Assembly (NCBI RefSeq): GCF_006861795.1
Contig: NZ_VDGH01000005.1
Location: 124,001-188,000, forward strand
Direction of reading: 5' to 3'
From: Psychrobacillus lasiicapitis
GTDB taxonomy: Bacteria > Bacillota > Bacilli > Bacillales_A > Planococcaceae
DNA: 64,000 nt
Positions 1 through 64,000 of this stretch are shown here, one piece after another. Within the stretch, counting starts at the first letter, position 1; every line of letters starts with the position of its first letter. The position numbers and the translations under genes were made by a program. The notes under the pieces were generated by a model, which saw nothing but the letters and a program-made list of their open reading frames with translations, had not been told where the DNA came from and ran no database searches.

Positions 1-2341
1 CTCCGTGACCGCCTTCTCCCGATTCACCAAAACGGTAGCTTTTCACGCGCGAATGGTTTTTCAAGTACTGCTGAATGGCTTGTCTTAATACGCCGGTTCC
101 TTTTCCGTGAATAATAGAAACGCGAGGATAATTTGCTAAAATGGCATCATCTAAATATTTTTCTGTTCGAATAAGCGCATCCTCGTATCTTTCTCCACGA
201 AGGTCAAGCTCCAATTTCACATGAGAATCTCTGCCACGAACTGCATTGACAGAAACGGTTTGTTTTTGCTTTTCCGGTTTAATATATTCCAAATCAGATT
301 CATCTAATTTCATCTTTAGCATACCTATTTGCACTGACCATTCAGACTTCGACAGTTTTTCTAATAAGGTACCTTTTTGTCCAAAGCTTAGTACTTTTAC
401 TTCGTCTCCAGCTTTCAATTCTTTTGCACGCTCGTTTAATTTCTTTTGTTTTTTTAATACTGGATTTGTTGGAAGTGCTGCGTCCAAACGTTTTTTGGCA
501 TCGATTAGTTCATGATCTTTTACTAATTTATGCGTATTTGCCTGCATTTTACGAAGGTCACTAATGATTTCATCTGCTTCGCGTCTAGCGTCCTCTATAA
601 TTTTTTTAGCTTTGTCTTTTGCTTTTTGCTCTAATTGCTCTTTCTTTTGTTCTAGCTCAGCTAGCCTTTGCTCTAAATCCTCTTTTACTTGTTTTGCTTC
701 TTCTAGCTGCTCTTCTGTTTCTTCTGCATCTCTTTCGGCTTGTCTTCTACTTGCTTCTAAAGAGGCAATCATCGAATTGACTTCACCGCGATCTGCTCCC
801 GTGTATGTTTGCGCTTGGGAAATAATATGCGACGGTAGACCAAGTCGCTCGGAAATTTCAAAAGCATTACTGCGTCCAGGAACCCCTATTAGCAATTTAT
901 AAGTTGGGCTTAGCGTTTCCACATCGAACTCAACACTGGCATTCGCAACACCTGGTCGGTTGTATCCATACGCTTTTAGTTCAGGATAATGGGTGGTGGC
1001 CATCACTCGTGCTCCAGTTCCATGCACTGCATCTAAAATAGAAATGGCAAGGGCTGCTCCCTCTTGTGGGTCAGTTCCTGCACCAAGCTCATCAAAAATA
1101 ATTAAGGATTTTTCATCATATTTTTTCAAAATGTCTACAATATTCACCATATGAGATGAAAATGTACTTAAGCTTTGCTCAATCGACTGCTCATCTCCTA
1201 TGTCTGCAAATACCGATTCAAATAGCGCTACTTCTGATCCGTCCAGTGCCGGAATTGGGATTCCACTTTGCGCCATCAAGGTACACAGCCCAACGGTTTT
1301 TAACGTTACTGTTTTACCACCTGTATTTGGTCCAGTAATAACGATTGCCGTAATATCTTTCCCAAATTCGATTGTATTCGTAACAGCTGTGTCCATCGGG
1401 ATAAGTGGATGTCTCGCTTTTACTAAACGAATGTACCCATCATTATTAATAATTGGCATCGTACATTTCTCTGCTTGTCCATATTTAGCTTTTGCTAAAA
1501 CAACGTCGATTTCACCTAAAATATTGACTAATAAGAAGATATCATGACTGACTATTTCTACTTCTGCTGTCAATTTGATCAGGATTCGTTCAATTTCTTC
1601 TTGTTCTTTTACTTTTAAACTACGGATTTCATTATTAATTTGTACGACTGCTGAAGGCTCGATAAACAAAGTTTGACCTGATGACGATTGATCATGAATA
1701 ATCCCACCATAATGACTGCGGTACTCTGACTTCACCGGTATTACATATCGATCATTGCGAATCGTTATGATAGAATCCGAAAGCATTTTAGATGCATTTG
1801 CACCTCTTGTGTAGCTTTCGAGTTTTTCTCGTACGCGACTCACTTGAATGCGCAATTGCTGACGGATCGCCCGCAGAGTACTGCTTGCACTATCTAATAC
1901 AGCCCCGTTTTCATCGATACAATCATTTATCTCATGCTCAAGCGCCGTAAGAATCGGCATTGCTTCTTTTTTCTCTAGAAAATGTGGAATTGCTACATCT
2001 TCTGACTCAGCTACATTTTCTAAAAACTGACGTAAAATTTTACTGGCACGAATAGTACTTGCTGTTTCCATTAACTCGATTGGGCTTAACATACCACCTA
2101 TTTGCGCTCGCTTTGCATGTGGGCGGATATCTGTAATGCCTCCCATCGGTACATTGCCTCTAAGACGAAGAATAGACAATCCTTCATCCATTTCTTCTAA
2201 AAGCTTCGTTACTTCTGCAAAATCGACAGAAGGCACTAGTTTGTCTATATGGCTTTTTCCTACAGAAGAGGTACAATATTTTGCCACTTCTTCTCGTATT
2301 TTATAATATTCTAACGTTTTCAGTGCTCTTTCAGCTATCAC
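1..2341 (-). CDS. mutS2: MutS2 family ATPase/endonuclease (3' end cut by window)
   Basis: MutS2 is a MutS-like ATPase; in Bacillus it acts on recombination intermediates and on collided ribosomes. I translated the minus strand from a GTG at 2341, preceded by AGGAGG at a good distance. The reading gives 780 codons without a stop, close to the usual 785 residues, so only about ten codons are missing beyond base 1. Visible in order: an N-terminal MutS core, the Walker A motif GPNTGGKT, a Walker B region with [12 protein letters not shown], a charged coiled coil rich in Glu and Lys, and a C-terminal Smr domain with the [12 protein letters not shown] and HGKGTGVLR motifs. It follows polX with a 15-bp gap, so the two are probably cotranscribed. 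Confidence 0.97.
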
Positions 2342-2356
2342 TAGCGCACCTCCTCA

Positions 2357-4060
2357 TTATTTCTTGATAAATTGTTTAAACTTCTCTAACGTCCAAGTAT
2401 TTACAATTGTTTCTTTGTGTAACCATGCTTTTTGTGCATAGCGTACGCCAATATCCATATATTTTAATTGAGCGATATGATGCGCGTCTGTATTGATTGC
2501 TAAAGGCACGCCCTTTTCTTGTGCTAGTTTTAAATATTCCGTTTGCAAGTCAAGTCGATACGGGTTTGCATTTAATTCTAATACTTTTCCGTTTTCCTTT
2601 GCCCATTCGATTAATGTCGGTACATCTGGATTATATCCATTTCGTTGCTCGATAATTCTTCCAGTCGGATGGGCAATCATGTGGACATATGGATTCTTGA
2701 CCGCATTGTATAATCGTTCCATGATTTTTTCTTGTGGCTGACTAAAACTTGAATGAATGGAAGCAATGACAAAATCCAATTGCTTTAATAACTCATCCTC
2801 AAAATCGAGCGATCCATCTGGAAGAATATCCATTTCAGTTCCAGTGAAAATTTCGATATCGGTGTATTTATTCTTTAATTCGTGAATTGTTTCGATTTGT
2901 TTCAATAACCGTACTTTGGACAAACCATTAGCTACTTTTAAATAATCGGAGTGATCCGTTATTACAATATGGGAATAACCTTTCGCTCGGCTAGCTTCCA
3001 CCATTTCTTCGATAGAATGGGCACCATCCGACCAAGTGGAGTGCATATGAAAATCACCTTTAATATCCTCTAATGTAACGAGTAATGGTAATTGGTCCAA
3101 TTTCGAAAACTCCGAGCCATCTTCTCGAACGGTCGGTGGTATAAATGGTAAGTCGAAATACGCATAAAATTCCTCTTCAGAATGGAAATGTTGCATGGAA
3201 CCATCTTCAAGTTCCACACCATATTCACTTATTTTCTTTCCTTGTTCTTTTGCAATTTGTCTCATCTTAATATTATGGTCTTTCGAGCCTGTAAAATGAT
3301 TTAATGCAGAAGCATATTGATGCAATTCGACTAAACGGAAATCTACGTCGATTTCGTTTTCTCCATCTAGTGTAACAGAAACCTTCGTATCTCCAGCCGC
3401 GATTACTTTTAACACTGGTAGTTCGTTTAAAAGTAATTCTCGTACCTCTTGTGGGGATTTTGTAGCAATGATAAAGTCAATATCTTTACTTGCTTCCTTG
3501 ACTCTTCGGTATGAACCAGCAACCGAATATTTTTCAATCTCCCCTATAGTAGCTAGCTTGCTTTCGACCATTTCTACAATTGGTTCTAGTTGCCATACTG
3601 CAGTACGCTCTGGTTTCGATTGTAGGTTTTCAATCTCTGTGAGAATTTTCTTTTCTGTTTTTGCTGCGAATCCAGCTAATGTTTGTACTTTTTCTGCTTC
3701 ACATGCTAATTTTAATGCATCCATCGAATCGATTTGTAATTCTTTATATAACTTCGCAATTTTTTTGCCGCCCAGCCCTGGAATTTTCAGCATCGGCAGT
3801 AAGCCACTAGGTACTGTGTTTTGAAGATCTACTAACAGAGAGGAAACTCCTGTATTTAGTAAATCTTCAATAACTGCACCAGTGGAGGCACCTATTCCTT
3901 TTAGCTTTAATATATTATCCATCTCTGCTAGGCTACGTGGATCTAGTTCTAATACTTGTGCCGCCTTTCGGAAAGCAGATACTTTAAAAGAATTTTCTCC
4001 TTGTAATTCCATATATAAAGCAATTTTTTCTAATGTTTTTATGATTGTTTTTTTATCCAT
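2357..4060 (-). CDS. polX: DNA polymerase/3'-5' exonuclease PolX
   Basis: Family X DNA polymerase for gap filling in base-excision and end repair, 567 residues (B. subtilis PolX is about 570). In order: an N-terminal 8-kDa-type region, helix-hairpin-helix repeats near residues 50-110 (LKGIGAST, IPGLGGKK), the polymerase palm with GSYRRVKE followed by DIDFI near 180-195, and a C-terminal PHP phosphoesterase domain from about residue 335 beginning GDFHMHSTWSDG. The PHP domain supplies the exonuclease activity in the family. The ATG at 4060 has AAGGAG upstream. A terminator lies between cvpA and this gene, but polX and mutS2 are tightly coupled. Confidence 0.97.
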   Translation of the reverse strand: MDKKTIIKTLEKIALYMELQGENSFKVSAFRKAAQVLELDPRSLAEMDNILKLKGIGASTGAVIEDLLNTGVSSLLVDLQNTVPSGLLPMLKIPGLGGKKIAKLYKELQIDSMDALKLACEAEKVQTLAGFAAKTEKKILTEIENLQSKPERTAVWQLEPIVEMVESKLATIGEIEKYSVAGSYRRVKEASKDIDFIIATKSPQEVRELLLNELPVLKVIAAGDTKVSVTLDGENEIDVDFRLVELHQYASALNHFTGSKDHNIKMRQIAKEQGKKISEYGVELEDGSMQHFHSEEEFYAYFDLPFIPPTVREDGSEFSKLDQLPLLVTLEDIKGDFHMHSTWSDGAHSIEEMVEASRAKGYSHIVITDHSDYLKVANGLSKVRLLKQIETIHELKNKYTDIEIFTGTEMDILPDGSLDFEDELLKQLDFVIASIHSSFSQPQEKIMERLYNAVKNPYVHMIAHPTGRIIEQRNGYNPDVPTLIEWAKENGKVLELNANPYRLDLQTEYLKLAQEKGVPLAINTDAHHIAQLKYMDIGVRYAQKAWLHKETIVNTWTLEKFKQFIKK

Positions 4061-4105
4061 GACAATAGCTCCTTTTGAAAATCGGTGACCTCTACAGAAT
4101 GAAGC

Positions 4106-4134
4106 TAAAAAAACTTCCCTCTAGTGAGAGAAGT
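4106..4134 (-). terminator. Terminator after cvpA
   Basis: A 9-bp stem (4113-4121 with 4126-4134) with a 4-nt loop is followed, on the minus strand, by a run of seven T. It overlaps the cvpA stop and separates zapA-cvpA from polX-mutS2. Confidence 0.75.
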
Positions 4135-4676
4135 CATTTTTCTATATAGATATACCACCAATTCTTCACTAATTCCGATAAAATCGGCGTGTGTTCCAAC
4201 ATCCACCCAGTTAAGATGGACGTCGATATTAAGTTTTGAATAAAATCGATTGGTAACAGGGCACACACATATAATAGAACAAATAAGATAAAGTAAAATT
4301 CGATAAAGCCTAATACAGCTCCTACAAGATTACTCACAAAGCCAAGAATAGGCAAATATTTCAAGAAATCAAACATAGAAGCGATCAACTGAAGAACCAG
4401 TTTCACCGCTATAAAAATAAGAACAAAAGCAATAACACGATAAAAAGTTTGGTCCAATTCCAAATTCTCTACTGCAATTGTCAACTTCGATCCAGCAGTT
4501 ATCGCTGGAAACGGAATCCATAGAACAAATTTGTCTGCCAGTGGTTTATAATAAGTGTACGCAACAATAAGTCCGATGATAAAACCGGTCATATGAATGA
4601 GTTGGACAATTAGCCCTCGTTTTGCACCGGTGATCAAACCGGCAACTAATAAAATTAATATAAGAATATCTAACAT
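4134..4676 (-). CDS. CvpA family membrane protein
   Basis: A 180-residue integral membrane protein with about four hydrophobic segments (residues 1-20, 28-46, 78-105, 118-145), the architecture of the CvpA/colicin V production family (B. subtilis YshB). The N-terminal segment has the family's small-residue pattern, LVAGLITGAKRGLIVQLI. The exact role is unknown; CvpA homologues have been linked to envelope homeostasis. It starts 4 bp after zapA, and this zapA-cvpA-polX-mutS2 order is conserved in Bacillus. Confidence 0.9.
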   Translation of the reverse strand: MLDILILILLVAGLITGAKRGLIVQLIHMTGFIIGLIVAYTYYKPLADKFVLWIPFPAITAGSKLTIAVENLELDQTFYRVIAFVLIFIAVKLVLQLIASMFDFLKYLPILGFVSNLVGAVLGFIEFYFILFVLLYVCALLPIDFIQNLISTSILTGWMLEHTPILSELVKNWWYIYIEK

Positions 4677-4680
4677 TTTT

Positions 4681-4941
4681 TCAGTCCTTTAATTTTTTCA
4701 ATTCAGCTTCTAGTATTTCTAATTGCTCTTTTATTTTTATGTAATCGTTTACCGCATTCACCGCAGTAAGCACCGCAAGTTTTGGAATATCTAGCTGACT
4801 ATTATGTGCTTGTATTTCTCGCATTTTATCATCCACCATGGAGGCTACAAGACGCATATGACCAGTAGTTTCGGAGCCTACCATTTTATAAGTTTGCCCA
4901 TATATTTCAACAGAAATTCTCGTTTTTTGCTGTTCTGACAA
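4681..4941 (-). CDS. zapA: Cell division protein ZapA, probable TTG start
   Basis: ZapA binds and bundles FtsZ at the division ring. The protein shows the ZapA core [12 protein letters not shown], then VDDKMREI and [16 protein letters not shown], and ends in a short coiled coil. An ATG at 4947 lies only 2 nt after GGGGAGG. The TTG at 4941 sits 8 nt after it, and starting there gives 15 residues before the second IYG residue, the same as I recall for B. subtilis ZapA. I therefore prefer the TTG (86 residues). The gene is divergent from rnhC. Confidence 0.92.
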
Positions 4942-5019
4942 AGTCATACCCTCCCCGCAAAAATCCTAATTACAATAATAACACGAAATAGATTACGATG
5001 TGAAGAAAGGAACAACCGA

Positions 5020-5961
5020 ATGTCAAACGAAGTATTATTAATGAAACCCGAAGAAATACAAAAAGTCAAAGCGCATTATGCCAAATATAAAGTAGAAAGA
5101 TCCGCTCCTGGAGTTGTTTTCGCTGCAAAGCTAGCAGATACCGCAGTCACCATCTATAAATCTGGTAAAGTTATGTTTCAGGGAAATGGAGCAGCTAGAG
5201 AGGCTTCTCTTTGGAATGGAGCTACAAATAAACAAGTGGAAAAAGTATTCAGCGGGAATACAAAAGGAGATACATTACCTAAGCAATTTGAGACCGCTTC
5301 TGTCATTGGTTCAGACGAAACAGGAACCGGTGACTATTTCGGTCCCATTACTGTTTGTGCTTGTTACGTTCGAGAAGATCAAGTAGAGCTAGTAAAAGAA
5401 CTAGGTGTCAAAGACTCCAAAATGCTGACGGATGATATTATGCGTAAAATGGCTCCCGATTTAATGGCCACCCTAACACATAATGTTTTAGTATTAAAAA
5501 ACGAAAAATATAATGACATACAAAGTCGTGGATGGTCCCAAGGGAAGATAAAAGCACTTATGCACAACCAAGCTCTAAAACATGTATTAAAGAAAATGGC
5601 TCCAGAGAAACCGGCCTATATATTAATAGACCAGTTTGCAGAACGTGGTATTTACTATAATCATATTAAAGCGGAAAAAGAAATTATTCGCGAAAATGTC
5701 CTTTTTTCTACAAAAGCTGAGCAATTACATGTTTCCGTTGCAGCTGCTTCCATTATTGCAAGATATGCATTCTTAAAGGAAATGGATCGTCTGACCGAAA
5801 TAGCGGGTACAACTATCCCTAAAGGAGCGAGCAGCAAAGTCGATGAAATAGCAGCGAAAATTTATTTGAAGCATGGAACTGATTTCTTAAAATCAATCAC
5901 CAAGTGGCATTTTGCTAATACAGGGAAAGCGATGAACCTCGCAAATAAGAGAAGGTTTTAA
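5020..5961 (+). CDS. rnhC: Ribonuclease HIII
   Basis: Degrades the RNA strand of RNA:DNA hybrids in the cytoplasm. Its 313 residues match the B. subtilis enzyme length. An N-terminal substrate-binding domain (about residues 1-85) precedes the RNase HII/HIII catalytic domain, which begins GSDETGTGDYFGPI and has the acidic residues of the family; KDSKML and the ILIDQF strand follow. The ATG has AGAAAGGAA upstream. It is the last backbone gene before the accessory block; its 3' side holds a long inverted repeat rather than a clear terminator. Confidence 0.96.
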   Translation: MSNEVLLMKPEEIQKVKAHYAKYKVERSAPGVVFAAKLADTAVTIYKSGKVMFQGNGAAREASLWNGATNKQVEKVFSGNTKGDTLPKQFETASVIGSDETGTGDYFGPITVCACYVREDQVELVKELGVKDSKMLTDDIMRKMAPDLMATLTHNVLVLKNEKYNDIQSRGWSQGKIKALMHNQALKHVLKKMAPEKPAYILIDQFAERGIYYNHIKAEKEIIRENVLFSTKAEQLHVSVAAASIIARYAFLKEMDRLTEIAGTTIPKGASSKVDEIAAKIYLKHGTDFLKSITKWHFANTGKAMNLANKRRF

Positions 5962-6049
5962 CTGTATAAGGGAGATTTTTATAAATCGAAACATAAAAGC
6001 GCATGTCTCCGATACAACTTAGTTCAGGGGAACGAAAAATGGAATATTG

Positions 6050-6515
6050 CACATAATAGGGAAAATGCGCGGTAAAGAGCTTCAGATGTTCGCCATGATT
6101 TCCGCTCCAGGCGGACGCTTTCCTTGGGGCGAGCTGTGAGCCTCCTCCTGCGCTAACTCTACGTGCGGTGTCTCACCTGTCACGCTAATCCCACAGGAGT
6201 CGCCGCCTTGCACTCCAATCAATCGAACCTACTAATAATCACTATAAAGTATGTCTTATTCAATTAACCATAGGTTTTCCCTATAGAAAAAACAATGTAG
6301 TACTAGATCTAGTGCATTATGTCTAGTAATTAGCAAACTCTACTGGATTGTAGCGAAAGGGTGGCGACTCCAGCGGGAACAGCACGAGCTGAAAGCCCCG
6401 CAGGAGCGTGAGCGACGAGGAGATTGAAGCCGTGCCCGCGGAAAGCGTCCACCCTGTAGCGAAAATCATGGCGGATACCTAATAAAGACTTACCGCGCAG
6501 TTTCCTTATAATGTG
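6050..6515. repeat. Long inverted-repeat element, copy 1
   Basis: A 466-bp intergenic element with two arms of about 175 bp in inverted orientation (about 6050-6228 and 6340-6515) around a central spacer of about 110 bp. Outer ends read ACATAATAGGGAAAATGCGC on the left and the near-complement on the right (TACCGCGCAGTTTCC). The arms share the core GCGGACGCTTTCC / GGAAAGCGTCC. It lies between the convergent genes rnhC and the SRPBCC gene. Related copies are at 40896-41390 and 51710-51974. I see no convincing ORF inside. Confidence 0.85.
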
Positions 6516-6598
6516 AAGGATATTGATACACTATACAGGTCATGCTTTGTTAGTGACTGAAATTTTGCTTTTGTTTGTTGGACATATAAATAAAGAAA

Positions 6599-6635
6599 AA
6601 ACGCCCGAAGAAAATATATTTTACTTCATGCGTTT
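6599..6635 (-). terminator. Terminator after the SRPBCC gene
   Basis: Minus-strand hairpin with outer stem AAACGC/GCGTTT and inner GAAG/CTTC flanking an AT-rich palindrome, followed by a T run. It lies just downstream of the gene ending at 6648. Confidence 0.65.
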
Positions 6636-6647
6636 ATTTCTATCTTG

Positions 6648-7085
6648 TTACTTTGCCAATCCTGTTCTTAATGTATTCACACCAAGCTCCAAATAGCCCT
6701 TTAAACAGGTTAACATAAATACCCATCCTTCTTTATTGTCAATAAGCTGGTGGTAAAAATCAGAATGCTCTTCTTTAAAACCTTCCTCGTTTACTTCCAC
6801 AATTGTAATTAAGTCATCTTGTTCTGTTAGGGAAATAGTTACAGTACGTTCTTGTTCTGGCTCTCCCCATTGAAACACAATTTTTTTATTGTCTTCGATT
6901 TCCATTATTAGAATTTCAACGATTGCATTATATTCTTTATACTCTAATGTGATTGTTCTACCTTGTTGCCATTTTTCTGAGCTTGATGAGAACCAAAAGT
7001 TCCCTATTTTTGTTGGATCTACGAACGCTTCAAATACTTCACTCGCTGGCTTTAAAATCTTCATTTTTGTAAGGTTGTTGACCAT
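6648..7085 (-). CDS. SRPBCC/AHSA1-type START-like domain protein
   Basis: 145 residues with the pattern of the Activator of Hsp90 ATPase homologue/SRPBCC superfamily: an N-terminal strand-helix with PASEVFEAFVDPTKIGNFWF, then a sheet with LEYKEYNAIVEILIMEIE and VFQWGEPE, and a long C-terminal helix (EGWVFMLTCLKGYLELG). Such proteins form a ligand-holding helix-grip fold; the ligand is unknown. The ATG at 7085 has its ribosome site inside the stop region of the upstream gene (5-bp gap), so the two are cotranscribed. Confidence 0.85.
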   Translation of the reverse strand: MVNNLTKMKILKPASEVFEAFVDPTKIGNFWFSSSSEKWQQGRTITLEYKEYNAIVEILIMEIEDNKKIVFQWGEPEQERTVTISLTEQDDLITIVEVNEEGFKEEHSDFYHQLIDNKEGWVFMLTCLKGYLELGVNTLRTGLAK

Positions 7086-7090
7086 CTAAA

Positions 7091-8155
7091 TCATCCTTTT
7101 TCGGCATGTTTAATAATTCGTTGTATGAGCATCTCTACTGTCTCATTTTTTGCTAGTGTTGGACTTTGACCTGACCAAAGCGACATAAAATCTTTATTGT
7201 TTTGTGAGGACGAAGCTTTTCGAATCGATTGTGTGAATGTATTTTGGACTGGGAATGGTAGGATTTCCGCCTCATGCTCCTGCATTTCAGTTATAAACTT
7301 ATTTTGAATGCCTCTTGCCCATTTACCAGAGAATGCACGAGTGAAAATGGTATCTTCATCTTTCGCTTGTAAAATTGCTTCTTTATGCACCGGATGGGCT
7401 CCACTTTCTTCACAGGTTAAAAAGGCTGTACCCATTTGAACAGCTTGTGCTCCTAAGGAAATAGAAGCAAGCAGCCCCCTTCCATCCATTATACCTCCAG
7501 CCGCAATTACCGGTATGGAGACCTGGTCTGCAACTTGAGGAATCAATGACATTAAACCAACTAAGCTTTCCTCGTGACTACTTATAAAGTTACCCCTATG
7601 TCCCCCTGCCTCACTTCCTTGCACTACAACGGCATCCATTCCTAATTCCTCAATAGCCATTGCCTCCACAACTGTTGTAGCAGTTCCTATTAAAATGATT
7701 CCATGTTGCTTTAACTGTGAAATTATTTCAATAGAAGGAACACCGAAAGTAAAAGAACAGATTGGCACTTTTTCTTCTATGACTATTTCAATTTGCTCAT
7801 TGTATGCTTTGAGTGCACCATCCTTCTCAGGAATCACACTTTGGTCATTTTCTATATTTAATTGTGCTCGAAATTGATGCAATAAATTACTTGCTATATC
7901 CACTTCATCTTCCTTCACCTGAAAATCATTCGGCACAAATAAGTTAACCCCAAAGCTGTTGGATGTGAGTTCCTTTATTTCGCGAATTTGTTTCTGTAAT
8001 TGCGCAGGGCTTAAATACCCTGCCCCGATCATGCCTAGTGCACCGTTATTCGATACAGCAGCTACTAAATTGGATGTAGTAATTCCTCCTGCCATTGGCG
8101 CCTGAATGATCGGATAGTTTATCTTTAATAGATTGGTAAGTAGATTCGTTAACAT
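7091..8155 (-). CDS. Nitronate monooxygenase/FabK-like flavoprotein
   Basis: A 354-residue FMN-dependent TIM-barrel protein of the 2-nitropropane dioxygenase/nitronate monooxygenase family. Seen: the N-terminal IIQAPMAGGITTSNLVAAVSN, VVQGSEAGGHRG in the middle (with the family's active-site His) and a phosphate-binding segment IPVIAAGGIMDGRG plus LGAQAVQMGTAFL. Members oxidise nitronates or act as enoyl-ACP reductases (FabK); sequence alone does not separate the two here, but the HRG segment favours nitronate oxidation. GGGAGG precedes the ATG. Confidence 0.9.
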   Translation of the reverse strand: MLTNLLTNLLKINYPIIQAPMAGGITTSNLVAAVSNNGALGMIGAGYLSPAQLQKQIREIKELTSNSFGVNLFVPNDFQVKEDEVDIASNLLHQFRAQLNIENDQSVIPEKDGALKAYNEQIEIVIEEKVPICSFTFGVPSIEIISQLKQHGIILIGTATTVVEAMAIEELGMDAVVVQGSEAGGHRGNFISSHEESLVGLMSLIPQVADQVSIPVIAAGGIMDGRGLLASISLGAQAVQMGTAFLTCEESGAHPVHKEAILQAKDEDTIFTRAFSGKWARGIQNKFITEMQEHEAEILPFPVQNTFTQSIRKASSSQNNKDFMSLWSGQSPTLAKNETVEMLIQRIIKHAEKG

Positions 8156-8221
8156 ATTTACCTCCCGATTTCTTTTGAAGAAACAACTTCTATTTTGATA
8201 CTAAAACCAACAAATAACGAA

Positions 8222-8752
8222 TTATCGATGAACTGTTTTGTCAATTTTGTACCATTTAAGTGCATCTCGTTCTATTTCCGATGCTAGTTGTTCTTTTCCA
8301 TTAATATATGATTCAATATCGTATGGAAACTGCCTAGCTAATGATTCTTTTAAATCCCCATACTTCTTTTTAACATGGGGATGTGTGTTCAAGTAATCTC
8401 GAAAAGCTAAATGTCGTTCAATCCCGAGATTACCAGCTTCATATATGTGAACATGATGCGTCCGATCGTTACCTCCCTTTTGAAAATACCTTCTACCAGT
8501 TAAACCGTTTTCACCTTTTGGTTCATATCCAATAGCTATCATTGCGTTGTTAAAGCTATCAATTTTTGAGATATCCCCAACTATTGGCATCATATCAATA
8601 ATTGGTTTGGCACTCAACCCATCAATCGATGTGCTTCCAATATGATGAATCCATTGAATTTCGTTACCAAAAATTGTTCGAAGTACTACTGCTTCTTCCT
8701 CAAACCTATTCTTCCAGTCTGCTGAATACGCTTCTACCACTACTTTACGCAT
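8222..8752 (-). CDS. GrpB/UPF0157 family protein
   Basis: 176 residues of the GrpB family, a nucleotidyltransferase-like fold of unconfirmed function. Visible: MRKVVVEAYSADWKNRFEEE at the N-terminus, then IHHIGSTSIDGLSAKPIIDM, the family hallmark with GST and an acidic residue, and HVHIYEAGN. A second ATG lies at 8758, but only 3 nt after AAGGCGG; the ATG at 8752 has better spacing and starts like other GrpB proteins. It overlaps the end of the upstream DUF402 gene by 8 bp, indicating translational coupling. Confidence 0.88.
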   Translation of the reverse strand: MRKVVVEAYSADWKNRFEEEAVVLRTIFGNEIQWIHHIGSTSIDGLSAKPIIDMMPIVGDISKIDSFNNAMIAIGYEPKGENGLTGRRYFQKGGNDRTHHVHIYEAGNLGIERHLAFRDYLNTHPHVKKKYGDLKESLARQFPYDIESYINGKEQLASEIERDALKWYKIDKTVHR

Positions 8753-9305
8753 GTTCATTTTCCGCCTTTTTCAAATGTTCTTCTAACACTTCTCGATGAA
8801 TTTTTGAAAAATCAAGAAGTTTAAATTGATTTTCCTTTATACAAGTAGTAATCCTAGCGGCTTCATTTCTCGCTAAATCATACATTTCCTGATTGATACT
8901 ACCATTTTCAAGCGCTTCCTCTAATTCCTCTTCATCCAATTGAAAAACTTCTCCGGTAGGTAAGACCACAATATCTAGAATTAAATCATCCATCCAAGGT
9001 ATACTATTCTCCCATCCTACTTCATGGCAGATATCGATATACCATTGTACGATTTCCCCTTTAGCATCAAACATCGTAGTGACGGCATAATTTTTCTCCA
9101 ACGGAAAATGCTGCAGCCACATATAATTATTATCTACTATACAAATTCTCTTTTCTCCGTATTGCACCCAAAGCGGCTCGGTGACTTGAAGTAGATTTAA
9201 AAGAGTAATGTATCCTGTAAAATCTTTTGTCCCTAAGTAAGATTGAGCATACTCCCTTTGAATAACTCGTTTCCAATCTGAACGATCCCCATATTTCCTC
9301 AACAT
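8745..9305 (-). CDS. DUF402 domain protein
   Basis: 186 residues. The central part (about residues 60-140) shows the DUF402 pattern: NYMWLQHFPLEKNYAVTTMF, then WYIDICHEVGWE, and DDLILDIVVLPTGE with a cluster of conserved acidic residues, followed by an acidic DEEELEEALENG helix. Some DUF402 proteins are nucleoside di/triphosphate phosphatases; assigning that activity here is inference. It sits between the 77-residue ORF upstream and grpB, all on one strand. Confidence 0.85.
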   Translation of the reverse strand: MLRKYGDRSDWKRVIQREYAQSYLGTKDFTGYITLLNLLQVTEPLWVQYGEKRICIVDNNYMWLQHFPLEKNYAVTTMFDAKGEIVQWYIDICHEVGWENSIPWMDDLILDIVVLPTGEVFQLDEEELEEALENGSINQEMYDLARNEAARITTCIKENQFKLLDFSKIHREVLEEHLKKAENEHA

Positions 9306-9320
9306 TCTATTCTACACCCT

Positions 9321-9554
9321 CTACTTTCTTCGCTCATTTCCACGTTTAAAGTTCCCAGTAATTTTTGCTAAAATTAATTGCTCTTCTTTTTCGTCTACTG
9401 CATCTTCTATTCTTTCTAAAAATTTTTCTGCCTCCTTGCCTTTTAAAGTTTTCACTCGTTTTCCTTGAAATAGGATGAAAACTGTATCATCTTTTGTAAT
9501 TTGATAACTAAATGGATTTTCATCCAAACGATTTCTTTTATCTATATTGCCCAT
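9321..9554 (-). CDS. Small conserved-looking protein of unknown function
   Basis: 77 residues with a strong GGAGGT ribosome site before the ATG. Mostly charged, no membrane segment, with a two-strand start (FSYQITKDDTVFILFQGKRV) followed by a helix (GKEAEKFLERIEDAVDEKEE) and a basic tail. I do not recognise a family. It heads the gene run 9554-8222, with a 15-bp gap to the DUF402 gene. Confidence 0.7.
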   Translation of the reverse strand: MGNIDKRNRLDENPFSYQITKDDTVFILFQGKRVKTLKGKEAEKFLERIEDAVDEKEEQLILAKITGNFKRGNERRK

Positions 9555-9729
9555 CGTGTGACCTCCAATTTATCTTATTATGCATTTTCTCTATAAGGAA
9601 GGATTTTTCCTCTTTACGATTCTATAAGTTAGTTAAATATGCTATGATATCCCTTCTGAATATTTTATTCCCGACCAAAGTCAGATACAATTAAAGGAAT
9701 CATTTCCGTACTTAGTAAGGAGAATTTAT

Positions 9730-10872
9730 TTGAAAGTACATGTTTTATTAAAAGGATATAACTTTTTATTTTTTGGCTTGCTTGCACTCTTTATTCCTTT
9801 TTTACCAGTATATTTAGGAGAACAAGGTTTATCGGCTAGTGAGATAGGATTAATCATTGGAACTGGGGGTTTTGTGACGCTAGTTGCACAGCCTCTATGG
9901 GGATTTATCAGTGATAAGACAAAAACCATCCGTAGAGTCATGCTATTACTCGTTTGTTTTACTGCGATTTCGGGATACTTTCTATTTAACGTAAACAGCT
10001 ATGTATTACTTATCGTTTTTGCATTGCTCGTTTATTTTTTCCTCATGCCACTAGATCCACTGACCGAGAGTTTAAATTTCACGGTTTCTGAAATGGCGCG
10101 CATCAGCTACGGTTCCATTCGCACATATGGAGCACTCGGATATGCTGTGTTGTCGTTAATTGCAGGTTTTGCGATGGATTATTTTGGTATGGGTAGCATT
10201 TCGATATTATTTGTCTTATTGGGACTTATATCATTCGTCATTGTTTGGTTGATGCCAAATGTACAAGCTTCCTCGAAACCGATCACTATGGCTGGACTGA
10301 AACAAGTATTAAAAAATAAAGAAATGCTCTTATTTTTAGTATTGATATTTATCAGTTCAGTACCAGCACGTATGAATGATACTTTTTTAGGAATTCATAT
10401 GCTAGCACTTGGAGGAGATGCTTCATTAGTCGGGGTTACTTTTTTCATATCAGCCACAAGTGAAATTGTTATTTTTGCTCTAAGTTTCTGGTGGCTGCGG
10501 CAAGGTAAAGAGCTTGAAATGATTACGATTGCGACATTTTTCTATTTTGTCCGTTTTCTAGTGTCTGCCTTTGTCTCTAATCCCATTGCATTAACGGCCG
10601 TTCAAATATTGCAAATGGTTACATTCCCCATTTTCTATACTGCTGCAATCCAATATTTATACCAAATTATGCCGAAAGAATGGAGAGCTACTGGCCAAAC
10701 CGTTCTTGCGCTTTTGTTCTTTGGATTGTCCGGTATTATCGCGTCGTACGCTGGAGGATATATATATCATGAATTAGGTGGCCATTCGTTTTATTTCATT
10801 ATTTCAATCATGTCATTTATCGGCGTTTTGTTTGGTATTTTCTTAATGGTTCGTCAGCGTAAAAGAGGTTAA
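9730..10872 (+). CDS. MFS transporter, PPP/MFS_1-like family, TTG start
   Basis: A 380-residue major facilitator with 12 predicted hydrophobic segments, resembling the 3-phenylpropionate/LacY-like (MFS_1-like) group: N-terminal YNFLFFGLLALFIPFLPVYL, the loop after TM2 GFISDKTKTIRR, and YGSIRTYGALGYA in TM5. The start is a TTG at 9730, 7 nt after AAGGAG; no ATG fits. The substrate is unknown. It is monocistronic: a terminator follows, and sigL begins 180 bp later. Confidence 0.85.
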   Translation: MKVHVLLKGYNFLFFGLLALFIPFLPVYLGEQGLSASEIGLIIGTGGFVTLVAQPLWGFISDKTKTIRRVMLLLVCFTAISGYFLFNVNSYVLLIVFALLVYFFLMPLDPLTESLNFTVSEMARISYGSIRTYGALGYAVLSLIAGFAMDYFGMGSISILFVLLGLISFVIVWLMPNVQASSKPITMAGLKQVLKNKEMLLFLVLIFISSVPARMNDTFLGIHMLALGGDASLVGVTFFISATSEIVIFALSFWWLRQGKELEMITIATFFYFVRFLVSAFVSNPIALTAVQILQMVTFPIFYTAAIQYLYQIMPKEWRATGQTVLALLFFGLSGIIASYAGGYIYHELGGHSFYFIISIMSFIGVLFGIFLMVRQRKRG

Positions 10873-10883
10873 TATGATTCTAA

Positions 10884-10914
10884 TGGAGCAAGGCAAACAA
10901 AATCGCCTTGCTCC
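10884..10914 (+). terminator. Terminator after MFS gene
   Basis: Perfect 11-bp stem (TGGAGCAAGGC with GCCTTGCTCCA) with a 9-nt loop, followed by TTTTATTTTA. Confidence 0.85.
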
Positions 10915-11008
10915 ATTTTATTTTACACTACTATATCATACTATTAAAAATATTCTATTTTTGGATCGCCAATCAAACAAATCCGTAGTATAATAGGTAA
11001 TAATTAAA

Positions 11009-11022
11009 AGAAAACGCTTTCA
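11009..11022 (+). promoter_or_regulatory. Candidate CcpA cre site in sigL leader
   Basis: AGAAAACGCTTTCA matches the Bacillus cre consensus (TGWAANCGNTNWCA) at 13 of 14 positions; only the first base differs. A TATAAT at 10989-10994 is a plausible -10, which puts the site about 8-20 bp after the start point. B. subtilis sigL is known to be repressed by CcpA through a downstream roadblock cre, and this arrangement is the same. Confidence 0.7.
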
Positions 11023-11052
11023 AACCATTAAGATTTTATGAGGGGGATAACT

Positions 11053-12348
11053 ATGGAACTCGTTCTCAATCAAAGACAAGAACAAAGTTTAACAATGACC
11101 TTTCAGCTAAGGCAAGCCATTGAATTATTACAATACTCCACTTATGATCTTTATCAATATATAAAAGAAAAGGAATTAGAAAATCCATTAATAGAGCTCG
11201 AAGAACATTCGAAGGATTTTTCATCTGTTGAAAAGTCCACTAGAAAATTGTCCTCCAGTTCAACTAAACAACTTATTGACTACGTAAAAGGCCGAGATAT
11301 ATGTAAGAGAGAAAAGCTATACCAGGAAGCTAAGTTATATTTTAAACAGAAAGAGGATCAGCAACTTCTTTACTATATCATTTATAATTTAGACGATAAT
11401 GGCTATTTTCATGTAACAGATCAAGATCCTTTTGATGAGAACACGATAGAAAGAGGTATTCATCTTCTGCAACAGATTGGCCCAGTTGGAATTGGCGCTA
11501 GAAGCTTGCAGGAATGCTTGATGTTGCAGGTAATATATGAGTTTCCAGAAGCAAATTTAGTTCAAACTTTACTTGAAAATCATTTTGATTTATTAGCAAA
11601 TAGAAAATGGAACGAAATTGCACGGCTTATGAAAATCTCTTTGGCAGATGTAAAGGAAATGTATGATTTCATTCAAGCACTTGATCCAAAGCCAAGTTTC
11701 AGTAGCTCTGATGATTCCGTAGAATATGTAAATCCAGATATTATTGTGGAATATAAAGAAGGCAATTTCACATATTATTTAAATGATGGTTACTTACCTG
11801 AAATTCACTTTAACAATGAATATGCAGGATTGCTTCAAGAAAAGGATGAAACGTCCAAATACATAAACAATCAATACACACAATATAAATGGTTGTTAAG
11901 TAGCATTGAGCAAAGACGTTCAACGATATTGAAAATAGTGAAAGTCCTGCTAGAAAAACAAAAAAAGTTTTTTACAGAAGGATATAGTTCCTTAAAGCCA
12001 CTGACCTTAAAAGAAGTCGCAATGGAAATAGATATGCATGAATCCACCATAAGTCGTGCTACGATGCACAAAGTCATCCAGACACCACGTGGTTCATTTG
12101 ATCTCAAGTCATTATTTACATCCAAGTTAGAAACGGCAGACGGAAGTTCTATTTCACAAACCGAAGTAAAAGAGCTTTTAGCCAATTTCATAAAAAACGA
12201 AAACAAAACAAAGCCATTATCCGATCAAAAAATAGCCGATTATTTAAACACAGAAAACGGGATCAACATATCTAGACGAACAATCAGTAAATATCGAGAA
12301 GAACTCAATATACCATCTTCTAGTTTACGGAAAGAAATAAGTATTTGA
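11053..12348 (+). CDS. sigL: RNA polymerase sigma-54 factor
   Basis: Sigma-54 (SigL/RpoN), which reads -24/-12 promoters and needs an AAA+ activator. Region I is visible at the start (QEQSLTMTFQLRQAIELLQYS, with LENPLIEL), a core-binding domain in the middle, the helix-turn-helix near residue 310-350 (TLKEVAMEIDMHESTISRAT) and the RpoN box near the C-terminus (SRRTISKYREEL in place of the usual ARRTVAKYRE). An in-frame ATG at 11038 lies inside the ribosome site; the ATG at 11053 is 6 nt after AGGGGG, giving 431 residues. Two activators and two matching promoters lie in the next 16 kb. Confidence 0.96.
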   Translation: MELVLNQRQEQSLTMTFQLRQAIELLQYSTYDLYQYIKEKELENPLIELEEHSKDFSSVEKSTRKLSSSSTKQLIDYVKGRDICKREKLYQEAKLYFKQKEDQQLLYYIIYNLDDNGYFHVTDQDPFDENTIERGIHLLQQIGPVGIGARSLQECLMLQVIYEFPEANLVQTLLENHFDLLANRKWNEIARLMKISLADVKEMYDFIQALDPKPSFSSSDDSVEYVNPDIIVEYKEGNFTYYLNDGYLPEIHFNNEYAGLLQEKDETSKYINNQYTQYKWLLSSIEQRRSTILKIVKVLLEKQKKFFTEGYSSLKPLTLKEVAMEIDMHESTISRATMHKVIQTPRGSFDLKSLFTSKLETADGSSISQTEVKELLANFIKNENKTKPLSDQKIADYLNTENGINISRRTISKYREELNIPSSSLRKEISI

Positions 12349-12372
12349 ATTTCATTGTTTTCTTCTATTAAA

Positions 12373-12410
12373 AAGGGTCAATGGATTTTCCTCCATTGAC
12401 CCTTCTTTTC
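12373..12410. terminator. Bidirectional terminator between sigL and hutH
   Basis: A perfect 13-bp stem (AAGGGTCAATGGA with its complement) and 6-nt loop between two convergent genes. CTTTTC follows on the plus strand and TTTTAATAG on the minus strand, so it can end both transcripts. Confidence 0.8.
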
Positions 12411-12437
12411 ATTTGCCACCGTTTTTTAGAATGACAA

Positions 12438-13982
12438 TTATTTCAAATCATCTGCTCGTAAAATATATTGTGCTAATTCCTCCATTTGGTCTGAAATTGC
12501 TCGGTCACTTTCTAACGGAGGGCATATTTTTCTTACCCTTTCTAGGTATTTTCTTGTCGACGTAGCCAGTTGGTTTTCAGCTTTTTCCAAATAAATAGCT
12601 TGTGAAGCACATATTAACTCTATAGCTATTACTCTTGCACTGTTATGAATAATTTCTCGAGCTTGCCTGGATCCGATTGTCCCCATACTAACATGGTCTT
12701 CTTGGTTTGCGGATGTCGGAATAGAGTCAACACTTGCAGGGTGAGCAAGTACTTTATTCTCGGAAACTAGTGCTGCTGCTGCATATTGTGCAACCATCAA
12801 ACCGCATTCCAAGCCTGGATCCATTGCTAAGAAAGGTGATAAGCCACTTAACTGCGGATTAACAAGTCGCTCTGTCCTACGCTCGGAAATATTCGCCCAC
12901 TCAGCTGCTCCTACTTTCAAGAAATCCATTGCTAGTGCAATTGGTTGACCATGGAAATGCCCGCCTGAAATGATTTCTCCACTTTCTAAAATAATTGGAT
13001 TGTCCGTCGCCGAATTTATTTCCACTTTCAATCTATCTTCTACATAATTGAACGCTTGCCAAGAAGCTCCGTGTACTTGCGGTATGCAACGAATAGAGTA
13101 GGCATCTTGCATACGCACTTCTCCTTGGTGCGTAATCCGTTTACTACCTTCCAACCATTTTCTCATTCGTGAAGCAACAAATTCCAATTCAGGATGCGGG
13201 CGCACTGCTAATAATTCCCTATCGAATGCAGAAATGATTCCTTGAAGCGCTTCCATTGTGAGACATGCAGCCATATCTGCAGCTAAGCCAACACGCTCTG
13301 CCTCATTTAGAGCAACTACGCCAACAGCGGACATTGCTTGGGTTCCATTAATTAAAGCAAGCCCTTCCTTTGCTTCTAGCTTAACTGGTTTTAACCCTGC
13401 ACGCTTAAGCGCTTCCTCGCCTGAAAGAACTTCCCCTTCGTACTCTGCTTTTCCTTCACCGATTAATACGATTGCAATATGAGATAACGGCGCCAAGTCA
13501 CCGCTTGCACCAACGGAACCTTTACAAGGAACAACTGGATGTACACCTTTATTAATCATATCGACTAACAATAAAAGCGTGTCTTCTTTAATTCCTGAAA
13601 AGCCTTTCGCTAGTGCATTGGCACGAAGCACCATCATCGCTCTTACTACTGGTTTTGGTAATGGTTCCCCAACACCTACTGCATCTGCACGAAGTAAATT
13701 CAACTGCAATTTCGCAATATCGTCTTTTTCAATTTCAATATCACTTAATTTGCCGAACCCAGTATTTACTCCGTAGATAACTTTCCCGTCTTTCAATTGT
13801 TTTTCAATTCGTTCACGGCTTGCTCTAACTCGAATTAAATCTGCTTCGGGTACGACCACTTTCGCATTTCCAAATACAACACTTTCTATTTTATGTCTAT
13901 CTAACGTAATCCCATCTAGTTCAACTAGTTTGTTTACTAGTGGTCTCTCAAGTTCTTCTACTGTTCTTTCACTTTTCATCAT
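12438..13982 (-). CDS. hutH: Histidine ammonia-lyase family enzyme with altered ring-site residues
   Basis: MIO-type ammonia-lyase of 514 residues. HAL would convert L-histidine to urocanate and ammonia. The ASG triad that cyclises to the MIO electrophile is in SVGASGDLAPLSH (about residues 159-161); YGVNTGFG, ALINGTQAM, QDAYSIRCIPQ and NQEDHVSMGT are all present and favour HAL over PAL. The segment that normally reads SHAxGVG, including the ring-contacting His (His83 in the Pseudomonas enzyme), reads RADAVGVG here, so Ser-His is replaced by Ala-Asp (Asp100). The substrate may therefore be a histidine analogue (inference). A GTG at 13988 abuts AAGGAG; the ATG at 13982 is better placed. It is the last gene of the cluster. 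Confidence 0.88.
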   Translation of the reverse strand: MMKSERTVEELERPLVNKLVELDGITLDRHKIESVVFGNAKVVVPEADLIRVRASRERIEKQLKDGKVIYGVNTGFGKLSDIEIEKDDIAKLQLNLLRADAVGVGEPLPKPVVRAMMVLRANALAKGFSGIKEDTLLLLVDMINKGVHPVVPCKGSVGASGDLAPLSHIAIVLIGEGKAEYEGEVLSGEEALKRAGLKPVKLEAKEGLALINGTQAMSAVGVVALNEAERVGLAADMAACLTMEALQGIISAFDRELLAVRPHPELEFVASRMRKWLEGSKRITHQGEVRMQDAYSIRCIPQVHGASWQAFNYVEDRLKVEINSATDNPIILESGEIISGGHFHGQPIALAMDFLKVGAAEWANISERRTERLVNPQLSGLSPFLAMDPGLECGLMVAQYAAAALVSENKVLAHPASVDSIPTSANQEDHVSMGTIGSRQAREIIHNSARVIAIELICASQAIYLEKAENQLATSTRKYLERVRKICPPLESDRAISDQMEELAQYILRADDLK

Positions 13983-14000
13983 GCTCACTCCTTCTAATGG

Positions 14001-15170
14001 TTAAGCTTGTTTATGAGTTTCATACCATTGTTCAATTAAAGCTGCCGTTAATCTACCGGTATTTATTAAATTTTCTACGCTAATACACTCTCTGAATGAA
14101 TGAATATTTTGGAATCCATTTCCTAGTGTGAGACATGTCAAACCATTTTCGTTTAACACATTCGTATCAGCACCGCCTAGTGTTTCTGTAGTATACGGTT
14201 TTACGTTTATTTTACTAGCTGCCGATTGAACCGTTTTTGTTAATACGTGGTCTTTAGGAATATCAAACCCACTATATTTCTTTTCGATTTTTATTGTTAC
14301 TTTTCCTCTATTTTTCTCAGCAGCTTTATGCATCGTATCTTCCATATGTTTAAGCTGGCGATCTAACTTTTCTTTTGAAAAACTGCGAACTTCACCCGCT
14401 ACTGTCACAGAACCAGGTATAATTGATGTCAACTCGCCGCCTTCCAATATCCCAATATTTGCAAGTGTCTCTTCATCAATCGTACCGAGTTTCATGTTTA
14501 ACAAACCTTCTGCTGCGATGAGAAATGCGCTGTTCCCTTCTTCTGCGTTTAGTGCAATATGAGCGGCATTTCCTTGAACTTCCATCCAAATTCGACTACT
14601 ATATGGTCCTTTTAAAATGATTTGACCAACATTGCCACTACTATCAAAAATATAGCCAACTTTACTTTTTGCCTTACTATAATCCATATGCGTTGCGCCA
14701 ACAAGACCCGGTTGTTCATTGACCGTTAATATAAGCTCAATCGGGCCATGCGGTACACCACTTTCAATAATCGACCGAACCCCTTCTAAGTAGGCAGCTA
14801 AAGCTGCACGGTCATCTGCTCCTAATATCGTTGTGCCATCGGAATAAATAACACCATCCTTAATAACTGGCTGTAGGTTTTTAGTAGGTAATACTGTGTC
14901 CATATGCGTCGAGAAAAATAATGGTGGAATCGATGAATCAGTTCCTTCTTTCCAAGCAATCAAATTACCAACTTCACCATTAAATTTTTTATGTGCATCA
15001 TCAAATTCAAGTGTAAATCCAAGTTCAGTTAGAGCCTTCACCAAATAATCAGCTACTGGTTGTTCCTTCATACTCGGACCATTTATTTTCGCAAGTTCAA
15101 AAAATAGATTTAGTAAACGTTCCTCATTTACTTGATCCGCAGCTGTAGTGGATAATTGATTTTTTGTCAT
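14001..15170 (-). CDS. M20 family metallohydrolase (PepT-like)
   Basis: 389 residues of the M20 zinc peptidase family, closest in pattern to PepT-like members. Seen: FFSTHMDTVLP (metal His and Asp), TILGADDRAALAAYLEGV (bridging Asp), VNEQPGLVGATHMD, TETLGGADTNVLNENG and the C-terminal GFQNIHSFRE with the last metal His. The expected catalytic Glu-Glu of NEEPGL reads EQ here (NEQPGL), a change at a position usually important for catalysis. It lies between hutI and hutH where a hutG might be expected, so it may process a pathway intermediate or supply substrate from a peptide (inference). AGGAGG precedes the ATG. Confidence 0.85.
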   Translation of the reverse strand: MTKNQLSTTAADQVNEERLLNLFFELAKINGPSMKEQPVADYLVKALTELGFTLEFDDAHKKFNGEVGNLIAWKEGTDSSIPPLFFSTHMDTVLPTKNLQPVIKDGVIYSDGTTILGADDRAALAAYLEGVRSIIESGVPHGPIELILTVNEQPGLVGATHMDYSKAKSKVGYIFDSSGNVGQIILKGPYSSRIWMEVQGNAAHIALNAEEGNSAFLIAAEGLLNMKLGTIDEETLANIGILEGGELTSIIPGSVTVAGEVRSFSKEKLDRQLKHMEDTMHKAAEKNRGKVTIKIEKKYSGFDIPKDHVLTKTVQSAASKINVKPYTTETLGGADTNVLNENGLTCLTLGNGFQNIHSFRECISVENLINTGRLTAALIEQWYETHKQA

Positions 15171-15193
15171 TGAAATTCCTCCTATTTTTGAGT

Positions 15194-16447
15194 TTACCTT
15201 CTAACAACAACTTTTCCATCTTTAATAACCGTTTCCACGATATTTGTCCCTAGTTCATATGCAACATGCTTATACGTAGGAATATCCCAAATTTGCAAGT
15301 CAGCCAATTTACCAACTTGAATCACTCCGCGATCGTTTAAATTAAGGGCACGTGCTCCGCCGTAAGTTGCCGCTTTAATGGCCTCTTCTACAGTAAATTT
15401 ATACAATCGGCAGGCAAGATTAATAACAAACTGCATAGATTCCGTGTAACATGCCGGACATAAATCTGTTGCAAGTGCAATGTTCATACCTAAATCGAGC
15501 ATCTTCCTCGCATCAAAAGGCTGTTTATGACCAACTGCAAAGTCAAGTGCTGGCATTAACACACCAGTTACTTCCGATTTTGCGAGCTTTTCCATCACTT
15601 CAACAGGTGTATAATTCAGATGGTCTACGGAAACCATGTTCATCTCAACTGCTAAGTCAGAACCACCGATATAGGAATACGCATCCGCGTGTAATTTAGG
15701 CTTCATCCCATATTGTAATCCTGCTTGTAAGATTTGCTTTGACTCTTCAGCTGTAAAGTATCCTTCGTCACACCATGCATCACAAAATTCAGCAAGTCTT
15801 AACTCGCCAACTTTTGGAATCATATCAAAAATAATGATGTCCAGGTATTCATTTTTGGTCATACCTTCCGGGATACCATGGGCACCTAAAAATGTATTGA
15901 GAACATCCACTGGTGTCTCCTTATTAAGCCTTCTTCCTACTTCAAGGATTTTAATTTCACTTTCTGTGGTCAAACCATATCCACTCTTGCTTTCGATTGT
16001 TGTAATACCATAGTCTAGCATTGATAGCATTCTTTTTTTCGCTTGTTGAAATAACTCTTCTTCCGATGCATGACGTGTGAGTTCGATTGTTCTATTCGGA
16101 CCAGTCGTAATACCAAGTTCTTTCAAGTTTTTAGTAACATTGCCAGCTAGCTTTGCCGCATATTCTTCCACTCGTGATCCATTAAAAACGAGATGTGTAT
16201 GACAATCGACGAACCCCGGTGCGACAATTTTACCAATAGCATTAATCGTTGTTGAATTTTCTAAGTCAAATTGGTTATTTATCTCTTCTTCAGATCCAAC
16301 CCCAACAATGATGTCATCTTTAACAGCTATCCAAGCATTTTGAATAACTCCAATTTCTTGCATACCGTTCCCAATACAGGTAATCGCTTCAGCCGCATTA
16401 CAAATAACTAAATCTACTTTTGTCTTTACTTTAGTATCTGCATTCAT
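15194..16447 (-). CDS. hutI: Imidazolonepropionase-like amidohydrolase (divergent HutI)
   Basis: 417-residue metal-dependent amidohydrolase. HutI would open 4-imidazolone-5-propionate to N-formimino-glutamate. Seen: the metal motif DCHTHLVF (residues 82-88), TTIESKSGYGLTTESEI, TFLGAHGIP, KLHADA (252-256), SVDHL with metal-region His276 and ATDLCPACYTE with Asp328. Compared with the HutI sequences I recall, the Glu/Gln after HAD is Ala256, and the Gly-rich AGGGI substrate loop is replaced by LGITTGPNRTIELTR. It is clearly of the family but may act on a modified ring. AGGAGG precedes the ATG by 7 nt. Confidence 0.85.
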   Translation of the reverse strand: MNADTKVKTKVDLVICNAAEAITCIGNGMQEIGVIQNAWIAVKDDIIVGVGSEEEINNQFDLENSTTINAIGKIVAPGFVDCHTHLVFNGSRVEEYAAKLAGNVTKNLKELGITTGPNRTIELTRHASEEELFQQAKKRMLSMLDYGITTIESKSGYGLTTESEIKILEVGRRLNKETPVDVLNTFLGAHGIPEGMTKNEYLDIIIFDMIPKVGELRLAEFCDAWCDEGYFTAEESKQILQAGLQYGMKPKLHADAYSYIGGSDLAVEMNMVSVDHLNYTPVEVMEKLAKSEVTGVLMPALDFAVGHKQPFDARKMLDLGMNIALATDLCPACYTESMQFVINLACRLYKFTVEEAIKAATYGGARALNLNDRGVIQVGKLADLQIWDIPTYKHVAYELGTNIVETVIKDGKVVVRR

Positions 16448-16499
16448 TCAAATACCTCCTTAAAAAAATATTCAGAGACTCATTTTATTAACATGTAAC

Positions 16500-17849
16500 T
16501 CAAAGGAACAAAAAAGTAAGTGGTGTAACGATGATTAACGTTAACACCGTTCTTAAAAACCAGATTGTCAGTATATGACTCATTTTGATCGGTATTTCTG
16601 TAGAAAGTATGCAAGGTATCAATGCTGAAAAGAAGAGTATGGTTGAAATAGATAGAGAACCAATAATGAATCTAGTTTCTAAACTTGCTTGCAACACTAC
16701 TAGTGACGGTAAGAACATATCTATCAAGTTAATAGCCGCAGCTTTTGCCGCGAGAAATGGTTCCGGAATTTGAAGTACCCATGTTAATGGATAAAAAATA
16801 TAACCAAGATAATCAAATACTGGTGTATGATTGGCCAAAATTAAACCAAATAATCCAATTGACATAATGGATGGTAAAATACCCATCGCCATCACTAATC
16901 CATCTTTAACGTTTACATATATATTTTCTTTCAACTTTGGTGTATTATGAGCCGTTATCATGGCTTGCTCCCACGCGTGCTTTATACGATTTTCCTTAAT
17001 AATTTCTTCCGGAAATCCTTCTTCAGTATAATAATCATCACTTATTTTATTAATAGGCCAGATCCTCACTGTAATTGCAGTCACGACAAAGGTAACTAAA
17101 AAAGTAAGCCAAAAATACAAATTCCAAATATGCATTATATCCAGCGTTTTGGCTACCACAATCATAAATGTTGCTGACACGGTAGAAAAACCTGTTGCAA
17201 TGATGGTAGCTTCTCTCTTTGTATACTTTCCCTCTTTATAAATTCGGTTAGTTATCAATAAACCTATCGAATAACTACCTACAAAAGAGGCAACTGCATC
17301 AATAGCTGATCTTCCCGGAGTTCGCCAAATTGGTCGCATAATCGGTTGCATGAAAATACCGATAAATTCTAGTAATCCATAACCAACAAGCATTGCTAAA
17401 AAAATTGCACCTATTGGAACCAGCACCCCAATAGGAATAAGCAAACTGTAGTACCAATAAGGTCCCATTTCCTCAGCCATCAACCATGCAGGACCCAGTT
17501 CAAATAAGACTAGAAATGCTGCAATGGCTCCTAATATTTTCAAACCAGATAGGACCATTTCAACTTTATTTTTTCGCCAAGTTTTTGTGTAAAATGGGTA
17601 AGCTGCTCCTAAGAAGACAAGAATCATCGCGTAGTATGCACTTGCAGTACTCGACAATGATCGAAGCCATGTAACTAGATGATCTAATGGAATAGAACTT
17701 TTGTCGTTCATTTCAATAGGAATAAAAAACATAAAGATACCAACTGCACTGAAAAAGAAAAATTTGAAAACATTTCGAAACTGGTAAACGCGTCTATCTT
17801 CTCTAGTGGCTATTGGAGAATTATCAATTGTTTCTTGAAGATTATTCAT
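16500..17849 (-). CDS. YjiH family membrane transporter (Gate domain)
   Basis: 449 residues with about ten hydrophobic segments; matches the YjiH family of nucleoside-recognition/Gate-domain membrane proteins. Typical segments: RNVFKFFFFSAVGIFMFFIP near the N-terminus, GRSAIDAVASFVGSYSIGLL and IIATGFSTVSATFMIVVAKT in the gate core. The substrate is not known for the family. Its position between the ABC importer and hutI suggests a second uptake or efflux route for the cluster's substrate or product (inference). Confidence 0.82.
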   Translation of the reverse strand: MNNLQETIDNSPIATREDRRVYQFRNVFKFFFFSAVGIFMFFIPIEMNDKSSIPLDHLVTWLRSLSSTASAYYAMILVFLGAAYPFYTKTWRKNKVEMVLSGLKILGAIAAFLVLFELGPAWLMAEEMGPYWYYSLLIPIGVLVPIGAIFLAMLVGYGLLEFIGIFMQPIMRPIWRTPGRSAIDAVASFVGSYSIGLLITNRIYKEGKYTKREATIIATGFSTVSATFMIVVAKTLDIMHIWNLYFWLTFLVTFVVTAITVRIWPINKISDDYYTEEGFPEEIIKENRIKHAWEQAMITAHNTPKLKENIYVNVKDGLVMAMGILPSIMSIGLFGLILANHTPVFDYLGYIFYPLTWVLQIPEPFLAAKAAAINLIDMFLPSLVVLQASLETRFIIGSLSISTILFFSALIPCILSTEIPIKMSHILTIWFLRTVLTLIIVTPLTFLFL

Positions 17850-17931
17850 ATTTTCACCCCATAGATTGTATTAGCTAATTGAGAAAAAGTGTAAGAATTC
17901 CCTCATTTTTTGAACTGATTAAAACCACAAC

Positions 17932-18654
17932 CTATAAAACTTTACTTAAGAAAGATTTTGTTCGATCTTGCTGTGGATTCTCAAATAATTCTTTCGGGAT
18001 ATTTTCTTCCACAATGTAACCGCCATCCATAAACAAAACTCGATCACCAACTTCTCGAGCAAAACCCATTTCATGTGTCACAACTACCATTGTCATTCCT
18101 TCAAGAGCTAGTTGTTTCATAACTTCTAGTACTTCACCAACCATTTCTGGGTCAAGTGCCGAGGTTGGTTCATCAAAAAGCATAATTTTTGGCTCCATAG
18201 CAAGTGCCCTAGCAATTGCAACTCGCTGTTTTTGTCCACCTGATAAGGAGTCTGGATACGCATCTGCCTTTTCTTTCAACCCGACTTTTCGAAGAAGCTC
18301 TAAACCTCTTTCTCTAGCTTTTTCCGCAGATAACTTTCTTATTCTCATTGGAGCAAGGATAATATTTTCTATCACGGTTTTATGAGGAAATAAGTTAAAT
18401 TGTTGAAATACCATACCCACTTCTGTTCTTACCTTATTAATATCTGTTTTCTTATCTGTAATATCGACACCTTCAATTGAAACGTGTCCAGCGGTAATGG
18501 ATTCAAGCAAATTAAGACATCTTAAGAATGTAGATTTTCCTGATCCGGACGGTCCAATAACTACCACTACTTCTTTTGGACTAATTAATGCATTAATGTC
18601 CTTTAATACTTCGTTGCTCCCAAACGTTTTTTTCAAGTTTTTTACTTCTATCAT
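17932..18654 (-). CDS. Polar amino-acid ABC transporter, ATP-binding protein
   Basis: 240-residue ATPase of the GlnQ/HisP group. Seen: Walker [11 protein letters not shown]-loop FQQFNLFPH, signature [15 protein letters not shown], Walker [14 protein letters not shown] and the H-loop VVTHEMGFA. The open frame extends upstream to 18750 inside the permease gene, but the ATG at 18654 begins the canonical [12 protein letters not shown] and overlaps the permease stop as ATGA (4 bp). With the permease and binding protein it forms a complete importer embedded in the hut-like cluster. Confidence 0.95.
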
Positions 18655-19307
18655 TCTGTCGCTAACCTTCTTTCCAGACGATTTAATAAGTAGCTTAAAG
18701 AGGTAGTTAACACTAGATATATAAGTGCAGCTGTGAGATATGGTTCCCATACCCTGTAATATTGACTTGCCAAAGCCCGTCCATAATACATCAACTCAGG
18801 AGTTGCAACTATTGCTGCAAGGGAGGATTCTTTAATAAGTACAATAAATTCATTCCCTAATGGCGGAATCATTCTTTTAAAAGCTTGTGGCAAGATAACA
18901 TCTTTCATCGATTGAACATGATTCATGCCAAGTGAACGAGCCGCCTCCATTTGTCCCTTATCTATAGACTGTATACCAGCTCTAAAAATTTCTGCTATAT
19001 ATGCCCCTGCAATCAATGAGAGTGCTATAATGCTAGCTACTATCCCGTTTGTATGACCAATTAACATCGGTACCACACCAAAGTGAATTAGTAAGATTTG
19101 CACAAATAATGGTGTGCCACGGAAAAATACAATATAGCAGTTACATATAAACGAAATTAACTTGTTACGAGTCATTTTTCCGAGACCGATGATTAAGCCA
19201 AGTACCGTACCAATTAATATCCCGACAAGTGACAAACCGATTGTCAATAATGTCCCTTTTAAAAAGAAAGGAATATATTCTACTAATATGTCTAGTCTAA
19301 AATCCAT
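18651..19307 (-). CDS. Polar amino-acid ABC transporter, permease
   Basis: 218 residues, His/Glu/Gln/Arg/opine permease type: [20 protein letters not shown] at the start, [11 protein letters not shown], then the EAA coupling loop [20 protein letters not shown]. About five membrane segments. An upstream in-frame ATG exists at 19352, but the one at 19307 has AGGGGGG about 7 nt before it. Only one permease gene is present, so it probably acts as a homodimer. Confidence 0.93.
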
Positions 19308-19333
19308 TGATTTCCCCCCTCGTATGTAAGCTA

Positions 19334-19369
19334 AAATTGCGTAACTGCACATTGGGAGTTACGCAATTT
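19334..19369 (-). terminator. Intercistronic stem-loop between binding protein and permease
   Basis: Perfect 13-bp inverted repeat (AAATTGCGTAACT with its complement) and 10-nt loop, with TTTTAG after it on the minus strand. A partial terminator or processing hairpin here would raise the binding-protein level relative to the membrane subunits (inference). Confidence 0.65.
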
Positions 19370-19380
19370 GATTTATTTAC

Positions 19381-20196
19381 TCATTTCTGTTCCGCTAGTA
19401 TTGTTGCTACATCAGGTTCCGCACCAAACCATTCTTCATAAATCTTTTCATATGTTCCGTTTTCAAGTATTTTGGTTACGGCTACATCAAAATCTGCTTT
19501 AAGCTCGCTACCTTTTGGAAACATAAGCCCATAAAATTCTTTTTCAAAACCTTCCTCATCTTTAATTATGGATAATTTTTTATCGGGATTGTTTTTTGCA
19601 TATTCTTGAACTACTGCATTGTCAGCTACAACAGCATCTGCACCGCCACTTAATAACTCCAAAATAGCTAGATTATTATTATCAAATTTCTTAATATCCT
19701 TATGGTTTTTGCCAAGAATACCTTCAACCGCTTCCTGACCTGTGGTACCCCCTAGAACAGCTACAACTTTGCCCTTTAAATCAGCAGCACTTTTTATATC
19801 ACTACCTTCTGGTACCAAAATTTCATTTGTTGATAAATAATACGGAACAGAAAAATCATAGGTTTGTTCACGTTCGTCATTTATCGTAATTGCACATATA
19901 CCTAAATCGGAAAGCTTATCTTTAACTTCGACAAACAATGGATCCCATCCAACATTTACAAGTTCAATTTCGTAGCCCGCTTCTACTGCAACAGCATTCA
20001 TAAAATCCACGTCAAAACCTGTTATCTCCCCTTTATCCAAAAAAACAAATGGAGCATAGTTTGCTTCAGTCGCGATTTTAAGTTTTTTCTTTTCACCACT
20101 TGTTCCATCGGCTTCAGCATTTGTCCCACTTGAACCACAGGCTGCTAGAATTAAAGAGATGATCATGACAATGATTAGAATAGAAAACTTTTTCAT
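19381..20196 (-). CDS. Polar amino-acid ABC transporter, substrate-binding lipoprotein
   Basis: 271-residue SBP_bac_3 family protein. A lipoprotein signal peptide ends in LAAC (cysteine at residue 20), giving a membrane-anchored extracellular receptor. Family signatures: KIATEANYAPFVFLDKGEITGFDVDFMNAV and the C-terminal YEKIYEEWFG. Ligand identity cannot be read from sequence; the context suggests histidine or a histidine-like compound. AGGGGAC precedes the ATG. Confidence 0.93.
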   Translation of the reverse strand: MKKFSILIIVMIISLILAACGSSGTNAEADGTSGEKKKLKIATEANYAPFVFLDKGEITGFDVDFMNAVAVEAGYEIELVNVGWDPLFVEVKDKLSDLGICAITINDEREQTYDFSVPYYLSTNEILVPEGSDIKSAADLKGKVVAVLGGTTGQEAVEGILGKNHKDIKKFDNNNLAILELLSGGADAVVADNAVVQEYAKNNPDKKLSIIKDEEGFEKEFYGLMFPKGSELKADFDVAVTKILENGTYEKIYEEWFGAEPDVATILAEQK

Positions 20197-20247
20197 TCAA
20201 TTGTCCCCTTATATTTAATAGTTTTCGATCACTGTTTGAAAGCCATT

Positions 20248-20290
20248 AAAAAAGGTAGAGAATATAAAATCTATATGTTCCCTACCTTTT
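20248..20290 (-). terminator. Terminator after the urocanase-like gene
   Basis: Stem of about 8 perfect base pairs (AAAGGTAG with CTACCTTT) extended by an AU-rich imperfect stem, followed on the minus strand by TTTTTT. It would limit transcription from the hutU promoter into the ABC genes. Confidence 0.7.
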
Positions 20291-20302
20291 CATTTTTCCT
20301 AC

Positions 20303-22021
20303 TTACGCATTTACTTCTTTTTTTATGTCTTTTGGACCAAAAGTAGCTTCTCGTTTCCACCACAATGGAATTTTGATACTTTCATTTGTTAGTTTTCCTT
20401 TACCGTTCGCTACATCCTGTGCAGTTTCATAGCCGGCTTGTGCATGTCGAACAACACCAATCCCAGAGTCTACCGTCATTGCAACTTCAAGTCTCATATC
20501 AGATTCTGCCGTTCCATCTGCCACCATTGTTACACCTGTATGAACAGCTTCTCCCATTGAATAGTTTGCTTGAATTGCGATTAAATCACACATACCAACT
20601 GCGTTTAAAAGACCATTTAACATTGGCCAGTCAGAGATTAAATCACTGCCATCTTTCATATTTTCAGATTCAAAAGTTGGATTTACAATAGAACCAGAGT
20701 CTAAGTTGTCACGAGAGAATGCGACTGGACCAGACAATTCACCACGTCTAATCATGTCATTTACTTCAAGCGCAAATGCTTTACGCTGTCCGAATCCCAT
20801 ATAACAAATACGTGCAGGTAAAGCTTCAATTGGAATATGCTTTTTCGCTAATTTAATCCAACGTGTAACGAGCTTATCATCGCTAAATTTTTCTAAAATC
20901 ATATCGTCAATTTTACGTAAATCTTCCGCATCTCCAGATAAGCAAACCCAACGGAATGGTCCACGCCCTTCGCAGAAAAGTGGTCGAATATATTCTGCTA
21001 CGAAACCAGGAAGACGCTTTGCTTCTTTTTCATCCATACCAGCATCAATACATTCTTTGCGGTGACTTGTGCCGTATTCAAATGAATGAACACCTAAATC
21101 CATGAATTTAATAAGTGCTTTCAATTCACGAACCATCGTTTCACGTGCTTTTGCCAAGTACAACTCACGATTTGTATCACGAAGCTCTTCCGCTTCTTTT
21201 ACTGTGTAACCAGCAGGTAAATATGAAATAGGGTCATGTCCTGGTGTCATCGATGTTGAAATGTCAGGAAGCCATCCTTTCTCGAGCACTTCTTCATAAA
21301 TATCTGCAGCATTACCTACAACAGCAATACCAAGTGGTTTCCCTGCTGCCGCATATTCTTTTGCTTTAGTAATTGCTTCATCTAGCGAGTTAGCTAACTC
21401 ATCGATGAATCCTTTTTCAATACGACGTTGAATGATTTCTACGTTTGAATCACAAAGAATCGCTACTCCTCCGTGCATAGTCATCGCGCGTGTTTGGTTT
21501 CCGCCCATCCCACCTGCACCAGCAGTTAAGAGGATTTTCCCTACAAGAGAGTCATCATAATGCAAGCGTGCTATTGCAGAAAGTGTTTCAAAAGTACCTT
21601 GAATAACACCTTGCGTTCCGATATATTCCCATGGAGCAGCTGTATAATTCGCGTAAATTGTTAAGTTTTTATCTTGTAGATCATAGAACGTCGGCCAATC
21701 AGCTTTCATAATATTCGTTGTAGCCATCACAACCGTTGGTGCATATTTGTGGGTTTTAAAAATTGCAACTGGCATTCCAGATTGCACTACAAGTGTCTCA
21801 TCGTCTTCTAATTCTTTTAATGATTTCACAATTGCATGGTAAGATTCCCAGTTACGGGCAGCTTTTCCGATACCACCGTAGATTACAAGCTCTTCTGGTT
21901 TCTCGGCATTTTCCATATTATTTTCGAGCATTCGTAAAATCGATTCTTGTCTCCAACCTTTACAACGTAACTCCGGTCCCCTTTGTGCTTTTACGGAATA
22001 TAAAATTTCTGGTGTTGTCAT
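20303..22021 (-). CDS. hutU: Urocanate hydratase homologue lacking canonical active-site motifs
   Basis: 572 residues, slightly longer than the usual 550-560. Urocanase adds water to urocanate using NAD+. The N-terminal IYGGIGKAARNW, LVVQSGMPVA, the NAD region TAGAGGMGG and GPFRW are kept. However, the region that normally reads DHLDCGSVASPNRETE, including the essential Cys (Cys410 in Pseudomonas), reads DNLDSGSIVNPTFESE with Ser442. The Gly-rich HHGGGVGMG motif is replaced by QANYSMGEAV (485-494), and the signature FQGLPxRICW reads IEALPARICYMG. It is probably a paralogue with a different substrate (inference). It is preceded by a sigma-54 promoter, and GGGGG lies before the ATG. Confidence 0.85.
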   Translation of the reverse strand: MTTPEILYSVKAQRGPELRCKGWRQESILRMLENNMENAEKPEELVIYGGIGKAARNWESYHAIVKSLKELEDDETLVVQSGMPVAIFKTHKYAPTVVMATTNIMKADWPTFYDLQDKNLTIYANYTAAPWEYIGTQGVIQGTFETLSAIARLHYDDSLVGKILLTAGAGGMGGNQTRAMTMHGGVAILCDSNVEIIQRRIEKGFIDELANSLDEAITKAKEYAAAGKPLGIAVVGNAADIYEEVLEKGWLPDISTSMTPGHDPISYLPAGYTVKEAEELRDTNRELYLAKARETMVRELKALIKFMDLGVHSFEYGTSHRKECIDAGMDEKEAKRLPGFVAEYIRPLFCEGRGPFRWVCLSGDAEDLRKIDDMILEKFSDDKLVTRWIKLAKKHIPIEALPARICYMGFGQRKAFALEVNDMIRRGELSGPVAFSRDNLDSGSIVNPTFESENMKDGSDLISDWPMLNGLLNAVGMCDLIAIQANYSMGEAVHTGVTMVADGTAESDMRLEVAMTVDSGIGVVRHAQAGYETAQDVANGKGKLTNESIKIPLWWKREATFGPKDIKKEVNA

Positions 22022-22068
22022 TAATAATTCCCCCTAAACTAATTTAATTGGTTTCACACTTTTATATA

Positions 22069-22086
22069 ATGCAAGTCTCGTGCCAA
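22069..22086 (-). promoter_or_regulatory. Sigma-54 promoter of the hut-like cluster
   Basis: Minus strand reads TTGGCACGAGACTTGCAT, a full match to the -24/-12 consensus (TGGCAC-N5-TTGCA), with GG and GC spaced by ten bases. The predicted start is about 12 nt further on, leaving a leader of roughly 38 nt before the urocanase-like gene. Confidence 0.92.
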
Positions 22087-22235
22087 CTTTTAATTGAAAG
22101 GTGTAAAATTTAGTTTCATTGTAGGAATTCATAGTACTAACAACAATTCTGTGAAAGAAATATTTTTGAATTACTAATTTCGACTTCAACTATCACGATA
22201 CAAAACAAAATTAATAGCAGATATTTTTTCTATCA

Positions 22236-22314
22236 GCAAATTAATTTGCAAATAAATAGTGCAAAATCCTTGAGTTTATTGGTTGTCCTATATGCAGATA
22301 TATTTTGCATGCAG
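22236..22314. promoter_or_regulatory. Candidate enhancer site cluster for the divergent activator
   Basis: A perfect 14-bp palindrome GCAAATTAATTTGC (22236-22249) is followed by further TTTGCA/TGCAAA half-sites up to about 22314. The palindrome lies 150-165 bp upstream of the -24 element of the minus-strand sigma-54 promoter, a usual distance for an activator site, and just before the activator gene. Binding is inferred. Confidence 0.45.
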
Positions 22315-22374
22315 ACTCTTCTAAATTATCAGAATCATGTTACAATAATCATAGTTTGATTTAGTGAAAGGAGT

Positions 22375-24096
22375 ATGAGTAATTTGTTTGTCTCTTCAAT
22401 CGGTTCATTCTTAAGAAGTTTTGTAAACGGAATTATTATATTAGATGAACAACACAAAATCCTTTGGCATGATATTGAAGGGGAAATTCCTTTTGAAATC
22501 TCAGTAGGTACTTCGATTTCTAATTATTTTAGCTTGGATAATATTAGCTTTAGTAACAACGAAACTTTTCCACTTTCGCTAAACGGAAAGCGTTTTTCAG
22601 TTGAAGTAAAACTCTTTTCATTGGAAACCACCTATATTTTTTTATGCTTCAAAGAATGGAAGACAAATTTAGTAGATTTAGAAGAAAGATTATATTGTTT
22701 GGAAAGAATTATTGACTCACTTGATGAAGGGGTTATGATGAGTAACTCTGAAGGCGAGATTATTCTCTATAATGAAGCGCAGGAAAAAATGGAAGGATTA
22801 AATAGTCAGGATATTATAGGAAAACATTTGTGGTCTGTTTACAATTACAATCCACAATATTCTGAGCATAAGCACACATTTAAAACAGGTAAACCAATAT
22901 ACTCTAGATATCGGGCACACTCTACAATAAACGGAGTTCCGAAGTATGTTAATTATAGTACTTTTCCAATTCAAAAAGACGGGCATATCATTTCTGTTTT
23001 TTCATTAAGTACAAATGAATCAAAACTTAAAGATCGACTACACCAGACAATTGAGTCAAAAAGACAAGCAAATGTTACTGCACAAGAGAAAGTTTATGCA
23101 AAGAATGGCACGATATATACATTCAAAGATATTAAAGGGAAAAGTCACGCATTATTAAACCTTATGAGGGAAGCACAAAACATAGCCATACACAATACTG
23201 ATACCTTAATAGTTGGCGAAACAGGTACAGGGAAAGAGCTGTTCGCACAAAGCATGCATAACCATAGTAAACGAGCAGATAAACCATTCGTTGCTATAAA
23301 TTGCGCCGCAATTCCTGAAAACTTATTAGAAAGTACTTTGTTTGGTACTGTTAAGGGCGCATATACAGGCGCAACAGATCAGATTGGGCTATTCGAATAT
23401 GCGCAAGATGGCACCTTATTCTTAGACGAAATTAACTCTATGCCTATGACGTTACAATCCAAGTTAATGCGAGTATTACAGGAACGTTTTGTACGAAGGG
23501 TAGGCTCTAATGAAATGACTTCTGTAAAGTGTACAGTCATTAGTGCATGCAATGAAGATCCCGAGCTACTAATTATTGAAAATAAAATGCGCCTTGACTT
23601 GTTTTATAGAATTGCCCATACAAGTCTTTACATCCCACCACTTAGAGAACGTACAGAAGATGTTCATTTTTTTATAAATTACTTTCTCACTTATTATCAA
23701 ACAAAGTTATCTAAAAAGGTTCCAGAGTTATCGGATATACTGCAGAAAAGTTTGCTACAGTATCCTTGGCCAGGTAATATTCGTGAACTGGAACATTTAA
23801 TAGAAAACCTAATAATTCGTGTACCTGAAAATGCTGAGGAAATTGATGTAGATCATCTGCCTTCCTATATGCGCACAAAATTAATCCCATTGTATGCAAT
23901 TGAATCATCACAACAATCTGAAGCAATTCAAAGACCACTAAAGAAAATTTTCAATAATACTGAAAAGCAGTTAATCGAATCGACTTTGAAACTAGTAAAC
24001 TGGAATGTTTCCCAAGCCGCTAAAAAATTGGGAATCACCAGACAAAGCTTGCAATACCATATAAAAAAACATGAGCTTGAAAAACCAACTATTTAA
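22375..24096 (+). CDS. PAS-containing sigma-54-dependent activator (Fis-type HTH)
   Basis: 573 residues. An N-terminal sensory region (1-100) of unclear type is followed by a PAS domain (about 108-215; SLDEGVMMSNSEGEIILYNE), an AAA+ domain with Walker A GETGTGKE (281-288), sigma-54 contact loop GAYTGA (328-333) and Walker B LFLDEI (348-353), and a C-terminal Fis-like helix-turn-helix (VSQAAKKLGITRQSLQYHI). It is divergent from the urocanase-like gene and its -24/-12 promoter, so it very likely activates that cluster on sensing a pathway metabolite. The ATG at 22375 is only 1-2 nt after AAAGGAG; the TTG at 22384 may be the true start. Confidence 0.92.
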   Translation: MSNLFVSSIGSFLRSFVNGIIILDEQHKILWHDIEGEIPFEISVGTSISNYFSLDNISFSNNETFPLSLNGKRFSVEVKLFSLETTYIFLCFKEWKTNLVDLEERLYCLERIIDSLDEGVMMSNSEGEIILYNEAQEKMEGLNSQDIIGKHLWSVYNYNPQYSEHKHTFKTGKPIYSRYRAHSTINGVPKYVNYSTFPIQKDGHIISVFSLSTNESKLKDRLHQTIESKRQANVTAQEKVYAKNGTIYTFKDIKGKSHALLNLMREAQNIAIHNTDTLIVGETGTGKELFAQSMHNHSKRADKPFVAINCAAIPENLLESTLFGTVKGAYTGATDQIGLFEYAQDGTLFLDEINSMPMTLQSKLMRVLQERFVRRVGSNEMTSVKCTVISACNEDPELLIIENKMRLDLFYRIAHTSLYIPPLRERTEDVHFFINYFLTYYQTKLSKKVPELSDILQKSLLQYPWPGNIRELEHLIENLIIRVPENAEEIDVDHLPSYMRTKLIPLYAIESSQQSEAIQRPLKKIFNNTEKQLIESTLKLVNWNVSQAAKKLGITRQSLQYHIKKHELEKPTI

Positions 24097-24103
24097 AAAA
24101 CCT

Positions 24104-24138
24104 CAACCCGAGAGTTTATAGTACAAACTTTCGGGTTG
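24104..24138 (-). terminator. Terminator after the AtuA module
   Basis: Stem of 14 bp with one mismatch (CAACCCGAGAGTTT and its partner) between convergent genes; on the minus strand it is followed by GAGGTTTTTT. It ends the citM-AtuA transcript and possibly also the converging activator gene. Confidence 0.75.
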
Positions 24139-24143
24139 TGTGT

Positions 24144-24446
24144 TCAACCTATTTCTAACTCCAACAAAGCAAAGCTTAACGACTTCCCATGTGTATCCAA
24201 TGTTAATGAAGTCGTCACCCCTGTTGCTAAAGCTTGCGAACAAACAAACTGTAGCGCTTGTATGTTCTCAACCTCAAATCGTTTTACTTCCCCTTCTACA
24301 ATTTCTTTTAAATGCTGTTTTACAACATCTGCAGTCAATCTTTCTTTTAGAAACTCGTAATCAGACTTTTCATAAGGGATAACAGATAGCGTAATGGTGT
24401 TTCCTTTGTCCCCTGTTCGACAATGTGCAATTTCATAAAGTTTCAT
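24144..24446 (-). CDS. AtuA-related small protein (ferredoxin-fold domain)
   Basis: 100 residues resembling the C-terminal subdomain of long AtuA/DUF1446 proteins, encoded here as a separate chain. Start MKLYEIAHCRTGDKGNTITLSVIPY contains the typical ARTGDKGN-like motif (CRTGDKGN), and it ends TLDTHGKSLSFALLELEI. It overlaps the AtuA gene by 14 bp and has AGGAG before its ATG, so the two products are probably made in equal amounts and may form a complex. The biochemical role is unknown. Confidence 0.85.
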   Translation of the reverse strand: MKLYEIAHCRTGDKGNTITLSVIPYEKSDYEFLKERLTADVVKQHLKEIVEGEVKRFEVENIQALQFVCSQALATGVTTSLTLDTHGKSLSFALLELEIG

Positions 24447-25761
24447 TGGCTACATACTCCTTTACCTCGGTTTGAGAGCGGACTTGGTCTCGATCTATAA
24501 AAGTAGAAACTACACCAATTACTTCATTTACCACTTTTCTTGCACCCCCACCACCTGCTGGACCATTCGTATAAAGTGCTTCTACTTCTTCTCCTATTAT
24601 TGCTGCTTCTGCCATCGATTTTGCTTTTCCAGCAATCCTTAAACGCACTTCATAAGGATCTGACTCTCGAAAGCTCTTCCGGTGACAAGCATTCACTCCA
24701 ATTAAATCAACCTGAAATTCACCAAATAAGTGACCAATTCTTTCTTGAATAATATCGCCTGCTAGACTAGCCCTTGCCGTTGCATTGGGACCTGCGTAAG
24801 AGATTTCTCCTTCTCCAATATATCCAGCTTCATAGCCGATACTTACTTTTAACTTTTGTGGCATAGGAAGTCCTACTGCTCCATCTACTTTTATCAGCCC
24901 CTCATATATTTCCTCTAGTTTTACCGAAGTAAAATCTGCGATAACATCGGGTGTTATATAGGCATTTGGATCAACCACTTCATATAGTAATTGCTCTTTA
25001 GCTGTACGAAGTGTGATTTGTCCGCCGGTACGCTCTACTTTACTGAACGTCGCCGAGCCGTCAGCTAATATATCCGCAAAAGGAAATCCTAAATTCGCCA
25101 TATCCTTTATATCTTTTTTTCCTGGGTCTGCAAAATATCCGCCTGTTAGTTGGCCAGCACATTCCAATAAATGACCGATTACCGTTCCTTTAGCTAGTAA
25201 GTCATAATCATCTATAGCCCAGTTAAATTCATGAATCATCGGCGCCAAAAATAAAGAAGGATCAGCAATTCGACCTGCAATAATAATTTGTGCATCTGAC
25301 TTTAGTGCATCTAACAGAGCATCCACCCCTATGTAAGCATTTGCGGAAACTATTTGTCCATGTTCTATTAAAGGTTTTTCTGTTTCCCAAGCTAGATCAT
25401 CCGGAGAAATTTTAGTTAACACATCGTCTCCTGTTACAGCGGCAACTTTTACGGTTATATTCAACTCTTTCGCAATTTCTATTATTTTATTTGCTCCGGC
25501 TATCGGATTTGCAGCACCCATATTTGTAATAATCCTTACTTTTTTTCCAGAAATCTTTGGTATCAAAGATCTCATGCGTTTTTCTAACAGTACGTCATAT
25601 CCAGAATGTGCATCTTGTTTTTTTCTTTTTTGTGCTAAAGCAATTGTTCTCTCTGCCAAACATTCTAATACTAAATAGTCTAAATTTGCATGCTCCACTA
25701 ATATTTCTGCTGGTTCAATACGGTCCCCCGCAAAACCCGCACCTGATCCAATTCGTATCAT
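24433..25761 (-). CDS. AtuA/DUF1446 family protein
   Basis: 442 residues of the acyclic-terpene-utilisation AtuA family. Seen: MIRIGSGAGFAGDRIEPAEIL at the start, IITNMGAANPIAGA, IIIAGRIADPSLFLAP, HLLECAGQLTGGYFADPG and GVNACHRKSFRESDPYEVRLR. Family members are linked genetically to terpenoid and hydroxy-acid catabolism, but no reaction is established to my knowledge. The frame opens upstream to 25806 inside citM; the ATG at 25761 starts the conserved sequence and follows GAGGTG, leaving a 10-bp gap after citM. Confidence 0.92.
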   Translation of the reverse strand: MIRIGSGAGFAGDRIEPAEILVEHANLDYLVLECLAERTIALAQKRKKQDAHSGYDVLLEKRMRSLIPKISGKKVRIITNMGAANPIAGANKIIEIAKELNITVKVAAVTGDDVLTKISPDDLAWETEKPLIEHGQIVSANAYIGVDALLDALKSDAQIIIAGRIADPSLFLAPMIHEFNWAIDDYDLLAKGTVIGHLLECAGQLTGGYFADPGKKDIKDMANLGFPFADILADGSATFSKVERTGGQITLRTAKEQLLYEVVDPNAYITPDVIADFTSVKLEEIYEGLIKVDGAVGLPMPQKLKVSIGYEAGYIGEGEISYAGPNATARASLAGDIIQERIGHLFGEFQVDLIGVNACHRKSFRESDPYEVRLRIAGKAKSMAEAAIIGEEVEALYTNGPAGGGGARKVVNEVIGVVSTFIDRDQVRSQTEVKEYVANETL

Positions 25762-25771
25762 TTCATTCACC

Positions 25772-27067
25772 TCAAATTGATATTGCGCCTGTAAGTAGTG
25801 CAACAATTGTCATGACAATTGTTGTACCAAACGCCCATTTAAATATAAATTTCTGATGTTCAAACAAGTCAACCTTCGTTAAACCAATTAATATAAATGT
25901 CGCTGCTGTTAATGGACTTAATGGAAATCCAACCGTCATTTGACCTAGAATTGCTGCTCGGCCAATTTCATGAGGGTTAATCCCTAAATTCGAAGCAGTT
26001 TCACTAATGATCGGCAATACGCCAAAATAGTACGCATCCGGTGTAAACACTAAACTTAAAGGCATACTTGTAATAGCTACGATAGTAGGTAAATAATTAC
26101 CTAATGATTCTGGTATTAAACGAACAAGCGCAGATGCCATCTCACCAATCATGCCAGTCCCATTTAGTATTCCTGTAAAAATACCTGCCGCAAAAATCAT
26201 TGAAGCAACGAGCAATACATTACCTGCATGACTTAAAATACGTGCTTGCTGATCCGCATTTTTTGGATAATTCACCATTAACGCGACAATAAACCCTACG
26301 ATAAATACAACAGGCATTGGAAGCCAAACAAGTAACAAAGCACAAAGCATTAGTAATGTAAGTAATAAGTTAAAGTAAAATAGTTTAGGGCGACGAATCT
26401 TTTTCGTTTCTTCATCTAGTTCCAAATTAAAATCTATTTTCTCTATATCAATAATGCCTAAGCGTTTCCGCTCTTCCCGTCCGATTAAATAACTTGCCAC
26501 CAACACCCAAGCAATACCGGCAACCATCGCTGGTATGACAGGATTAAAAATATCTACTGCTTCTGCATTTAATGTGGTCATCGCACGTGCAGTTGGTCCA
26601 CCCCACGGAATCATGTTCATCACACCTGCTCCTAGGGCAACAACCCCTGCCAAAATAAGTCGATTCATTCCCAACTTTTCATAGATAGGCAGCATAGCTG
26701 TAACAGTAATCATAAATGTGGCAGATCCATTACCGTCCATGTGAACAATCATTGCTAAAAAAACAGTACCCATTACTACTTTTAGCGGATCTCCTTTTAC
26801 GATTTGAATAATCTTTTTAATCATTGGATCAAATAAACCGACATCCATCATTAAACCAAAATACATAATTGCAAAAACTAACATAATTCCCGTTGGAGCT
26901 ACTTGTATCAGTCCATCAAGCATTAACCCTCCAATTTCCGCTCCAAATCCGCCTATAAGACCGAAAATGATTGGGATAATAACTAACGAAACGATCACAG
27001 ATAATTTTTTTGTAAAAATAGCTAATAAAAATACACCAATCGTTAAAAAACCTAATAAAGCTAACAT
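25772..27067 (-). CDS. CitMHS family organic-acid transporter
   Basis: 431 residues with about 11 hydrophobic segments, matching the citrate-Mg2+:H+/citrate-Ca2+:H+ symporter family. Characteristic segments: APTGIMLVFAIMYFGLMMDVGLFDP, HMDGNGSATFMITVTAMLPIY, and the C-terminal FTPDAYYFGVLPIISE and GQMTVGFPLSPLTAATF. Likely takes up an organic acid used by the AtuA proteins encoded next to it; citrate itself is not certain. It is the first gene after a sigma-54 promoter with upstream palindromes. Confidence 0.92.
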   Translation of the reverse strand: MLALLGFLTIGVFLLAIFTKKLSVIVSLVIIPIIFGLIGGFGAEIGGLMLDGLIQVAPTGIMLVFAIMYFGLMMDVGLFDPMIKKIIQIVKGDPLKVVMGTVFLAMIVHMDGNGSATFMITVTAMLPIYEKLGMNRLILAGVVALGAGVMNMIPWGGPTARAMTTLNAEAVDIFNPVIPAMVAGIAWVLVASYLIGREERKRLGIIDIEKIDFNLELDEETKKIRRPKLFYFNLLLTLLMLCALLLVWLPMPVVFIVGFIVALMVNYPKNADQQARILSHAGNVLLVASMIFAAGIFTGILNGTGMIGEMASALVRLIPESLGNYLPTIVAITSMPLSLVFTPDAYYFGVLPIISETASNLGINPHEIGRAAILGQMTVGFPLSPLTAATFILIGLTKVDLFEHQKFIFKWAFGTTIVMTIVALLTGAISI

Positions 27068-27117
27068 CTAATTTCTCACTCCCTTATGTAATACACCCCT
27101 TCGTACAATTTAGTAAT

Positions 27118-27135
27118 ATGCAAGTTCTGTGCCAA
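27118..27135 (-). promoter_or_regulatory. Sigma-54 promoter of the citM-AtuA operon
   Basis: Minus strand reads TTGGCACAGAACTTGCAT, a full match to the -24/-12 consensus. The predicted start leaves a leader of about 40 nt before the transporter ATG at 27067. The promoter is nearly identical to the one at 22069-22086. Confidence 0.92.
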
Positions 27136-27184
27136 CTAAAAAACCTTTTATCTATGCTATTTTTCACTTTTTCGGCAACACGAT

Positions 27185-27202
27185 ATTCTATTTTTTTAGA
27201 AT
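27185..27202. promoter_or_regulatory. Upstream activator palindrome, copy 1
   Basis: ATTCTA-N6-TAGAAT, 18 bp, centred about 60 bp upstream of the -24 element of the citM promoter. Same sequence framework as copies 2 and 3. Confidence 0.65.
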
Positions 27203-27232
27203 GAAAGAATCAATTTGTTTTCATTTCATAAT

Positions 27233-27266
27233 AAAAGCGCAATTTCACGATGGAAATCACGCTTTT
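27233..27266 (-). terminator. Terminator after the second sigma-54 activator gene
   Basis: Imperfect nested hairpin: outer stem AAAAGCG/CGCTTTT, inner stem ATTTC/GAAAT, with TTTTATTATG following on the minus strand. It sits between activator palindromes 1 and 2 and would insulate the citM promoter from readthrough. Confidence 0.65.
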
Positions 27267-27274
27267 AAAATATC

Positions 27275-27292
27275 ATTCTAAAATAATAGAAT
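27275..27292. promoter_or_regulatory. Upstream activator palindrome, copy 2
   Basis: ATTCTA-AAATAA-TAGAAT; the symmetry extends three bases further on each side (27272-27295), making it the longest of the three. Centred 29 bp from copy 3 and 90 bp from copy 1. Confidence 0.7.
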
Positions 27293-27303
27293 GATCCCTC
27301 TTT

Positions 27304-27321
27304 ATTCTATTATTTTAGAAT
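27304..27321. promoter_or_regulatory. Upstream activator palindrome, copy 3
   Basis: ATTCTA-TTATTT-TAGAAT, immediately before the activator gene's stop codon. A further half-site ATTCTAG follows at about 27330, inside the end of the coding sequence. Confidence 0.68.
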
Positions 27322-27327
27322 GAATCT

Positions 27328-28665
27328 CTATTCTAGTTCATACTTACGTATTTTATTATATAAACTGGCTAAGGAAATACCTAAATTATTAGCTACTAAT
27401 GTTCTACCTTCAATATTCTTTTCGTATTGCATAAGCATTTGCTTTATGTACCTAGCTTCCGCTGATGCAACTACTGATTTTAACGTCCCATCAGTTTGAA
27501 TGTTATCTTCTATTATTTGATTTTTCATAACTTCAGGCAAATGATCCATTTCTATTATTCCATTATCCGCTAAGCAGGAAGCATAACTTAACATATTTTT
27601 TAATTCACGTACATTCCCCGGCCAACTATAGGACTGTAAAAACTGCATAACATCCTTACTTAAACGATAGTTGGGCGGTAAAAAGCGTTCTACTAGAAAT
27701 GGGATATCTTCTCTTCGGTTACGTAAAGGAGGTATTGTTAAATGAGCAACATTTAATCGAAAATATAAATCTTGTCTAAATTTATTTTTCTGTGCCATTT
27801 GATTTAAGTCTTGATGTGTTGCGGCGATAATTCGAACATCTACATCTATCTCCGTTGAAGCCCCTATTCTTCGTACGGTTCCTTCCTGTAATACGCGAAG
27901 TAAATTTGCTTGTACATTATAGGATAAGTCACCAATCTCATCTAGAAACAGTGTGCCTTTATTAGCCATTTCAAATAATCCCACTTTACCGCCTTTTTTC
28001 GCGCTAGTAAATGCCCCATCTACATATCCAAACAGTTCACTTTCAATAAGCGTGTCTGGAATGGTAGCACAGTTTACAGCAATGAAGGGATGATTTCTTC
28101 TATCACTGGCTTCATGGATAGATTGGGAAAACAGCTCTTTTCCTGTACCACTTTCTCCAATTAGTAATACTGGCAAATTTGAATCCGCTATCTTTTTTGC
28201 AATATTTTTATTGTCGATCATCTCTGCACTTTGCGTAATAATTTGATCGAATGTATATTTTACACTGGAAAGCGTTGAAATCTTCTCTTGTAATTCGATC
28301 ACTTGCCTAACTTTTTTATTTAGTTCATTGGATAGTTCCTTTACTTCATTAATACTTTTACAAACAGACACCGCACCAATAATTTTACCGTTATCTTCAA
28401 TAGGAGCCATATCCACTACGTATGCTCGACCATTAATCTCACGATAAACACCAACCCTCGTTTTCCCGTCCTTCAATGTTGACGGTAATTGAGCGCCTGG
28501 TCTATATGCAGAAAGTAGCTTTCCTATTATTTCTTTCCCAACCCCTGTGATCCTAGAATATTCCGGGTTAATAAATAGAACTTTTTCAAACTCATCGATG
28601 ACTAATATTCCATCATTTATCGATGTGATCACTTGTTCCCACCATTTGTTTGAATAAATTCTCAT
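27328..28665 (-). CDS. PAS-containing sigma-54-dependent activator with GAFTSA loop
   Basis: 445 residues. PAS domain about 10-110 (INDGILVIDEFEKVLFINPEYSRITG), short coiled coil 108-132, AAA+ domain with Walker A GESGTGKE (170-177), Walker B LFLDEI (239-244), R-finger region, and a C-terminal Fis-type helix-turn-helix (TLVANNLGISLASLYNKI). The sigma-54 contact motif, normally GAFTGA, reads GAFTSA (217-222). The gene lies directly upstream of the citM-AtuA operon in the same direction, with three palindromes and a sigma-54 promoter between, so it very probably controls that operon. GGAGGGG precedes the ATG. Confidence 0.93.
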   Translation of the reverse strand: MRIYSNKWWEQVITSINDGILVIDEFEKVLFINPEYSRITGVGKEIIGKLLSAYRPGAQLPSTLKDGKTRVGVYREINGRAYVVDMAPIEDNGKIIGAVSVCKSINEVKELSNELNKKVRQVIELQEKISTLSSVKYTFDQIITQSAEMIDNKNIAKKIADSNLPVLLIGESGTGKELFSQSIHEASDRRNHPFIAVNCATIPDTLIESELFGYVDGAFTSAKKGGKVGLFEMANKGTLFLDEIGDLSYNVQANLLRVLQEGTVRRIGASTEIDVDVRIIAATHQDLNQMAQKNKFRQDLYFRLNVAHLTIPPLRNRREDIPFLVERFLPPNYRLSKDVMQFLQSYSWPGNVRELKNMLSYASCLADNGIIEMDHLPEVMKNQIIEDNIQTDGTLKSVVASAEARYIKQMLMQYEKNIEGRTLVANNLGISLASLYNKIRKYELE

Positions 28666-28765
28666 GGCTCCCCTCCTGACTGCTGTTAGATACTGTATAA
28701 CAATAATATAGCATCTTTTGAGGTTGCCTGTTATTGCTTAGCTCCAGTTGATCGTGCAGAGAATA

Positions 28766-28810
28766 GTACCAGGTTCTAAAACAATTCATAATTGTGTTAG
28801 AACCTGGTAC
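28766..28810 (-). terminator. Long stem-loop after the AGCS symporter gene
   Basis: A 21-bp stem with a single mismatch and a 3-nt loop (GTACCAGGTTCTAA arm). It begins 6 nt after the symporter stop. There is no T run, so it may act as a 3' stabilising hairpin as much as a terminator. Confidence 0.6.
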
Positions 28811-28815
28811 CTAAT

Positions 28816-30267
28816 TTATACTACTTTTTTATTTTTAGTCTCCACATCTGTTGATTCATTATATTGAGGTTCATCTACATTTGATAAATCGATTTTTGTA
28901 ATATCTAGATCATAATTCCATCTAGGATTATCGTTGCCTTTTTCAACTTCTCTAAAATAATGTTGATAAATATATCTAACATATTTAAAAAGAAGCAGTA
29001 AAGATATAACGTTGATAAATACAATCATTCCTATGATTAGATCGACAGCTGCCCAAATGACATTCAATTCTACAACACTTGCTATAACAAGGATAACAGC
29101 TAGTACGACTCTGTATGATAAAATAGGATACTTCTTCTTATCTTTAAAAATATAAGTTAAATTGGATTCACCATAACGCATATCTGCTAATAGTGTCGTA
29201 AATCCGAATAAAAACATTGCAAAAAATACAATCCAACTACCTAAATTTCCTAAAACAGAACCAAAAGCAGTTTGCAATAATAATATACCATCCTGACCTG
29301 ATTCTAATGATCCCGTCATCAAAATTGCCATTGCAGTAGCTGTACAAATAATAATGGTTGTGATAAAAGTACCAATCATCGCTAAAAATCCTTGGTCGAC
29401 TGGATGTTTAACATCAGCAGAAGCATGCATCATTGCAGCAGAACCATTTCCTGCATCATTAGAAAACATTCCCCTAGCAACACCACTTCTAAATGCCTCT
29501 GCAACAGTCCATCCGACTACTCCACCAACTGCTGACTTCCCTGTGAATGCGCTTTCAAATATAGCACTAAAGATAGTCGGGATATAAGTAATGTTAATGA
29601 TCACTATATAAAGCACAACCGAAAAGTAAACAAATACCATGAAAGGGACAATGAAAGTCGATACATTTACTAATCTTTTCATTCCCCCGATGATTACTAG
29701 AAATGCCATAATTACAACAAATATTCCAGGAATAATAGGATTAATATTAACGACACCCGTAAAAGCATTTGCAATTGAATTCGTTTGAATAGATGCGATG
29801 GCAATACCAATACCAAACACATAAAGAAGTGAAATTAGAATAGCCAATGGCTTATTTCTCAAGCCTTTTTCAATGTAATAAGCCGGTCCACCTTCGTAAT
29901 TTCCATCTTTATCTTTAACTCGAAAAGCTTGCCCTAGAACGGTTTCACTAAAACTTACAATCATACCAAACAACGCAGTCATCCACATCCAAAAAATGGC
30001 TCCGGGACCACCTATAAATAATGCGCTACTCACACCCACTAGACTCCCTGTACCTAATTGACCGCCGAGTGCAGCCATTAAAGTACCAAATCCAGATAGT
30101 CCACCTTCGTCTCCTTTTAAACTCTTTTTCATGGTACTAAAAGCCCGAATAAAATGTTTAATCTGAGGGAACCCTAGTTTAATAGTGAAGTATAAACCAA
30201 CACCTAGTAAAGCGTATCCTATTACGTTTCCCCAAAGCCAGTCAGTTATATTATATATAATTTCCAT
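28816..30267 (-). CDS. Alanine/glycine:cation symporter family protein
   Basis: 483-residue AGCS (sodium:alanine symporter) family transporter with about ten membrane segments. Motifs: GLSGFGTLMAALGGQLGTGSLVGVSSAL near residues 55-85, GGPGAIFWMW, GGPAYYIEKGL and FRSGVARGMFSNDAGNGSAAM. It probably imports a small neutral or basic amino acid for the degradation genes upstream (M20, ammonia-lyase, RidA). AGGAGTG precedes the ATG. Confidence 0.93.
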   Translation of the reverse strand: MEIIYNITDWLWGNVIGYALLGVGLYFTIKLGFPQIKHFIRAFSTMKKSLKGDEGGLSGFGTLMAALGGQLGTGSLVGVSSALFIGGPGAIFWMWMTALFGMIVSFSETVLGQAFRVKDKDGNYEGGPAYYIEKGLRNKPLAILISLLYVFGIGIAIASIQTNSIANAFTGVVNINPIIPGIFVVIMAFLVIIGGMKRLVNVSTFIVPFMVFVYFSVVLYIVIINITYIPTIFSAIFESAFTGKSAVGGVVGWTVAEAFRSGVARGMFSNDAGNGSAAMMHASADVKHPVDQGFLAMIGTFITTIIICTATAMAILMTGSLESGQDGILLLQTAFGSVLGNLGSWIVFFAMFLFGFTTLLADMRYGESNLTYIFKDKKKYPILSYRVVLAVILVIASVVELNVIWAAVDLIIGMIVFINVISLLLLFKYVRYIYQHYFREVEKGNDNPRWNYDLDITKIDLSNVDEPQYNESTDVETKNKKVV

Positions 30268-30462
30268 AACAACACTCCTGTCTATTTGTTATTTTTAGGT
30301 CACAAAATCCACTTAAGATTCAATGTGGAACGAACGTTTTACAACACCCAAATATACCAACCATTCAATATTTTCTGATATCAAAATAGATAAATAGCCC
30401 TCTCAGTAACCTTTGTGGAAGTCACTTTTTTTAAGTGATTTGTAACTTGCATTCTAAAATCT

Positions 30463-30501
30463 CCGAGTTAGCTAATAATTTGATAGACAAAACTAACTCG
30501 G
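30463..30501 (-). terminator. Possible terminator after M20 amidohydrolase gene
   Basis: A perfect 9-bp stem (CCGAGTTAG with CTAACTCGG) and 21-nt loop, followed on the minus strand by AGATTTTAG. A second small hairpin (TCACTT/AAGTGA) follows at about 30422-30438. The 246-bp gap to the symporter gene shows no clear promoter. Confidence 0.5.
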
Positions 30502-30513
30502 TAAAAATTTTAT

Positions 30514-31671
30514 TTAAATTGGTAATTTTATACGAACGATTTCTGCAAAAAATTCTGCTCCACGAACTAAATTTTCATCTTTATAATCAAACTTTGCATG
30601 GTGAAGCGGGTATACTTCTTCTCCCTCACGCTTCCCACCTAGGAAGACATAACATCCTGGAATTTTATCAATAAAATGCCCAAAATCCTCTGAACCCATC
30701 ATCGGTTGTGCATGATCAACGACATTTGCTTCCCCAAGTACATTTGTAGCTGCTTGCACGACTGTATGATGACACTCTTCCCAATTAATCGTTGGTGAAA
30801 AGGAGTTTCTATAAGTGAATTCGCAGGTTGCCCCGTTAGCTTCACAAATATTTTCACAAATGGCTTGCATTCTCTCTTTAATAAGAGATTGAACTTCTGG
30901 ATTATAGCTTCTACAGTCACCAGTTATGACGACATTAGTAGGTATTACATTAACTGTACCGTCAGTATGAATTTCCGTACAAGAAACAACTGCGGTGTCG
31001 ATCGGATCTATATTTCTTGCTACAATAGTTTGTAATGCCAGTATTATTTGAGAAGCGGTCACCAATGAGTCTACCCCCATGTTCGGAGCAGAAGCGTGTC
31101 CTCCTTTCCCTTTTATACGAATTTCAAAGTTATCCTCACTTGCACAAATTCCTCCAACTTTAGAATGGATTTGCCCCTCTGGTAAACCAGGCATATTGTG
31201 TAATCCATAAAATTCATCAATCGGGAATCGTTCAAATAAGCCATCTTTTAACATTGCAAGTGCCCCTTCGCCATGTTCCTCTGCCGGTTGGAAAATGAAA
31301 CGAACGGTTCCGTTAAAATCTTTTCGATCCGCAAGTAATTTTGCTGCACCAAGTGCGGTAGTAACATGCCCATCATGCCCGCAAGCATGCATCTTACCAG
31401 CATATTTTGAAGCATATGGTAGATTGGTTTCTTCCTGAATGTTTAAAGCATCCATATCCGCACGAATTCCTATAATTCCTGAACCATCGCCATTTTTTAA
31501 TGTACCAACTACTCCCGTTTTTCCAATTCCAGTAACCACTTCATAGCCCATTTCTAGTAATTTTTCTGCAACAAATCGAGATGTATTTTCTTCTTCAAAA
31601 GCAGTTTCAGGATGTGAGTGAAGATAGTGCCGCCAATCGGTAAGCTGATTCTTGAAATTTTCATTGCTCAT
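30514..31671 (-). CDS. M20 family amidohydrolase (hippurate/N-acyl-amino-acid hydrolase type)
   Basis: 385 residues, M20D amidohydrolase pattern: HSHPETAFEE, HACGHDGHVTTALGAAKLL (metal residues), FQPAEEHGEGALAML, YGLHNMPGLPEGQ and, near the C-terminus, MMGSEDFGHF. Such enzymes remove acyl groups from amino acids or dipeptides. An upstream in-frame ATG at 31695 has no ribosome site; the ATG at 31671 lies about 10 nt after GGGGGAG. It follows diaminopropionate ammonia-lyase, so it may release diaminopropionate or serine-like substrates from an acylated form (inference). Confidence 0.9.
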   Translation of the reverse strand: MSNENFKNQLTDWRHYLHSHPETAFEEENTSRFVAEKLLEMGYEVVTGIGKTGVVGTLKNGDGSGIIGIRADMDALNIQEETNLPYASKYAGKMHACGHDGHVTTALGAAKLLADRKDFNGTVRFIFQPAEEHGEGALAMLKDGLFERFPIDEFYGLHNMPGLPEGQIHSKVGGICASEDNFEIRIKGKGGHASAPNMGVDSLVTASQIILALQTIVARNIDPIDTAVVSCTEIHTDGTVNVIPTNVVITGDCRSYNPEVQSLIKERMQAICENICEANGATCEFTYRNSFSPTINWEECHHTVVQAATNVLGEANVVDHAQPMMGSEDFGHFIDKIPGCYVFLGGKREGEEVYPLHHAKFDYKDENLVRGAEFFAEIVRIKLPI

Positions 31672-31740
31672 TTTAACTACTCTCCCCCATGACATTTTTT
31701 GGTGATAATCTTTAACTATATAAAGTAGCTCTGTCTTTCC

Positions 31741-32967
31741 TTATACGGATGGACATGCCCCATCCCATATTACTTTTCTATAATGATCTGGATCCGTGTC
31801 ACCTTCCGTGCTGATAATAAGAATTTTCGAATCCTTATTCAAATTCAATGCATTTTTCATATCTTGGAGCATGTCATTTTCAGCCAATAGACTAACTAAT
31901 CCCACCCCAACTGCACCAGATTCACCTGAAATAATATGTTGGTCACTGCCTAATGGATTTGCAAGAATTCTCATACCTCGAGCAGCTACGTAATCTGGAC
32001 AAGAAACAAAGATCTCAGCGTAATCTTTTAAAATACCCCAAGAAGTTGTACTTGGTTCTCCACATGCTAAACCTGCCATAATCGTTGTCAAATCGCCCGT
32101 TACTGAATGTGGCTCTCCATCACCGACATCAATGGATTTGTACAAGCATGCTGCTCCATCCGGTTCAACAATAACCGTAGTAGGACGTTCATCTCCGAAT
32201 CTATCTACTAAGTATCCAAGCATGCTACCAGCGAAAGACCCAACTCCAGCTTGTAAAAACACATGCGTAGGTTTATCAACGCCCGATTCAGCAATCTGCT
32301 CTATAGCTTCATCCAGTAGAGTTACATACCCCTGCATTATCCAAGCTGGCACCTTTTCATATCCATTCCAAGCCGTGTCCTGTAGCAAAACCCAGCCATT
32401 TTCTTCAGCCTGCTGACTTGCTAGCCGTACAGTATCATCATAGTTAAGATCTGTTATAGAAGCTTCCGATCCTTCTTTTCGTATATTGTTCAACCTTATT
32501 TCTGAAGACCCTTTCGGCATATATACGACTGATTTTTGTCCTAATTGGTTTGCAGCCCAAGCTATTCCCCTTCCATGATTTCCATCAGTTGCTGTTACAA
32601 AAGTAATCTCTCCAAGTTTCTCTTTCACTTCTTTACTTCTTAGTTTTTCAAATGAAAGAGTAGAAATATCAACGCTTAATATTTCTGCCAAATATTTACC
32701 AACAGCAAATGAACCTCCCAATACTTTAAAAGCATTCAGTCCAAATCGATAAGATTCATCCTTCACCCATATATGGCTAACTCCGAATTGTTTAGACAAC
32801 TTATCTAAACTGTGAAGTGGGGTTACTTTATACTCTGGAAAGCTTTTGTGAAAGTTTCTCACCTTTTCAGCTATTTCACCATTCATAAATTCAACCGATG
32901 CTTTCTCGCTATCTCTTCTTTCAGCACTTTTATTGATAATATAGTTAATTTCCATTAAATTTTTCAT
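31741..32967 (-). CDS. ygeX: Diaminopropionate ammonia-lyase
   Basis: 408-residue PLP enzyme of fold type II. It converts 2,3-diaminopropionate to pyruvate and two ammonia via 2-aminoacrylate. Seen: KDESYRFGLNAFKVLGGSFAVGKYL containing the PLP lysine, TDGNHGRGIAWAANQLGQ (phosphate and Asn-Gly-His loop), QAGVGSFAGSML, and GESGAVGVGL. The length and these motifs match YgeX/DpaL rather than threonine dehydratase. GAGGAG precedes the ATG. It sits 18 bp after ridA. Confidence 0.93.
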   Translation of the reverse strand: MKNLMEINYIINKSAERRDSEKASVEFMNGEIAEKVRNFHKSFPEYKVTPLHSLDKLSKQFGVSHIWVKDESYRFGLNAFKVLGGSFAVGKYLAEILSVDISTLSFEKLRSKEVKEKLGEITFVTATDGNHGRGIAWAANQLGQKSVVYMPKGSSEIRLNNIRKEGSEASITDLNYDDTVRLASQQAEENGWVLLQDTAWNGYEKVPAWIMQGYVTLLDEAIEQIAESGVDKPTHVFLQAGVGSFAGSMLGYLVDRFGDERPTTVIVEPDGAACLYKSIDVGDGEPHSVTGDLTTIMAGLACGEPSTTSWGILKDYAEIFVSCPDYVAARGMRILANPLGSDQHIISGESGAVGVGLVSLLAENDMLQDMKNALNLNKDSKILIISTEGDTDPDHYRKVIWDGACPSV

Positions 32968-32985
32968 TTATAATCTCCTCGTAAT

Positions 32986-33366
32986 TTATTCTAAAATGGC
33001 GATGACTTCTATTTCTACACCGACATCTTTAGGCAACCTGGATACTTCTACACAGCTTCTAGCAGGAAAATTTTCTGTGAAATATCTCCCATATATTTCA
33101 TTGACATCCGAAAAATTAGATAGGTCTGTCAAAAACACCGTCGTTTTCACAACATCTTCCAAAGAGGCTCCAGCTGCCTCTACTACTTTTTTCACATTAT
33201 TTAAAGATTGGATTGTTTGTTCTTTTATATCCTCTGAAATTTCACCAGTTTGAGGATTTACGGGTAGTTGACCTGAAACAAAAATAAATTTACCCTTTTT
33301 AATTGCTTGGGAATACGGTCCAATAGCTCCCGGTGCATTTTCTGTAGAAATTACTTCTTTTACCAT
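32986..33366 (-). CDS. ridA: RidA/YjgF family enamine deaminase
   Basis: 126 residues. RidA hydrolyses reactive 2-aminoacrylate and related enamines. Seen: [39 protein letters not shown] and the C-terminal [22 protein letters not shown] with the catalytic-site Arg. Being first in the operon with diaminopropionate ammonia-lyase, which makes 2-aminoacrylate, gives it an obvious protective or productive role. AAGGAGG precedes the ATG. Confidence 0.95.
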
Positions 33367-33474
33367 AATTGAATTCCTCCTTAGGGTTTCTTATTGCGTC
33401 TTATCAAATTAAGCTTCTGCCAAATTTCACACTCGTCTCAGAAAAAATGTACTCTTGTCAAAAGAGTTGATGAA

Positions 33475-33517
33475 TGTATACGCTTCCAAACCTAGTATTG
33501 CATCTCTAACGTTTACA
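33475..33517. promoter_or_regulatory. Two imperfect cre-like sequences in the ridA leader
   Basis: TGTATACGCTTCCA (33475-33488) and TAACGTTTACA (33507-33517, read on the other strand as TGTAAACGTTA) resemble CcpA sites, with two or three mismatches to the 14-bp consensus. They lie downstream of the proposed ridA promoter, so catabolite repression is possible. GTATAC in the first could instead be a GntR-type operator core. Confidence 0.3.
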
Positions 33518-33576
33518 ATCTTCCAACTAGACTTTGCGTATTTTGACCTCAAGCAATAATTATATTTCATAAGAGT

Positions 33577-33604
33577 AATATATCACACTTCACATACTAG
33601 TCAA
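33577..33604 (-). promoter_or_regulatory. Candidate sigma-A promoter for the ridA operon
   Basis: TTGACT-N16-TATATT on the minus strand. It gives a leader of about 200 nt before ridA. Upstream, on the plus strand, TTGTGC-N17-TATAAT near 33660-33690 is a candidate promoter for the divergent GntR gene. The rest of this 383-bp gap is AT-rich, with a small hairpin at 33451-33467. Confidence 0.5.
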
Positions 33605-33749
33605 TATAATTTTTTCATTCGATAAAATATTTAAATAATTACTTCTTCTTGTCTTCCCTTTGTGCCTATTCTCCTTAAAGCTTATAATTAGAAAGCAAAT
33701 TGTGGTATATTACATATTAAGAATGATTTTCCGAGTGAGGTGTTAGAAG

Positions 33750-34412
33750 GTGACGATTGAAAAGAGTGACACTAAGTTAAAGCGGACGTTTATGAAGGAT
33801 GAGGTTTATAATAAGCTACGAACTTGGATTGTAACTGGAGAACTTGAACCGGGCACAAAATTAAGAGATCAGGATTTATCTGAGCAGCTAGGCATTAGCC
33901 GCACCCCGATTCGAGAAGCTTTACTGAGGTTAGAAAGTGATGGTCTTGTGGTGACCAAGGCTAATAGGTGGACGTTAGTATCTCCAATTGACTTGAATGG
34001 GGCTAAAAATATCTACTCTATTGTTTGGACACTAGAGCGCTTAGCATTGGAGCAAGCCTTTCCCCATATTTCTTCAAAAGACATTGAAGAATTGGAGCAT
34101 CTTAATGAAAATTTTAAAACAGCCATTGCAACCGAAGATATTTATGCAATACTTCAGGCGGATAACAAATTTCATCATAGAATTATTCAACTATCAAGTA
34201 ATTTAGAATTACCTCCCTTACTTTCAAGTTTAAAAGTAAGAATTCAAAGAATTGAAATACATTATTTCAGTCATATCGATACCAAATACACATCCTATTA
34301 TGAACATCAACAAATAATTGATGCTATTAAAAAACAAGATTTACATCTTGCAATAGATACGATTAAAGCAAACTGGAAAAATAGTTTAGATCGTATTCAA
34401 CTAGATAACTAG
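33750..34412 (+). CDS. GntR/FadR-type transcriptional regulator, GTG start
   Basis: 220 residues. N-terminal winged helix (about 12-75; VYNKLRTWIVTGELEPGTKL and LGISRTPIREALLRLESDGL) followed by an all-helical FCD ligand domain with a metal-binding His pattern (DNKFHHRIIQ). The start is GTG at 33750 with GAGG about 9 nt before. It is divergent from ridA-ygeX, so it is the likely local regulator of that operon. Confidence 0.9.
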   Translation: MTIEKSDTKLKRTFMKDEVYNKLRTWIVTGELEPGTKLRDQDLSEQLGISRTPIREALLRLESDGLVVTKANRWTLVSPIDLNGAKNIYSIVWTLERLALEQAFPHISSKDIEELEHLNENFKTAIATEDIYAILQADNKFHHRIIQLSSNLELPPLLSSLKVRIQRIEIHYFSHIDTKYTSYYEHQQIIDAIKKQDLHLAIDTIKANWKNSLDRIQLDN

Positions 34413-34493
34413 ATATGAAAAGCAACTCGAAATTAGTTTCACTTCCTCTTTTTACTTAACAGGCTCTGTTTAAGAAAATTTTTGAAGACAAAA

Positions 34494-34545
34494 AGAGTGT
34501 GGATACCTTCCATATGTTTATTGACACATGGTAAGATCCTCACTC
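34494..34545. terminator. Imperfect dyad between convergent GntR and AraC genes
   Basis: GAGTG near 34496 pairs with CACTC near 34541, with inner CCAT/ATGG pairing. It is a weak bidirectional stem-loop with bulges and no strong T run. Confidence 0.4.
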
Positions 34546-34552
34546 ATTTGCA

Positions 34553-35446
34553 CTATCGATTATTAATTTTAGAGTTTTTATATGCTAGTGGAGTCATGTT
34601 TATAGAAGCTTTGAATTTATTAATAAAATAGCTTGTGCTATTAAATCCAACTTGGTAAGCAACTTCAGTAATAGTAGCATCATCTTGATGCAATAAATAT
34701 AGACTTTTTTGAATACGATAATCTATAACATAATTTAATGGAGTAGTTTTTAATACCCGCTTAAAATACCGACAGCATTCAGAACGGCTCAGCTGACCAG
34801 CCTTCGCAATATCCCCTAACATCATTTTTTCTGCATAATTCTCGTGTATCCAACTTAACATTTGTTTCATTCGTTGATTTTTTAATATTTCCGTTTGAAT
34901 ATATTCTAATTTACAACCATTATCGATTAATTGTTTCCAAATGAAGGCCAGTTGAATCGTTATATCAATTTCATAGTGTTGGGATTTTCGCTCAATAAAT
35001 TGATAGATTTCTAAAACAGCATCTAATATATTTTTCCCCCATATTTCATTTACCCCAATATATAAGTAAGTTAAATTAGTTGCTTGAATATAAGGTTTAA
35101 CATAAGTAGTATAGAGTTCTTGTGATAAAACAAAAAATGGAGAAAGATTTAAACAAATATAGACACAGCCCGACTGCTCCTTATCCTGGGCCATATGCAG
35201 GCTTCCGCTATTTATAAACAGTCCATCACCTTCCCGAACCTCTATCCAATCCTCATTTACTTGAAAGATTGCTTCTCCCTTTACGACTAAAACAAATTGA
35301 ATTTCGTCATGCCAATGAAGTGGAATATAGCCATGAATATTTTGATTAATGGTGATTTTATAACATGCAAGTGGCATAACAACCGTATTATGGCTCGTTA
35401 GATCTTTTAAACTATCGTCAATCACAAAGTCTTTCATTTGCATCAT
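34553..35446 (-). CDS. AraC family transcriptional regulator
   Basis: About 298 residues. An N-terminal cupin ligand domain (residues 35-110; HGYIPLHWHDEIQFVLVVKGEA and LFINSGSLHMAQ) precedes a double helix-turn-helix in the last 100 residues (MLGDIAKAGQLSRSECCRYFKR and ITEVAYQVGFNSTSYFINKF). A GTG at 35452 lies within the ribosome site; the ATG at 35446 or 35443 is better spaced from GAGG. It is divergent from the carbamoylase-type hydrolase with only about 100 bp between, and probably regulates it. Confidence 0.92.
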   Translation of the reverse strand: MMQMKDFVIDDSLKDLTSHNTVVMPLACYKITINQNIHGYIPLHWHDEIQFVLVVKGEAIFQVNEDWIEVREGDGLFINSGSLHMAQDKEQSGCVYICLNLSPFFVLSQELYTTYVKPYIQATNLTYLYIGVNEIWGKNILDAVLEIYQFIERKSQHYEIDITIQLAFIWKQLIDNGCKLEYIQTEILKNQRMKQMLSWIHENYAEKMMLGDIAKAGQLSRSECCRYFKRVLKTTPLNYVIDYRIQKSLYLLHQDDATITEVAYQVGFNSTSYFINKFKASINMTPLAYKNSKINNR

Positions 35447-35551
35447 GAGCACCTCAATATATTTTTATTATTCTATTCAATAATCGTATTATTCAAACAA
35501 ATATTCCATTACTATAACATTATCATTTGATTTATTAAAGGAGACTTGAAC

Positions 35552-36799
35552 ATGACAAATTCTCAATTCAATCTATCCATCAACTCCAATCGTCTACTCG
35601 ACCGCCTTCAAGAGCTTGGTCAAATGGGGGTAGATAATGACAAGAAACGAACCAGATTAGCTGCTTCAGATACGGATAAAGCCGGACGTGACCTACTCGT
35701 CATTTGGATGAAGGAAGCAGGATTGGAAGTTGAAATCGACAGAATCGGTAATATTTTGGGGGTCTGGTATGGTGCAGAAAATCGAAAGAAAGCACCACTT
35801 TTGTTAGGCTCGCATATCGATACAGTCATTAACGCTGGTATGTATGATGGTTGCTATGGAGTACTTGCTGGTCTTGAAGTTATAACCACTTTGAAGGAGA
35901 AAGGTTTTATGCCAACTCGTCCAATTGCAGTTGCAGCATTTACTAATGAGGAGGGAGTGCGCTATCAGCCTGACATGATGGGCTCCCTCGTGTATGCTGG
36001 TGGGCTCTCAGTTGACGATGCACTTTCGGCAATAGGGACGGATGGCACACGATTAGGTAAGGAGCTCGAACGTATTGGATATGCTGGTACGAAGGAGCCC
36101 GGCTTTTTAAAGCCACATGTCTATATTGAGCTTCATATCGAACAAGGCCCAATTCTTGACAAATTGGGTGTTCCAATTGGAGCTGTTGAAAATCTTCAAG
36201 GCATTACTTGGCAGCGTATTACGATTGAAGGTGTTGCGAATCACGCTGGTACTACGCCAACTGAAATGAGACGTGATGCAGGACTTGCTGCTGCGCGGGT
36301 AATAACATATTTACGCGATCGTGCCAACAATTCTAATGGATCGACAGTTGCAACAGTTGGAACTATTGATTTTAAGCCAAATGCTGTTAATGTCATTCCT
36401 TCTATGGCAACATTCACGGTTGATTTGCGTAATCCAAACGAGCAGAGATTGCAGGAGGAAGAGCAAGCACTTGCAGGCTACTTGAAAGAACTAGCGGCAT
36501 CAGAAGGAGTATCCATAACATCCGAACAACTTGTACGTTTCAATCCTGTTACTTTTGACCAAACAATTGTTAAATTAATAGAGCAAGTTGCTAGCGACCA
36601 TGGGCTCCAATCAACCCGAATGACATCTGTTGCAGGGCATGATGCTCAAATGATCGCTCGTATTTGCCCGACAGCCATGATTTTCGTTCCAAGTATCGAT
36701 GGTATTAGTCATAATCCCAAGGAATATACAAAAGATCTAGACTTAATACTTGGAGCTAATGTATTACTTAACGTAGTCAGCCAGCTTACAGGCAAATAA
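35552..36799 (+). CDS. Zn-dependent amidohydrolase (N-carbamoyl-L-amino-acid hydrolase/allantoate amidohydrolase family)
   Basis: 415 residues, M20-type hydantoinase/carbamoylase family. Seen: LLGSHIDTVINAGMYDG (metal His and Asp), AAFTNEEGVRY, ELHIEQGPILD, ANHAGTTPTEMRRDAGLAA, GHDAQMIARICPTAM and DGISHNPKEYT. These enzymes hydrolyse N-carbamoyl amino acids or allantoate-like ureides; no hydantoinase or allantoinase gene is adjacent, so the substrate is open. A TTG at 35546 is 2 nt after AAAGGAG, so the ATG at 35552 is preferred. It is the last gene of the accessory block. Confidence 0.92.
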   Translation: MTNSQFNLSINSNRLLDRLQELGQMGVDNDKKRTRLAASDTDKAGRDLLVIWMKEAGLEVEIDRIGNILGVWYGAENRKKAPLLLGSHIDTVINAGMYDGCYGVLAGLEVITTLKEKGFMPTRPIAVAAFTNEEGVRYQPDMMGSLVYAGGLSVDDALSAIGTDGTRLGKELERIGYAGTKEPGFLKPHVYIELHIEQGPILDKLGVPIGAVENLQGITWQRITIEGVANHAGTTPTEMRRDAGLAAARVITYLRDRANNSNGSTVATVGTIDFKPNAVNVIPSMATFTVDLRNPNEQRLQEEEQALAGYLKELAASEGVSITSEQLVRFNPVTFDQTIVKLIEQVASDHGLQSTRMTSVAGHDAQMIARICPTAMIFVPSIDGISHNPKEYTKDLDLILGANVLLNVVSQLTGK

Positions 36800-36916
36800 T
36801 CAAATTACGCCCAGATTTTTCGAACGCACTTGAAAAGTCTGAACGTCTTCTGCTAAAAAATAAATCTGAATGTGCTTTAGTATTCGATGGGCAATTACCA
36901 GGTCTGAATGAATGCA

Positions 36917-36956
36917 AAAAAGGAACAACACCATTATTGGTGCTGCTCCTTTTTGT
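36917..36956. terminator. Bidirectional terminator between the amidohydrolase and pheT
   Basis: A long stem (AAAAAGGA, then CACCA paired with TGGTG and TCCTTTTT) with U runs in both directions between convergent genes. It ends pheST on the minus strand. Confidence 0.85.
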
Positions 36957-36957
36957 A

Positions 36958-39369
36958 TTATCCTCTAAGTTCTGCTCCTGCTTGTTCTGCAAGTGCTTTT
37001 AGTACTTTGTTATGTGCATTTACAACTTCTTCATCTGTTAGTGTACGTTCTGGATCGAAATAAGTTAGAGAGAATGCAACCGATTTTTTGCCTGGCTCCA
37101 TTTTTTCTCCTTCGTATAAGTCGAATAGATGTACAGCTTTTAATAGTCTTCCTCCAGATAATTGGATGATTGCTTGTAATTCTCCAGCTGCTTTTTCGCT
37201 ATCTACTACCAATGCAATATCACGAGTGATGGAAGGGAATTTCGAAACTGGTGCATAGTATAATGCTTCCACTTCTTTGTTTAATACTTTTGCTAAGTTC
37301 AATTCCATTACATACGTATCTTTTAAGTCACGTACTTTTTGTTCAGATGGATGTAATTGACCGATTAGACCAATTTCTTCTCCTCCAAGTTTAATGGAAG
37401 CCGTACGTCCTGGATGTAATCCGTCCACTACAGCACGTTCGAAAGTAAGTTCTTTTGAATGACCAAGTAGCTCCATTAATCCTTCGATGATTCCTTTTAG
37501 TACGAAGAAATCTACTGCTTTTTTCTCACCTTGCCAGCTGTGGTCCACCCATTTACCAGCAATGACTGCCGCTAAATGTTCTTGTTCATGAGGAAGACCC
37601 GACTCTGTTTCACCCAAGAAAACCGAACCAACTTCATAAAGAGCAACTGTATCTGCTTGGCGAGCAGTATTATATGTTACTGCATCTAATAAATGCGGGA
37701 TCAAGCTTTGACGAAGTGTGCTGCGTTCTTCGCTCATTGGCATTAATAGCTCTGTTACTGGAGCAGTTTCTAATGCAAATTTTTGAGACATTTCTTTGGA
37801 AGTTAATGAATAAGTGATTGCTTGATAAAGGCCTGCACCTTCCAAGTAAGCACGAACTTGACGGCGTTTTGCTTGGTAAGATGTTAATCCACCTGGTTTA
37901 GATTCTTCCACTGGAAGTGTCATTGGGATTTCATCGTATCCATACATACGCGCAATCTCTTCTACAATGTCTTCTGGAATTTTAATATCTTGACGACGAG
38001 TCGGTGCATTAATGTATAAATACCCATTTGCCGCTTGGTGGTCAAATTTTAATCTTGTTAAAATAGAAGTCATATCTTCTAATGAAATTTTCATCCCTAA
38101 ACGATTGTTGATAAAGTCTGGAGATACAACAACTTCAACAGGTGTTTTATCTAATTCATCTACCACAACAGACCCTGCTAACACTTCTCCACCAGCTAGT
38201 TCAGCAAGTAGACTTGCTGCACGTTCTGCCGCTAAAATAACGCGCTTCGGATCGACACCTTTTTCAAAACGAGCACTTGCATCACTGCGCAAATTTTGGT
38301 CTTTAGACGTTTGACGAACAGACCCTCCTGCAAAATAAGCTGATTCAATGACAACGGTTGTTGTACCGTCATGCACTTCTGAATTCGCTCCACCCATTAC
38401 ACCAGCAATAGCTACTGGCTCTTTACCATTTGTAATGACTAAATGATTCGATTTAAGTGTACGTTCTTGATCATCAAGAGTAACAATCTTTTCTCCTTCA
38501 TTTGCAAGACGAATGACAAGTTCTTTTGTTTCTAGACGGTCATAGTCAAATGCATGAAGTGGTTGGCCGTATTCCATTAACACGTAGTTTGTAATATCCA
38601 CTACATTATTATGAGGGCGAACGCCAGCTGCCATTAAGCGATGCTGTAACCAAAGTGGTGATTCTTTAATGTGTACATTTTTTACTACTTTTGCTACGTA
38701 CATAGGGTTTTCTTCGATTGCATCTACACGTAAATTTAAGTAATCAGACGCTTTTTCGTTGCTTTCTGTGTACATTGCTTCTGGGTATTTCATATCTTCA
38801 GATAAAATAGCTCCAACTTCATATGCAACACCTAGCATGCTTAGCGCATCCGAACGGTTTGGTGTTAATCCAAGTTCAAGGATAATGTCATCTAACCCTA
38901 GAAGTGGAAGTGCGCTTTCACCAGGAGTCGCTGTTTCTGGAAGCACATAAATACCTTCTGCGTACGCTTTTGGTACTAGTCTTCCTTCAATACCAAGCTC
39001 TTGTAGCGAACAGATCATACCATTCGATTCTTCACCGCGTAGTTTTGCTTTTTTTATTTTGATTCCACCAGGAAGTACTGCTCCTGGACGGGCAACGATT
39101 ACTTTTTGTCCCTCTGCAACGTTTGGAGCACCGCAAATAATTTGTGTTGTTTCTTCTCCAACGTCTACTTGGCAAATATTTAGTTTATCCGCTTCAGGAT
39201 GCTTCACGCATTCCTTCACATGACCAACTACCACATTTGTCATTCCTTGTGAACGATCAATTACTGCATCGACTTCTATACCCGAACGAGTAATTTTTTC
39301 CCCTAAATCTTTCGGATCAAGTCCTTGTGTATTTACATATTCCGCTAACCATTTCGTAGAAACTAACAT
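36958..39369 (-). CDS. pheT: Phenylalanine-tRNA ligase beta subunit
   Basis: 803 residues, the bacterial full-length form. It charges tRNA-Phe with PheS as an alpha2-beta2 enzyme. Domains in order: N-terminal helix and tRNA-binding (EMAP/OB) domain near 40-150 (VVVGHVKECVKHPEADKLNICQVD), B3/B4 editing region (PNRSDALSMLGVAYE), B5 and core domain, and the C-terminal anticodon-binding FDX-ACB domain (YAPVSKFPSITRDIALVVD). It starts 12 bp after pheS. Confidence 0.98.
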   Translation of the reverse strand: MLVSTKWLAEYVNTQGLDPKDLGEKITRSGIEVDAVIDRSQGMTNVVVGHVKECVKHPEADKLNICQVDVGEETTQIICGAPNVAEGQKVIVARPGAVLPGGIKIKKAKLRGEESNGMICSLQELGIEGRLVPKAYAEGIYVLPETATPGESALPLLGLDDIILELGLTPNRSDALSMLGVAYEVGAILSEDMKYPEAMYTESNEKASDYLNLRVDAIEENPMYVAKVVKNVHIKESPLWLQHRLMAAGVRPHNNVVDITNYVLMEYGQPLHAFDYDRLETKELVIRLANEGEKIVTLDDQERTLKSNHLVITNGKEPVAIAGVMGGANSEVHDGTTTVVIESAYFAGGSVRQTSKDQNLRSDASARFEKGVDPKRVILAAERAASLLAELAGGEVLAGSVVVDELDKTPVEVVVSPDFINNRLGMKISLEDMTSILTRLKFDHQAANGYLYINAPTRRQDIKIPEDIVEEIARMYGYDEIPMTLPVEESKPGGLTSYQAKRRQVRAYLEGAGLYQAITYSLTSKEMSQKFALETAPVTELLMPMSEERSTLRQSLIPHLLDAVTYNTARQADTVALYEVGSVFLGETESGLPHEQEHLAAVIAGKWVDHSWQGEKKAVDFFVLKGIIEGLMELLGHSKELTFERAVVDGLHPGRTASIKLGGEEIGLIGQLHPSEQKVRDLKDTYVMELNLAKVLNKEVEALYYAPVSKFPSITRDIALVVDSEKAAGELQAIIQLSGGRLLKAVHLFDLYEGEKMEPGKKSVAFSLTYFDPERTLTDEEVVNAHNKVLKALAEQAGAELRG

Positions 39370-39381
39370 GTCATTTCCTCC

Positions 39382-40419
39382 TTACACTTCTGTTCGGTGG
39401 AATTGCGATAAGAAACGCACATCATTTGTATAGAAATGACGAATATCTTCCACTCCATATTTCAACATTGCAATACGTTCTGGACCCATACCAAATGCAA
39501 AGCCAGAAAGTTTTTTCGAATCATATCCAGCCATTTCTAAAACATTCGGATGCACCATACCAGCACCTAAAATTTCAATCCAGCCTGTTTTCTTGCAAAC
39601 ATTACAACCACTGCCGCCACATTTGAAACAAGAGATATCCATTTCAACAGATGGTTCTGTGAATGGGAAGAAGCTTGGACGTAGGCGGATTTCACGATCT
39701 TCTCCAAACATTTTTTTCGCAAATACAGAAAGCGTTCCTTTTAAATCACTCATGCGAATATTTTCGCCAATAACAAGCCCTTCGATTTGTGTAAATTGGT
39801 GAGAATGCGTCGCATCGTCATTGTCACGGCGGTATACTTTACCTGGGCAAATAATTTTAATTGGCTTTCCTTCTTTTGCTTCCATCGTACGAGCTTGCAC
39901 TGGTGATGTATGTGTGCGAAGCAGAATATCTTCGGAGATGTAGAAAGAATCTTGCATATCTCGAGCTGGATGACCTTTAGGTAAGTTCAACGCTTCGAAA
40001 TTGTAGTAATCTTTTTCTACTTCTGGACCTTCTGCGATTTCGTAACCCATGCTAATGAATAAATCTTCAATTTCTTCCACCACACGAGTTAACGGATGAT
40101 GATTTCCTGTTTTCACAGGGCGACCTGGTAATGTCACATCAATGGATTCTTTTTCTAATTGTGCTTGAATAGCTTGTTCTTGTAGAAGTGCCATGCGAGC
40201 TTCTAGTACTTCTGTTACCTCTTCACGAACTACATTTACAAGAGCTCCCATTTTCGGACGTTCTTCTGCAGGAAGTTTACCCATTCCTTTTAGTAGATCC
40301 GTAATCGGTCCTTTTTTCCCTAAATATGCTACACGCACATCATTTAGTTCTTTGACATTCTGAGAAGCTTCAATTTTTTGTAATGCTTCTTCTTTTAACT
40401 GCTGAAGTTGTGCTTCCAT
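39382..40419 (-). CDS. pheS: Phenylalanine-tRNA ligase alpha subunit
   Basis: 345 residues. An N-terminal coiled coil (1-85) that binds tRNA is followed by the class II catalytic core: motif 2 around [24 protein letters not shown], and motif 3 [18 protein letters not shown] four-cysteine cluster ([17 protein letters not shown]) sits near residue 265. AAAGGAG precedes the ATG. It is controlled by the T-box leader upstream. Confidence 0.98.
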
Positions 40420-40442
40420 GTTTAAATATTCTCCTTTTCATA

Positions 40443-40573
40443 CAAATTCGCCTCGGCGTATTTGCGTCTAGATTTTGCATCGAGCTCGCCTCGATGAACT
40501 CCTTTACAAAATCTGCGACATCCGCCGGAGGCTGTTTCATTTCAATAGCATGCTTTTAGCTGATTGAAATGAA
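40443..40573. repeat. Structured intergenic repeat with GACATCCGCCGG core, copy 1
   Basis: Between pheS and its T-box terminator. In plus-strand order: small hairpin CAAAT/ATTTG (40443-40464), a stem GATTTTG/CAAAATC enclosing CATCGAG/CTCGATG, the core GACATCCGCCGGAGGC, then a 12-bp palindromic stem TTTCATTTCAAT/ATTGAAATGAAA. The same architecture with different stem sequences occurs at 59020-59168. Confidence 0.7.
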
Positions 40574-40578
40574 AATAA

Positions 40579-40840
40579 AAAACCCCGCCCCTATAAAAGG
40601 GACGAGGAACAATTTCGCGGTACCACCCTGATTATTGCACTTTCAAATTTGTGCAATCACTCAATTCGAATAACGGCTCTACACCGGCACACCTTTACAG
40701 TCAATGACTGGTCCCGGTGGCAGCTAGCGGGGTGAACTTCTATATGCATTCTCTATTTACACTTTCAGTCAAGGTGTAAAATTCCTTTTTTCGAATCGCC
40801 ATATATACTTTTCCCGATGACAGCTTTTATATATCAAATT
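40579..40840 (-). promoter_or_regulatory. T-box leader of pheST
   Basis: Minus-strand RNA with the conserved T-box GGGTGGTACCGCG (40616-40628) and, after it, a GC-rich terminator (CCTCGTCCC with GGGGCGGGG, 40583-40607) followed by a U run. Upstream stem-loops, including one with AGTGTAAAT near 40765, fit stem I. Uncharged tRNA-Phe would stabilise the antiterminator; I did not fix the specifier codon. Confidence 0.92.
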
Positions 40841-40846
40841 ATATTC

Positions 40847-40875
40847 ATTATACGAAGTTTTAAACGTTACTTCAA
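40847..40875 (-). promoter_or_regulatory. Sigma-A promoter of pheST
   Basis: TTGAAG-N17-TATAAT on the minus strand, just before the T-box leader. Confidence 0.75.
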
Positions 40876-40895
40876 GTGTGATTTATTTTATCTTG

Positions 40896-41390
40896 CGCAT
40901 AATAGGAAAACTGCGTCGTAAAGAGATACGTCAAAGGCAACTGATTTTCGCTTCAGGAGGACGCTTTCCGCGGGAGTCGCCTCCTTCCGCTTCAATCAAT
41001 AGAACTTGCTGACTAATCCATAATTAAATGCAAAAAGCTATTTATTTTATTTATGTACAGTATAATTTATAGGAAAGTTGCTATTAGCCATTCAAGCAAT
41101 GTTTATCACAATCGCTAGATAGTCTTTCTTATTCAACTAATCAAAGGTTTTCACCCATAGAAAATGCAACATCGTACTAAATTTAGTGTCTCATTATGGA
41201 GTAAATAGCAAACTCTATTGGATTGTAGCGAAGGGGTGGCGACTCCGGCGGGAACAGTACGAGCTGAAAGCCCCGCAGGAGCGGGAGCTCCGAGGAGATT
41301 GAAGCCGTGCCCGTGGAAAGCGTCCACCCTGTAGTGGAAATCCCAGTGGTCACCTAAATAGAGCTTGCTACCGCGCAGTTTCTCTAAACT
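40896..41390. repeat. Long inverted-repeat element, copy 2
   Basis: Homologous to copy 1, in the same orientation: left end CGCATAATAGGAAAACTGCG, right end CTACCGCGCAGTTTCTC. The right arm (about 41210-41390) is nearly identical to copy 1, but the left arm lacks the segment between the CGCTTTCCGCGGG and GTCGCCTCC parts. The central spacer is recognisably related, including CACCCATAGAAAATGCAAC. It fills the gap between pheS control DNA and the methyltransferase gene. Confidence 0.85.
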
Positions 41391-41419
41391 ACGTAATGTG
41401 ACATCTCTGACTCCAACTA

Positions 41420-42181
41420 TTATAATGCTAATCCGTATAACAAAATCCCTGTTGCTACCGCTACATTTAATGACTCAGCTTGTCCTAGAAGAGGCACAAT
41501 AATATTTTGATCAGTCTGCTCTAGTAGTTCTTTATGAATGCCACTTCCTTCATTGCCTACGATTAACGCAAAAGAATCGCTTTTCTCCACTTGGTGGAAT
41601 GGCGTAGAGTTTTCAAATGCTGTTCCGAAGACAGTTACTTGTCGATTTTTCAATGCAACGATCCATTCATGTAAATCTCCTTTTACAATAGGGATATGAA
41701 AATGTGATCCTTGTGCTGACCGTAATGTTTTAGGGTTATATGCATCTGCGGAACCTTTTCCGAGAATCACCGCATCGATTCCTGCAGCATCTGCCGTGCG
41801 TATCATTGTGCCAATATTTCCAGGATCTTGGACAGCATCTATCAACAACAAACGTTTCCAATTTGTTTGTACTTGCTCATCTACAGTTTGCTGTTTGCAA
41901 TGTGCAAATATACCTTGCGTATGTTCTGTTTCAGCAAGCTCTTTTTTAATGACATCATTTATTTCCACGATTTCTAAGTTGTCTACATCCCAATTTACTG
42001 GAATCTCGCTCGTATCACTTAGCATAATCGTAAGCACTTGTTCTTTTTGTTTAATCGCTTCTTCAACTAAATGATAGCCTTCTATAATGAATTCACCTGT
42101 TTTGTCTCGTTCTTTTCGTACACTTAATAGTTTTTTCCAATGCTTCACAAGTGAATTTTGGAGAGATTCAATTCGTTTCAT
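41420..42181 (-). CDS. TrmH/SpoU family RNA methyltransferase
   Basis: 253 residues. An N-terminal substrate-binding L30e-like domain (KRIESLQNSLVKHWKKLL, about 1-95) is followed by a SPOUT catalytic domain with the three knot motifs: DAVQDPGNIGTMIRTADAAG, FALIVGNEGSGIHKELL and VPLLGQAESLNVAVATGILLYG. It methylates ribose in rRNA or tRNA; B. subtilis YsgA occupies the same place next to pheS. AAGGCGG precedes the ATG. Confidence 0.93.
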   Translation of the reverse strand: MKRIESLQNSLVKHWKKLLSVRKERDKTGEFIIEGYHLVEEAIKQKEQVLTIMLSDTSEIPVNWDVDNLEIVEINDVIKKELAETEHTQGIFAHCKQQTVDEQVQTNWKRLLLIDAVQDPGNIGTMIRTADAAGIDAVILGKGSADAYNPKTLRSAQGSHFHIPIVKGDLHEWIVALKNRQVTVFGTAFENSTPFHQVEKSDSFALIVGNEGSGIHKELLEQTDQNIIVPLLGQAESLNVAVATGILLYGLAL

Positions 42182-42271
42182 TTATATGTAACCGCCTTTT
42201 TTATTTAATAGTACCAAATTCGTGTATACCTTGCGAGAGTTTGGGAAAGATAATTGCGAGGAGTGATGAAA

Positions 42272-42478
42272 ATGGATTTTCAAATTCGAGAAGCGATATC
42301 AAACAATTTAAAAGGGAATTCAGCAACAGATATTCGTAATGTAGTCGAAGATGCTATTCAGAGAGGTGAGGAACATCTTCTACCTGGGCTTGGAGTTATC
42401 TTCGAAAAATGGTGGAAGATGGCCGATGATACAAAACGAAGCTCCGTACTAAATGAAATCTCAGCAGCATTCAAATAA
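42272..42478 (+). CDS. sspI: Small acid-soluble spore protein I
   Basis: 68 residues of the SspI family: MDFQIREAISNNLKGNS, the helical AIQRGEEHLLPGLGVIFEKWW and a short C-terminal helix. SspI is a minor spore-core protein made in the forespore, so its presence marks an endospore former. A longer frame opens at a TTG at 42254, but the ATG at 42272 is 8 nt after GAGGAG and matches family N-termini. It is divergent from the methyltransferase gene, as in Bacillus. Confidence 0.96.
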   Translation: MDFQIREAISNNLKGNSATDIRNVVEDAIQRGEEHLLPGLGVIFEKWWKMADDTKRSSVLNEISAAFK

Positions 42479-42479
42479 A

Positions 42480-42521
42480 AATAATCCGTGAAGAGTATTA
42501 TATCTTCACGGATTATTTTTT
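42480..42521 (+). terminator. Terminator after sspI
   Basis: A perfect 15-bp stem (AATAATCCGTGAAGA and its complement) with an 8-nt loop and a T run. Confidence 0.9.
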
Positions 42522-42525
42522 TATC

Positions 42526-42776
42526 CCGGATTAACGGGCAGTAAGACTCTCACTTCAAGATTAAAGAATAGCGAAAAGATAAATGGGAAGATCAACTGCC
42601 CGTAAAAGCCCGATGAAATGATCCCAGACTAAGTACGCAACATCGTGTTGCAACGTCTGTGTGACCCACATCGTGTGGGACACAACTAACAATCAGTTGG
42701 GGAAAGCGGACTAAATGCGCGACGGCCGCACTAGCACGTCCTGTGCGTCGGAAAACCCCCACTGATTGAAGTTTCA
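42526..42776. repeat. Multi-hairpin intergenic element
   Basis: 250 bp of GC-richer DNA in an AT-rich setting. Seen: a long-range pair ACGGGCAGT/ACTGCCCGT (42534-42543 with 42595-42603), two similar hairpins GCAACATCGTGTTGC (42637-42651) and CCCACATCGTGTGGG (42665-42679), a third GCACGTCCTGTGC (42734-42746), and a closing stem AATCAGTTGGGG (42691-42702) with the complement at 42756-42768. The only ORF across it (42592-42777) has no credible protein features. Confidence 0.65.
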
Positions 42777-42778
42777 CT

Positions 42779-43279
42779 TTATCCCTCTTCTTCTGTCACA
42801 TGCTTTCGTACATGAACATAAAAAATGAGATATTGCACCAATGATAGAATAACAATGTTTAAAATAATTAGTAATTTAGTGGTAGGAATTATTAAATGAA
42901 AAACTGCTGAAAGAGGTAATGACCAGGTAAAGAAAGTATAAACTTTCTGTGTTGCAGCTCTTGTAATCATTTGCCACGCTTCGTCATCTTCCAAGTACTC
43001 AAGCGGTTTAGTTCTCCACACGGATATTTTTTTTGTTGGATGCTCTTTATTATATTTGCTCACCTTGCTAGATAATATAATCATCATAATGAGATACACT
43101 GGAATAATTAAAAACATGATTCCCCCTTCCAATGCCTCTAGCTGTATTGAATAAGAAAATGAAGTTTTATCATTAAAATAAGAAGTAGTTGCGCCGGAAA
43201 TTATGAATGCAATTATAAAAAATATCAACATAAAACTAATTTGCCACAATGGGTACTGTACTCGAAAATCCTTTTTCAT
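42779..43279 (-). CDS. Membrane protein of unknown function paired with XRE regulator
   Basis: 166 residues with four hydrophobic segments (about 10-30, 50-72, 105-125, 128-150), a short cytoplasmic loop rich in Lys and Asp, and a charged C-terminus. I do not recognise a named family. The start is the ATG at 43279, which overlaps the regulator stop as ATGA; the upstream candidates at 43303 and 43285 lie inside the ribosome site. The coupled regulator-membrane protein pair resembles other small XRE-membrane modules of Firmicutes. Confidence 0.8.
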   Translation of the reverse strand: MKKDFRVQYPLWQISFMLIFFIIAFIISGATTSYFNDKTSFSYSIQLEALEGGIMFLIIPVYLIMMIILSSKVSKYNKEHPTKKISVWRTKPLEYLEDDEAWQMITRAATQKVYTFFTWSLPLSAVFHLIIPTTKLLIILNIVILSLVQYLIFYVHVRKHVTEEEG

Positions 43280-43485
43280 TTCCATTCCTCCCCTTCTAAC
43301 CAAAATAATTCATCTACTTTACATTCCAATATATGTGCAAGCTTTAATGATAGCGTTATAGAAGGGGAAAACTCTCCTTTTTCGATAAACCCAATAGTTT
43401 GTCTGGTTACCCCCGCTTTTTCCCCTAGTTGACCTTGTGTATAACTATATCTTGCCCTTAATTCTTTTACTCTATTTTTGAGCAT
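43276..43485 (-). CDS. Small XRE-family helix-turn-helix regulator
   Basis: 69 residues, almost entirely one HTH_3 domain: NRVKELRARYSYTQGQLGEKAGVTRQTIGFIEKGEFSPSITLSLKLA. Such single-domain proteins bind DNA as dimers. The start has GGGAG upstream, and the gene lies behind a promoter with an inverted repeat that fits autoregulation. It is translationally coupled to the membrane protein gene. Confidence 0.92.
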   Translation of the reverse strand: MLKNRVKELRARYSYTQGQLGEKAGVTRQTIGFIEKGEFSPSITLSLKLAHILECKVDELFWLEGEEWK

Positions 43486-43506
43486 ATTAAACTCCCGCTT
43501 CCATCG

Positions 43507-43545
43507 TGTTAACTATTATATACAAATTGTAATGTATAGTTAACA
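43507..43545 (-). promoter_or_regulatory. Promoter and dyad operator of the XRE gene
   Basis: Inverted repeat TGTTAACTAT (43507-43516) and ATAGTTAACA (43536-43545). On the minus strand, TTAACT-N17-TATAAT (43543-43538 and 43520-43515) is the promoter, so each operator arm overlaps one promoter element. A repressor bound here would block its own transcription. Confidence 0.6.
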
Positions 43546-43660
43546 TTAAGTCAATTATTATTAACTTAATGCATACTATTTTTAACCTTCTACATTTCCC
43601 ATAAATTCTATACTTATTATTTCCAAAAAATACTTTGTGAAAAAATTCATAAAGAGGTAA

Positions 43661-43688
43661 TTGCAATTTGTCGAATTATCTGTATAAT
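43661..43688 (+). promoter_or_regulatory. Candidate sigma-A promoter for glcD
   Basis: TTGCAA-N16-TATAAT on the plus strand, about 70 bp before the glcD ATG. Confidence 0.6.
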
Positions 43689-43759
43689 TACTCTATTGGA
43701 ATTAACCGAAAAATCCCAATAAAACATATAATTATATTTTTATAAAGAGGCGATCTAAC

Positions 43760-45160
43760 ATGACGGTATCAACATCAACAGAACAAATTGTAGAAACATT
43801 AAAGGAATTTTTAGACGAAAACCAAGTGTCTGTCAATCAAACAGTACGAGAACTACATAGTAAAGATGAATCTTATCATGATGTCTGCCTTCCTGATATT
43901 GTTGTTTTTCCTAAAACAGCAGATCAAGTAAGTCAAATTATGAAAATAGCAAACAACTTAAAAGTAGCAGTAGTTCCTTTTGGACGTGGCTCCAGCTTAG
44001 AAGGACATGTTATTCCATATGACAAGGGGATTACGATTGACTTTTCATTGATGGATAAAATATTAGAAATTCGTGAAAATGATTTATTAGTAAAAGTCCA
44101 ACCAGGTGTGACAAGATCGCAACTAAATAAAGAATTAAAGAAGTACGGATTATTCTTTTCTGTAGATCCTGGAGCAGATGCAACTTTAGGTGGAATGGCC
44201 GCTACAAACGCTAGTGGTACAACTACCGTGAAATACGGCGTAATGCGAGATCAAGTTCGTGATTTAGAAGTAGTACTTGCAGACGGTACAATCATACATA
44301 CAGGGAATCTAGCCGCAAAATCAGCATCAGGTTTTCATTTGAACGGACTTTTTGTAGGTTCAGAAGGAACGCTTGGCTGTTTTACAGAATTGACATTAAA
44401 AGTGTACGGGATCCCAGAGTTTACAACAGCAGCAAGAGCAGTGTTCCCCACTGTCCAAAATGCAGTGGAAGCAGTTACTTCCATTTTGCAGGCAGGCATA
44501 CCAATTGCACGGGTAGAGCTGGTAGATGAAAGCTCCATACGACAAGTAAATCGATTTAGTGAAACAAATTATGTGGAAAAGCCTACTCTTTTCTTAGAAT
44601 TTGACGGAAATGAAGCAGGATTACAGCAAGATGTAGAGTTCACAAAAGAAATAATGGAAGACCATCTTTGTGAAGAAGTTCAGTTCGAGACAGATAATAC
44701 TGCACGCACAAAGCTTTGGGACGCTAGACATAATCTTGCTTATGCATATATTCACGGAAACGTAGGCAAAAAAATGATGGTAACCGATGTTTGTGTACCT
44801 ATTTCAGAGCTAGCAGACGCTGTCATATATGCTAGAAAAGAACTGGATGCAATTGGTCTTGTCGGAGGAGTTCTAGGACATGTCGGGGACGGCAATTTCC
44901 ACGCGTTATTGATGATTGATATGAGTAATACAGAAGAAGTAGCTAAAGCGGAAGCTTTCAATGAAAAAATCGTTCACTATGCTCTAGAACGAGACGGTAC
45001 TTGTACTGGCGAGCATGGTGTAGGGATTGGAAAACAAAAGTATCAAGCTGCTGAACACGGAGCAGCATTACAAGTAATGGAAAAAATTAAAATTGCGCTT
45101 GATCCAAATAATATACTAAATCCAAATAAAATTGTAAAAATAGAAAGTTTAGGTGAATAA
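43760..45160 (+). CDS. glcD: FAD-linked glycolate/D-lactate oxidase subunit GlcD
   Basis: 466 residues, a FAD-binding type 4 (VAO/PCMH) oxidase with a C-terminal FAD-linked oxidase domain. Seen: VVPFGRGSSLEGHVIPYDKGI (FAD pyrophosphate region), LGGMAATNASGTTTVKYG, GSEGTLGCFTELTLKVYG and near the C-terminus GVLGHVGDGNFHALL, then GTCTGEHGVGIGKQK. It oxidises glycolate or D-2-hydroxy acids and passes electrons to a partner. The usual partner gene glcF is absent; a BASS-type symporter gene follows instead. AGAGGCG precedes the ATG. Confidence 0.92.
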   Translation: MTVSTSTEQIVETLKEFLDENQVSVNQTVRELHSKDESYHDVCLPDIVVFPKTADQVSQIMKIANNLKVAVVPFGRGSSLEGHVIPYDKGITIDFSLMDKILEIRENDLLVKVQPGVTRSQLNKELKKYGLFFSVDPGADATLGGMAATNASGTTTVKYGVMRDQVRDLEVVLADGTIIHTGNLAAKSASGFHLNGLFVGSEGTLGCFTELTLKVYGIPEFTTAARAVFPTVQNAVEAVTSILQAGIPIARVELVDESSIRQVNRFSETNYVEKPTLFLEFDGNEAGLQQDVEFTKEIMEDHLCEEVQFETDNTARTKLWDARHNLAYAYIHGNVGKKMMVTDVCVPISELADAVIYARKELDAIGLVGGVLGHVGDGNFHALLMIDMSNTEEVAKAEAFNEKIVHYALERDGTCTGEHGVGIGKQKYQAAEHGAALQVMEKIKIALDPNNILNPNKIVKIESLGE

Positions 45161-45161
45161 T

Positions 45162-46142
45162 TTGAAAATATTAGAGTCTATTAGTAATTTTGCAGGAAAG
45201 TACTTTGCATTTTTGGTAATTGCAGTTGCAGTCATTGCATTTTTAATACCTGATACGTTTCTGCCGTTTGGTAAGTATATTACAATTTTGCTGGGTATCG
45301 TTATGTTCGGAATGGGTCTTACGCTAAAAGCAGTTGACTTCAAACTGATTTTAACTCACCCAAAACCCGTTATCTTTGGGGTTTTAGCACAATTCATCAT
45401 CATGCCCTTGGCCGCATTTACAATTGCTTATCTTTTACAATTGCCAAGTGAATTAGCGGCTGGTCTTGTTCTTCTCGGTTCTGTACCTGGAGGAACTGCT
45501 TCGAACGTTATGGTTTATTTAGCCAAAGGAAATGTTCCATTGTCGATTACAATGACATCTTTCTCGACTATCATGGCACCTTTATTAACACCATTACTAT
45601 TACTTTTACTTGCCGGACAATGGATGCCAGTCAATGCGGTTGATATGTTCATGTCTATCATACAAGTAATTATTATTCCAATCATACTTGGATTACTTGT
45701 GAAAAAAGTTTTACCAAATATCGTTGAAAAAAGCTTAAACATTGTTCCACTTATTTCTGTCCTAGCCATTATTACAATCGTTTCCGCAGTCGTTGCAGGT
45801 AATGTTAATAATATTGCTTCTGCAGGACCACTAGTGTTTCTTGGTGTATTTCTTCATAATGGAGCGGGCTTGTTATTAGGATTTTATGCAGCGAAACTAA
45901 TGGGTCTTTCCGAATTGGATCGTCGTGCTATCTCTATAGAAGTAGGAATGCAAAACTCCGGTTTAGGAGTTGCGTTAGCAACAGCTCACTTAGGTCCATT
46001 AGCGGCTCTTCCGAGTGCTCTAGGTGCAGTTTGGCATAATATTTCTGGACCAATTTTAGCTACCTACTGGTCAAAGCGTCCAGTAAAAGAAACAGAAGCA
46101 CCTGTTTTAAAAGCACAAAGTAAAGTTTCACAGGCACAATAA
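45162..46142 (+). CDS. Bile acid:sodium symporter (BASS) family transporter
   Basis: About 326 residues with nine to ten hydrophobic segments. Seen: FGMGLTLKAVDFKLILTHPK, LVLLGSVPGGTASNVMVYLAKGNVPLSI (the family's core motif) and EVGMQNSGLGVALATAHLG. Bacterial BASS proteins carry diverse organic acids, including pantoate and 2-keto acids. The stop of glcD and this start are almost touching, so it probably imports the GlcD substrate or exports its product (inference). The start may be GTG at 45153 or TTG at 45162; AGGTG before the TTG favours the latter. Confidence 0.9.
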   Translation: MKILESISNFAGKYFAFLVIAVAVIAFLIPDTFLPFGKYITILLGIVMFGMGLTLKAVDFKLILTHPKPVIFGVLAQFIIMPLAAFTIAYLLQLPSELAAGLVLLGSVPGGTASNVMVYLAKGNVPLSITMTSFSTIMAPLLTPLLLLLLAGQWMPVNAVDMFMSIIQVIIIPIILGLLVKKVLPNIVEKSLNIVPLISVLAIITIVSAVVAGNVNNIASAGPLVFLGVFLHNGAGLLLGFYAAKLMGLSELDRRAISIEVGMQNSGLGVALATAHLGPLAALPSALGAVWHNISGPILATYWSKRPVKETEAPVLKAQSKVSQAQ

Positions 46143-46152
46143 GTATTCCCGG

Positions 46153-46197
46153 ATCTATCTCAATTGTCGATCTTTCGACTTGAGATAGATTTTTTTG
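46153..46197 (+). terminator. Terminator after glcD-BASS operon
   Basis: An 11-bp stem (ATCTATCTCAA with its complement) plus an inner GTCGA/TCGAC stem, followed by seven T. Confidence 0.9.
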
Positions 46198-46203
46198 TCT
46201 AAA

Positions 46204-46241
46204 ATAATAAAGAGTGATTCAGCGTCTCCTGAATCACTCTT
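46204..46241 (-). terminator. Terminator downstream of argF
   Basis: A perfect 13-bp stem (AAGAGTGATTCAG) with a 6-nt loop; on the minus strand TTTATTATTTTA follows. It is about 105 bp beyond the argF stop. Confidence 0.7.
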
Positions 46242-46345
46242 ACTATGTAGCGATGAAGCCGTCCATCTTGACGATCCACATCGCATGTATTGGAATAGCC
46301 TGGTGACAACCCCTGTCTTTCCAGTCTATTATTCCTAGAATTCGA

Positions 46346-47311
46346 TTAAGCCATTAGAGAAGCTAACACTGCTTTTTGTGCGTGCAAGCGATTTTCAGCT
46401 TGCTGGAAAATATATGAGTTCGGTCCATCGATTACAGCAGTGGAGACTTCTTCTTCACGATGAGCAGGCAGGCAGTGTAAGAATATATAATCATTCTTTG
46501 CATTTGCCACCAGCGCTTCATTGATTTGGAACTCTTTAAAGTCTGCTAAACGTTTCTGCATTTCCTCTTCTTGCCCCATCGATGTCCAAACATCTGTATA
46601 AATAACATCCGCATTCACAACTGCTTCTACAGGATCATTCGATACGAACAGAGAACCACCATTTTGTAAAGCAATCACTTTTGCTTTTTCCATAATTTCT
46701 GCATTTGGTTCATATCCAACTGGTGTTGCAACAGCAATATGCATTCCCATGTAAGCTGAAGCTATGACTAGAGAGTGGGCAACATTATTCCCATCTCCGA
46801 TATATGCAATTTTTAAACCTTGTGTATATCCTTTCACTTCATGAATCGTTAAAATGTCTGCCAGTGCTTGGCAAGGATGATACATATCTGTTAGCCCATT
46901 GATGACAGGAATGCTCGCATGCTCCGCCAATTCTTTCACCATTTCATGGGAATTTGCACGAATCATTATGCCATCTAAATAACCAGACAGTACATGCCCC
47001 GTATCATAAACTGATTCACCTCGACCAATCTGCAAATCACGCGAATGCATAAACATACCATTTCCGCCTAATTGTTTCATACCAACTTCAAAAGAAATTC
47101 TAGTTCTAGTAGAGTGTTTTTCAAAAATCATTCCTAATGTTTTACCTTCTAAAAGGGGTGGGCATTTCCCCGCCTTTGTTAGCTTTTTCAGCTCAACTGC
47201 AAGCTGAATTATATCTACTATCTCCTCTTTTGAGTAATCAAAAAGCGTTAATAGATCTTTTCCTTTTAAACTATCCACAACTTTTAAGTTCGCCCATTCT
47301 AAAAGTTTCAT
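46346..47311 (-). CDS. argF: Ornithine carbamoyltransferase
   Basis: 321 residues. Forms citrulline from ornithine and carbamoyl phosphate in arginine synthesis (or the reverse in the arginine deiminase pathway). Seen: the carbamoyl-phosphate motif [22 protein letters not shown], and [11 protein letters not shown], the ornithine-binding Cys loop. The gene is alone; no other arg genes flank it. An ARG-box-like promoter region lies upstream. AAAGGAG precedes the ATG. Confidence 0.95.
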
Positions 47312-47350
47312 TTATAAAAACACTCCTTTTCGTATATTTATGTAATTATC

Positions 47351-47379
47351 ATTATAAATATGAATAAACATAAAGTCAA
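47351..47379 (-). promoter_or_regulatory. argF promoter with possible arginine-repressor box
   Basis: TTGACT-N17-TATAAT on the minus strand. The spacer contains, on the plus strand, ATGAATAAACAT, similar to the ARG box core (ATGAATAA), and another AT-rich ATTGAATTTATATGCA lies just upstream. A bound ArgR/AhrC would cover the promoter. Confidence 0.6.
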
Positions 47380-47404
47380 TTGAATTTATATGCAAAATTA
47401 AAAA

Positions 47405-47449
47405 ATTAAAAATGTCTAGAAAAGCATTCCTTATGCTCTTCTAGACATT
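47405..47449 (-). terminator. Terminator after the M42 peptidase gene
   Basis: An 11-bp stem (AATGTCTAGAA with its complement) extended by AGCAT/ATGCT pairing, followed by a T-rich tract on the minus strand. Confidence 0.8.
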
Positions 47450-47453
47450 ATTA

Positions 47454-48542
47454 TTAATCAAACGTAATTTTATTTACTGTGTCGCGGTCTAATTTTTTTA
47501 TTACTTCAATAATCAATTTGACTATGTTTTCATAATCATCGCGATGAAGAATCCCTGCATGTGAATGGATATAACGCGTTGCAATACCAATAGATAAGGC
47601 CGGTACACCATTTAATGAAATATGCATAGAGCCCGCATCTGTTCCTCCACCAGGTATCGTTTCGAATTGATATGGGATATTATTTTCTTCCGCCGTATCA
47701 ATCACAAAATCACGCAATCCTTTATGCGATACCATCGATGCATCGAACAATACAATTTGTGGACCCGCCCCCATTTTGCTTGTCGATTCTTTCGCAGTAA
47801 TACCAGGTGTATCTCCTGCAATACCAACGTCTACTGCAAATCCGATATCGGGATTTACTTTTACTGTAGAGGTTTTAGCACCACGAAGACCCACTTCTTC
47901 TTGAACAGTTCCTACACCATATACAATATTCGGATGTTTTACATCTTGCAATCCTTTTAACACGTCGATTGCAATTGCACAGCCAATACGATTATCCCAT
48001 GCTTTTGCAAGTAATAATTTCTCATTGTTCATCACGGAGAACTCAAAATATGGTACGACCATATCTCCCGGTAATACTCCCCACTCCATCGCCTCTTCTT
48101 TCGAGGAAGCGCCTATATCGATGAACATATCTTTTACGTCCACTGCTTTCTTTCGTGCATCCGCTGTTAAAATATGAGGAGGTTTTGAGCCAATCACACC
48201 GGTAATTGTATCACCTTTACGAGTCACGATTGTCACTCGTTGTGCAAGCATTACTTGTGACCACCAACCACCAACTGTTTGAAAGCTTAAAAATCCTTTG
48301 TCGTCAATTTTAGAAATCATAAACCCAACTTCGTCTAAATGTCCTGCTACCATAACTTTGGGACCATTTGCGTCCCCCACTTTTTCTGCGATCAAGCTTC
48401 CTAAATTATCATATTCTATTTTATCTGCAAAGGGCTTTATATACTTTTCCATTACTTGACGAGGTTCACGCTCATTCCCTGGAATTCCTTTTGCATCGGT
48501 TAACTCTTTAAGCATTGTCAATGTCTCATCTAACTTTGTCAT
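47454..48542 (-). CDS. ysdC: M42 family metallopeptidase (YsdC type)
   Basis: 362 residues. A cobalt/zinc aminopeptidase that forms large tetrahedral assemblies in other bacteria. Seen: [19 protein letters not shown] (metal His-Asp), [15 protein letters not shown] (bridging Asp), [16 protein letters not shown] (catalytic Glu-Glu), [13 protein letters not shown], and [33 protein letters not shown] (metal His). It cleaves N-terminal residues from peptides. AGGAGG precedes the ATG. Its neighbourhood near ysdB/ysdA is as in B. subtilis. Confidence 0.93.
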
Positions 48543-48620
48543 TATTTCGCCCTCCTAAATATAACTGCCATATCAATTATATTCTAAACTCATCCTATTT
48601 TCAAAATTAAGTGATAGATT

Positions 48621-50543
48621 TTAATCGGCTCCTGCTCCGCCGCCTCCTCCGTCACCACCTCCACCACCACTATCTCCACCGAAGAATCCTCCTGAATCGG
48701 ATGAACCTCCGCTAGACATAGTACCCGGTGACCAGTACCATGTTTTTGCCACATAGTCCATCGGATCTGTTCCAGCTATTAATAGCGCTGCCAAGGGAAT
48801 CGTTTCATCCACAACTGGTATATGCACATTTTTTCTACCAAAAAGATATGCCCGTATCGTCCACTTCTCCTGCTCATTTTTCGAGAGACCGGCAGGCATG
48901 CCATTTTTTATACTTCTTTGGAAAGAGCGAATACTATCTTTTACACGGACAGCATTCATGGAAAGAATATTTATCGGTACAGCGATATATAAAAGAACAA
49001 CCGCTAAGATTAAACCAAAGATTTCCCTCATCAATTCATCATTTACTATGTTCCCTACCATTAAACTAATCACAATCATATAAAGAGCAAAGTACCAGTG
49101 AGCAGTTAGTTTAACCCAATTAATAATGAGAACTAGTATCGTAATAATCACAATGAATACAATACTTCCACTGCTTCTGAAATCTGCATAATAGCTTATG
49201 GCAACGAAAGTCGCTAACAATATGATTGCTAAACTAATAAGGAGCTTTGGTAGTTGGTGATGGAAAGCTCCCGCTTCTACTAGTTCATTCTGTACTTTTT
49301 TATGCCAAGTTTTTTGTTTCTTTTTAAACTCTTTTGTCCTAGTATGATAGTAATTGGCCATCCCATTATCTCTTTCTTTTCTTGGCGCTCCTGCTGCATC
49401 ATGCAAATGGAATGCCCATTTACTTGAACCACTTTTGGTACTAAATAACCATTGGATTAAATAAGATTCGGATAAGCCCTTTGCAATTCCTCCGTTTTTC
49501 AAGCGAAACAATAAAGTCTCTTCAGGCGCTTTCGGGTCATTTTTAAAACGTATTGCCGCTCGTGATGGCTTGACTATGGCAGCTTCTTTTTCAACTAGCG
49601 AAAACAAACCGGCTAAAAAAGTTTTCTTATCCCGTTTTCCTGTCTTATATACGGAAAACAAGTATAAAATATCGATGTCCAGTATGTGCTCCTCATTTCC
49701 TTTTCTCCAAAAATGTCTTTGAGGTAAAGCAATAATAAAGAGTACGGCAATGATCACTAATACAAGCGAAACATTTGGTAATATTTTTATAAGCACAGGA
49801 ATTTCTGATAGCCTTTTTTTCATCGCATCCGCTTGTTTCTTTTCAATTGCAAAAGCTTCTTTCATAGAGCTAGTACTTTTCGTTTTCACCATGTTCGTCA
49901 TAACAGTTGAAGGGAAAAAGAAAGTTGTCTTCGTTAAGGAATATGCCTCCGAAATCGGTGTTTTAAACCGAATTCCATATTCAGACTTCCCATTTTTCTT
50001 TGCATTTCGATCGAAAATAACTCCATCAAATTTAGAAGAATCCATCGTTTGTGGCAGAATAAAATCTATTGTAACATTATGAAAATCTTGATCATGTGCA
50101 TCTCCATCTCCAAAATACGTAACATTTGCAACACTATATGTATCATACGCTTTCACTGCATTTTTAAGAGTATATACATACAAAAAAGAAACTTTTTCGT
50201 TTGTTTTGTTAATACTTGTTCGATATACCCCATTCTCTTTCTTAACATTTAATGTTTTTAATGTATTATTCTCGATGAAACCTGGTTCTGGGCTTAAAGT
50301 AGTTATTTCATGAGCATAAAAATTTTCCACATTATTCGCATGTTCTTTTGGAAAGGATCGCTTTAAGCTTTTATAATTCCCATCAAAATTATACGTAAAT
50401 ACTTCATTCACTAAAAGGTCGCCATTTGGTTGAATCCAGGACTTAATATGTACTGTGTCTATTGAGTAGGATCTCTCTTCCGCAACTACACTAGATGAAA
50501 AAGCTACTAAAAATAATACAAGTAAAAAAAAGAACTTTTTCAT
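48621..50543 (-). CDS. DUF2207 domain membrane protein
   Basis: 640 residues. Signal peptide (MKKFFFLLVLFLVAFSSS to VVAEE), an extracellular DUF2207 domain (about 25-240), a membrane segment near 262-280, a cytoplasmic domain of about 150 residues, then four clustered membrane segments (about 430-530) and a C-terminal tail almost wholly of Gly, Ser and Asp. The function of DUF2207 is not known. The codons before the ATG at 50543 (GTG at 50552) belong to the GGAGTGA ribosome site. It appears to be monocistronic. Confidence 0.88.
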   Translation of the reverse strand: MKKFFFLLVLFLVAFSSSVVAEERSYSIDTVHIKSWIQPNGDLLVNEVFTYNFDGNYKSLKRSFPKEHANNVENFYAHEITTLSPEPGFIENNTLKTLNVKKENGVYRTSINKTNEKVSFLYVYTLKNAVKAYDTYSVANVTYFGDGDAHDQDFHNVTIDFILPQTMDSSKFDGVIFDRNAKKNGKSEYGIRFKTPISEAYSLTKTTFFFPSTVMTNMVKTKSTSSMKEAFAIEKKQADAMKKRLSEIPVLIKILPNVSLVLVIIAVLFIIALPQRHFWRKGNEEHILDIDILYLFSVYKTGKRDKKTFLAGLFSLVEKEAAIVKPSRAAIRFKNDPKAPEETLLFRLKNGGIAKGLSESYLIQWLFSTKSGSSKWAFHLHDAAGAPRKERDNGMANYYHTRTKEFKKKQKTWHKKVQNELVEAGAFHHQLPKLLISLAIILLATFVAISYYADFRSSGSIVFIVIITILVLIINWVKLTAHWYFALYMIVISLMVGNIVNDELMREIFGLILAVVLLYIAVPINILSMNAVRVKDSIRSFQRSIKNGMPAGLSKNEQEKWTIRAYLFGRKNVHIPVVDETIPLAALLIAGTDPMDYVAKTWYWSPGTMSSGGSSDSGGFFGGDSGGGGGDGGGGGAGAD

Positions 50544-50682
50544 TGATATCACTCCAACATCACATAATTTTTTATAGTATGTTTACGGGTGACATTAGAA
50601 AAAGTTCCAATTATTTTACTGTTCAATTACGGATAGGTGTTACTTGAAACAACTAGAAGTGTAAACTCTTAGCTGTTTCAAG

Positions 50683-51168
50683 TTAATAACCATTCTTCTG
50701 TCTTTCATAATTTATTTCATTTTTAGAAATGTACGCTTGCAATACTTCCTCACTACTAAAGCTTAGCTTTTCTGCAATTGCACCATATAAAACCCAAATC
50801 TTCTCATATGTATTTTTTGTTGTCTCCTGTAAAAATGCGATGATCGCCTCGTTTGTTTGAAGGAATAATGTTGTTAAATCTTCTTCTTTCTTTTCTATTG
50901 GCCACTCTTTTAAATCATCCAAACCTTTTTCAATTCCTAATGACAATAAAAAATGAATAGAATCGACATACTCTTCTAAAATAACCGTTCGTTCAGACGG
51001 TCCCTTGTCGCTCCAAAACTTGAAACAACGTGTTTCATTTGCTAGTTCTGCAAGCTCTACAATTAGTGCCAATCCTTTCTTCATAAAAATATCTTCGTTT
51101 ACTTGTTTATTCGATTGAATATATTCGTCTAATGCAGTCTGCATTGTAAAAAGTTTTTGTAAATTCAT
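50683..51168 (-). CDS. Dimeric dUTPase (all-alpha NTP pyrophosphohydrolase)
   Basis: 161 residues with the helical dUTPase/MazG-like pattern: LALIVELAELANETRCFKFWSDKGP (metal-binding ExxE) and ILEEYVDSIHFLLSLG (second ExxxD). It hydrolyses dUTP to dUMP and keeps uracil out of DNA. TTG at 51180 and ATG at 51171 lie inside or too near GGAGG; the ATG at 51168 fits best. A stem-loop with ACTTGAAACA/TGTTTCAAGT overlaps the stop codon. Confidence 0.88.
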   Translation of the reverse strand: MNLQKLFTMQTALDEYIQSNKQVNEDIFMKKGLALIVELAELANETRCFKFWSDKGPSERTVILEEYVDSIHFLLSLGIEKGLDDLKEWPIEKKEEDLTTLFLQTNEAIIAFLQETTKNTYEKIWVLYGAIAEKLSFSSEEVLQAYISKNEINYERQKNGY

Positions 51169-51260
51169 CATTTCCTCCAATTATTTTAAATTATTTTGAA
51201 ACCAAACTACCTCTTCTATCGTATAGCAGTTACTATGTATTTTTCAAGGAGGACATTTTG

Positions 51261-51647
51261 ATGATTGTATTACTTAGACTGCTAATAATTGTCATAATCA
51301 TATATGCATTTTATAAAATTCTTCGCTATTTGTTTGATCCGAAGAGAAAGTTAGACGAATCCTATGAGAAAGAACAGTACTATTTTTATGATGATATAAA
51401 AAATGTCCGTAAGAATTTTTTCATAACCTATAAAGGTGCATTGTTTGAAGGAGAAAAATATTTAGGTACGACTGAGCAAGCATTTGAAGTTGTGTCTATT
51501 TTCGTTTGGATAAAAGATCCTTCCAAACTACAAGGGTTTACTAAAGAGGATTTTCGTTTCTTACAAAATGAAATACGTATGAATTACCCATCTGCCAAAA
51601 TCAATTGGAAGAGCCCGATTGAGCAGCTCATGAAAGATGAGACATAA
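51261..51647 (+). CDS. ysdB: YsdB-like protein (sigma-W pathway)
   Basis: 128 residues. One N-terminal membrane segment (IVLLRLLIIVIIIYAFYKIL), then a soluble domain with RKNFFITYKGALFEGEKYLGTTEQAFEV, which matches what I recall of B. subtilis YsdB, a protein needed for normal sigma-W activity. TTG at 51258 is 4 nt after AGGAGG; the ATG at 51261 is better. Genomic location beside ysdA supports the call. Confidence 0.85.
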   Translation: MIVLLRLLIIVIIIYAFYKILRYLFDPKRKLDESYEKEQYYFYDDIKNVRKNFFITYKGALFEGEKYLGTTEQAFEVVSIFVWIKDPSKLQGFTKEDFRFLQNEIRMNYPSAKINWKSPIEQLMKDET

Positions 51648-51709
51648 CAAAAGCACCTATCTCTGACCCAATATTGCAAATAAAAAAGAGAAATATTTAT
51701 GGGATATCG

Positions 51710-51974
51710 CACATAATAGGGAAACTGTGCGGTTAAGAGACATGGCAAAGGAAATTGATTTCCACTCCAGGCGGACGCTTACCGCGGGGCGGGCGGTGAG
51801 CCTCCTCGTCGCACGCTCCTGCGGGGTCTCCCCTGTCGCGCAGTACGAGCTGAAAGCCCCGCAGGAGCGAGAGCTTCGAGGAGATGGAAGCCGTGCCCGC
51901 GGAAAGCGTCCACCCTATAGCGGAAATCCAAGCGGATACTTCATTCATCTCGCTACCGCGCAGTTTCCCTATAC
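51710..51974. repeat. Long inverted-repeat element, copy 3 (compact)
   Basis: 265 bp with the same ends as copies 1 and 2 (ACATAATAGGGAAACTGTGC and CTACCGCGCAGTTTCCC), but the central spacer is missing, so the two arms fold directly on each other. Contains GCGGACGCTTACCGCGG and the complement CCGCGGAAAGCGTCC. It lies between the convergent genes ysdB and ysdA. Two overlapping ORFs through it (plus 51727-51996, minus 51733-51948) are spurious. Confidence 0.88.
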
Positions 51975-52057
51975 TTCATTCGATTTAGAAAAGTAATTTA
52001 ACTCACTTCAAAAATATTCATATCTCTAGAATTTCATAATTTGCTGAACATAAAAAT

Positions 52058-52093
52058 AGCGAACAACCCTAGATCATACTTGGGTTGTTCGCT
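52058..52093 (-). terminator. Terminator at the end of ysdA
   Basis: A perfect 12-bp stem (AGCGAACAACCC) whose 5' arm lies inside the last codons of ysdA, with TATTTTTAT following on the minus strand. Confidence 0.85.
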
Positions 52094-52353
52094 TTTACTA
52101 ACCAAAAAAGTATAAATACATAGACGATGAGTAGCATTAGAAAGCCTACACGAAAATTCGTATGCTTTGTTTTATGTCGGAACAGCTGCATACCTATATA
52201 AGCACCAATGCCTCCACCAAAAATAGCAAGTGACCATAATGTACGCTCTGAAACTCTTTGTTTATGGTTTTTCGCCTGAGATTTATCATAGCCCATAACG
52301 ATAAACGAAATAACGGACATGATCAATATAAAAAAGGGAATAATTTCCTTCAT
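52069..52353 (-). CDS. ysdA: DUF1294 membrane protein (YsdA)
   Basis: 94 residues, three hydrophobic segments. DUF1294 pattern: SFIVMGYDKSQAKNHKQRVSERTLWSLAIFGGGIGAYIGMQLFRHKTKHTNFR. The function is unknown. Adjacent to rplT exactly as in B. subtilis, but separated by a terminator, so it is probably expressed only partly with the ribosomal operon. AGGGG precedes the ATG. Confidence 0.92.
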   Translation of the reverse strand: MKEIIPFFILIMSVISFIVMGYDKSQAKNHKQRVSERTLWSLAIFGGGIGAYIGMQLFRHKTKHTNFRVGFLMLLIVYVFILFWLVKANNPSMI

Positions 52354-52370
52354 ATTTCTACCCCTTGTAC

Positions 52371-52400
52371 AAAAAAAGCTGATAGAATCTCTATCAGCTT
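52371..52400 (-). terminator. Terminator after rplT
   Basis: A 9-bp stem (AGCTGATAG with CTATCAGCT) and 5-nt loop, followed by seven T on the minus strand. It ends the infC-rpmI-rplT transcript. Confidence 0.9.
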
Positions 52401-52412
52401 CTTTATCGTTTA

Positions 52413-52772
52413 TTATTTAGCGATTGCTTTTTTTGCTGCATCTGCAAGTTGTGTAAATGCTTGAGCATCTGTTACAGCTAGATCAGCTAACATTTTACGG
52501 TTTACTTCGATTTCAGCTAATTTTAATCCGTGCATTAAACGGCTGTAAGAAAGACCGTTTAGGCGTGCTGCCGCATTGATACGTGTGATCCATAATTTAC
52601 GGAATTCACGTTTTTTGTTACGACGGTCACGGTATGCATACATTAGAGATTTCATAACCTGTTGGTTTGCTACTTTATATAATGTATGTTTTGAACCGTA
52701 ATAACCTTTAGCTAATTTTAATACTTTTTTACGACGCTTTTTTGTTACTGGTGTGCTTTTTACGCGTGGCAT
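52413..52772 (-). CDS. rplT: Ribosomal protein bL20
   Basis: 119 residues; [73 protein letters not shown] is unmistakable L20. It binds 23S rRNA early in large-subunit assembly and, in Bacillus, binds the infC leader to repress its own operon. Confidence 0.99.
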
Positions 52773-52815
52773 GATTCATTACCTCCTGCTATTCTTTCGA
52801 GATTTAAATTTCTTA

Positions 52816-53016
52816 TTATTTCATGTAAGTAAGTAGTGTTTTGATACGTTTGTAATCGCCTGAAGAAGCTACTTTAGTTTTACGTAGTTTACGTTTAGCT
52901 TTAGTAGATTTGTTAGCGAATAAGTGGCTTCCAAAAGCACGGTCATGTTTTAATTTTCCTGTACCCGTCTTTTTGAAACGCTTTGCAGCTCCACGGTGAG
53001 TTTTCATTTTCGGCAT
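52816..53016 (-). CDS. rpmI: Ribosomal protein bL35
   Basis: 66 residues, basic; [23 protein letters not shown] then [15 protein letters not shown], the standard L35 sequence. It lies between infC and rplT in the conserved infC-rpmI-rplT operon. GAGGAAT precedes the ATG. Confidence 0.99.
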
Positions 53017-53046
53017 GTCGAATTCCTCCTAAACAATTGTACTCTA

Positions 53047-53565
53047 TTACTGTTTTTCGTTCTTTGGTGCAAGCACTAAGAACATACTGCGGCCATCCAT
53101 TTTCGGTTTTGATTCAACCGTAGATACTTCCGCACAAGCTTCGGCAAATCTATCTAAAACGCGTTGACCAATCTCTTTATGAGTAATCGCACGACCTTTA
53201 AAACGAATAGATGCTTTCACTTTATCTCCTTTTTCAAGGAACTTGATCGCGTTTTTAAGTTTCGTTTGGAAATCATGTTCATCGATTGTTGGGCTCAAAC
53301 GAACCTCTTTCATCACGATGATTTTTTGATTTTTACGGACTTCACGATCCTTTTTTTGCTGCTCAAATTTGAATTTACCATAGTCCATGATACGAGCGAC
53401 TGGCGGCTTGGCTTGAGGAGCCACAAGGACAAGATCCAAATTTACACGACCTGCGATTTCAAGTGCTTCGTTACGTGTTTTCAATCCTAACTGATCGCCA
53501 TTTTGATCAATAACTCGTAGTTCGCGTGCTCGAATGCCATCGTTCACATACATGTCTTTGCTAAT
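53047..53565 (-). CDS. infC: Translation initiation factor IF-3, ATT start
   Basis: 172 residues from an ATT codon at 53565, read as [22 protein letters not shown] after the initiator. IF-3 keeps the 30S subunit free and checks the start codon. Seen: N-terminal domain to about 75, linker [12 protein letters not shown], then [12 protein letters not shown] and [14 protein letters not shown] of the C-terminal domain. An ATG exists 15 codons further upstream at 53610, but it would add residues not found in IF-3 and lies before GGAGGTGG. The second ATT, 9 nt after GGAGG, agrees with the known AUU start of infC in related bacteria. Confidence 0.95.
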
Positions 53566-53639
53566 AACAATCCACCTCCAAATAGTGTCGCGAATACATG
53601 GTTTGGGCATAAATTTCGTAGAAACGAATTACTTACGCC

Positions 53640-53818
53640 GTTTTCGATCAAATAAAAAAACGAGCAGACATAAGATGTATGTCTGCCCGCCGATATAAGA
53701 ACATGCAGATGCCTACATGTTACAGTCGATCGTGTGCTTACCAGTCAACAACAAAAAGTGTCAAACAGGTGAGAAGCGGGCAGCCTCTTCTTATACCACA
53801 AACTTGTATTCAATAACC
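53640..53818 (-). promoter_or_regulatory. L20-type leader of infC-rpmI-rplT
   Basis: Minus-strand leader ending in a terminator (GAGCAGACATA with TATGTCTGC, then seven T). An upstream segment GGCTGCCCGC (53777-53786 region) is complementary to the GCGGGCAG of the terminator arm, giving an antiterminator. It matches the L20-binding leader of Bacillus in position and layout. Confidence 0.85.
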
Positions 53819-53824
53819 TAAATA

Positions 53825-53853
53825 ACTATACCATGTAGATTCTTACATGTCAA
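53825..53853 (-). promoter_or_regulatory. Sigma-A promoter of the infC operon
   Basis: TTGACA-N17-TATAGT on the minus strand, immediately after thrS. Confidence 0.8.
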
Positions 53854-53865
53854 CAGTATTTATGA

Positions 53866-55791
53866 TTAATGTTTTGTTTCTTCTTGAATGCGAGTTAAAA
53901 ACTCCTCAAATGGAATACTTTCCGATTGCTGTTCTCCGTATTTACGCACGTTTACATTACCTGCTTCTAGCTCTTTATCACCTAAAACGAGCATGTACGG
54001 AATTTTTTGCATTTGCGCTTCACGAATTTTATAACCAAGTTTCTCTTCCCGATCATCCATTTCCACTCGGAAACCTGCTGCTACTAATTGCTCTTCGATT
54101 TGTTTAGCATAATCGAAGTGTACTTCATTGGATACTGGGATGATTTCTACTTGAACTGGAGCTAACCAAGTTGGAAAAGCACCTTTATATTCTTCGATTA
54201 AGAATGCAACAAAACGTTCCATTGTAGAAACTACCCCACGGTGAATTACAACTGGACGATGTGGCTTACCATCTTCTCCAACATACGTTAGGTCAAAACG
54301 CTCTGGTAATAGGAAATCCAGCTGAACAGTGGATAGTGTTTCTTCTTTACCAATAGCCGTTTTCACTTGAACGTCTAATTTCGGTCCGTAGAATGCTGCT
54401 TCGCCTTCTGCCTCGAAATAATCTAAGCCAAGCTCGTCCATTGCTTCTTTTAACATCGCTTGTGCTTTTTCCCACATTGCGTCATCGTCGAAGTATTTTT
54501 CAGTATCTTGTGGATCACGGTAAGATAGACGGAATGTGTAATCTTTTAAATCAAAATCTTTATAAACAGAGATGATAAGCTCTACAACCTTTTGGAACTC
54601 TGCTTTAATTTGGTCTGGACGTACGAAAAGATGCGCATCATTTAAAGTCATACCGCGAACGCGTTGTAAGCCTGAAAGTGCTCCAGACATTTCATAACGA
54701 TGCATTGTACCAAGCTCTGCAATACGTAATGGAAGGTTACGATAAGAGTGCATACCGTTTTTGAAAACCATCATATGATGCGGACAGTTCATCGGGCGCA
54801 GAACTAATGTCTCGTTATCCATTTCCATTGGCGGGAACATAGAATCTTGGTAGTGATCCCAGTGACCGGACGTTTCATATAAATCTTTTGAACCAAGTAC
54901 TGGTGTATATACATGTTTGTAGCCAAGTTTAAGTTCTTTATCTACAATATAACGCTCAATAACACGACGAATCGTTGCACCATTTGGTAACCAAAGTGGT
55001 AAACCTTGTCCTACTTTTTGTGAATTCGTAAACAATGCTAGCTCTTTCCCTATTTTACGGTGGTCACGCTCTTTAGCTTCTTCTAGCATATCTAAGTGAT
55101 GCTTAAGCTCTTCTTTTTTAAAGAATGCAGTACCGTAAATACGTTGAAGCATTTTATTGTCGCTATTTCCGCGCCAATATGCACCTGCAATACTTAGTAA
55201 TTTGAACTCTTTTAGTTTTCCTGTAGATGGTACATGTACTCCTCGGCAAAGGTCGAAAAACTCTCCTTGCTCATAAATGGATACTTGCTCTCCTTCTGGA
55301 ATTGCTTCAAGAAGCTCTACTTTATACTCATCTTCCTTAAACTTATCAAATGCTTGCTCGCGAGAAACATCGTGTCGAATGATTTCAATATTCTCGTTGA
55401 TAATTTTTTTCATTTCTTTTTCAATCATCGGGAAATCTTCTGCTGTAATCGGTTCCGGAGAATCAATATCATAATAAAAACCATTTTCGATTACTGGCCC
55501 AATTCCAAGTTTTACATCTTTAAACAAGCGCTTAACAGCCTGTGCAAGCAAGTGTGCAGAACTGTGACGAAGAATTTCCAACGCTTCATCGGATTCAGGT
55601 GTAATAATTGAAATTTCTCCGTCTGTTGTAATTGGTGTCTTAAGATCGATTAGCTGTCCACTAAGTTTACCTGCTAACGCTTTTTTACGTAATCCAGGGC
55701 TAATGGATTGCGCGATTTCTTCGGTAGTTGTCGAAACAGGGAATTCCTTTTCTGCTCCATCTGGAAATTTTAACTTAATAACTTCTGCCAT
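53866..55791 (-). CDS. thrS: Threonine-tRNA ligase
   Basis: 641 residues. Domains: N-terminal TGS (1-62, [17 protein letters not shown]), SAD editing domain near 75-220 ([12 protein letters not shown], then [11 protein letters not shown]), class II catalytic core with [26 protein letters not shown], and the C-terminal anticodon domain ([12 protein letters not shown] and [12 protein letters not shown]). The frame opens upstream to 55830, but the ATG at 55791 follows AAAGGAG and starts the TGS domain. T-box-controlled. Confidence 0.98.
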
Positions 55792-55825
55792 GTTGAACAC
55801 TCCTTTTAAATTATGTATCGGAAAA

Positions 55826-56092
55826 CGCAAAAAAACCTCATCCCTAAAAAGGGACGAGGTTCAAATCGTGGTTCCACCCTTCTTCTGTCTACTAAAAACA
55901 AAAGTAGACGAAGCTCTGCATCGGCTAACGGGCCGGTGACCGGTAAACTGCTAGAGTATGTATTCACAGTTACTGCTCGGAGGTGGTAAATCGATTGCCG
56001 GTACTTAAGAAGCTTCCAGCCCAGGCTTCTCTCTCTAAAAAGTCGTACAAACTGATTATTGTCCTCTTCAATGCATTTACTTATTCTTATGA
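55826..56092 (-). promoter_or_regulatory. T-box leader of thrS
   Basis: Minus-strand leader with the T-box GGGTGGAACCACG (55867-55879) and a terminator (AACCTCGTCCC, loop, GGGATGAGGTT; 55834-55862) followed by seven T. An ACC triplet within AAGTACCGGC at about 56000 may be the Thr specifier. Confidence 0.92.
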
Positions 56093-56097
56093 AAATG

Positions 56098-56126
56098 ATT
56101 ATACTCCACACCATGTGCATTTGCAA
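56098..56126 (-). promoter_or_regulatory. Sigma-A promoter of thrS
   Basis: TTGCAA-N17-TATAAT on the minus strand, 15 bp after the dnaI stop. Confidence 0.75.
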
Positions 56127-56140
56127 GTCATTGTAGAAGG

Positions 56141-57082
56141 TTATTCTTCTCTCCAATTCTTTCCTTGCAGAGAAATGGGAATTGTAAGTGCACGAATGCG
56201 CTCCATAATTCGTCCAGCTTTCACCACTTCTTTTTCCCCACGTTGTGTAACGGACAAATGATACTCTAACTCAGAATAATTGAAGTTAGATGTTATAAAT
56301 GTAGGAAGCTGTTCCGACATTCGGTAATGTAAGATTGTTCCTAGTATCTCATCTCTCGTCCAGCTGGACATTACTTCGGCACCAAGATCATCTAACATTA
56401 ATACAGGGGCTTTTTTGACGAACTCTATTTTTTCGGATAGCGAATGATCTTGAATCGCTTGTTTCATTTCACGCAAAAATTCAGGAACGTAAACTACTAC
56501 AGAATGGATATGCTTTACTGCCAACTCGTTTGCCAAGGCCCCTAGAAGATAGGATTTCCCAACACCAAACTTACCATGAATATAAAGCCCTTTCTTCGGT
56601 AATGTATTGGTTCGATTTAGTTCCTCTAGAAAGTCAACTGCTGCACGAACAGCAACCACTCTACTTCCATCATTCACATCAACATCCCTAAGACGCGCTT
56701 CCATAACCTCTTTTGGCATATGAATGCTATTAATCATAGAAGTCACTTTTCTGCGTTCATCCTCGATTATTCCTCGTTGACAACGAACATATTCTAAACC
56801 GATTAGGCCACGCTCTAAAACTAATTTAGGCTCATAGCCTTTCATAACATTCATGCAAAGCTCAAGGGATTCACAAGAACCACAGTCATGGGATTGCGAC
56901 TTATATTCGTATAATTTACTCAAGCCCCGATCTACGATTCGTTTTGATATATCCCCCGCGTTTTCTTCTAAAAACTTTTGCACACCTGAATCTTCTAACA
57001 CTTCTTTTTTCATTTCATCTAGCCTTGATGAGAATTCTGGTGTTTGAACCATTCTTTTTAACGTTTCATTAATACGTTCCAT
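56141..57082 (-). CDS. dnaI: Primosomal protein DnaI (helicase loader)
   Basis: 313 residues. DnaI is the AAA+ loader of the replicative helicase DnaC in Bacillus. An N-terminal zinc-binding domain with Cys/His cluster (HDCGSCESLELC near 65-76) is followed by the ATPase domain: Walker A GKFGVGKS, Walker B VLMLDDLGAE, then TSNFNYSEL. GTG at 57091 is within the ribosome site, so the ATG at 57082 is preferred. It lies 9 bp after dnaB; operon with dnaB and nrdR. Confidence 0.96.
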   Translation of the reverse strand: MERINETLKRMVQTPEFSSRLDEMKKEVLEDSGVQKFLEENAGDISKRIVDRGLSKLYEYKSQSHDCGSCESLELCMNVMKGYEPKLVLERGLIGLEYVRCQRGIIEDERRKVTSMINSIHMPKEVMEARLRDVDVNDGSRVVAVRAAVDFLEELNRTNTLPKKGLYIHGKFGVGKSYLLGALANELAVKHIHSVVVYVPEFLREMKQAIQDHSLSEKIEFVKKAPVLMLDDLGAEVMSSWTRDEILGTILHYRMSEQLPTFITSNFNYSELEYHLSVTQRGEKEVVKAGRIMERIRALTIPISLQGKNWREE

Positions 57083-57091
57083 TATTTCCAC

Positions 57092-58447
57092 CTACCTCTT
57101 CAATGCATTCAAATCTGCTAATAGCTTTTGTCTTTCTTGATCTATGTCTTGAATACCATTGGTTTTTTCCCCGGATTGTTTCGTTTCCTCATCTTTTTTA
57201 TAAAACCAATCCGGTACTTTTTCTTCGCGCACTGGCTTTTTCGTATAGGATTTCTGTTTGGATCCTTCACTTTTCCATTTTATATATTGCTCATGTTCAC
57301 TTCTTGCAAGCTCCATCGCCTGTTTGGCTGTTTTTACATCTTTTCTTATCCAGTGAGAAGCAATTTTTTCAGCATAGTTTTTTGTTAGTTTCATATCCGT
57401 ACGAAGCAACACATATTGCAATAGCACATTCACAACACCAATTGGCATTTTAAAGTGGGTAACAAAATGATTGGCTAATTGGACATCTGCTAAAATTGGT
57501 TCTTTGCCGTTCGCAATATCCTTTAATACAACTGCTGGAGCTGTCGTTTCTAAATAATGGATAAGTTCTTCTTCTTTCGATAAGGGTTGGCTCTTTTCAG
57601 GAACTGCTTTAGCCGATTGTTCGATTTTCTCCATAACGGGGGCAGTTTTAGAAACAGTTAGTTTATAGTAATCAGCACACGCTTTTTTTAATCTTGCTTC
57701 GGAGAGATGTAGTTCATCATCTAATGCAAGTATGACTACTTTTTGCATCTCTACTGGATGTAAGTTGTATAAAAAAGCTAGTTTGGCGATTACTTCTTTT
57801 GCTTCTATCGTCATCGCTGACTTTGGAACAAGTTGTTCCGACAGCCCTTCCTGTAATAAAGCAAAATCAAATTGATCGAAATAAAAAGGCAAAGACTCCA
57901 TTCTTTTCTTAGATTGAAAATCGTCTGCATAAGATACAGCATTCCCTGTTTTGGAAGATGGTTTAAATACGTCCATGAACGTTCGAGAAACATCTGTAAA
58001 TCCGTCATTCCAGTTAGTAGGTTGAATAAAGCGACTCCGTAATTGTTTATATGCATTTTCCCCAATTTTGCCTAACAGAAACATTGACAATAATGGATCT
58101 TTTAAAAAGGACTCTGCATCAAGTGGTGCAGTTAATTCATAATAAAAGACACGGCCATCATTCTCTGATTTTTGCCAAGTACGAAGTAGGCCAATTGCTT
58201 CTAACGCAATTCTCGCTTGAAAAATTTTACCGATAGAAACACCTAAAACGTTCATGAGCTGATAATGAGGCGATTGCTCGTTATTTTGTGCTTCTCCATC
58301 GGCCCATAGCGTTAAGTACAGGCTAATACTCTCTGCACCAACTAATGGTTGATACAATAGTGTTAATAACTGGCGATCATAATCCGAAAAAGAATATGGC
58401 AAGCGAATCATATACATGTCTGCTGGCTGAAGCTCTTTATATAACAT
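57092..58447 (-). CDS. dnaB: Replication initiation and membrane attachment protein DnaB
   Basis: 451 residues. The Firmicute DnaB protein helps load helicase at oriC with DnaD and DnaI. It shows the N-terminal DnaD/DnaB winged-helix region (FSDYDRQLLTLLYQPLVG) and C-terminal DnaB/DnaD helical domain with IGVVNVLLQYVLLRTDMKL and NYAEKIASHWIRKDVKTAKQAMELA. GTG at 58459 and TTG at 58450 are alternative starts; ATG at 58447 is 9 nt after AGGTG and aligns with B. subtilis. Confidence 0.93.
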   Translation of the reverse strand: MLYKELQPADMYMIRLPYSFSDYDRQLLTLLYQPLVGAESISLYLTLWADGEAQNNEQSPHYQLMNVLGVSIGKIFQARIALEAIGLLRTWQKSENDGRVFYYELTAPLDAESFLKDPLLSMFLLGKIGENAYKQLRSRFIQPTNWNDGFTDVSRTFMDVFKPSSKTGNAVSYADDFQSKKRMESLPFYFDQFDFALLQEGLSEQLVPKSAMTIEAKEVIAKLAFLYNLHPVEMQKVVILALDDELHLSEARLKKACADYYKLTVSKTAPVMEKIEQSAKAVPEKSQPLSKEEELIHYLETTAPAVVLKDIANGKEPILADVQLANHFVTHFKMPIGVVNVLLQYVLLRTDMKLTKNYAEKIASHWIRKDVKTAKQAMELARSEHEQYIKWKSEGSKQKSYTKKPVREEKVPDWFYKKDEETKQSGEKTNGIQDIDQERQKLLADLNALKR

Positions 58448-58474
58448 CAACGTTTGCACCTACTCTCTTGCTGC

Positions 58475-58939
58475 TTATAATGTTGGATTCTTTTTTATGA
58501 TTTCTTTTAATTCTTCTATAAAGACTGTTATATCTTTGAATTGACGATAGACAGAAGCGAATCGAACATAAGCCACTTCATCTACTTCTGCAAGCTTGTC
58601 CATCACTTTTTCGCCAACTTCCTCCGATTTCACTTCGGAATTTCCTGTTCTTCGTAATTCTTTTTCAATTGAAAACACGATATCTTCTAGTTGATCAAGT
58701 GCAACTGGTCTTTTCTCACATGCACGTATCAGACCACGAAGTATTTTTTCACGGCTAAATTCTTCCCGCGAACCATCTTTTTTCACGACGATTAAAGGGG
58801 TTTCTTCCACCTTTTCAAATGTGGTAAATCTAAACCCACAATCCTCGCACTCTCGTCTTCTTCTAATCGCCTTATTATCGTCAACAGGTCTAGAATCGAC
58901 TACTTTCGTACCATTATATTGACAAGTTGGACATCTCAT
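58475..58939 (-). CDS. nrdR: Transcriptional repressor NrdR
   Basis: 154 residues. NrdR senses ATP/dATP and represses ribonucleotide reductase genes. An N-terminal zinc ribbon ([18 protein letters not shown] to [16 protein letters not shown], Cys3, 6, 35 and 38 region) is followed by the ATP-cone ([20 protein letters not shown]). The gene is 15-28 bp before dnaB depending on its start, as in Bacillus. Confidence 0.98.
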
Positions 58940-59019
58940 ATTTGTCTCACCTAATTCCTTACATTAATTTGTATATCTATTATAACAATAATCTCTTATC
59001 AATTGCGACTTGGCTTAAT

Positions 59020-59168
59020 TGTGTCCAAATTTTGAATTGTGTTTATGCCCTCAGGACGCTCCGAACTTAGGTTGCCGTCCTAAACTCTGTTCAAAATTTG
59101 TGACATCCGCCGGTGGCTTTAACTTGCTTCAGCAGGGAGATTAAGCTCTCTGCTGAAGCAAGTTAAAA
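59020..59168. repeat. Structured intergenic repeat with GACATCCGCCGG core, copy 2
   Basis: Downstream of speD. Plus-strand order: GTGTCC, outer stem CAAATTTTGAA/TTCAAAATTTG (about 59025-59036 and 59090-59100), inner stem AGGACG/CGTCCT, core TGACATCCGCCGGTGGC, then a 22-bp palindromic stem TTTAACTTGCTTCAGC with its complement (59118-59166). Same layout as 40443-40573 with different but still paired stems. Confidence 0.75.
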
Positions 59169-59175
59169 TCGAAAA

Positions 59176-59199
59176 AGCAGAGGAATCGCTTCCTCTGCT
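59176..59199 (-). terminator. Terminator after speD
   Basis: A perfect 10-bp stem (AGCAGAGGAA) and 4-nt loop, followed by TTTTTC on the minus strand. Confidence 0.85.
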
Positions 59200-59219
59200 A
59201 AGTCATCTCGGCTAAGTTA

Positions 59220-59603
59220 TTACGCTTGAACTGTCATGCGCGACTTAGGTACATTAACTGGACCCATACCACGAGGCATTTCAATCGTTTCGCGTATTCC
59301 AGCATTAAGAGCATCTGCAATATGATTAGCAGCAATTGATGGATCTAAATCACCACATGTATACACATCAATGCTCGCATAACCATGCTCTGGAAAGCTG
59401 TGAATCGTTAAATGTGATTCGGAAATTATAACGACTCCACTTACACCTTGTGGTGCAAATTTGTGAAATGCAACTTCTCTGACTTCCGCACCAGACTTAA
59501 GTGCAGCATCAACAAATGTTTGCTCGATAAATTGCATATCGTTAAGTTTGTCGAAATCGCATTCCCATAGTTCTGCAATAATGTGACGTCCCATTGTTTC
59601 CAA
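59220..59603 (-). CDS. speD: S-adenosylmethionine decarboxylase proenzyme, TTG start
   Basis: 127 residues, the short prokaryotic class 1B enzyme (B. subtilis SpeH/SpeD). It makes decarboxylated AdoMet for spermidine. It is self-cleaved to create a pyruvoyl group at Ser63 in [25 protein letters not shown]. The start is TTG at 59603, 9 nt after AGGGGG, giving METMGRH as in relatives; the internal ATG would lose conserved residues. Its 5' region holds imperfect stem-loops (GTTAGTCC/GGTCCTAAC). Confidence 0.95.
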
Positions 59604-59766
59604 TGTCCGTTTCCCCCTTTGATAAGTTTTAGTTTAAAATTTAACAATCAAAGTTGACTACCACGGGGGAAAGTTAGTCCAAAGAGGTCCTAACCCTTTA
59701 AGTAGTCCATGTACGTGAAGTACACGATTATCATTATATGATGTATTGATAAAATAAGCAACAAAT

Positions 59767-59806
59767 AAAAAATCCTCTTTCTAAAAACATAGAAAGAGGA
59801 TTTTTT
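59767..59806. terminator. Terminator after gapB
   Basis: A perfect 11-bp stem (ATCCTCTTTCT) flanked by A and T runs. It ends gapB on the minus strand. Confidence 0.9.
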
Positions 59807-59810
59807 GATC

Positions 59811-60833
59811 TTATAAACTCGAACCTACTTTAAGACCAGACGCTACTTTTTTCGTCAAATCAACTACACGTGCAGAATAACCCCACTCGTTATCATACCA
59901 TGCTAGAACTTTTACTTTACGATCACCAATAACCATTGTAGTTAATCCATCTACTGTAGAGGAAAGAGTAGACGTATTAAAGTCAATCGAAACTAGTGGC
60001 TCAGTTGTAAAGCCTAAGATTCCTTTCATAGATCCTTCAGAAGCTTTTATAAATGCCGCATTTACTTCTTCCACAGTTACATCTCTTTGAACATCTACGA
60101 CTAAGTCAACTAAAGAAACATTTGGAGTAGGTACACGAAGTGCCATACCATGAATTTTCCCTTCTAACTCTGGCAACACCAATGTAAGCGCTTTTGCTGC
60201 ACCAGTGGATGTTGGGATGATAGATTGCCCACATGAACGCGCACGTCTTAAATCCTTATGTGGATTATCTAGATTATTTTGATCATTTGTGTATGCGTGA
60301 ACTGTTGTCATTAATCCATTTTCGATACCAAACGTATCATTTAATACTTTTGCAACAGGTGCTAAACAATTTGTCGTACAACTTGCGTTAGAAATAATAT
60401 CCTGACTTTCTAAATCTAATTTATCGTCATTTACACCCATCACAATAGTGGCATCTTCGTTTTTGGCAGGAGCAGTGATAATTACTTTTTTCGCTCCAGC
60501 CGCTAAATGAGCACTAGCTTTTTCACCATCATTGAATTTTCCTGTTGACTCAATTACGATGTCGACATTTAATTCTTTCCAAGGAAGATTCGCTGGATCA
60601 CGATCATTCACAATTTGAACTCGTTTGCCATTTACAACAAGCGCATTTTCTTCTATTTTTACTTCTCCTGAAAAAGTACCATGTGTAGAGTCATATTTTA
60701 TTAAGTGCGCTAATGTTTCTAAAGGGTATCTTGCATTAATTGCGACAACATTTAACTCTTCCTGTACTATCGCTTGGCGAAACACCATTCGTCCAATACG
60801 TCCAAAACCATTAATTGCAATTGAAGCTGTCAT
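59811..60833 (-). CDS. gapB: Glyceraldehyde-3-phosphate dehydrogenase, gluconeogenic type
   Basis: 340 residues. NAD(P)-binding start INGFGRIGRMVFRQAI, catalytic ISNASCTTNCLAPV with Cys152 region, and SWYDNEWGYS-like end (LAWYDNEWGYSARVVD). Length, ARYPLETLAHLIKYDSTHG and genome place between speD and coaE match Bacillus GapB, the NADP-preferring gluconeogenic enzyme. AGGAGG precedes the ATG. It probably responds to CcpN (see upstream sites). Confidence 0.95.
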   Translation of the reverse strand: MTASIAINGFGRIGRMVFRQAIVQEELNVVAINARYPLETLAHLIKYDSTHGTFSGEVKIEENALVVNGKRVQIVNDRDPANLPWKELNVDIVIESTGKFNDGEKASAHLAAGAKKVIITAPAKNEDATIVMGVNDDKLDLESQDIISNASCTTNCLAPVAKVLNDTFGIENGLMTTVHAYTNDQNNLDNPHKDLRRARSCGQSIIPTSTGAAKALTLVLPELEGKIHGMALRVPTPNVSLVDLVVDVQRDVTVEEVNAAFIKASEGSMKGILGFTTEPLVSIDFNTSTLSSTVDGLTTMVIGDRKVKVLAWYDNEWGYSARVVDLTKKVASGLKVGSSL

Positions 60834-60853
60834 GTGAAAAATCCTCCTGTAAC

Positions 60854-60896
60854 TGTGTGATACTTTATATTTACAACTTGTAATTAGTATAACACA
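60854..60896 (-). promoter_or_regulatory. gapB promoter with CcpN-type boxes
   Basis: TGTGTTATACT on the minus strand (60896-60886) fits the CcpN consensus TRTGHYATAYW exactly; TGTGTGATACT on the plus strand (60854-60864) fits with one mismatch. Just upstream is a -10 TATAAT with a weak -35 TTAATT at 17 bp. Two sites straddling the start region is the arrangement reported for B. subtilis gapB. Confidence 0.65.
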
Positions 60897-61004
60897 TTAT
60901 ACGAATCATGTAGCACTAAATTAAAAGAAAGATATTTTTATTTGTAATTGGGTTATTTATCCCTGTTCAATAAGTAAAGTAGCTAAAAATTTTCTCAAAA
61001 AAAA

Positions 61005-61035
61005 CGAAAACAACTCGTTTTTCGAGTCGTTTTCG
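61005..61035 (-). terminator. Terminator after coaE
   Basis: A 13-bp stem with one mismatch (CGAAAACGACTCG) and a following run of eight T on the minus strand. Confidence 0.9.
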
Positions 61036-61045
61036 GTTTTTAATG

Positions 61046-61645
61046 CTACACGATTAACACATTCCAATCGCTTAAGATTTTTTTTAGTTGTTGTTCTGTG
61101 TATTCCAATGTTCCATTATTATAAATAACTGCATCTGCTTCTTTTTCTTTAATAGATAATGGGAGCTGTGATTGGATTCTTGATTTCGCTTCTTCTAGCG
61201 TAAAATTATTTCTTGCCATTAATCGTTCCAATTGCGTTTCTTCTGTAACGGTTACGACCAATATTTTCTCTACATACGATTGCAGTCTACTTTCAAATAA
61301 TAATGGGATATCCATGATTATGGTTGGATGACCCACTTTTTTTAGCTCTTCTTTTTGCCTGAGCATTTCTGCACGAATTGCAGGATGGATAATATCATTA
61401 AGTTGTTTCCGCTTGGAAGGACTAGAAAAAATAATGTCACCTAGTTTTCCGCGGTTTAAGGAACCGTCATCTGCAATTACTTCTTGGCCAAATGCTTCCT
61501 CTATCGTTTTCAGTGTTTCCGTTCCTTTTTCAACGACTACACGGGCTACAACATCTGCATCCACAATTGGGTATCCTAATTCCTTTAACATATTGGAAAC
61601 GGTACTTTTCCCACTTGCAATACTTCCAGTTAAACCTATGATCAT
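61046..61645 (-). CDS. coaE: Dephospho-CoA kinase
   Basis: 199 residues. Last step of CoA synthesis, phosphorylating dephospho-CoA on the ribose. Seen: P-loop GLTGSIASGKST at the N-terminus, PIVDADVVAR, HPAIRAEM, MDIPLLFES and LERLMARNNF. It is 12 bp after mutM and follows polA-mutM as in Bacillus. GGAGG precedes the ATG. Confidence 0.97.
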   Translation of the reverse strand: MIIGLTGSIASGKSTVSNMLKELGYPIVDADVVARVVVEKGTETLKTIEEAFGQEVIADDGSLNRGKLGDIIFSSPSKRKQLNDIIHPAIRAEMLRQKEELKKVGHPTIIMDIPLLFESRLQSYVEKILVVTVTEETQLERLMARNNFTLEEAKSRIQSQLPLSIKEKEADAVIYNNGTLEYTEQQLKKILSDWNVLIV

Positions 61646-61657
61646 AACAATCCTCCG

Positions 61658-62530
61658 TTATTTCTGACATGCACCACAATAAGTTGATGTTCTACCACCT
61701 ATCGTTTTTTGCAACGTTTTTCGACCACAAATAGGACAATTCTTTTTTCCATACATTTGTAATCTGTTTTGCATATTGCCTGCTTCTCCATTGATGGAAC
61801 GATAATCGGAGATCGTACTACCTCCATTTTCGATACTATCAAGAAGTACAATGACAATCTCATTGAATAATTGTATTTTTCTTTCCTTGCTGATTCGTTT
61901 CACTTTTCGTGCGGGATGCATTCTTAATCGAAATAATGCCTCTGTCGCATAAATATTTCCACAGCCCGAAACGACATGGCCATCCATGATAAATTCCTTT
62001 ATCGCTTTATTTTCATATTTTGGTAAAATACTCATCGCCAAATAATGATCTAAAGCGTCCTGGTCAAAAGGCTCTGGAGCCATTAACAACAATGGTGGAT
62101 GATCTGCTTCACTCTCTAATAAACGAAGCTCTCCGAATCGTCTAATATCAGCATATACAAGCATGTCACCTTCCTCCAAGTGGAATATGACATGCGAATG
62201 CCGTTTAAATTTTTCTTCTTCAATTTCATGCAAGTTACGAACGTAGAACCAAGCTCCAGACATCCCCAAATGCGAAACGAGTAAATGAGGGATCCCATCT
62301 TTCACCAAATGAAAATAAATATATTTAGAACGTCTATCTATTCTTTCAATCGTCATTTGAGGTAGTGCTTCTTTGAATACATCTACGTCTGCCCCTTTAA
62401 TGATCGCCTCTTTGCCATTGGCTTTAGATGTAATAATTGTTTCGGAAACGTCTACAGATTGAATTGTCTTGCCTGTCGCAATCGGTCTTAACGACCGGAC
62501 GACTCCTTCTACCTCGGGTAATTCAGGCAT
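61658..62530 (-). CDS. mutM: Formamidopyrimidine-DNA glycosylase
   Basis: 290 residues. Excises 8-oxoguanine and Fapy lesions and nicks the strand. N-terminal PELPEVEGVVRSL with catalytic Pro and Glu, DRRSKYIYFHL, SHLGMSGAW, the H2TH region HVVSGCGNIYATEALF, and a C-terminal zinc finger (CPICGRKTLQKTIGGRTSTYCGACQ). A frame opens at 62578, but the Pro must follow the initiator Met, so the start is 62530. It lies 13 bp after polA. Confidence 0.97.
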   Translation of the reverse strand: MPELPEVEGVVRSLRPIATGKTIQSVDVSETIITSKANGKEAIIKGADVDVFKEALPQMTIERIDRRSKYIYFHLVKDGIPHLLVSHLGMSGAWFYVRNLHEIEEEKFKRHSHVIFHLEEGDMLVYADIRRFGELRLLESEADHPPLLLMAPEPFDQDALDHYLAMSILPKYENKAIKEFIMDGHVVSGCGNIYATEALFRLRMHPARKVKRISKERKIQLFNEIVIVLLDSIENGGSTISDYRSINGEAGNMQNRLQMYGKKNCPICGRKTLQKTIGGRTSTYCGACQK

Positions 62531-62543
62531 ATTCAAAAACTCC

Positions 62544-64000
62544 TTACTTCGTTTCGTACCAAGAAGAACCGAATGCATAATCGACTTTTAATGGTACGAG
62601 CAATTTAATCGCAGTATCCATTACTTCGGGTACAATTTTTTCAAGTAATGCAATTTCTTCTTTTGGTGCCTCGAAAATTAACTCATCATGCACTTGTAAA
62701 AGCATCTTCGTTTGCATTTTCTCATCCTTTAAACGCTGTGCCATATCGATCATCGCTTTTTTTATAATATCTGCTGCACTTCCTTGAATTGGCGTGTTCA
62801 TCGCAGTACGCTCAGCAAAGCTTCTTAGATTAAAATTAGAACTCGTAATTTCAGGCAAATATCTTCTTCTATTTAATATCGTCGTAACAAATCCCTTTTG
62901 TTTTGCTTCTCGTACAATATCATCCATATATTCTTTTACACCAGGGAAACTATTTAAATATTGCTCAATAAATATGGCTGCTTCTTTTCTCGTTATATCC
63001 AAGCTTTGCGATAAACCATAATCACTAATCCCGTACACAATACCGAAGTTTACTGCTTTTGCAGCGCGACGCATGTCCGAAGTCACATTTTCTGCATCTA
63101 CATGGAAAACATCCATTGCCGTTTTCGTATGAATATCCAAATCATTAATAAAAGCTTCCACTAAGTTTTTATCTTCCGACATATGCGCAAGCACACGAAG
63201 CTCGATTTGTGAATAATCCGCTGCAAACATTACCCAATCAGGTTGCGATGGGACAAATGCTTTTCGAATTTTTCTACCTTCTTCTAAACGTACCGGTATA
63301 TTTTGCAGGTTCGGGTTAATAGAGCTTAGTCGCCCTGTTGAAGTTAGCGCTTGCTGATAACGTGTATGGATTTTTCCATCTGCTTCGTGGATTTCTTTTA
63401 ATAATCCTTCAATATATGTTGAATTTAACTTTCCTAATTGGCGATAAAGAAGAATTTGTTCAATAATTTCATGCTCTCCAGCTAACTTTTCTAATACATC
63501 AGCTGCTGTGGAGTAACCTGTTTTTGTTTTCTTTATAGGGGTTAACCCTATTTTTTCAAACAATATCACGCCTAATTGTTTCGGAGAATTAATATTAAAT
63601 TTCTCCCCTGCCAGCGCGAATATATCTTGCTCAATGGATTGAAGCTTCACTTCTAAGTCATGTCCCATCTCGACAAGTATTTGTTTATCCACTTTTACCC
63701 CGTCAGATTCCATTGTTCCTAGAATAGATGCAAGTGGTAATTCTAATTCTTTGTATAGCTCGTACTGTTCATTTTCCTTCAGCTTTTCTTCTAACGTCGG
63801 TCTTAGTTGCCATATTGCTTGCGCTTTTCGTGCAGCATGTTCAGCGAGCTTCTCTAGTTCCGGTGTTGATTTTTTCGCACCTTTTCCATAGACGCTCTCA
63901 TCTGTCCAAACATTAAAGTTTCCGAATTCTTTTGCAAGTGTCGATACATCTCCAGAAGAAATAGATTGGTTGACAATATAAGCTGCTAATAGCAGATCAA
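62544..64000 (-). CDS. polA: DNA polymerase I, C-terminal part (5' end outside window)
   Basis: 485 codons of an open frame that continues past the right edge; the internal Met at 63713 is not the start. The visible part covers the end of the exonuclease-like domain (DLLLAAYIVNQSISSG) and the polymerase domain: SINPNLQNIPVR, motif A MFAADYSQIELRVLAHMS, motif B RRAAKAVNFGIVYGIS, motif C LQVHDELIFEAP. It fills Okazaki and repair gaps. Head of polA-mutM-coaE. Confidence 0.97.
   Translation of the reverse strand, partial: DLLLAAYIVNQSISSGDVSTLAKEFGNFNVWTDESVYGKGAKKSTPELEKLAEHAARKAQAIWQLRPTLEEKLKENEQYELYKELELPLASILGTMESDGVKVDKQILVEMGHDLEVKLQSIEQDIFALAGEKFNINSPKQLGVILFEKIGLTPIKKTKTGYSTAADVLEKLAGEHEIIEQILLYRQLGKLNSTYIEGLLKEIHEADGKIHTRYQQALTSTGRLSSINPNLQNIPVRLEEGRKIRKAFVPSQPDWVMFAADYSQIELRVLAHMSEDKNLVEAFINDLDIHTKTAMDVFHVDAENVTSDMRRAAKAVNFGIVYGISDYGLSQSLDITRKEAAIFIEQYLNSFPGVKEYMDDIVREAKQKGFVTTILNRRRYLPEITSSNFNLRSFAERTAMNTPIQGSAADIIKKAMIDMAQRLKDEKMQTKMLLQVHDELIFEAPKEEIALLEKIVPEVMDTAIKLLVPLKVDYAFGSSWYETK

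Follow-up and report, generated by a model that had tools for sequence, protein, structure and literature searches.

Ntau-methylhistidine comes from animal muscle proteins, and the Psychrobacillus host of the locus analyzed here is a soil bacterium. Among the described systems with which this locus can be compared, the canonical hut pathway is alike in its three fold families and in the order of its reactions, and the NCBIfam hut cut-offs are exceeded by the enzymes of the cluster. The cluster differs from it by the urocanase motif, by an exchange of Glu for Ala in HutI and by the lack of hutG. The Ser-His dyad of canonical HALs is replaced by Ala-Asp, a feature that separates poorly, as six canonical-type operons carry Ser-Asp. 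Divergence from urocanase and use of a modified imidazole are likewise features of the thiourocanate (NF058530) and S-methyl thiourocanate (NF058531) hydratases, and their models score the cluster urocanase at similar bits, but below their cut-offs. FtcD and FTCD_C of folate-linked histidine degradation are missing from the P. lasiicapitis cluster, whereas in loci outside the Bacilli they occupy the position of its M20 gene. The PepT-like M20 peptidases PDB 3gb0 and 3rza (272 and 244 bits) share the fold family of this M20 protein, but have GEESG at the metal site where it has NEQPG. The likeness to the Ntau-methylhistidine degradation pathway consists in the names of its enzymes, which are attached to orthologues of the urocanase and HutI-like proteins of the cluster, and the two were compared by names only. 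This pathway has been described before from other bacteria, and a paper bears the title "Bacterial Degradation of Ntau-Methylhistidine" (Beliaeva, Atac and Seebeck 2022, ACS Chem Biol 17:1989).

The cluster lies in a window of 64,000 nucleotides, the whole stretch of P. lasiicapitis DNA that was analyzed, and a check of the open reading frames placed its genes where the first-pass annotation had put them. The genes from the urocanase-like to the HAL-like one are co-directional and lie downstream of a sigma-54 promoter. From sequence comparisons, we propose with a probability of roughly 0.84 that they form an inducible accessory operon for the import and degradation of Ntau-methylhistidine. This altered hut copy most likely breaks down methylated histidine beside the ordinary pathway, and the cluster is a member of an already known pathway. 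The first-pass annotation had taken it for a cluster for a histidine analogue with its own import. A ring-N-methylated histidine is indeed the best reading and agrees with the names of the orthologues, whereas the arguments from Ser442 and from the HAL change alone, as well as a peptide origin, are not supported.

HAL-, urocanase- and HutI-like genes recur together in related loci. The HutU proteins are 69-99% identical in 75 such loci, which were retained out of the best 80 of 393 relatives and to which all per-locus counts refer. A second, canonical hut set, which the first-pass annotation had proposed to look for, was found elsewhere in the same genome. It comprises hutU, hutI, hutH and hutG, the last of which (L082) scores 295.7 bits with TIGR01227 (cut-off 229.15). 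Thus, the reported absence of hutG holds for the cluster, but not for the genome. The genome G054 likewise holds a full canonical hut set. Since a canonical set is present elsewhere, the altered set is not needed for histidine.

The urocanase-like protein (20303..22021, minus strand), the putative N(tele)-methylurocanate hydratase of step 2, carries Q-ANYSMG in place of the HHGGGVG motif present in 28/28 canonical control urocanases. The alignment contained 84 rows, namely 83 from 73 loci and one from the order sample; L076 yielded no usable urocanase ORF. Q, N, Y and S of the altered motif, the first three of which are Gln484, Asn486 and Tyr487, are each found in 84/84 rows. The FQGLP signature is changed as well, with I for F in 83/84, E for Q in 84/84 and A for G in 73/84 rows. 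Both changes had been noticed at first reading and are borne out. Ser442, regarded there as an unusual replacement of an essential Cys, is in fact the usual residue, being found in 28/28 canonical urocanases, in the organism's own canonical HutU and in PDB 1x87, and was therefore rejected as a marker. The protein scores 651.3 bits with the NCBIfam hutU model (cut-off 375). With the pair NF058530/NF058531 it stays below the cut-offs, at 613.7 bits for the thiourocanate hydratase model (cut-off 930) and 652.7 bits for the S-methyl thiourocanate hydratase model (cut-off 880), as do four further cluster urocanases. A 76% identical orthologue (P0085) carries the source name 'N(tele)-methylurocanate hydratase', which is considered here as a name only.

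In the HutI-like amidohydrolase (15194..16447, minus strand), the putative Ntau-methylimidazolonepropionase of step 3, HADE is replaced by HADA. The residue after HAD, Ala256, is Ala in 66/67 rows and Gly in 1/67, as compared to Glu in 30/30 controls, and in the alignment the AGGG loop is absent, in agreement with the first reading of the sequence, which had missed an AGGGI loop. The lost Glu presumably faces that ring nitrogen whose bond is cleaved. HxH, Arg, Tyr, two further His, the third metal His and Asp are kept, with the roles that we take these residues to have in HutI. The NCBIfam hutI model gives 377.6 bits (cut-off 298.15), and a 74% identical orthologue (P0221) bears, again as a name only, the source name 'Ntau-methylimidazolonepropionase'. 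Throughout a clade that spans several phyla, the changes in the urocanase and in HutI are fixed, and they are absent from the 28 and 30 controls, respectively; their invariance over 84 and 67 rows argues for constraint and against drift. The statement that the core enzymes all lack canonical residues is too strong, as most catalytic residues are kept.

The HAL-like ammonia lyase (12438..13988, minus strand, GTG start as listed), the putative Ntau-methylhistidine ammonia lyase of step 1, has the dyad Ala101-Asp102, as compared to Ser-His in all 28 HALs that served as canonical controls. These controls were taken out of a set of 30 HAL loci of the order, 28 with Ser-His and two with Ser-Asp, the latter being excluded because they are closer to the P. 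lasiicapitis HAL; HALs split by the ORF caller were removed by a length filter. Among the cluster HALs the dyads are AD in 42, SC in 7, SD in 2, AC in 2 and LC in 1 (n=54). This clean count includes the long-branched HAL of L068 and leaves out L146 and L147, two of the 56 'variant' rows, as their HALs belong to canonical-type operons. In 6/6 genomes of one genus, namely the two with the excluded Ser-Asp HALs and four more, canonical-type hut operons encode a HutU with HHGGGVG, a HutI with HADE and a Ser-Asp HAL with 71% identity to that of P. lasiicapitis, which is the sole HAL match found in each of these genomes. In a tree built with 18 of the 54 cluster HALs, these canonical-operon HALs nest inside the Bacilli cluster HALs (fork 100/100), being sister to L040 only at 94/90. 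HALs of this type may therefore have histidine itself as their substrate. Thus, the replacement of Ser-His by Ala-Asp reported earlier is real and sets the enzyme apart from the 28 controls, but the Asp also occurs in the six canonical-operon genomes, and the dyad was dismissed as a stand-alone marker. The MIO triad and the active-site Tyr, Asn, Gln, Tyr, Arg, Phe and Glu are kept, presumably in their usual roles. Active-site roles of HAL residues are described in PMC11432326. The score with the NCBIfam hutH model is 658.3 bits (cut-off 539.15). Among solved lyases the histidine lyase 7tqr is the best match with 429 bits, and the ergothionase 6s7j, with 228 bits, is not the closest.

The M20/PepT-like metallohydrolase (14001..15170, minus strand), the putative N-(methylformimidoyl)glutamate hydrolase of step 4, reads NEQPG, as already pointed out in the first-pass annotation. 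Gln153 is found in 40/40 cluster M20s and in 120/120 nearest M20 homologues, a set overlapping these 40, while the PepT-like paralogue of the organism has GEESG at this place. In the EE pair of M20 enzymes, the second Glu is presumably a metal ligand. Of the 75 loci (best 80 of 393 relatives), 41 contain M20, 25 FTCD, none both and 9 neither, M20 and FTCD thus being mutually exclusive in 66/66 loci having either. Loci outside the Bacilli have FtcD and FTCD_C at the place where Bacilli loci have M20, which makes it more likely that M20 acts on the ring-opened product. Searches of the P. lasiicapitis genome for FTCD_C and for genes of the FGase family gave no match. Step 4 in Bacilli is thus probably carried out by M20, and it looks as if an unrelated enzyme has come to perform one pathway step. 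We would give even odds to the more specific proposal that the Bacilli branch exchanged, once, two folate-linked enzymes for one M20 hydrolase with a lost metal ligand, a new formimidoylglutamase-like enzyme that would act on N-(methylformimidoyl)glutamate and release N-methylformamide (or methylamine). If true, a peptidase fold would have been recruited into amino acid catabolism. What is newest in our findings is this fourth step with its two mutually exclusive solutions. A HutF-type logic, in which M20 would yield N-formylglutamate and methylamine, is less likely, as the search for FGase family genes gave no match in this genome, although M20 families can contain other deformylases.

It is unlikely that M20 is a peptidase freeing methylhistidine from a peptide while the HutG of the genome performs step 4. 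Such a role would be in line with its PepT-like family (TIGR01883, 312.7 bits, cut-off 274) and with the hutG gene elsewhere in the genome, but the exclusion between M20 and FTCD and the Gln for the second Glu in all cluster M20s, where the PepT-like paralogue keeps Glu, speak against it. The release of the amino acid from a peptide, considered at first reading, is thus not supported, as M20 occupies the FtcD and FTCD_C place of loci outside the Bacilli.

The remaining genes of the cluster, all on the minus strand, encode a Gate/YjiH-type membrane carrier (16500..17849), found in 22/75 related loci (best 80 of 393 relatives), an ABC importer ATPase (17932..18654), a polar amino acid ABC permease (18651..19352) and a lipoprotein-like solute-binding protein of the SBP_bac_3 family (19381..20196). 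The start of the ATPase is probably an internal Met at about 18654; a longer listed ORF begins at 18750 and overlaps the permease gene. The cluster of Siminovitchia terrae (L035) lacks the ABC importer and includes an additional antiporter-family gene, but is otherwise made up of the same genes. The sigma-54 -24/-12 promoter TGGCACGAGACTTGCA (22070..22085, minus strand), 64 bases upstream of the urocanase start, has 0 mismatches to the consensus. In a scan demanding a GG-N10-GC core, 48/72 urocanase upstream regions (P. lasiicapitis and one urocanase each from 71/75 loci) scored at least 10/12, as compared to 3.1% of shuffles. A PAS/sigma-54 activator gene (PrdR-like; 22375..24096, plus strand) is divergently oriented and encodes the putative regulator. 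The conservation of this promoter site supports the inducible operon proposed above.

In the proposed pathway, the PrdR-like activator would turn on transcription at the sigma-54 promoter, and the ABC importer and the Gate carrier would take up the amino acid. The HAL-like enzyme would remove ammonia to give N(tele)-methylurocanate, which the urocanase-like enzyme would hydrate to an N-methylated imidazolonepropionate. The HutI-like enzyme would then open the ring to N-(N'-methylformimidoyl)-glutamate. In Bacilli this would be split by M20, most likely to glutamate and N-methylformamide, while in other lineages FtcD would pass the one-carbon unit to tetrahydrofolate, and methylamine would be set free by the cyclodeaminase.

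FtcD and FTCD_C in related loci imply that a C2-H ring is opened to a formimidoyl-type glutamate, which argues against 2-thio compounds, and the substituent is probably on a ring nitrogen rather than on C2. Ntau rather than Npi is what we infer, and only infer, from the lost HutI Glu and because an Npi-methyl group would end up in N-methylglutamate, for which no gene was seen. Npi-methylhistidine, or histidine with another ring-nitrogen group, would follow the same chemistry, with Npi leading to an N-substituted glutamate. The sequence changes alone do not place the substituent and the Gln-Asn-Tyr-Ser motif is fixed, which would allow for this, but it is rather improbable, as the source names of the orthologues say tele or tau, no N-methylglutamate enzyme was recognized among the representatives of neighbor families scanned and, given the presumed chemistry, the loss of the Glu suits tau better. 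Hercynine or another alpha-N-methyl substrate was rejected, as steps 2 and 3 would then meet ordinary urocanate; losing only the alpha-N-methyl group should require no change in these steps.

We consider it very improbable that the locus is a second histidine/urocanate pathway, for example under another regulator, with enzymes that have merely drifted. The canonical cut-offs reached by three enzymes, the retained catalytic residues and the HAL of cluster type in canonical operons of another genus would fit such drift, but the urocanase and HutI changes, invariant and missing from the controls, and the full canonical sets in this genome and in G054 do not. Least probable of all are 2-thio substrates, for example ergothioneine and S-methyl ergothioneine. 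The urocanase has about the same score with the model for S-methyl thiourocanate hydratase as with that for hutU, but neither thio-model cut-off is reached, including by the four further members, the HAL is much nearer to histidine lyases than to ergothionase, and the FTCD genes of sister loci should need a C2-H carbon; ergothioneine and S-methyl ergothioneine were set aside on the model cut-offs and the FTCD neighbors. Several observations count against Ntau-methylhistidine, namely that HutU, HutI and HAL all pass the NCBI canonical hut equivalog cut-offs, that the HAL dyads vary within the clade and that Asp at the dyad is also found in otherwise canonical hut operons.

In the literature searched, little is described of the fate of Ntau-methylhistidine in soils and anaerobic habitats. 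As annotation pipelines label the genes of the cluster as plain hut, the pathway escapes notice in many genomes, and the Q-ANYSMG and HADA motifs are a simple means of telling it from canonical hut. A one-time exchange of FTCD for M20 would be a clean natural experiment in the replacement of a pathway step, with lineage-dependent end products predicted, either methylamine and a folate one-carbon unit or N-methylformamide.

The cluster occupies 12438..22021 on the minus strand. It starts at 22021 with the urocanase homologue, followed by a solute-binding protein, an ABC permease, the ABC ATPase, a Gate/YjiH carrier, the HutI homologue, an M20 hydrolase and, lastly, the histidine ammonia lyase (HAL) homologue, which ends at 12438. 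The ATPase ORF as listed shares 100 bases (18651-18750) with the permease; its true start is probably an internal Met near 18654. A gene for a PAS/sigma-54 activator (22375-24096) diverges from the cluster, and a sigma-54 promoter with zero mismatches is located at 22070-22085 on the minus strand, 64 bases upstream of urocanase. Comparable sites (score at least 10/12) precede urocanase in 48 of 72 scanned regions, as compared to 3.1% of shuffled ones. A second perfect site (27119-27134, minus strand) was observed upstream of genes for a CitMHS-type carrier and an AtuA-family protein. Further up come another sigma-54 activator, encoded at 27328-28665, a carrier gene (28816-30267) and a gene for an M20-like amidohydrolase (30514-31695), and the region 24433-31695 is a neighbouring sigma-54 catabolic island.

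The genome was also searched for a canonical hut set. On another contig hutU, hutI and hutH lie side by side and encode the HHGGGVG, HADE and Ser-His motifs, respectively; hutG is found on a third contig. Thus, the window cluster is an extra set. Its distribution is patchy: including the window's own genome, it is present in 7 of 19 genomes within the genus, in 2 of 120 within the order (matches of at least 91% counted) and in 3 of 398 within the class. Among the matches listed, the closest named loci are from Psychrobacillus, with urocanases 97-99% identical.

Residues in related loci were compared with those of canonical enzymes from the same order. The loss of HHGGGVG and the altered FQGLP signature, both noted in the first-pass annotation, recur throughout the related urocanases: Q-ANYSMG in place of HHGGGVGMG and I-E-A in place of F-Q-G are essentially fixed in 84 rows and occur in 0 of 28 controls. 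Ser442, likewise taken for a departure, is the usual residue (28/28 canonical urocanases here). The change after HAD in HutI is equally general, with Glu replaced by Ala or Gly in 67/67 cluster rows and kept in 30/30 controls. The zinc-binding and other catalytic HutI positions are conserved, except that 24 of 67 relatives have Asn in place of the catalytic Asp, which the window protein retains. Columns conserved within each group and different between them, gap columns included, number 117 for urocanase, 34 for HutI and 11 for HAL, whose set had two misfiled rows.

Several urocanase and HutI variants were seen besides. A single cluster contains two urocanase-like ORFs or pieces at eight loci (L009, L012, L020, L021, L026, L034, L039, L064) and in genomes G480 and G482, where the two copies show 95-97% identity; some of these pairs may be one frameshift-split gene. 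A third kind of urocanase, with QHGGGVGIG or QNGGGVGIG and RDHSE, adjoins a CaiB-type CoA-transferase, an acyl-CoA dehydrogenase and a Gate carrier at two loci (L186:5159-10872, L187:6952-14047); as a guess, this set is possibly a route for imidazolepropionate. In genome G038 a second HutI, 72% identical to the canonical one, adjoins a distant HutG-like gene apart from the hut operon (L180:4257-6528).

The proposed alteration of HAL at the His83 position holds for 54/54 cluster HALs (Asp in 44, Cys in 10); the remaining active site is conserved in the window protein. In one HAL, His to Leu at this position is described as abolishing activity on histidine (PMC11432326). However, six genomes from another genus in the family (loci L178, L179, L181, L182, L183, L184) each gave a single HAL match, a Ser-Asp enzyme that shares 71% identity with the HAL of the window; the neighbouring urocanase and HutI have HHGGGVG and HADE, respectively. 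A tree that took in 18 of the 54 cluster HALs places this Ser-Asp enzyme inside those of Bacilli (fork 100/100), with that of locus L040 nearest (94/90). Therefore the HAL change alone is no proof of a new substrate, and the sequence argument for one is carried by the urocanase and HutI changes.

Scanning named genomes yielded 75 loci from the best 80 of 393 relatives. Among the matches listed, Bacilli loci run from urocanase through transporters, HutI, M20 and a transporter to HAL; outside Bacilli the arrangement is mostly urocanase, HutI, FTCD_C (cyclodeaminase), FtcD (formimidoyltransferase), HAL. With FTCD_C and FtcD recognised by family models, 41 of the 75 listed loci have M20, 25 have FTCD_C and/or FtcD, none has both, and nine, several of them short or cut, have neither. 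Of these, L065 and L069 contain urocanase and HutI with neither M20 nor FTCD within the stretch examined; the contig of L027 probably carries M20, as protein P0268 stems from one of equal length in the same species. In the urocanase tree the canonical enzymes are separate (100), and the M20 loci, L027 included, form one clade of 42 rows (SH-aLRT 99), itself nested within FTCD loci. This topology fits replacement of FTCD by M20 in a single exchange. Eight listed loci, all non-Bacilli (L049, L053, L054, L055, L061, L074, L077, L078), contain MttB-family methyltransferase ORFs without internal stops, near or adjoining core genes in L054, L055, L061, L074 and L077 and with a corrinoid protein in L054; they may serve corrinoid demethylation of methylated histidine in anaerobes.

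The substrates of FtcD and the cyclodeaminase are formimidoylglutamate and its folate adduct. The presence of these two enzymes in related loci implies a formimidoyl-type glutamate as the product of step 3, and hence that ring C2 carries hydrogen. Both this C2-H and scores below the NCBIfam cut-offs argue against thio compounds as substrate, and step 1 would already remove any substituent on the alpha-nitrogen. This leaves a ring nitrogen as the predicted site of the substituent; at Ntau it would leave a straight route to glutamate. Independently of this gene-content argument, orthologues are named N(tele)-methylurocanate hydratase and Ntau-methylimidazolonepropionase by their sources. The degradation of a histidine analogue proposed in the first-pass annotation was right in kind, though the pathway is already known: three papers cite a 2022 article entitled 'Bacterial Degradation of Ntau-Methylhistidine'.

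Transport genes were counted within four genes of the core. Among the 75 listed loci, 22 have a Gate carrier, 29 an Na+/H+-antiporter-family gene and 14 a polar amino acid binding protein; other transport genes occur too, and none was recognised in 25. Such swapping of carriers would be expected of an amino acid catabolic operon.

A description of the M20/FTCD exchange was not found in the literature (titles and abstract openings, among the matches listed). In Bacilli, M20 would probably act as the step-4 hydrolase. Its metal-site Glu to Gln change is invariant across cluster M20s and is missing from the genome's own PepT-like paralogue. Neither FTCD_C nor FGase was found in the window's genome, which favours direct release of glutamate in step 4. 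This fourth step, M20 versus FTCD, is the most interesting part of the cluster.
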